Shown one piece after another: positions 1 to 21,085 of a stretch of 21,085 nucleotides of DNA (position 1 is its first letter; each line of letters opens with the position of its first letter). The position numbers and the translations under genes were made by a program. Below the pieces are notes generated by a model. The model did no database searches. It worked only from the letters and a program-made list of their open reading frames with translations, and was not told where the DNA came from. Source of the DNA: a virus; IMG/VR virus record IMGVR_UViG_3300009059_001183, positions 1 through 21,085 of that record. One strand, 5' to 3'.

Positions 1-154
1 AAAATAAGTCTAAAAAGTTAGGGTTAATATCTTTACCTTTAAGTTTATTCATCTTTTCATCATTAGCCAACATTTTAGTAGCTAAATTGTCAAGATGTTT
101 AGACTTAATTTTGTCGTAATCATTGATAATATCATTATGTTTTTTCTTCTTCAT
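1..154 (-). CDS. Lysine-rich hypothetical protein, 3' end cut by window edge
   Basis: Reading the minus strand from ATG at 154 gives an uninterrupted frame of 51 codons to the window edge, beginning MKKKKHNDIINDYDKIKSKH and reaching NPNFLDLF. It starts 14 bases after the stop codon of the HNH-like gene and continues the same gene string. The visible part is highly charged, with a basic N-terminus, and is probably helical. No family is recognisable from this fragment. An AT-rich leader without a Shine-Dalgarno motif precedes the ATG, as for most genes here. I am fairly confident that it is coding, because the frame is open and continuous with the operon, but its function is unknown. Confidence 0.6.
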   Translation of the reverse strand, partial: MKKKKHNDIINDYDKIKSKHLDNLATKMLANDEKMNKLKGKDINPNFLDLF

Positions 155-168
155 CTGCTAATAAATAT

Positions 169-813
169 TTAAAACCTACTAATAAACTCAGAACCATCGT
201 CAGTAGGAGGTTGAGATTTGTCTAACCCTAGTTCTTTTAGGCGCTGGAGGGTGTAGTCGTCTAGTTCCCAATCTACTTCACTTTGGCTCATTGGTTTGTG
301 ATCTTCTAGTCCCTCAATTTGTTTATTATTAAATACATCTCCTACAAATAAATAATAACAATTATAACACAGCATTTCTAAATTTTCTAGTCTGTAGTGT
401 TGTTTGTTTTTATCCTTAAAATGTAATATAAGAGGTATTTTATAATCAGACACTCTACGCTCATGAAACCCACAATTAGAACATTCTTCTTTTAAATAAC
501 CCTCTTGGATCATCCGGTATTTTATCTTTTGAGGATTAAAATGTGCCGGATCAATTCTACCTTCTATAATGTCTAGTATTGCTGGGTCTTTTCTTCCGAA
601 TGGAGTGCTAGAAAGAAATTTAGGGATACCTTTACCTGATTGATTTTTGTGGGATTCAAATAATGTGTTTCCATTTTCATCCTTGTAAAGTTTCATCCAT
701 TTTTTAAGGTGTTGGTATGAAACGTTCAAGTAACGGGCGGCTGCTCGAACAGACTTAGTCTTATTCATGGCCATTACTACTTGGTCTTTACTAAGATGTT
801 TGGCTTTAGGCAT
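169..813 (-). CDS. HNH-like zinc protein with N-terminal helix-turn-helix
   Basis: This 214-aa protein begins with a likely helix-turn-helix at about residues 8-45 (AAARYLNVSYQHLKKW). The central region resembles an HNH endonuclease: C111 and C114 (CSNCG), H131 in ILHFKD, N144 in LENLEML, then C149 and C152. The four cysteines would bind a structural zinc, and H131 plus N144 match the first two positions of the H-N-H signature. The last position, usually His after NC, is Tyr153 (NCYY), so nuclease activity may be reduced or lost. It could be a homing-type or packaging-associated nuclease, or a DNA-binding protein derived from one. Its start overlaps the stop of the upstream zinc-finger gene by one base. 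The fold call is reasonably strong; catalytic activity is uncertain. Confidence 0.65.
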   Translation of the reverse strand: MPKAKHLSKDQVVMAMNKTKSVRAAARYLNVSYQHLKKWMKLYKDENGNTLFESHKNQSGKGIPKFLSSTPFGRKDPAILDIIEGRIDPAHFNPQKIKYRMIQEGYLKEECSNCGFHERRVSDYKIPLILHFKDKNKQHYRLENLEMLCYNCYYLFVGDVFNNKQIEGLEDHKPMSQSEVDWELDDYTLQRLKELGLDKSQPPTDDGSEFISRF

Positions 814-1193
814 TATTCTTCTTCTAAAATATCATCACTTGAATGATCTTCCTCATCATCAACATACTCATCTACCTCATTTTCAAAAGGTAAAGTTGTT
901 TCCTCCAATTCAAAATCATCAATTGTTGGAACTTCATTATCACTCATTGGTTTTGGTTTTGGTTTTGGATTAGTTGTTTTTCTAAAATTCTTTTCTGCTT
1001 CTTGAATCTTGTCATATACTTCTCTATCCACAGCATAAGTTTCAGTCCACGTATGATCACCTTCTCCCATTTGCACTACCATTGCTACTTTCTTTTCAGC
1101 TGTTGAGTGCTGAGTGCAGGTTTGGGTGTCTGGTAGGATGGCTATTCTTCGAGGGTCAATTTCAACTCCACATACTTTACAGTATCTACTCAT
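813..1193 (-). CDS. DksA/TraR-like zinc-finger protein with acidic tail
   Basis: The 126-aa protein opens with C5-X2-C8-X17-C26-X2-H29. The spacing is that of the DksA/TraR C4 zinc finger, including the CxxCG and the Pro-Asp-Thr just before the third cysteine, but the fourth ligand is His instead of Cys. DksA-family proteins act in the RNA polymerase secondary channel; here only the finger is shared and the coiled-coil part is missing. Residues of about 74-82 form a Lys-Pro repeat, and the last 40 or so residues are strongly acidic, ending in DDILEEE. It overlaps the upstream 127-aa gene by 4 bases, which suggests translational coupling. A role in modulating host transcription is possible but inferred. 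It could instead be an unrelated zinc ribbon. Confidence 0.6.
   Translation of the reverse strand: MSRYCKVCGVEIDPRRIAILPDTQTCTQHSTAEKKVAMVVQMGEGDHTWTETYAVDREVYDKIQEAEKNFRKTTNPKPKPKPMSDNEVPTIDDFELEETTLPFENEVDEYVDDEEDHSSDDILEEE
947..969 (+). repeat. Six-base tandem repeat (TTTTGG) encoding Lys-Pro
   Basis: About three and a half copies of a TTTTGG unit lie in the zinc-finger gene and encode, on the minus strand, an alternating Lys-Pro run. The run joins the zinc-finger part to the acidic tail and is probably an extended linker. Such short in-frame repeats can change copy number by slippage without breaking the frame. Confidence 0.7.
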
Positions 1194-1573
1194 AATTTAT
1201 TATTAGCTTTGTTTATTTTATCAATTAAGTCCCATAGATCAGCTGCTGATTTAAGGGTATACACTTTTTTAGTTTTGCCAGGTATGGTTACTTCTAGGCT
1301 TTGGAGATCCCCCTCAGAATCGAATCTGTCATACACATACCACAAAATTAAGGCACCTACTTCATCCCCATATTTAAGATAAATAAGGTCTTCAATGATG
1401 TTGTAGTATGATTCCTCATAATTATAGAAGTCAATTTTTAAATGATCATGAAGAAAATTAGTCCTAGCCCAACACTCATCTAGAGTACTAATAAATTCAA
1501 CAAACACATCTTTTTCTTGAGACTGTTTGTTTCGATTAATTTTTAATCTGTTTCCAAAATTATTTAGATTCAT
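1190..1573 (-). CDS. Conserved-looking phage hypothetical protein (127 aa)
   Basis: This is an acidic soluble protein with no signal peptide or membrane segment. A helical segment around residues 50-85 carries EDLIYLKYGDEVGALILWYVYDR in a continuous run, rich in aromatic and acidic residues. This resembles uncharacterised small proteins I recall from T4-like marine phages, a recollection rather than a search result. The start lies inside the 3' end of the upstream 60-aa gene (14-base overlap) and is preceded by AGGAG at a proper distance, one of very few Shine-Dalgarno-like sites in the window. Its function is unknown. Confidence 0.65.
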   Translation of the reverse strand: MNLNNFGNRLKINRNKQSQEKDVFVEFISTLDECWARTNFLHDHLKIDFYNYEESYYNIIEDLIYLKYGDEVGALILWYVYDRFDSEGDLQSLEVTIPGKTKKVYTLKSAADLWDLIDKINKANNKL

Positions 1574-1742
1574 CTTTTACTCCTATAGAATATATTTTTA
1601 AAAAATCTTCAGTACCCATACCCTTCATAGAGGCGAAATAATAAGTAGCTATACCTAAAGTACCAGCTCGGCATGTTCCTATATGCTCTCTATTTGGGTC
1701 TATGTGTGAATAGAAATAATAATCCTTATTATCGTAATCCAT
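1560..1742 (-). CDS. Small hypothetical protein (60 aa)
   Basis: This short ORF begins MDYDNKDYYFYSHIDPNREH and ends KIYSIGVKDESK, and is rich in Tyr and Asp. It is the first gene after the glycan island in transcription order. A 25-base AT-only gap separates it from the glycosyltransferase-like gene upstream. It overlaps the next gene by 14 bases, which supports it as real. No family or motif is recognised. Confidence 0.5.
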   Translation of the reverse strand: MDYDNKDYYFYSHIDPNREHIGTCRAGTLGIATYYFASMKGMGTEDFLKIYSIGVKDESK

Positions 1743-1767
1743 TTTTTAATTTTATTTTAATATACTA

Positions 1768-2475
1768 TTAAGAATTTGCATATCCAAATCTATTATTTAA
1801 TTCTTCAATTAAAGTTAATAAACTTTTAGTTTCTGGGGGTATGTAAGTATGGGGATAAGGAAGATGAGTTACAGTATATTGTCTATCACTATCTTCTTTG
1901 TGTAAATGGTAAGTTATAATTTCTAAACTTGGATTTGACACAAAGTACCCCATATTTAAAAAGGTATGAGCAATAGAATTATCACATCCAAATGTCCCCA
2001 AAGGAAAATTAATATCTTTATCTTGATAATTTTGCAATTTATTCTTCCAAATCCAGGTATCTTGACAACACCTTGCCCCGGGATGAGGTATAATTTGGTT
2101 ATTTTCTATTTTGTGTCCATCATATGGACACCAACGAGTTAATGCTAAAACCATATTATCAAATTTAGAACAAATTAATTTAGCCTTAGAAATAGTATCA
2201 TCAAAATATATATCCGAGTTAGCTAATACTACTACATCACCTTCAGGAATATTATTTGAAGCATAATCAAAATAATCTTTATAGGTTAGTCTTTTGTTTA
2301 ATTTATTATGAATTATTTTTTTAGTTGTAGATGGTAGTTCCTCATTGCTAAAAACATGGACTTTATAAAAATTCTTATTATTAATATTATCAATAAAACA
2401 GGTGTCTAACTCAACCTGCCTATCTGGGTTGGGGCCTGTGAATTTGTAGTAATCTATTAATAAGTGGAGATTCAT
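1768..2475 (-). CDS. GT-A-like glycosyltransferase, paralogue A
   Basis: This 235-aa protein has the look of a compact GT-A nucleotide-sugar transferase. The core at residues 63-97 contains GDVVVLANSDIYFDD, where NSD would be the DxD-like metal and nucleotide-sugar site. It is followed by VLALTRWCPY, DTWIWKN and GTFGCDN blocks. The same blocks occur in order in the protein encoded at 3637-4347, so the two are paralogues. The gene sits at the 3' end of the glycan island, two bases after the stop of a GT2 gene. Donor and acceptor cannot be read from the sequence. Confidence 0.65.
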   Translation of the reverse strand: MNLHLLIDYYKFTGPNPDRQVELDTCFIDNINNKNFYKVHVFSNEELPSTTKKIIHNKLNKRLTYKDYFDYASNNIPEGDVVVLANSDIYFDDTISKAKLICSKFDNMVLALTRWCPYDGHKIENNQIIPHPGARCCQDTWIWKNKLQNYQDKDINFPLGTFGCDNSIAHTFLNMGYFVSNPSLEIITYHLHKEDSDRQYTVTHLPYPHTYIPPETKSLLTLIEELNNRFGYANS

Positions 2476-2477
2476 GT

Positions 2478-3635
2478 TTAAAGTTTAATAAGAGTATTTT
2501 GAAGTTCGTTTATGTGAATAATGGTAATAGTAAATATATCTAACTCAAAAGTACCTGGTTCTCCATTATCTTTAATGATGTCGGGCATTTGTTGTAAAAG
2601 GCCAAAGGATGGTTGGGTTAATTTAGAGCCATCAAATGAAATTAAAATATCATTAGGTTTTCTATTTCCATATATTTGAATTCGTTCTTGAAGGTTAAAT
2701 GGAGTATTAGGTTGTTCTGTTTTAATATAATTAAACACAATGGAATCCATTTCATCCTTAATATAAAGAGTAGAACACCAAGGCTCTAAAAATTCTAACA
2801 ATTGAGCAGTACAATTATCTACAACAAAACCAATATCATATTTTGGGGGGATAATGGGATGTTGGTACTCATCATTTTTAATCCAAGACCCCCATTTACG
2901 TAGATAATTTCGTGCTGCTCGATTTGATACTACTTTATAGTACTCATCATCTTTACCTACTTGCTCATTCCACCTATGCCCCCTGCAAGTCAAATGGTAA
3001 ACAAAAGCATCCCTTGACTGCATTAATTCATAACCAGCTAGAATCCATCTTTGGAATATGTCTGAGTCTTCATATGGAAATGGGGCAAATAAAGGATCAT
3101 GGCCCCCAATTGCTTGGAAGTCACTTTTATATAAGATCCATGGTGCAAACATTCCTTTAGTTACTTCACCACTATGTTGTTCCTGTGTTTGTTCACAGAA
3201 TACTTCAAATGCTGGTATGTTTAGAGTATCAAAGTCTTGGCCAAAGTCTTTAATAATTTTTTCTTTCCCAGGAGGGTGCAATGGGGGCTCTATTCGTGTT
3301 GCACATACCACAGTACCTGGTTTTAGGTGTTTAATTAGATTTTTTATATAGTTAGGCCCTAAAATCATATCAGCGTGAAGGATACCCACAATATCATTTG
3401 TAGCTAATTCTATTCCTTTATCATATAGGATAGTGTGACCTACTCTAGTATCACTTTTATATATTATTAAGTTACCATCAGTTGAACGTAAATCTTGCAT
3501 CCAAGACCAAGTACCATCAGTACTACCATCATCTAACAGAATAATTTCTGCTTGTGGTTCATGTTTTTTAATAGAAGCATAAACATTTTTTAAATGTTTT
3601 AAATTATTATAACTTGGGATAATAAATGAAACCAT
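2478..3635 (-). CDS. Family 2 glycosyltransferase with extra C-terminal domain
   Basis: Residues 1 to about 255 form a canonical GT2 domain of GT-A fold: an N-terminal strand VSFIIPSYNN, LLDDGSTDGT at about 33-42 for UDP-sugar or GDP-sugar binding, and HADM at 87-90 in the DxD position. GGHDPLF and YEDSDIFQR (around residues 175-195) match the acceptor and catalytic-base region of GT2 enzymes. About 130 further residues follow, including DIGFVVDNC and NDILISFDG, which I do not recognise; they may form a separate binding domain. The gene lies between the two paralogous GT-A genes, with one or two bases of spacing on each side. It is most likely one transferase step of the island's glycan. Confidence 0.85.
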   Translation of the reverse strand: MVSFIIPSYNNLKHLKNVYASIKKHEPQAEIILLDDGSTDGTWSWMQDLRSTDGNLIIYKSDTRVGHTILYDKGIELATNDIVGILHADMILGPNYIKNLIKHLKPGTVVCATRIEPPLHPPGKEKIIKDFGQDFDTLNIPAFEVFCEQTQEQHSGEVTKGMFAPWILYKSDFQAIGGHDPLFAPFPYEDSDIFQRWILAGYELMQSRDAFVYHLTCRGHRWNEQVGKDDEYYKVVSNRAARNYLRKWGSWIKNDEYQHPIIPPKYDIGFVVDNCTAQLLEFLEPWCSTLYIKDEMDSIVFNYIKTEQPNTPFNLQERIQIYGNRKPNDILISFDGSKLTQPSFGLLQQMPDIIKDNGEPGTFELDIFTITIIHINELQNTLIKL

Positions 3636-3636
3636 A

Positions 3637-4347
3637 TTATTCTATTGTTGTATAAAATTTGTAATTTTTATCTTGAATATTTTCAATCAAACATGCATCC
3701 GGAAGTAAATAAGGACGAGGTAACCATACTTTAGGGGAGTGGGTATAGTGGTCGGCATTGTCATTTCTTTCTTCATGTTTATGGTAACATATGATAGAAA
3801 AACTTGGATTCCAAACTTGATAACCAGCTTTATGAAGCTCAGAAGCTATTTTATTATCACATCCCAAAGTCCCAATATTGAAATTAACATCATTAATATT
3901 TAAAGGATTTTTCCAAATCCAAACATCTTGAGATCTATTGTGGTTATGATATGGAGTTACTTGCCCTTGCTCATTTACCCAATGTCCATGATAAGGACAA
4001 AAACGAGTTAATGCTAATACTTTATTAGACAAATCAACTTCTTTTACTTTAGAAATTGATTCATCAAAAAATATATCTGCATTGCTTAGTACTACAATGT
4101 CACCTTGGGGTATATTTTGTTTAGCATAATCGAAATAATATTGGTAGGTTAATCTTCCTGGTGATTGGTTAAGGGTAACTTTAGAAGGAATATCTTCTGT
4201 AGGTAAGGGTGAGGATTGAAAAATATGAACTTGATCAAATTCTTTAGAGTTAATATTCTCTAAAAAACAAAAATCTAATTCTGCGGCTCGCTCAGGACGA
4301 GAATTTTTATAGTAATCTACTAATAAGTGTATTTTATTTCCATTCAT
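3637..4347 (-). CDS. GT-A-like glycosyltransferase, paralogue B
   Basis: This 236-aa protein is a paralogue of the one encoded at 1768-2475. Over the 35-residue core (66-100 here, 63-97 there) I count 24 identical positions, including the NAD/NSD metal-site triplet within GDIVVLSNADIFFDE. Further shared blocks are VLALTRFCPY, DVWIWKN and GTLGCDN. The start overlaps the end of the upstream FkbM gene by 14 bases and is preceded by GGAG at suitable spacing, unusual here. Divergence is high enough that the two copies probably act on different acceptors or donors. The GT-A assignment is by motif and context, not by an identified family number. Confidence 0.65.
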   Translation of the reverse strand: MNGNKIHLLVDYYKNSRPERAAELDFCFLENINSKEFDQVHIFQSSPLPTEDIPSKVTLNQSPGRLTYQYYFDYAKQNIPQGDIVVLSNADIFFDESISKVKEVDLSNKVLALTRFCPYHGHWVNEQGQVTPYHNHNRSQDVWIWKNPLNINDVNFNIGTLGCDNKIASELHKAGYQVWNPSFSIICYHKHEERNDNADHYTHSPKVWLPRPYLLPDACLIENIQDKNYKFYTTIE

Positions 4348-4894
4348 ATGTTTCTACTCCTAGGTTTTTTATTAATTCAATTAATTCTACTTTAGTCTCT
4401 TCAGATTCATCTTCCATGAATTGCTCATGAAATTCAATATATATCTTATTAATCCTTTTAATTACTCCAGTATTAATTAAATGCCTTAGAACATTAAATT
4501 CAGCACCCTCAATATCCATTTTACAAATTATATTAGCATCTTCAGGCAACATTTGAATAAATTTACTAAAGTCTATACTTAAAATAGGCTGGGGGTGGAG
4601 TAGATTTTTATGTGTGAATCCGGTTCCAGCTATACTAGAGCCTTGGCCTATAGGGTTGTTATCACTTTGCATTTCTTGGCTAAATAAAACAAATCCATTC
4701 TCAACCCAAACTGCCGCATTGTATATAGTAATATCTAGTGGGATTTGTTGGGCTCTGGGGAATGCGTATCCATATGTTGTTGGGTTGGCTTCAAAGGTGT
4801 AAATTTTAAAGCTTTGGTCTATTATTTTAGTTTCATAAAATTCTAGTAGTCCTTGACATAAGTGTGTGCCGCAATCTAAAAATATATTATGCAT
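4334..4894 (-). CDS. FkbM-type methyltransferase
   Basis: The 186-aa protein fits the FkbM group of SAM-dependent methyltransferases, which O-methylate sugars and other hydroxyls. Motif I is at residues 4-15 (IFLDCGTHLCQG, with D7, G9 and G15), the acidic SAM-ribose contact is in FEANP at 34-38, and the family-diagnostic KMDIEGAEFNVL lies at about 125-136. It is slightly shorter than many family members but complete, with start and stop. Lying among glycosyltransferases, it probably methylates a sugar of the same glycan. Preceded by a 27-base AT-only gap, it may begin a new translation unit inside the operon. Confidence 0.85.
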   Translation of the reverse strand: MHNIFLDCGTHLCQGLLEFYETKIIDQSFKIYTFEANPTTYGYAFPRAQQIPLDITIYNAAVWVENGFVLFSQEMQSDNNPIGQGSSIAGTGFTHKNLLHPQPILSIDFSKFIQMLPEDANIICKMDIEGAEFNVLRHLINTGVIKRINKIYIEFHEQFMEDESEETKVELIELIKNLGVETYEWK

Positions 4895-4921
4895 AAAATT
4901 TTTTAATTTTTAATAAATTTT

Positions 4922-5734
4922 TTACCAATAGCATCCTCCTTCAACAATTTCTTTAGAAGAGGGAGTGTCTTCTTTTAAGGGGCGTATCCAATACTCATTA
5001 ACCAATGCTTGAAAATCAGAACTAGAATCCCATCTCTTACCATTTATTCCAAACAATAATTGAATTGCTCCTCCTAAATGAATTCCAACTTTACCTAAAC
5101 GCTTAGCTTCTGCTACTAATGGTAGACTATACGCCCCTGCTCCTACCAACATAATATCAAAATCAATTTCTCTCAAGTTTGCTTTTAACCAATTTAAAGT
5201 TTCAAACCAACTATTGTGGTATTGCTCGAATTGAGGTTGAAATGGAGATTTAAGTAAATACAATTCAAATTTGTCCCTAAACAATTTTCCATTCCATATC
5301 TTATTAAGATTAGGATATTGGTACTCAATTGAATTTATATGGGATGAAACTACTAATACTTTTTTTCTACCCAAATGGTTTGTCCAATTGTTTTCTACAA
5401 AAAATGGTTCAATACCTTTAAATGAATCTGTTTGGTTATTAGTAAAACCAATATGATTAAGTATTTGATCTTCACCCCAATCCTTAGCCCAACTTAATAA
5501 TATATCAATTTCCTTAAGATCTTCTAAATATATTTTAGAAAATGTATCTATTGTTTCCTGAGTTAAAGGGAACACCCCGGCTCCTGTTTCTAAATCCGGG
5601 ACAAATACTGGGATGTTATTTATATGTCTATATAAAGCATTACATTCATTTGCTCCTAATTTGCCAATAGCTAATGGTGCGCTATTTATTATAGCATCGA
5701 TTACTACCTGATGGCTTTGTTCAGCTAAAAACAT
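4922..5734 (-). CDS. GT-D-type glycosyltransferase
   Basis: The N-terminal part has AIGKLGANECNAL (residues 22-34). The C-terminal part has a run with LVGAGAYSLPLVAEAKRLGK followed by IHLGGAIQLLFGINGKRWD (about 196-237). These match proteins annotated as GT-D fold glycosyltransferases, the group that includes the DUF1792 enzyme glycosylating a streptococcal serine-rich adhesin. That relative modifies a protein, which is relevant to what the island may decorate. The 270-aa length fits a single-domain enzyme. It overlaps the upstream GT2 gene by 14 bases. The family call is from recognised motifs; donor and acceptor are unknown. Confidence 0.7.
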   Translation of the reverse strand: MFLAEQSHQVVIDAIINSAPLAIGKLGANECNALYRHINNIPVFVPDLETGAGVFPLTQETIDTFSKIYLEDLKEIDILLSWAKDWGEDQILNHIGFTNNQTDSFKGIEPFFVENNWTNHLGRKKVLVVSSHINSIEYQYPNLNKIWNGKLFRDKFELYLLKSPFQPQFEQYHNSWFETLNWLKANLREIDFDIMLVGAGAYSLPLVAEAKRLGKVGIHLGGAIQLLFGINGKRWDSSSDFQALVNEYWIRPLKEDTPSSKEIVEGGCYW

Positions 5735-6542
5735 GTTTTTTAATTATTTCGGGGTGGTTTTCAAGATTAAAATTGCTTATTGGGGCATTAAATGGAGATA
5801 CTGATTTTCCTTGTTCTAGTTCATTCCAATATTCCATATATTCTTTTTGTTGGTAAAATTTGGTTTTAAATTCAAATTGAGATTTATAAACATAAGAATA
5901 ATGGTACATCTTAATATCCCACTTTAATGTTTCATCTCTAGAAACTAAAATATCTTCATTACATATTTTTCCTCCACACACATAATTTGGAGGTTCATGA
6001 GATATCCAATGTGATTTTCCGGGGGAATGTTTAAAGATTCTCATCCATGGGATATTATTACCCCATGTAATTCCTTTTTCGTCTATAACTTTGTTAAATC
6101 CTCCAAAAAAATGATTAGCATAAAAATGAACAGCTGTAGGGTGGAAGTTTTCTAAAATATATTTAATTTTAACGATGTCTTCTTCCTTATAAAACTCATC
6201 ACTATCTACTTGCCACAAATAATCCCCAGTTGCTCTTTCAGCCCAGGTATTACACATTTCTGTTTTTCCATTCCAAAACCCTTCTTTAGTAATTAAAGTA
6301 ATTTTTCTATCAGGATCTGGGTAATCTTTAATAAATTCTATGGTTTTATCTGTGCTGTGGCCGTCTTGAGTAGCCCAAGAAGTATCTCCATCCCAATAGT
6401 GATTTGAAGTAACTTTAGTAGCTCCTTCTGTTATGAATATTTCATCACTTAAATTGTATAAGTGTTCTAATTGAGCAGTAAATAATTTTTCTCCTATAGT
6501 AGATAAAACATTAAACGCTAATGTGCCGGTTGATATTTTCAT
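5721..6542 (-). CDS. Family 2-like glycosyltransferase
   Basis: This 273-aa protein shows a GT-A arrangement. An N-terminal strand region is followed by GHSTDKT (61-67), in the place of the usual DGSxDxT. QVDSDEF follows at about 111-117, where D113 and D115 would bind the metal-nucleotide sugar. A downstream stretch rich in Trp, His and Tyr (WISHEPP, YHYSYVYKSQFEF) resembles GT2 enzymes with aromatic acceptor clefts. No membrane segments are visible. It sits one base after the stop of the two-domain transferase gene and overlaps the GT-D gene by 14 bases, so it is firmly part of the same operon. Confidence 0.75.
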   Translation of the reverse strand: MKISTGTLAFNVLSTIGEKLFTAQLEHLYNLSDEIFITEGATKVTSNHYWDGDTSWATQDGHSTDKTIEFIKDYPDPDRKITLITKEGFWNGKTEMCNTWAERATGDYLWQVDSDEFYKEEDIVKIKYILENFHPTAVHFYANHFFGGFNKVIDEKGITWGNNIPWMRIFKHSPGKSHWISHEPPNYVCGGKICNEDILVSRDETLKWDIKMYHYSYVYKSQFEFKTKFYQQKEYMEYWNELEQGKSVSPFNAPISNFNLENHPEIIKKHVFS

Positions 6543-6543
6543 G

Positions 6544-7977
6544 TTATATATTTTTCCAATTATTCTTATTATAACTTATTACTACATCCTTAGGTTTACC
6601 CCCATTAATGTAACTTACATGGTAATATAATTTATTATTGTTAAGATCCAAACTATCTGCTAAATTTTTAAAACTAGAACATATACAATGAATTTCGGCT
6701 GCATTTTCAATTATAGTACACCAATCAAATATATTGGATGTTTGGTGTGGTTCTATAATAGGTAATGATTTATCTTGAATTAGGTCTCGATTTATTTTAA
6801 AATTACGGCTTGTATCCTCATGAAGAAAGATATATTTACCTTTTTCTATGTTTAAGGATTGAAACAATTTATTTTCTTTATTTAAATCTCTATTAACATA
6901 AAATTTTTTCCATTTGGTTTCTATTGGTAAGTTAAATTGAGAATAAAATGCTTTATCAAAATATTGGTCTTTTAAATTAAGATTTTCAAATCCTATTTTA
7001 GTTAAGTTTTTTATTTGAAAAAATTCTAACCAATAATTTACTTCTTCATCATCTTCAACAGGAATTAAAGTTAAATTTTTTAAATCTCTATACATAAACT
7101 CCATAGAAATTTGATATATCTTCTTAACAAACATAAAATAATTAACCTCCGGCTGGTTGGTAGAGCGAACTAGGCCATTTAGGATAATGTGATCTCCTAG
7201 CCCCATGTGGGAATATATAAATTGAGAGTTTTGGATAGTATGAATCAGTTGTGACAACCCTAAATTTCTTCTTAAATGGTTAAATATCTGAGGGTATGCT
7301 TTAAATTCTATATGGTTAGCGGATTCTGAGGCTGATTCAAAAATAAGTAATTGGTGTTTAATAGCTAAAAGGGATAAAACTGATTGATCATGTCTATGGT
7401 CTTTAAAGTCAGGTTCATTTTCTCCTGTAGTGTTAGACTCATCAGTTATAATATGCTTGTTAGTAGAATAAGTTAAATACTCATTTATAAAATCTGCACT
7501 TTGTTTTGATTTCTTTAATAAAATGTAAGCAGCATCTACTTGAGGGCCGGTTTTATATTTCTCATCATTACACCCCATCAAATTAAAGCAATCCGCTTTA
7601 GTCCACATAGAGTTCACCCAAATTTCTCCTGTAGGGTTTCCATCTCTATTTTTAAATACAACTATATCTTGATGTTGAAGTAGATCAAATAGAGGTTGAA
7701 TGTCACTGATTATTTCATTGCCTGAGTCTATGTAGAATACTATGTCTCCTTCTTGGGCATATTCTAATGTTCGAGCTATAAAGTAAGGCTTCCACAACCA
7801 ATATCCTTGTCCTCGAGGTTGAGTTAAAATTTCTTTATGTTTTTGAAAAAACTCATCCTCTATATCTTCAGGACCTACTTCTATAATTTCATCAAAATAT
7901 GGTTTAGCAGAAAATGTTAGTAAACGTTGGTTAAGTTTATATTTATCATCTGCAAAACTTAAAAGTATTTTTTTCAC
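6544..7977 (-). CDS. Two-domain glycosyltransferase (GT-A plus GT9-like GT-B)
   Basis: At 477 aa this is about twice the size of most neighbours and looks like a fusion. Residues 1 to about 230 resemble a GT-A domain of capsule-type transferases: PRGQGYWLWKPYFIAR at 54-69 and FYIDSGNE at 81-88, with DSG as the DxD equivalent. The remainder starts with FIYSHMGLGDHIILNG near residue 250, a GT9-like N-terminal signature. It ends in a GT-B-like segment with AAEIHCICSSFKNLADSL. The start codon is GTG (7977-7975), with AT-rich leader. It could add two consecutive sugars, or use one domain for binding only. The domain boundary is my estimate. Confidence 0.65.
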   Translation of the reverse strand: MKKILLSFADDKYKLNQRLLTFSAKPYFDEIIEVGPEDIEDEFFQKHKEILTQPRGQGYWLWKPYFIARTLEYAQEGDIVFYIDSGNEIISDIQPLFDLLQHQDIVVFKNRDGNPTGEIWVNSMWTKADCFNLMGCNDEKYKTGPQVDAAYILLKKSKQSADFINEYLTYSTNKHIITDESNTTGENEPDFKDHRHDQSVLSLLAIKHQLLIFESASESANHIEFKAYPQIFNHLRRNLGLSQLIHTIQNSQFIYSHMGLGDHIILNGLVRSTNQPEVNYFMFVKKIYQISMEFMYRDLKNLTLIPVEDDEEVNYWLEFFQIKNLTKIGFENLNLKDQYFDKAFYSQFNLPIETKWKKFYVNRDLNKENKLFQSLNIEKGKYIFLHEDTSRNFKINRDLIQDKSLPIIEPHQTSNIFDWCTIIENAAEIHCICSSFKNLADSLDLNNNKLYYHVSYINGGKPKDVVISYNKNNWKNI

Positions 7978-7991
7978 AGTAATGTTTTGTT

Positions 7992-8966
7992 TTATTTTTT
8001 ATAATATTCTAGCCAATATTGTATCATTTCATCTAACATTGACTCAAATGTATAATCATGAGTCCACCCTGTTACTTTAACTAATTTAGAAGAATCACCT
8101 TTTAAATTATGTAACTCCTCAGGGCGTAAAAACTTTTCATCTTGAGTAACATATTCTCTATAATCTAAATCTAATGAAGAAAATACATAATCACAAAGTT
8201 CTCTTACAGAATGGGATACCCCTGTAGCGCAAACAAAATCATCTGGTTTGTCTAGTTGTAATATTTCCCACATTGCTTTTACATAGTCTTTAGCATGCCC
8301 CCAATCTCGAGTTGCTTCTAAATTACCTAATTTTAATTCACTTGATAAACCAAGTTTAATTTTAACTGCTTCTTTACAAACTTTATTTGTTACAAAATTA
8401 GTTCCTCTTCTTGGTGATTCATGATTGAACAAAATACCATTTGAAACAAACATATTATATGAATGTCTATAATTTCTACTAATATTATAAGCAAATACTT
8501 TAGCACATCCGTAAGGTGAAACAGGGTTCATTGAAGTAGTTTCTCTTTGGTATCCATCAGAATCTATAGAGTTCCCAAACATTTCAGATGATGATGCTTG
8601 ATATATTTTTGTATAATGTGATACCATCCTAACAGCCTCTAATATATTTAAAGCACCAATGCCTGTAGTATTGGCTGTGTATAAGGGTTGGTCAAAGCTG
8701 ATTCTAACATGGGATTGGGCTGCTAAATTATATAACTCATTAGGTTGAACTTTAGCTATAACTCTAATTAAAGATGCTAGATCAGTTAAATCAGCATACT
8801 CTAATTTTAAGTCAGAATAAACCTCATTTAGCCTAGCAGTTTGGTTTTCGGCTACAGAATTACGTTTTAGTATTCCCCATACTTCATATCCTTTTTGAAG
8901 TAAAAATTCAGCTAAATACGATCCGTCTTGACCATTAATACCTGTAATCAATGCTGTTTTTTTCAT
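7992..8966 (-). CDS. gmd: GDP-mannose 4,6-dehydratase
   Basis: This short-chain dehydrogenase/reductase converts GDP-D-mannose to GDP-4-keto-6-deoxy-D-mannose. The NADP-binding GxxGxxG is in TGINGQDGSYLAEFL near the N-terminus. Catalytic residues are visible in SSSEMFGN (Ser/Thr and Glu) and in SPYGCAKVFAY (the Tyr-x-x-x-Lys pair). Gmd-specific blocks follow: SPRRGTNFVTNKVC, ATRDWGHAKDYVKAMW and RPEELHNLKGDSSK. At 324 aa it is close to, slightly shorter than, typical Gmd. It overlaps the aminotransferase gene upstream by 4 bases (ATGA), so the two are probably co-translated and act in sequence. No fucose, rhamnose or colitose branch enzyme is seen in this window. Confidence 0.95.
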   Translation of the reverse strand: MKKTALITGINGQDGSYLAEFLLQKGYEVWGILKRNSVAENQTARLNEVYSDLKLEYADLTDLASLIRVIAKVQPNELYNLAAQSHVRISFDQPLYTANTTGIGALNILEAVRMVSHYTKIYQASSSEMFGNSIDSDGYQRETTSMNPVSPYGCAKVFAYNISRNYRHSYNMFVSNGILFNHESPRRGTNFVTNKVCKEAVKIKLGLSSELKLGNLEATRDWGHAKDYVKAMWEILQLDKPDDFVCATGVSHSVRELCDYVFSSLDLDYREYVTQDEKFLRPEELHNLKGDSSKLVKVTGWTHDYTFESMLDEMIQYWLEYYKK

Positions 8967-10063
8967 ACTTTATTTTTTAAAAATTTTTTAATTTTATCAC
9001 ATATAAACATTATTTGGCTATTTGTTAGCTCGGGATAGGAGGGAAGGATTAAACATTGGGATTGTAGAAAGCGAGCATTTGTAGTAGTACACACTATGTG
9101 AGATAGATGGTTGTGTTGGGTTATATCATAAAACATTGGTCGTGTATCTATTCCCATTTTAAATAAATGTAATTCTAAGTCTTTTTTTTGTTTTTCGGTA
9201 AAGTTGTTAAATCTCATACCAAACATCCATTCTGAGTGGGTTGTGCCGTTTTCGATTTTTTGAAGGGATATTGATTTTTCATTTTCAAAAATAGATTTAT
9301 ATTGTTCAAATATTCTATGCTTTTTTTCTTTAATTTCGTCAATACACTCTAATTGTCCTAAAAGAATTGCCGCTTGTACATTTGTCATTCTATAGTTATA
9401 ACCTAAAACATCATGAACAAATTTTTCATTTGATTGTCCTTGAGATTTAATTTTATTAATGTATTCAAAAACATCACAATCATTTGTTATAAATGCACCC
9501 CCTTCACCTGAGGTTAAAGTTTTATTACCAAAGAAAGAAATTGAGGATGCAAATGAGTCAGTACCTGTGTACTTATCACCGTATTTACCTAAAAATCCTT
9601 CACAGTTATCTTCTATAAAAATTGTGTTTGGGAACTTATTTTTTAACATGGGAACATCTATAACATTTCCAATGTTGTGAACAATTAAAACTGCTGAGTT
9701 TTCATCAATAACTGATTCAAGTTTGTTCAAATCAAAATTCCAAGTATCTAAATCGGCGTCGATTGGTACTAACTCATATTCTTTATCAAATAAAAAAGAA
9801 TTCCATGCTGCGACATAAACATTGTTTGGTACTATAATTTTTTTTATGTGGGGGTATTTGTACTTTAATGCTAAGGCAACTAAATGTGTTGCGGTAGTCC
9901 CATTATTTGTGAGTATTAATTTTTTACAATTTAAAAATTCTTTTAATTTGTTTTTTACAATATCCAAGTATTCTCCTTGTGAAGAAACCCACCCTGAGTT
10001 TATAGCATCGTGGGCATACTTTAGATTTGTTTCAGTAAAATATGGTTTATATATTGGTATCAT
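8963..10063 (-). CDS. DegT/DnrJ/EryC1 aminotransferase, likely GDP-perosamine synthase
   Basis: The 366-aa protein is a PLP-dependent sugar aminotransferase of the DegT/DnrJ/EryC1/StrS family. The Schiff-base lysine is K181 in SFFGNKTLTSGEGG, and D152 in FIEDNCEGF would contact the pyridine nitrogen. The lysine is intact, which excludes ColD-type 3-dehydratases, where it is His. Directly next to gmd with an ATGA overlap, it most likely transfers an amino group from glutamate to GDP-4-keto-6-deoxymannose. The product would be GDP-perosamine, as made by RfbE/Per. Other 4-amino or 3-amino sugar aminotransferases of the family remain possible. The family is certain; the substrate is inferred from the neighbour. 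Confidence 0.85.
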   Translation of the reverse strand: MIPIYKPYFTETNLKYAHDAINSGWVSSQGEYLDIVKNKLKEFLNCKKLILTNNGTTATHLVALALKYKYPHIKKIIVPNNVYVAAWNSFLFDKEYELVPIDADLDTWNFDLNKLESVIDENSAVLIVHNIGNVIDVPMLKNKFPNTIFIEDNCEGFLGKYGDKYTGTDSFASSISFFGNKTLTSGEGGAFITNDCDVFEYINKIKSQGQSNEKFVHDVLGYNYRMTNVQAAILLGQLECIDEIKEKKHRIFEQYKSIFENEKSISLQKIENGTTHSEWMFGMRFNNFTEKQKKDLELHLFKMGIDTRPMFYDITQHNHLSHIVCTTTNARFLQSQCLILPSYPELTNSQIMFICDKIKKFLKNKV

Positions 10064-10620
10064 TGTTCATTAATTTTAGCAACTAATATGTCATTATTTC
10101 CATTAATGCTATCAACAAATGAAATTTCGTATCTTTCATTAATTTCTTTTATTTTATTAATAATAGACTCAAGTCCAATATTATTCCACTCAGGTCTAGT
10201 TAACATCCTAACATCATCAATTAATATTGTATGATCCTTTATTTTATGATTTTTGATTGACTCAAGTTCATTTATTAAAGGAATTTTATAAAACTCATGA
10301 CCATCTAACCAAAAAGTTATTTTCTCATCAATATTGCTTAAGATTTCAGGCATAACAACACCAGAATCACCTAAGAAAAAATTAAACTTAACACCATCAT
10401 AAAGTTCTTTATCTTGGAATGTTAATAAAGCCATTTCATAATATCTTTCTTCTATGTCTATAGAATAAACTTTTTTAAACCCTGAATCTACCGCACAGGA
10501 TACTCCAAGCCCAGTATTAGTTCCAGTTTCAAAAAAAATTGGATTTATAAAATTTAATAAAATTTCTGGGCTTAGGGATGTTAATTTATGGTCACCTTGG
10601 GAATATGTTGTTTTTTTCAT
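10060..10620 (-). CDS. SAM-dependent methyltransferase (class I fold)
   Basis: This 186-aa protein carries the SAM motif FFETGTNTGLGVSCA (29-43), with E31, G33 and G37, and the acidic ribose-binding residue D55 in VYSIDIEERYYE. ILIDDVRML, around residues 132-140, matches the metal-binding DD of the Methyltransf_24-type enzymes found in glycan loci. It overlaps the aminotransferase gene by 4 bases. A likely task is sugar O-methylation or N-methylation within the same glycan, perhaps on the aminosugar or its acyl group. The acceptor cannot be seen. It marks the start of the most AT-rich part of the island. Confidence 0.75.
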   Translation of the reverse strand: MKKTTYSQGDHKLTSLSPEILLNFINPIFFETGTNTGLGVSCAVDSGFKKVYSIDIEERYYEMALLTFQDKELYDGVKFNFFLGDSGVVMPEILSNIDEKITFWLDGHEFYKIPLINELESIKNHKIKDHTILIDDVRMLTRPEWNNIGLESIINKIKEINERYEISFVDSINGNNDILVAKINEQ

Positions 10621-10632
10621 TTTTTTATTTGT

Positions 10633-11445
10633 TTATGACTTCAAATACCCTTTAAATTTGTCAATATTGTTAAAAATTTTTTGGTTATTTTCAGAATAGA
10701 ATGCGTTATAATAAGTTTCATTTGTTAGTGAAGTAAGTTTGTTTGTAAATAAAGATAGACAGAAAAATCCTCCACCACCAAAAATGTAAACTTCTTTAGA
10801 ATTAGAAATTATACTAATGTCTTTTAATATACTATCTAAAGAAAAATCACTAAATTCGTAAACATTTGTTGTTAGATCAATTAATTTTTCATTGTCTATA
10901 CTGTTAATACAAAAATCATATATAGAATAAATTAAATTTTTACCGTGTATTGCGTACTCACCAGAGTATTTAATCTCTCTCTCACCTAATAATATGATTT
11001 TACCTTCAAAATTATTAAACCTGTTGGAAAGTTCGTTTGAAATAGATGTAAAATTGTTGTAGTGTAAATCTCTAACTTTTGTAAAAACCACTAAATAGTT
11101 TTCGTTTTTAAATTGAGTTTGTATTTGATTTAATTTGTTTTTGATATGCCCTCTAACATTATTATCACTAAGAACTTTTTTGTTTTTTTCATAATCATCT
11201 GTAAAAACAGCATTTGTTTCAGATTGGCTATTTAAAATTTTTAAATCATAATCCTCTAAAAAAAATTTTAAATACTCGTAACAAAATTTTTCGTATTGTT
11301 CGCTATTTTCTCGATAAAGTTTTAATGTTTCTCTTGAAAGATAAAATCCTATTGAGTCTCCTTTTTTGTGAGTTAAAAGTATCAATCCACAAAAAAAAAT
11401 AAGATCACCAATACCTAAATTTTTAATGAAATATTTTTTTTCCAT
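10633..11445 (-). CDS. Putative GT-B glycosyltransferase-like protein (GT9-like)
   Basis: The 270-aa protein begins FIKNLGIGDLIFFCGLILL, whose Gly-x-Gly-Asp turn resembles the N-terminus of GT9 heptosyltransferase-type enzymes. It also matches the GLGDHIILNG and HYGDIFTS segments of two other proteins in this window. Near the C-terminus, SKEVYIFGGGGFFCLSLF sits where a GT-B donor-binding loop is expected. The product is very rich in Asn, Lys, Phe and Ile, and the DNA is among the most AT-rich in the window (two 60-base lines I counted were 18% and 20% G+C, a third 27%). Without a search the assignment is tentative; it could be a divergent or inactive transferase. Confidence 0.5.
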   Translation of the reverse strand: MEKKYFIKNLGIGDLIFFCGLILLTHKKGDSIGFYLSRETLKLYRENSEQYEKFCYEYLKFFLEDYDLKILNSQSETNAVFTDDYEKNKKVLSDNNVRGHIKNKLNQIQTQFKNENYLVVFTKVRDLHYNNFTSISNELSNRFNNFEGKIILLGEREIKYSGEYAIHGKNLIYSIYDFCINSIDNEKLIDLTTNVYEFSDFSLDSILKDISIISNSKEVYIFGGGGFFCLSLFTNKLTSLTNETYYNAFYSENNQKIFNNIDKFKGYLKS

Positions 11446-11452
11446 ATTAGAT

Positions 11453-11761
11453 TTAATATGTCTTGTGAGATCTTTGAAGAAACTTACCGTTATCTAAATC
11501 TTCTCCAGATAATTTAGCATTAACTATTTCAATTACCTTTTCATCAACTTCATTAATCAATTGGTTCCTTTGAACATTTAAATCAGTAGCTTTTTTTAAA
11601 GTATTCCATAGTTCCATTGCTCCTTCTTCATTTAGAAAATATTTTTCTTTATACTCTTCAAAAGACATTTTTCTAATTTTATAGAGTATTTCTTGGTTAT
11701 TCCACATTTTTAAATCAACTGTGGTTAATTTGTCAATTAATGTTCCTAAAGTGTCTGCCAT
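11453..11761 (-). CDS. Small helical protein of glycan loci (DUF4254-like)
   Basis: The 102-aa protein is predicted all-helical. It has MADTLGTLIDKLTTVDLKMW at the N-terminus and a TDLNVQRNQLINEVDEKV segment at about 58-75. I recall close relatives of this sequence inside bacterial glycosyltransferase clusters; the N-x-QRN-x-LI-x-x-D pattern resembles DUF4254. That is recollection, not a search result. Such proteins have no assigned reaction and may be scaffolds or regulators of partner transferases. It lies between the GNAT gene and a GT-B-like gene with 4 and 7 bases of spacing. Its presence suggests that this part of the island came from a bacterial polysaccharide locus. Confidence 0.55.
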   Translation of the reverse strand: MADTLGTLIDKLTTVDLKMWNNQEILYKIRKMSFEEYKEKYFLNEEGAMELWNTLKKATDLNVQRNQLINEVDEKVIEIVNAKLSGEDLDNGKFLQRSHKTY

Positions 11762-11765
11762 AATT

Positions 11766-12194
11766 TTATTTATTTAATTTCATTATTATATATTTTTCTT
11801 TTTCTTCAACAGTATAAAATCCTTTTTTAGTATATAAATTTTTAGCTATCAAATTTTCTTTATCAACTGATAGATGTATATCGTTTGTGCGGTTTTGGGT
11901 AAGTCTATCTATGATGATACCTCCTAATCCTTTTCCGGTATGTTTATCTCCTAGCATTACGCCTAGCCAAGTTATATCATTTTCTCTATCAAGGTGACCA
12001 TATCCTACAATATTATTATTTTGATACATTAATAAAGTTAGTGTGTGATTTTTAATTGAATCAAAATTTCTATTTTTAAAATATCTAAAAGCATTTTGAT
12101 TTTTTGGATTATTGTTAAAAAAAGACTCTAATAACTCTATTGAGGGATTAGTATTAAATTGTGTATTTAATTTATTATTAAACATTAATAGCAT
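11766..12194 (-). CDS. GNAT N-acetyltransferase
   Basis: This is a GCN5-related acetyltransferase of 142 aa. Motif A, which binds acetyl-CoA, is at 84-94 (KHTGKGLGGII), and motif B is NLIAKNLYTKKGFY (114-127). The length fits a single GNAT domain. In aminosugar pathways such enzymes N-acetylate the 4-amino group (WecD and PseH are GNAT examples). Three genes upstream of the aminotransferase, this one is a candidate to make GDP-4-N-acetylperosamine. Known perosamine acetyltransferases are often left-handed beta-helix proteins instead, so the substrate is inference. A second in-frame ATG at 12185 could be the true start; the first follows a better A-rich leader. It overlaps the upstream gene by 17 bases. 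Confidence 0.8.
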   Translation of the reverse strand: MLLMFNNKLNTQFNTNPSIELLESFFNNNPKNQNAFRYFKNRNFDSIKNHTLTLLMYQNNNIVGYGHLDRENDITWLGVMLGDKHTGKGLGGIIIDRLTQNRTNDIHLSVDKENLIAKNLYTKKGFYTVEEKEKYIIMKLNK

Positions 12195-13029
12195 TTTTTA
12201 TAGTATTTAACACAAAATTATATTCATAATTTGAATGCCATTCTAAATTAAAACCTAAATTATTATAATAGTTAGCTTCAACCTGATTGTTATTAAATGA
12301 TATGAATTTTTTATTTTTGTCTAAAATATTTTCTTTAACCAAAGTGTAAGTAAAAGGTCCAGAAGCTCTTCCTACAACTACATCGCAAAATGTAGAAATT
12401 AAACTTATTTGTAGTAAATCCGGGATTAGTAAAGTTATGTCAGAGGTAAACTTAATGTTGGGTAAAGAAATATTCTTATTTTCACTTAATAAGAATAAAA
12501 CTTCTGGGTGTTCTTGTCCTAAAGTTGTTACAATAGGAGAAAAATCAAAATTAGAAGATTGCCCTGAATGGACATCTCCATTGGAAATAAAAACAATTTT
12601 TTTATATTGAGTTTTATAATTTTCTAGTTGGGATTTAATTTCACTATACTTTAAAATTTTACTAAAATGCACTTCAGGGAAATAATATTCAGTATTTTCT
12701 TTTGGGATATTATAAAAATCTAATACTTCAAATACAAAAGAAAGATAATTTTTTAATGAACATCCTGTCTCAAATTTGTGAAAATACTGCATTTGAGACT
12801 GGCCAATCCAAGCATTAATTTTTTTTTCATTAAAATTAGAAGAATGCATATCAAAATCTTTAGGAATACCCTTAATTTCAGTTAATCCTTCTAAGTCTGG
12901 GAGGAGAGGGGTGTTTAGGTTATGATAAAAAATTATATTAAACTTAGTAAGGAGAGGTTTAATAAGAGTTCTAGAGGTAAAAATATCTCCATAATGCCAG
13001 TGGTTATATAAATGTAAAGTATCTTTCAT
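12178..13029 (-). CDS. GT9-like glycosyltransferase (GT-B)
   Basis: The 283-aa protein starts LHLYNHWHYGDIFTSRTLIK, resembling the GD-containing N-terminal loop of GT9 enzymes. In the middle KKIVFISNGDVHSGQSS looks like the first strand of a C-terminal Rossmann-like domain. VVVGRASGPFTY, about 60 residues before the end, matches the donor-site loop where GT9 proteins have a Gly-x-x-x-Gly-Pro pattern. Spacing to its neighbours is 0 bases upstream and a 17-base overlap downstream. It probably transfers a heptose-like or related sugar, but the donor is not evident. It is very AT-rich (one counted line is 17% G+C). Confidence 0.6.
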   Translation of the reverse strand: MKDTLHLYNHWHYGDIFTSRTLIKPLLTKFNIIFYHNLNTPLLPDLEGLTEIKGIPKDFDMHSSNFNEKKINAWIGQSQMQYFHKFETGCSLKNYLSFVFEVLDFYNIPKENTEYYFPEVHFSKILKYSEIKSQLENYKTQYKKIVFISNGDVHSGQSSNFDFSPIVTTLGQEHPEVLFLLSENKNISLPNIKFTSDITLLIPDLLQISLISTFCDVVVGRASGPFTYTLVKENILDKNKKFISFNNNQVEANYYNNLGFNLEWHSNYEYNFVLNTIKNAINV

Positions 13030-13647
13030 TTATCTTAAATTTGATTTATAAACAGTTTCTGACCCTTGGGTTATTATAGGAGGTTCACACCACCCAAAAG
13101 TTAAATTACAAATAGGTTGTAGATAATTTAAATGCCAGTCAATTGGTAGAAAGAATTTTTTTGAAGAGGCTAATATCTTAGATATACATTCTGAGTAGAT
13201 TAAATACCCAGCAGTGCACCTAGTAGTAGTAGAAGGACTAATTTTTTTATTTAGGGGAGGAGTAGAAGTAAGATTACAACAAGTAGATAAAAATACTAAA
13301 TCAAAATCAACAATTTCAGATTTTAATTTATTTAAAGAATCTAAAAAATCATTAGTTAATACAGCATCATCTTCTAAAATTAAGCACAACTTATGGTTTT
13401 CTTGTAATATTTTTTTATATACATTTAAATGAAATACACTAACTCCTATCTCATTTAAATTCATTTTTTTCCATAAGGCTTCATCATAAAAATAAATATC
13501 ATCTAAATTAGCTAAAACTTCAGCATCAGTTTTAGAGTTCATTAAAACATACTCATAATCAATGTTTAATAAAGGTAAAACACTATCTAAATATTGTTTT
13601 CTTTCTATTAAAGGTTCATAGTGAATGATATATATTTTGTCAACCAT
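13030..13647 (-). CDS. Family 25 glycosyltransferase
   Basis: The 205-aa protein matches GT25, the family of LPS and lipooligosaccharide galactosyltransferases. It opens with KIYIIHYEPLIERKQYL, as GT25 enzymes do (strand, then an ERK/R helix). NEIGVSVFHLNVYKKIL at 65-81 is the GEIGC-x-x-SH equivalent. LILEDDAVL at 89-97 carries the acidic metal and donor motif, and RCTAGYLIYSE and PIDWHL supply the C-terminal signatures. It is somewhat shorter than many GT25 proteins but contains all the core blocks. No membrane anchor is seen. It abuts the GT9-like gene with no spacer. Confidence 0.85.
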   Translation of the reverse strand: MVDKIYIIHYEPLIERKQYLDSVLPLLNIDYEYVLMNSKTDAEVLANLDDIYFYDEALWKKMNLNEIGVSVFHLNVYKKILQENHKLCLILEDDAVLTNDFLDSLNKLKSEIVDFDLVFLSTCCNLTSTPPLNKKISPSTTTRCTAGYLIYSECISKILASSKKFFLPIDWHLNYLQPICNLTFGWCEPPIITQGSETVYKSNLR

Positions 13648-13659
13648 ATTGTTTTTAAA

Positions 13660-14265
13660 TTATAACTTACTATAAAAATTATTTTGTTGTTCTTGACGTT
13701 CTATTGTTTTAGGATGGTATAAAGCATACTCTTCCATTTCTGGGAGGTTAGAGTATGTTTTATAGCCATCTAAAATTTCATGTAGTTTATTTTTCCACTT
13801 TATCTCAGGATCATTTTTATAAATTCTCCATTGAAAATCGGGCCATTGAATCCATCCTTTATCATTTTGTTTCCAACCCCAAGCTTGAATATGTTGGGGG
13901 GTAATACCTTGAACTGTATTTACTCTAGGAACTAAAATAACATCTACATTATTTTCTAATATAGCAGGTAGGTTTTCTATTAAATTGTCATTAGGAATTT
14001 CATCAGCGTCAATTTGAAAGATATAATCACCTTTACAAACTAATGATAATTTATTTTTCCATTCTGAGAAATTTTTATTGAAATGATCTCTAAAGTGTCT
14101 AGGTTCAGGAATACTAATTAAGTATTCCCAAACTCTAGGATCACCATTTTCATCCCATAAAATGACAATTTCATCTTCAAATCGTTTATATTCTAAGAGA
14201 AAAGAAACCAAACGTTTTATCTCTTCCAATTCATTACAAACTGTAATAGCGTAACTGATTTTCAT
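13660..14265 (-). CDS. Family 2-like glycosyltransferase (201 aa)
   Basis: A short GT-A enzyme: ISYAITVCNELEEIKRLV at the N-terminus is the GT2 first strand and helix. IVILWDENGDP replaces the usual DDGS block. GDYIFQIDADEIP (79-91) holds the D86-x-D88 metal site. The C-terminal part has WPDFQWRIYKNDPEIKWKNK then LHEIL, similar to GT2 enzymes with a W/R-rich acceptor loop and a His-Glu candidate base. The length is at the low end for the family, and the gene appears complete. A 20-base gap precedes it, and 12 bases separate it from the GT25 gene. Confidence 0.8.
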   Translation of the reverse strand: MKISYAITVCNELEEIKRLVSFLLEYKRFEDEIVILWDENGDPRVWEYLISIPEPRHFRDHFNKNFSEWKNKLSLVCKGDYIFQIDADEIPNDNLIENLPAILENNVDVILVPRVNTVQGITPQHIQAWGWKQNDKGWIQWPDFQWRIYKNDPEIKWKNKLHEILDGYKTYSNLPEMEEYALYHPKTIERQEQQNNFYSKL

Positions 14266-14285
14266 ATAACCCTAATATAATAAAA

Positions 14286-14744
14286 CTATCCTAATAGGCC
14301 AACATATTCTAAAGCATCTATAAATTCTCTTTCTTCAAAATGCTGGAGAGTTTCCATATCCATTTTGTACTCATAGAATTTACCTGGTTGCTTTGGGATT
14401 GGGTATTTTTCTTTTTCCTCTTCAGGGATTACAATTGCTTTAACAGCAGCCCATTTCCAATTATCAGCAGTGGCTCCATTCGCAAATACCATACCTTGTG
14501 TTGGATGGTTGATTGTTTGTGGCAACCAGGTTAAACCAGTATTTGGATCTTCCCAAGCTAATGCTTTATACAACTCAGGAAGTACTTCCATTTGTTCATT
14601 GTAGAATTCACTATCCTTAGTCATTAAACTATTAGTCCAATAACCACAAGACAAAGACATCCAGTTTGTTATTTCAGGGGTAACCTGTGTTTCGTAACAC
14701 AGATCACCTCCTGATTTAGGGCAAGTTATAATTTTATCTTCCAT
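14286..14744 (-). CDS. Conserved phage protein with incomplete zinc ribbon (152 aa)
   Basis: The N-terminus reads IITCPKSGGDLCYETQVTPE, then SLSCGYWTNS. The cysteines C8, C16 and C33 suggest a zinc ribbon that has lost a ligand, since CPKSGG stands where CPKCG would be expected. The rest is soluble and aromatic-rich, with NWKWAAVKAIVIPEEEKEKY and PGKFYEYKMDMETLQHFEER. I recall related unnamed proteins from T4-like marine phages, some with intact ribbons; this is memory, not a search. It sits between a GT4 and a GT2 gene but shows no transferase motif, so it may be a phage gene predating the island. Its function is unknown. Confidence 0.6.
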   Translation of the reverse strand: MEDKIITCPKSGGDLCYETQVTPEITNWMSLSCGYWTNSLMTKDSEFYNEQMEVLPELYKALAWEDPNTGLTWLPQTINHPTQGMVFANGATADNWKWAAVKAIVIPEEEKEKYPIPKQPGKFYEYKMDMETLQHFEEREFIDALEYVGLLG

Positions 14745-14748
14745 TTGA

Positions 14749-16065
14749 TTATGCTTCGTTAGTTGTAAATTCTTCTACTTTCTTAAGTTTTGGCAATTCA
14801 ATTTTCTTTAACTTAGGAAGTTGCAATTGAATTTGTTTTGGGAACTCAGGGATGTATTGATCAAATAATTGACTTACTTTATCCTTCATTTTATCCCAAC
14901 TGAATTCATTTTTGCTTTTATATGCCTGGCGCTTAGCACCATCCGTATATGCTTTATAATTTTCAAACATATTCTTTAAATGATGTCCTACATGTCCTGT
15001 TTCAACATTAAACCATTGTGAATCTTTTAATAACCAATTGTTAGCAGCACTTGGATGAACGTTTGCCATAACACCCGGAAGCATAGTAGTGAATTTTTCA
15101 TCTAAGAAATCTGTATGGCCACTCCAATTTGTTGTAATAATTGGTTTTTTAGTTAGACTAAATTCAAGTAGTGGACGACCATAACCTTCACCTTTAGTTA
15201 AACTAACCATTGCTTTTACTTTAGAATGATTATACAATTCATTCATCTCAGCATCAGTAAATTCACCGTGCAACACATAGATATTAGGTAAATCTTTTGA
15301 ATTAACAGTATTTTTAACTAAAGTAATACGTTTTAAAATTTCATCTCTATCAATATATGAAGAACCCATTTGAGATGTTTTTAAAATAAGTGCTGGTTTT
15401 TGTTTTTTGTTTTTAAATGTTTCATAAAACGCTTTAACTAACAAACCAACATTTTTTCTATCTTCACCTATATCACCATTAATCCAGTGACCTACAAACA
15501 AATAACAGAACTTTTCTTTAATGTCATTTAATTCAGGAAATGATTCTACCGTATCAAGTGGCTTATAAATGTTTGTATCAGCACCTTCAAATAATACTTC
15601 AATTGGTTTTTGTACTTTAACTTCTCCTGTTGGTTGGTTAGTACGTTGATCTACTTTTTGAAGTACAGTATCAAGGAATGTTTTCTTTGAATGTTCTGAA
15701 GATGTTAGGGTTAAATTCATTCGATTAATACCTTCAATCCAGTCACCAGGTGAAAGTGTTGTTTCAATACCTGCTGTTACTCCAATATTAAATTTACCAA
15801 TTGGTTGAAATTCACTTGGAATAGTGATTTGCATCCACACCTCAGGTTGCTTTGGAAGTTGGTGTTGGGTCCAAATGTGGTCTTGCAAAAACGCCCATTC
15901 AGGATTATCTTCAATAAAACCCCAAGGTGTATTACCCCACATTTGAGGGATAAGTTTAACATCATATTTGTCTGTCTCAATGATTGCTTTAACTAAATCT
16001 CGAGAACGAGCTCCATATCCACTATACGTGTTGATTGGGCATGAAATAAAAAACAATGGTTTCAT
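14749..16065 (-). CDS. Family 4 glycosyltransferase
   Basis: This 438-aa GT-B enzyme belongs to GT4-type retaining transferases. The glycine-rich N-terminal loop is in TYSGYGARSRDLVKAI (13-28). The donor-phosphate residues R203 and K204 are in GEDRKNVGLLV, and the EX7E signature is E293 and E301 in GEGYGRPLLEF. Length and domain order are normal for the family. A lysine- and proline-rich tail repeats a LPKLKK unit twice. It pairs with the neighbouring GT4 gene 14 bases upstream, sharing the same overall layout, so the two may be ancient paralogues acting consecutively. There is no signal peptide; it should be cytoplasmic. Confidence 0.88.
   Translation of the reverse strand: MKPLFFISCPINTYSGYGARSRDLVKAIIETDKYDVKLIPQMWGNTPWGFIEDNPEWAFLQDHIWTQHQLPKQPEVWMQITIPSEFQPIGKFNIGVTAGIETTLSPGDWIEGINRMNLTLTSSEHSKKTFLDTVLQKVDQRTNQPTGEVKVQKPIEVLFEGADTNIYKPLDTVESFPELNDIKEKFCYLFVGHWINGDIGEDRKNVGLLVKAFYETFKNKKQKPALILKTSQMGSSYIDRDEILKRITLVKNTVNSKDLPNIYVLHGEFTDAEMNELYNHSKVKAMVSLTKGEGYGRPLLEFSLTKKPIITTNWSGHTDFLDEKFTTMLPGVMANVHPSAANNWLLKDSQWFNVETGHVGHHLKNMFENYKAYTDGAKRQAYKSKNEFSWDKMKDKVSQLFDQYIPEFPKQIQLQLPKLKKIELPKLKKVEEFTTNEA
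14779..14829 (-). repeat. Imperfect tandem repeat encoding (L)PKLKK units
   Basis: The 3' part of the GT4 gene encodes two adjacent copies of a E/QLPKLKK unit (LQLPKLKKIELPKLKKVEE), each 7 to 8 residues. It makes an amphipathic, basic tail outside the catalytic domains, possibly for membrane or partner contact. The extent given is approximate. Confidence 0.5.
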
Positions 16066-16079
16066 ATAACTTTTTGGTA

Positions 16080-17516
16080 TTAATAAACTAGTTCGTGAGG
16101 TACTACTTTAGGTTTAACTTCGTTTGCGTTTATAAGTTCATATTTTTCTCTTGGTTTCCAAGTTTTAAACAACTTATCTAAAGTTGTAATAACTTTTTTA
16201 CCCATATTTTTGCCTGTAAATCCGGCTTCATCTGATAAAGCCCATTCACGGCCTTTTGCGCCACGAGCTTTTCTCTCTTCTTTAGACAAATTATAAACTG
16301 CTTTAATTTGAGCAGCAGCATCTTCTGCGTTGCATCTATCATCCCAAATGTAAGGGGTTAATGGGGAACCTTGAATTGAGCGATTAGTTGGGTAAACCGG
16401 GAATGCCCATTCGCCATGTTCTTTAACAGTACCATTATGGTTTGAAGGGAACTTAGCATCAAAGTCAATCCATTTGCCTTTTTTACTAAAACGCATTTGA
16501 TCTTGCATTCCACCTGTTACATTTGCAATGATTGGATTGCCTACTAACAACGCTTCAGTTAAACTTAACCCCCAACCTTCATTATTAGTTAACAAAATTT
16601 GGCAATCAGTGCTATTATAAAGTAAATTCATTTGATCTGCTGGAAGCATTGCTGGGGAGAAAATAATGTTATACTTTGGGTTGTCACCAAACAACATTTC
16701 TCTTACTGCTTCTAAGTCAGTACCATTATCATCTACTACTTGGGTATGAAGTACAAAAGCACATTTTTTAGCTTGTTCTTCAGGTAATCCATCAACAAAC
16801 AACTTATAAGCCATCAGTGTGTCTGGGATTTGTTTACGGCGAATGTTTCGAGAGTTAAAGAATAAAGCAAAATCAATTTCTTTACCTCCAAATAAATTCT
16901 TTTTAAATTCCTTTAATTCAGGAGTACTGATATCAAGTGGTTTAAAAACATTTTCATTTAAACCATGAGGTACATACTCAATGATTTTGTTTTTAACTTT
17001 ATCACCCAATACTAAGGTGTTAATATTTTTAGTTTGTTTAGAAATTGCCAACAATGTATCACAAGATTCATAATATGGTCTGTTATACATTGGAGCAGGG
17101 TAATCATCCCAAATGTTAAGATAAACAATAGGTGTTGTTTTTCTAATCTCATTTTCAATTTGGAACAACCAAATGAAATACCTTGGATCAGTAATTAAGA
17201 AAATAGCATCTGGTTTTTCCATATTAATTAGTTGTCTAATAATACGGGCATCTCCATATCCATTAGTTGGGTATAGGATAACTGAGCTATCAGTTAAACC
17301 AGCATTATTATTAGTATCTGCTGATAGATCCATGCGTTTACCAGCATCGGGGTGGTTAATGGCACCACCAACGTTAACCCAATTAAAGTGTTGAGCTGTG
17401 TTTAATACTAATTCTCGAGCAACCGTAGCTACTCCTGAGTGTACTCTTATATCATCACAGATTAAGAGTATTTTTTTCCTCTCATTTGGAGGAAGATAAG
17501 CAAAACTTTGATTCAT
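16080..17516 (-). CDS. Family 4 glycosyltransferase (first gene of the glycan island)
   Basis: This 478-aa GT-B protein shows a glycine-rich N-terminal acceptor-side loop, ICDDIRVHSGVATVARELV at about 19-37. NSRNIRRKQIPD (221-232) contains the Arg/Lys pair that holds the donor phosphates. The EX7E motif is E313 and E321 in NNEGWGLSLTEAL, followed by GGMQDQM. It is a little longer than a usual GT4 because of a C-terminal extension rich in Lys and Glu. Its DNA is clearly less AT-rich than the 10-13.6 kb segment (60-base lines I counted were 40% and 47% G+C). It begins 7 bases after the RHH gene, linking the island to the replication block. Confidence 0.88.
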   Translation of the reverse strand: MNQSFAYLPPNERKKILLICDDIRVHSGVATVARELVLNTAQHFNWVNVGGAINHPDAGKRMDLSADTNNNAGLTDSSVILYPTNGYGDARIIRQLINMEKPDAIFLITDPRYFIWLFQIENEIRKTTPIVYLNIWDDYPAPMYNRPYYESCDTLLAISKQTKNINTLVLGDKVKNKIIEYVPHGLNENVFKPLDISTPELKEFKKNLFGGKEIDFALFFNSRNIRRKQIPDTLMAYKLFVDGLPEEQAKKCAFVLHTQVVDDNGTDLEAVREMLFGDNPKYNIIFSPAMLPADQMNLLYNSTDCQILLTNNEGWGLSLTEALLVGNPIIANVTGGMQDQMRFSKKGKWIDFDAKFPSNHNGTVKEHGEWAFPVYPTNRSIQGSPLTPYIWDDRCNAEDAAAQIKAVYNLSKEERKARGAKGREWALSDEAGFTGKNMGKKVITTLDKLFKTWKPREKYELINANEVKPKVVPHELVY

Positions 17517-17523
17517 AAAACTT

Positions 17524-17709
17524 TTATCGATCTAAATTATTGTGATTGTGAATTGATTTTCTAAATTCATCAGAAGTAAGATACAAATGAATAGTGCGGT
17601 CGACAAGTTTTTGTAAAGAAAACTTTCGCTTAACACATTCTAATTTAAAATCTTCAAACAAGTCGCTTTGTACTTTGACGCTTGTTAATGTCATATCCTT
17701 TTTATCCAT
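17524..17709 (-). CDS. Ribbon-helix-helix DNA-binding protein
   Basis: The 61-aa protein has the size and pattern of a MetJ/Arc-type regulator. A short strand (TLTSVKVQSDL) is followed by a helix (FEDFKLECVKRKF) and then SLQKLVDRTIHLYLTSDEF. The Thr/Ser-Val-Lys-Val strand would insert into the DNA major groove as a dimer. It is the last small gene before the 15.7-kb glycan island, with 7 bases between, so it could regulate it. A perfect 14-base palindrome lies just upstream of its start and might be its operator; that link is inference. The ATG at 17709 is the only reasonable start. Confidence 0.7.
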   Translation of the reverse strand: MDKKDMTLTSVKVQSDLFEDFKLECVKRKFSLQKLVDRTIHLYLTSDEFRKSIHNHNNLDR

Positions 17710-17715
17710 AACATC

Positions 17716-17729
17716 ATTTATATATAAAT
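17716..17729. promoter_or_regulatory. AT-only perfect palindrome upstream of RHH gene (candidate operator)
   Basis: ATTTATATATAAAT reads the same on both strands and occupies nearly half of the 33-base gap between the nuclease and RHH genes. Ribbon-helix-helix proteins usually bind palindromic sites near their own promoters. AT-only palindromes also arise by chance in AT-rich DNA, so this is only a candidate. Confidence 0.3.
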
Positions 17730-17742
17730 ATATATGAAAACA

Positions 17743-18672
17743 CTATTTGTTGCAAAGCTCTTTCTTCCCATTAAAAGGACACCACTGGCATGTCTTACTA
17801 GGTGTTATGGGATGAGATACATTTTTATAGGTTCCATCTATATCAAAGCATTCATTTATAAAGTTATTTATAGCAGTTAATGCTTTTTTCATTTTAATTT
17901 TACCACTTGGAGGAGCAAATTCTTGAATTCGACTTTGTGGGTATTCACTTTCCTCCCATATTTTTCTCTTTAAAATAATAAACTCAACATCAATATTATC
18001 TTCAGGAACACTATATTGTTCACTAAAGTATTTTTTGTAAAATAGTAATTGGAATTGTTTACGTTCGTCCTTCTTAGCATCCTCATTCCATCCTCGAGTT
18101 GATGTTTTAAAGTCGTATATTTTAAATGTATTTGTAGGCTCATGGTACATTATGAGGTCAATATAGCCTTTGTATAAAACGTTTTTAAACGCGTTATTAG
18201 GCGTTATAACAATGGGTAACTCACAAGCAACTAAATACCATCCACGTTTACTAAAGTAATTACCTCGCTTTTTCTTAAAGTAATTTATAATAGCTATACC
18301 ATCATCAAAAAACTCTCTCATTTCAACTGCATTAGTGAAGTGAGTATTTTTATTTGCTTTGTATTCTTCTAGGTATGTTTTTCTAAATTCATCTTCAAAA
18401 AATGTTTCTAGGTCAAATCTATCAGCCGCAGCAGCACTTTCGTTGTATGCTAAAGTGAGATAATGCTGAATGGCACTATGCATAGCGGTTCCGAAAACAG
18501 TATGGATAGTAGATGAATATTCTTGTAAGCCATCTTTGTACTGTAGTTCCCATTTGTGGGGGCACTCATGATAAATAGAAAATTGGCTGTAAGAAATTGT
18601 TTTATGGTATGCATAGTTAATTTCTTGTACGGGTTGTTTCTGGATCGTTTTTACTATAGAGGGTATTTTCAC
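17743..18672 (-). CDS. PD-(D/E)XK nuclease with Fe-S cysteines (Cas4/RecB-like)
   Basis: The 309-aa protein has the full RecB-type nuclease core. The motifs are H65 in GTAMHSAIQ, E151 in ACELPI, D172 in GYIDLIMY, D187-x-K189 in IYDFKTS, and the QxxxY motif at Q208-Y212. Four cysteines, C37 in YHECPHKW and C295, C298 and C307 in CQWCPFNGKKELC, match the 4Fe-4S cluster layout of Cas4 and AddB-type nucleases. It likely degrades or trims DNA ends in phage replication, recombination or host-DNA breakdown. No Cas1/Cas2 or CRISPR is nearby, so a CRISPR role has no support. It overlaps the MazG-like gene by 4 bases. Confidence 0.85.
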   Translation of the reverse strand: MKIPSIVKTIQKQPVQEINYAYHKTISYSQFSIYHECPHKWELQYKDGLQEYSSTIHTVFGTAMHSAIQHYLTLAYNESAAAADRFDLETFFEDEFRKTYLEEYKANKNTHFTNAVEMREFFDDGIAIINYFKKKRGNYFSKRGWYLVACELPIVITPNNAFKNVLYKGYIDLIMYHEPTNTFKIYDFKTSTRGWNEDAKKDERKQFQLLFYKKYFSEQYSVPEDNIDVEFIILKRKIWEESEYPQSRIQEFAPPSGKIKMKKALTAINNFINECFDIDGTYKNVSHPITPSKTCQWCPFNGKKELCNK

Positions 18673-18872
18673 GACTCAGTTTCTTTAAGGTATTGTTGTT
18701 TGATTTTTTCTAAGTATAGGATAGCATCCATATGCTCTTGCTTAGCATGTTCTATCCACTCAAGTAAAGTTAAATCGTTTCTGTCTAAATCAGTACCATA
18801 TTTTTCTTTACCTTGAATACTACGCTCTTCAAATTGTTTTATAACTGATGTTACTATGCTGTCTAGTTTCAT
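18669..18872 (-). CDS. MazG-like mini protein
   Basis: This 67-aa all-helical protein contains ERSIQGKEKYGTDLDR and then WIEHAKQEHMDAILYLEKI, with an E46-x-x-D49 pair typical of the second metal motif of MazG-type NTP pyrophosphohydrolases. Similar short proteins are common in phages and are usually annotated as MazG-like. It covers only part of a full MazG domain and would need to oligomerise to be active. The likely role is nucleotide-pool control during phage replication, but catalysis is not assured. ATGA overlaps on both sides (with gp62 and the nuclease) tie it to the replication operon. Confidence 0.6.
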   Translation of the reverse strand: MKLDSIVTSVIKQFEERSIQGKEKYGTDLDRNDLTLLEWIEHAKQEHMDAILYLEKIKQQYLKETES

Positions 18873-19279
18873 TTTAATAACTTTTTAATTTCTTTATCAT
18901 CAACACCCCTTTTCTTTAAAATATTCTTAATAGTATCACTATGATGCATATGGTAATACTCATACGCCTCACGCAGAGAACATTCATAATGAGAAGCTAA
19001 ATGCTGTAATAGCTCTTCTTTAGTTTTGGTTCTATTTGATTTAATATATTTTAAAAACATGTCTTTCTTTGGAATCATATATAAATATAGTTTATATATT
19101 TTTTCCTTTTCAGTGTAAGGAATACTTTGAATCAGGTTTACAAATTCAATATACTCAGGATTCATACTGAGGAAGCGGTGCACCATATATGGGTTAAATG
19201 ATGTCCTGTCTTCCTCAGTAAATGAATCCCAAGATTGTTTTTCGTAAGTGATTTGCTTAAGCCAATCAAATATTTGCAT
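18869..19279 (-). CDS. 62: Clamp-loader small subunit (gp62-like)
   Basis: The 136-aa protein resembles gp62 of T4-like marine phages. It has IFDWLKQITYEKQSW at the N-terminus, then SFNPYMVHRFLSMNPEYIEF, IPKKDMFLKYIK around 68-79, and a basic helical C-terminus ending KKRGVDDKEIKKLLK. These short gp62 versions are shorter than the 187-aa T4 protein. Together with the gp44-like ATPase it would form the complex that loads the sliding clamp for DNA polymerase. It overlaps the 80-aa gene by 14 bases and the MazG-like gene by 4. The assignment rests on recalled motifs plus its place next to gp44. Confidence 0.75.
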   Translation of the reverse strand: MQIFDWLKQITYEKQSWDSFTEEDRTSFNPYMVHRFLSMNPEYIEFVNLIQSIPYTEKEKIYKLYLYMIPKKDMFLKYIKSNRTKTKEELLQHLASHYECSLREAYEYYHMHHSDTIKNILKKRGVDDKEIKKLLK

Positions 19280-19508
19280 ACTCGTCTCGGAGTTCTTTAG
19301 GCAGCAACTCTACTAGTACCTTACCTGTCTTTACATCATAAAAACAAGGAATAGGAACAATAGCATCTTCGGATGTGCCTGTTACAAATTTAGAAATTTT
19401 TCGTAAAATTACACCTTCTGTAAAAATATGATTACCTTCAGGTGAAGTAATAGGCGCTGAGGCCTTAATGTCAACATTGACATTGAGTGGTTTTTCTGTT
19501 TTGCTCAT
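19266..19508 (-). CDS. Hypothetical protein between gp44 and gp62 (80 aa)
   Basis: This small soluble protein reads MSKTEKPLNVNVDIKASAPI at its start, then IFTEGVILRKISKFVTGT, and ends ELLPKELRDEYANI. The pattern suggests a mostly beta-strand fold. It separates the two clamp-loader genes, which are adjacent in T4, with 1 base after gp44 and a 14-base overlap with gp62. That tight packing supports a real gene, probably made with the replication proteins. I do not recognise the family. Confidence 0.6.
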   Translation of the reverse strand: MSKTEKPLNVNVDIKASAPITSPEGNHIFTEGVILRKISKFVTGTSEDAIVPIPCFYDVKTGKVLVELLPKELRDEYANI

Positions 19509-19509
19509 T

Positions 19510-20430
19510 TTATTGTATTATTTGTAAAATTTTACTAATTAAAGCCATTACATTGATCTCTTTATCAATTCTAAAATTGGCGTGGTACATATAGTTTTCT
19601 ATTTCAATGATAATCAATGCTTGTTGAACACCATCTTTTGCATATTCATCTAAATTATCATATAGGAATCTATAAATTTCTTCAAAATCACTTAAATTAC
19701 TATCAGCAAGTATTTGTCTAATGTTTTTAAAACTACTTTTATTTGCTGATTTGAGTTCTTTTAGAATAGCATCTGTGTACCCACTTGATGCTAACAATGC
19801 TTTATCCAGTTTTAACTCGGCATCAACACTGTTTACTTGGCAAGTATTAAGTATTTTTCTAACATCAGGATAATGTTTATTAACCACTAAAACTAAATCA
19901 TTTAACTCATAGTTAATACTTTCCTGTTCTAAAATACCAGCTACGTGTTGTGCTACTTCCTTTTTAGATGGAGGAGTAATTTTCAATACTTGACATCGGG
20001 ATTGAAGGGGATCGATGATACGTTCAAGATAGTTACATGTTAAGATAAAACGTGTAGTACGAGAATATGTCTCGATAATATTCCTTAATGACGCTTGGGC
20101 CTGGATAGTTAAGAAATCAGCTTCATCTAAGATAATAATCTTAAGGGGTTTGAATGAAGCACTTGAGGCAAAACCCTGCACTTTATCTCTAATAGTGTCG
20201 ATCCCCCTCTCATCCGATGCATTAATATATAAAAAGTCACAATCTATATTGTTGACTATAAGTTTAGCTAATGTGGTTTTACCTGTACCAGGTGTACCAT
20301 ATAACAACAAATTTTGGATATCGTTTTTATCAATATATTGAGATACAATTTGTTTCAATTGTTCATTACCAACATATTCATCTAATACTTTAGAACGATA
20401 TTTTTCAACAAATAAACTATTTTCTTTCAT
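19510..20430 (-). CDS. 44: Clamp-loader large subunit, AAA+ ATPase (gp44-like)
   Basis: The 306-aa protein is an RFC/gp44-type AAA+ ATPase that opens and loads the sliding clamp. Starting from ATG at 20430, the features are [20 protein letters not shown] (RFC box at the N-terminus), Walker [10 protein letters not shown] at 45-53, Walker B IIILDEAD at 98-105, sensor 1 in LTCNY and the SRC arginine-finger motif at 144-146. T4 gp44 has 319 residues, so length fits. An ATG 36 bases upstream (20466) is also in frame. It lies inside the terminator hairpin and adds a non-homologous leader, so I prefer 20430. This is the first gene after the terminator. Confidence 0.92.
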
Positions 20431-20450
20431 ATAACTTAATATAATAAAGA

Positions 20451-20470
20451 AGGCCTGGTTTCCCAAGCCT
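20451..20470 (-). terminator. Hairpin terminator with GAAA tetraloop
   Basis: On the minus strand AGGCTTGG, loop GAAA, CCAGGCCT forms an 8-bp stem (one G-U pair) closed by a GNRA loop, followed by TCTTTATTAT. It lies between the stop of the 86-aa gene (20493) and the gp44 start (20430). It should end the GroEL transcript, fully or partly. The U-run is interrupted, so read-through into gp44 is possible. Confidence 0.75.
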
Positions 20471-20492
20471 AATTTAAAATAATTTTTAACTC

Positions 20493-20753
20493 TTACTGGT
20501 AGTCACCGTAAATATCATAACGTTTAGGTGGTTCAGGTGCAATTTCAACTTCTTGAGAGTGAACAGCATACAACTCACTTTTTAGAGGAGCTAATCTATA
20601 TTCACATGGTCTCCTAGTTAGTTGAAAATACGCTTCTAAAGTGTCAGTTATTGAAGCATATACCTTAGTTTTATCACCTACAAGCGTCCACCTGTCTCCA
20701 GGTGGTACGCGTGTAGCAATTAGTTCTAGTTGTTCTTGAATTTCGATTTTCAT
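20493..20753 (-). CDS. Hypothetical protein downstream of GroEL (86 aa)
   Basis: The 86-aa soluble protein starts [20 protein letters not shown], continues [20 protein letters not shown] and ends in an acidic, Pro- and Tyr-rich tail ([12 protein letters not shown]). The start overlaps the GroEL stop by one base (TAATG), so translation is probably coupled. The size is near that of a GroES co-chaperonin (about 95 aa), but I see none of the GroES mobile-loop pattern, so I do not call it one. It is the last gene before the terminator. Family unknown. Confidence 0.6.
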
Positions 20754-21085
20754 TAATACATTCCTCCCATTCCACCCATCATATCATCCTGCTTATTTTC
20801 TTCAGGTTTGTCTACAACAGTACATTCAGTTAATAGAATTGTTCCGGCTACTGAAGCTGCATTTTCAATTGCTGTGCGAGTTACTTTAGTTGGATCAATA
20901 ATTCCAGCTTGTTTCATATCAACAAACTTTTGTGTTTCAAGATTATAACCTCTCCAGTTATCACGAACAACAAACAAGTTATTAATTACCTGATATGATT
21001 CCATTTCTTCATAACCAGCGTTAGTAAGAATTTTCATGAATGGTGAAGCACATGCTTTGAAAACAATATTTCCACCTACAGTGTC
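20753..21085 (-). CDS. groEL: Phage-encoded GroEL-type chaperonin, C-terminal part
   Basis: The frame stays open to the window edge; the visible 110 residues begin DTVGGNIVFKACASPFMKIL, and the internal ATG at 21037 is not the true start. The fragment is the end of the equatorial domain of a group I chaperonin: RGYNLETQKF, then GIIDPTKVTRTAIENAASVA, where the Asp of DPTKV is the conserved nucleotide-ribose contact (D495 in E. coli), then LLTECTVVDKP. The C-terminus carries the typical Gly-Gly-Met repeat tail, MMGGMGGMY. Phage GroELs fold phage proteins independently of, or beside, the host chaperonin. Divergent upstream residues compared with bacterial GroEL suggest a phage lineage. Only the last fifth is in view. 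Confidence 0.93.
   Translation of the reverse strand, partial: DTVGGNIVFKACASPFMKILTNAGYEEMESYQVINNLFVVRDNWRGYNLETQKFVDMKQAGIIDPTKVTRTAIENAASVAGTILLTECTVVDKPEENKQDDMMGGMGGMY

Follow-up and report, generated by a model that had tools for sequence, protein, structure and literature searches.

Chaperonins of virioplankton are reportedly treated in Marine et al. 2017 (ISME J 11:2479). According to the excerpted text of PMC3012670, the folding of T4 gp23 needs GroEL together with gp31, and ordinary GroES fails in this role. The chaperonins of phages EL, OBP and AR9 reportedly work without a co-chaperonin, and single-ring function is reported for those of OBP and AR9 (PMC9598537, in excerpt). The EL chaperonin is 22 % identical to GroEL according to an excerpt of PMC7185714, which also reports, citing Marine et al. 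2017, both GroEL and GroES in some phages. For phages related to immuto, the available sections of PMC11348598 describe regular-polymerase neighbourhoods that all encode GroEL- or GroES-family chaperonins, as well as mixed polymerase families within the group. The occurrence of GroEL/GroES in Immutovirus and its relatives is already known from these sections and from GenBank annotation. The initial annotation of the present locus took phage GroEL to be known mainly from large phages, but phage GroEL is not confined to these. When 50,697 phage records were searched with the GroEL protein of L003, a viral locus related to the present one, 270 matched at E ≤ 1e-5, some of which look bacterial; Flavobacterium elemo phages (~60 kb) and a 73-kb Cellulophaga phage are among the matches. 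In the phage records OR847265, PQ520251 and CAKLQF020000019, attributed to phages of Listeria, Enterococcus or Acinetobacter, the groESL genes are possibly bacterial and may represent host DNA in phage collections.

The DNA analysed here (the window) is an entire IMG/VR record of 21,085 bp, and the 5' part of its groEL falls outside the record. The last 333 bases (20753–21085, minus strand) constitute the GroEL fragment. Its 110 codons stay open, without internal stop, up to the contig edge, where the record end truncates the frame, and code for the C-terminal 110 residues with the tail ...DDMMGGMGGMY. This fragment matches positions 402–490 of 490 of Pfam Cpn60_TCP1 (about 50.4–50.6 bits; cut-off 34.3) and positions 450–538 of 540 of PHROG 5725 'chaperonin groEL' (E 7e-20), and corresponds to residues 430–539 of the 539-aa GroEL of L003, to which it is 99 % identical. 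It belongs to a group I chaperonin gene of real viral origin.

The next gene 3' of GroEL, orf86 (20493–20753, minus strand), encodes an 86-aa protein, and its start overlaps the GroEL stop (TAATG). No match to PHROG and none above cut-off to Pfam was obtained for this protein, which occupies the same position in 71 of the 80 related loci (best 80 of 116, see below) and is possibly a chaperonin-linked small protein. The genes continuing in the same direction in the window are those for a gp44-type clamp loader large subunit (19510–20466, minus strand; PHROG 168, E 5e-81; Pfam AAA), the conserved orf80 between gp44 and gp62 (19266–19508, minus strand), a gp62-type clamp loader small subunit (18869–19279, minus strand; PHROG 225, E 5e-17; Pfam Phage_clamp_A under cut-off), a PD-(D/E)XK nuclease that belongs to this replication/recombination block as well (17743–18672, minus strand; PF12705, E 1.6e-23; PHROG 69 exonuclease) and glycosyltransferases. 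The gp44 ORF opens at TTG; comparison with L012 makes an ATG 12 codons in (20430) the likelier start. Glycosyltransferase-like genes form a long run with sugar-nucleotide genes (1768–17516; family comparison covered 14749–17516), within which a GDP-mannose dehydratase-like protein (7992–8966) and an aminotransferase (8963–10063) are apparent by eye. The run suggests virions decorated with glycans, or surface modification. As to what the initial annotation had read at this end of the window, the GroEL C-terminus with its GGM tail is confirmed by Pfam, PHROG 5725 and the 99 % identity to L003, orf86 is indeed the one gene separating GroEL from the gp44-type clamp loader gene, and the placement among T4-type replication genes holds for the gp44/gp62 clamp loader as well as for a family B polymerase in relatives.

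Scanning of viral contigs with the 110-residue fragment yielded 116 relatives, the best 80 of which were used. A complete GroEL of 536–559 aa is encoded in 58 of these 80 loci, and the remaining 22 loci end, on the 5' side, within the gene. The GroEL of L003 is complete (539 aa) and is covered fully by PF00118 (229 bits, positions 1–490 of 490). L002 is 100 % identical across the fragment, and its frame stays open for 305 codons before the contig ends. GroES is encoded directly upstream of GroEL in 52 of the 55 loci (from the best 80 of 116) in which GroEL is complete and preceded by 350 nt or more, with 1–34 nt between the end of the GroES match and the GroEL ATG in 49 of the 52 and 128–224 nt in three. 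No adjacent GroES was found at L079–L081 (3 of the 55 loci with room upstream), which are among the most distant loci; the GroES extraction took the longest ORF, which at L079 and L080 is not GroES. In 18 records selected for length, PF00166 scored above cut-off in 17, the miss (L002) being a record that breaks inside GroEL. With GroES directly upstream of GroEL, these relatives, T4-like viruses of aquatic bacteria, carry a complete pair.

Nearest bacterial GroELs, among the best 80 of at least 593 candidates, are 49–55 % identical over the full protein, and the best bacterial identity over the fragment is 53 %. Twenty other full-length phage GroELs were aligned with that of L003, and 18 of them are 71–96 % identical to it, lower values being obtained for L077 (58 %), L080 (53 %) and immuto (60 %). 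Of the 80 bacterial loci, 9 had no ORF under the motif filter, leaving 71 and, after removal of near-copies, 67. A maximum-likelihood tree of 63 rows included 30 bacteria (16 Bacteroidota; E. coli among the 30) and viral rows dereplicated from the 58; the distant viral L079 and L081 and five long-branch phage rows were omitted. In this tree, a single clade (99/99) unites 30 IMG/VR GroELs. L077 and immuto fall outside this clade, and the branch that parts viral clade, L077 and immuto from the 30 bacteria has 100/100 support. The GroEL of Bacteroides phage DAC16 nests inside Bacteroidota. A Bacteroidota origin of the viral GroEL is unsupported by the 63-row tree, where this GroEL stands outside Bacteroidota. 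The branches leading to immuto, L077 and the viral clade are long, however, and the tree tool warned of long branches meeting. In a quick tree, which included several very long phage rows, immuto stood beside elemoB with weak support (59).

Contamination by host groEL, or a chimeric assembly, might be suspected for a gene that is universal among bacteria, and had been raised in the initial annotation along with a proposed tree. The virus-only clade formed by the viral GroELs and the 49–55 % identity to bacteria (best 80 of at least 593) exclude host contamination, and the identical gene order in dozens of separate virus records makes either variant of this explanation practically negligible. 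A groEL of the window phage that is broken or truncated beyond the contig edge is likewise very improbable: the record does stop inside the GroEL frame, yet the 110 codons present are free of internal stops, 58 complete homologues are intact, and so, over its 305 open codons, is L002 with its 100 % identical fragment. The upstream part lies outside the record, so the completeness of the window's own groEL is inferred from close relatives, which suggest that the gene would be complete upstream of the contig edge. The full-length check that had been proposed thus succeeded on relatives (58 of 80 loci), the upstream part being absent from the window record itself, and the search for GroES proposed with it was answered by the 52 of 55 loci with this gene directly upstream.

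The gene order in relatives is PolB, small ORFs, groES, groEL, orf86, gp44, orf80, gp62, nuclease and glycosyltransferases. Among the best 80 of 116, 69 loci have enough room downstream, and gp44 follows GroEL within 2.5 kb in 65 of them; of 23 loci that offer 6 kb or more, 22 have a family B polymerase upstream. The T4-like traits of the lineage comprise gp44 and gp62 in the window, PolB in 10 of 10 IMG/VR relatives and gp23 in 7 of 10; gp23 and PolB are absent from the window record. Some relatives have inserts of at least about one kb between orf86, gp44 and orf80 (L002 918–3407; L012 10593–12552); an ORF at L012 11017–11655, whose cysteines resemble a zinc ribbon by eye, may encode a homing endonuclease. 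At L023 (2346–4267), PolB, GroES and the first ~160 GroEL residues are divergent and most of the remaining sequence is 88–100 % identical to L021, possibly representing a groESL mosaic. The region upstream of GroEL was also scanned in 46 loci for promoters, using what we take to be the T4 late motif (TATAAATA) and a Bacteroidota-type consensus. The former occurred within 900 nt in 4 of the 46 loci and the latter in 0 of 46, providing nothing usable on the early or middle expression that the initial annotation had suggested.

Structural models were obtained for both proteins as monomers. The GroEL monomer model (pLDDT 83, pTM 0.65; TM 0.82 to 8wuc) best matches GroES-bound group I chaperonins. 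For the GroES model (pLDDT 86), the matches to cellular GroES/Cpn10 reach a Z of 13.3 (12.4 for E. coli 1aon) vs Z 8.7–9.2 for T4 gp31, and on the sequence level the lid scores E 8e-14 with the GroES family phrog_3188 vs E 4e-3 with the gp31 family phrog_931. No gp31 was found among solved chains in a profile search to E 10, which matched GroES-type proteins. The family phrog_931 was detected in 0 of 10 IMG/VR relatives, the T4 positive control being found, and immuto gave one weak match (E 6e-4) sited on its own GroES. A gp31-like lid is ruled out by the phrog_3188 score, the solved-chain search, the structure match and the absence of phrog_931 from the 10 IMG/VR relatives.

Functional residues were compared between 30 viral and 67 bacterial GroELs. 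D52, D87, D398, D495 and the GDGTTT motif, which we take to be the residues of ATP binding and hydrolysis, are present in 30 of 30 viral GroELs. Of the eight hydrophobic apical sites presumably binding GroES and substrate, Y199, F204, L234, L237, L259 and V264 are unchanged in all 30, Y203 is kept in 23 and F elsewhere, and V263 is replaced by I in all 30. Among nine positions assumed here to form ring-ring contacts, K105 is kept in 4 of 30, A109 and R452 in 0 of 30 and E461 in 18 of 30, V464 is changed to E or D in 28 of 30, and positions 105, 109, 452, 463 and 464 are mostly or wholly replaced. The most divergent region is 418–477 (in a numbering one lower than that of the site residues listed), where L003 has a mean identity to bacteria of 28 % vs 56 % before it. 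Conservation across 68 bacteria is 80 % or higher at three of the nine contact positions, which are kept in 4 % of alignment cells in the viral GroELs. Across all 128 conserved equatorial positions 70 % of cells are kept, and 28 of the 128 positions are lost anyway; on resampling, a value as low as that of the three contact positions came up in 93 of 10,000 random triples, in a test that was chosen after the residues had been seen and that rests on three positions. The outcome is a hint of a changed ring-ring interface rather than a demonstration. R452, E461, S463 and V464 are positions mutated in the laboratory for a single-ring GroEL (PMC5575113, in excerpt). With ATP and GroES sites kept and ring-ring contacts replaced, ring assembly may be unusual. 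A GroES-dependent viral chaperonin with a rewritten interface might form a single ring, or a ring that does not mix with host GroEL, and hence a private, possibly enlarged cage for gp23 without gp31, a speculative reading that we consider rather unlikely. No report of kept GroES sites combined with a rewritten ring-ring interface was found in the literature searched, and priority is not claimed.

A gp23-type capsid protein (PF07068) is encoded in 8 of 11 records (7 of 10 IMG/VR relatives and immuto), the three misses being fragments of 78–99 kb. A search with gp23 as reverse bait returned 80 loci, and eight longer contigs new to the search were tested. Both near-complete records picked in this way (166 and 170 kb) encode adjacent GroES and GroEL. 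No GroEL was found in six gp23-bearing fragments of 42–67 kb, which are uninformative because they are partial records. The presence of gp23 in relatives, the absence of gp31 and the chaperonin need of T4 gp23 (PMC3012670, in excerpt) together point to a lineage that probably supplies a gp23-type protein with a chamber of its own. The window fragment is best explained as the 3' end of a phage groEL whose partner groES also belongs to the phage, both genes lying in the replication block of T4-like myoviruses that are related to Flavobacterium phage immuto. During infection, phage GroEL and GroES would assemble into an ATP-driven folding cage for phage proteins, with the gp23-type major capsid protein as the chief client, and the pair alone would replace the combination of host GroEL and gp31 employed by T4. 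T4 gp23 does not fold with ordinary GroES and the lid here is GroES-like, so the analogy to gp31 is inexact. The client had earlier been guessed to be a large or unusual virion protein; an ordinary T4-type gp23 is the better candidate in view of the co-occurrence of PF07068 and the T4 requirement given in the excerpt of PMC3012670.

Alternatively, groESL could serve a general chaperonin supply that raises or protects the folding of many phage proteins, replication enzymes included, or compensates for a limiting host GroEL, gp23 being in no way special. The pair is placed with polymerase and clamp-loader genes rather than with head genes, its GroES is of the ordinary cellular type, and phages of other kinds, such as the 60-kb elemo and the 73-kb Calle, carry GroEL too. 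Against this stands the gp23-type capsid protein, which is the best known obligate client of a chaperonin and is likewise encoded by every near-complete relative tested. Such a general role is conceivable, if somewhat improbable. The reading preferred here, a self-supplied folding chamber chiefly for the gp23-type capsid protein, is given a probability of about 0.6.

As a catalogue entry the locus is ordinary, phages with GroEL and GroES being already known. Like the relatives of the window, immuto (vB_FspM_immuto, MW353176, genus Immutovirus) has adjacent annotated GroES and GroEL and a gp23-type capsid, and its groES-groEL pair is flanked by a DNA polymerase gene on one side and, on the other, by glycosyltransferase/nuclease genes that the window also has. 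It differs in a GroEL that is about 60 % identical and in the polymerase upstream of groES, which is of family A (L082 15979–18312) vs family B in 10 of 10 IMG/VR relatives (L012 3508–6096); the polymerase is swapped at the same place. The gp44 of the window found no match within a 40-kb stretch of immuto. The E. coli GroEL/GroES system is matched in the full-length Cpn60, the ATP and apical residues, the GGM-type tail and the groES-groEL operon order, and differs in the identity of about 50 %, the separate viral clade and the replaced viral ring-ring contacts. The jumbo phages EL, OBP and AR9 likewise encode GroEL-like proteins, whereas identity to GroEL is about 50 % for the present protein, which comes with GroES next door. 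With T4 it shares a gp23-type capsid and a phage-encoded lid, but the relatives of the window add their own GroEL, and their lid scores with phrog_3188 and not with phrog_931. T4 alters the folding machine of its host by one lid, whereas the present lineage brings the entire machine together with the same capsid type, which makes the two a clean natural comparison when asking what special cage gp23-type capsids require and why, and whether two rings are still necessary for phage chaperonins that have retained GroES.
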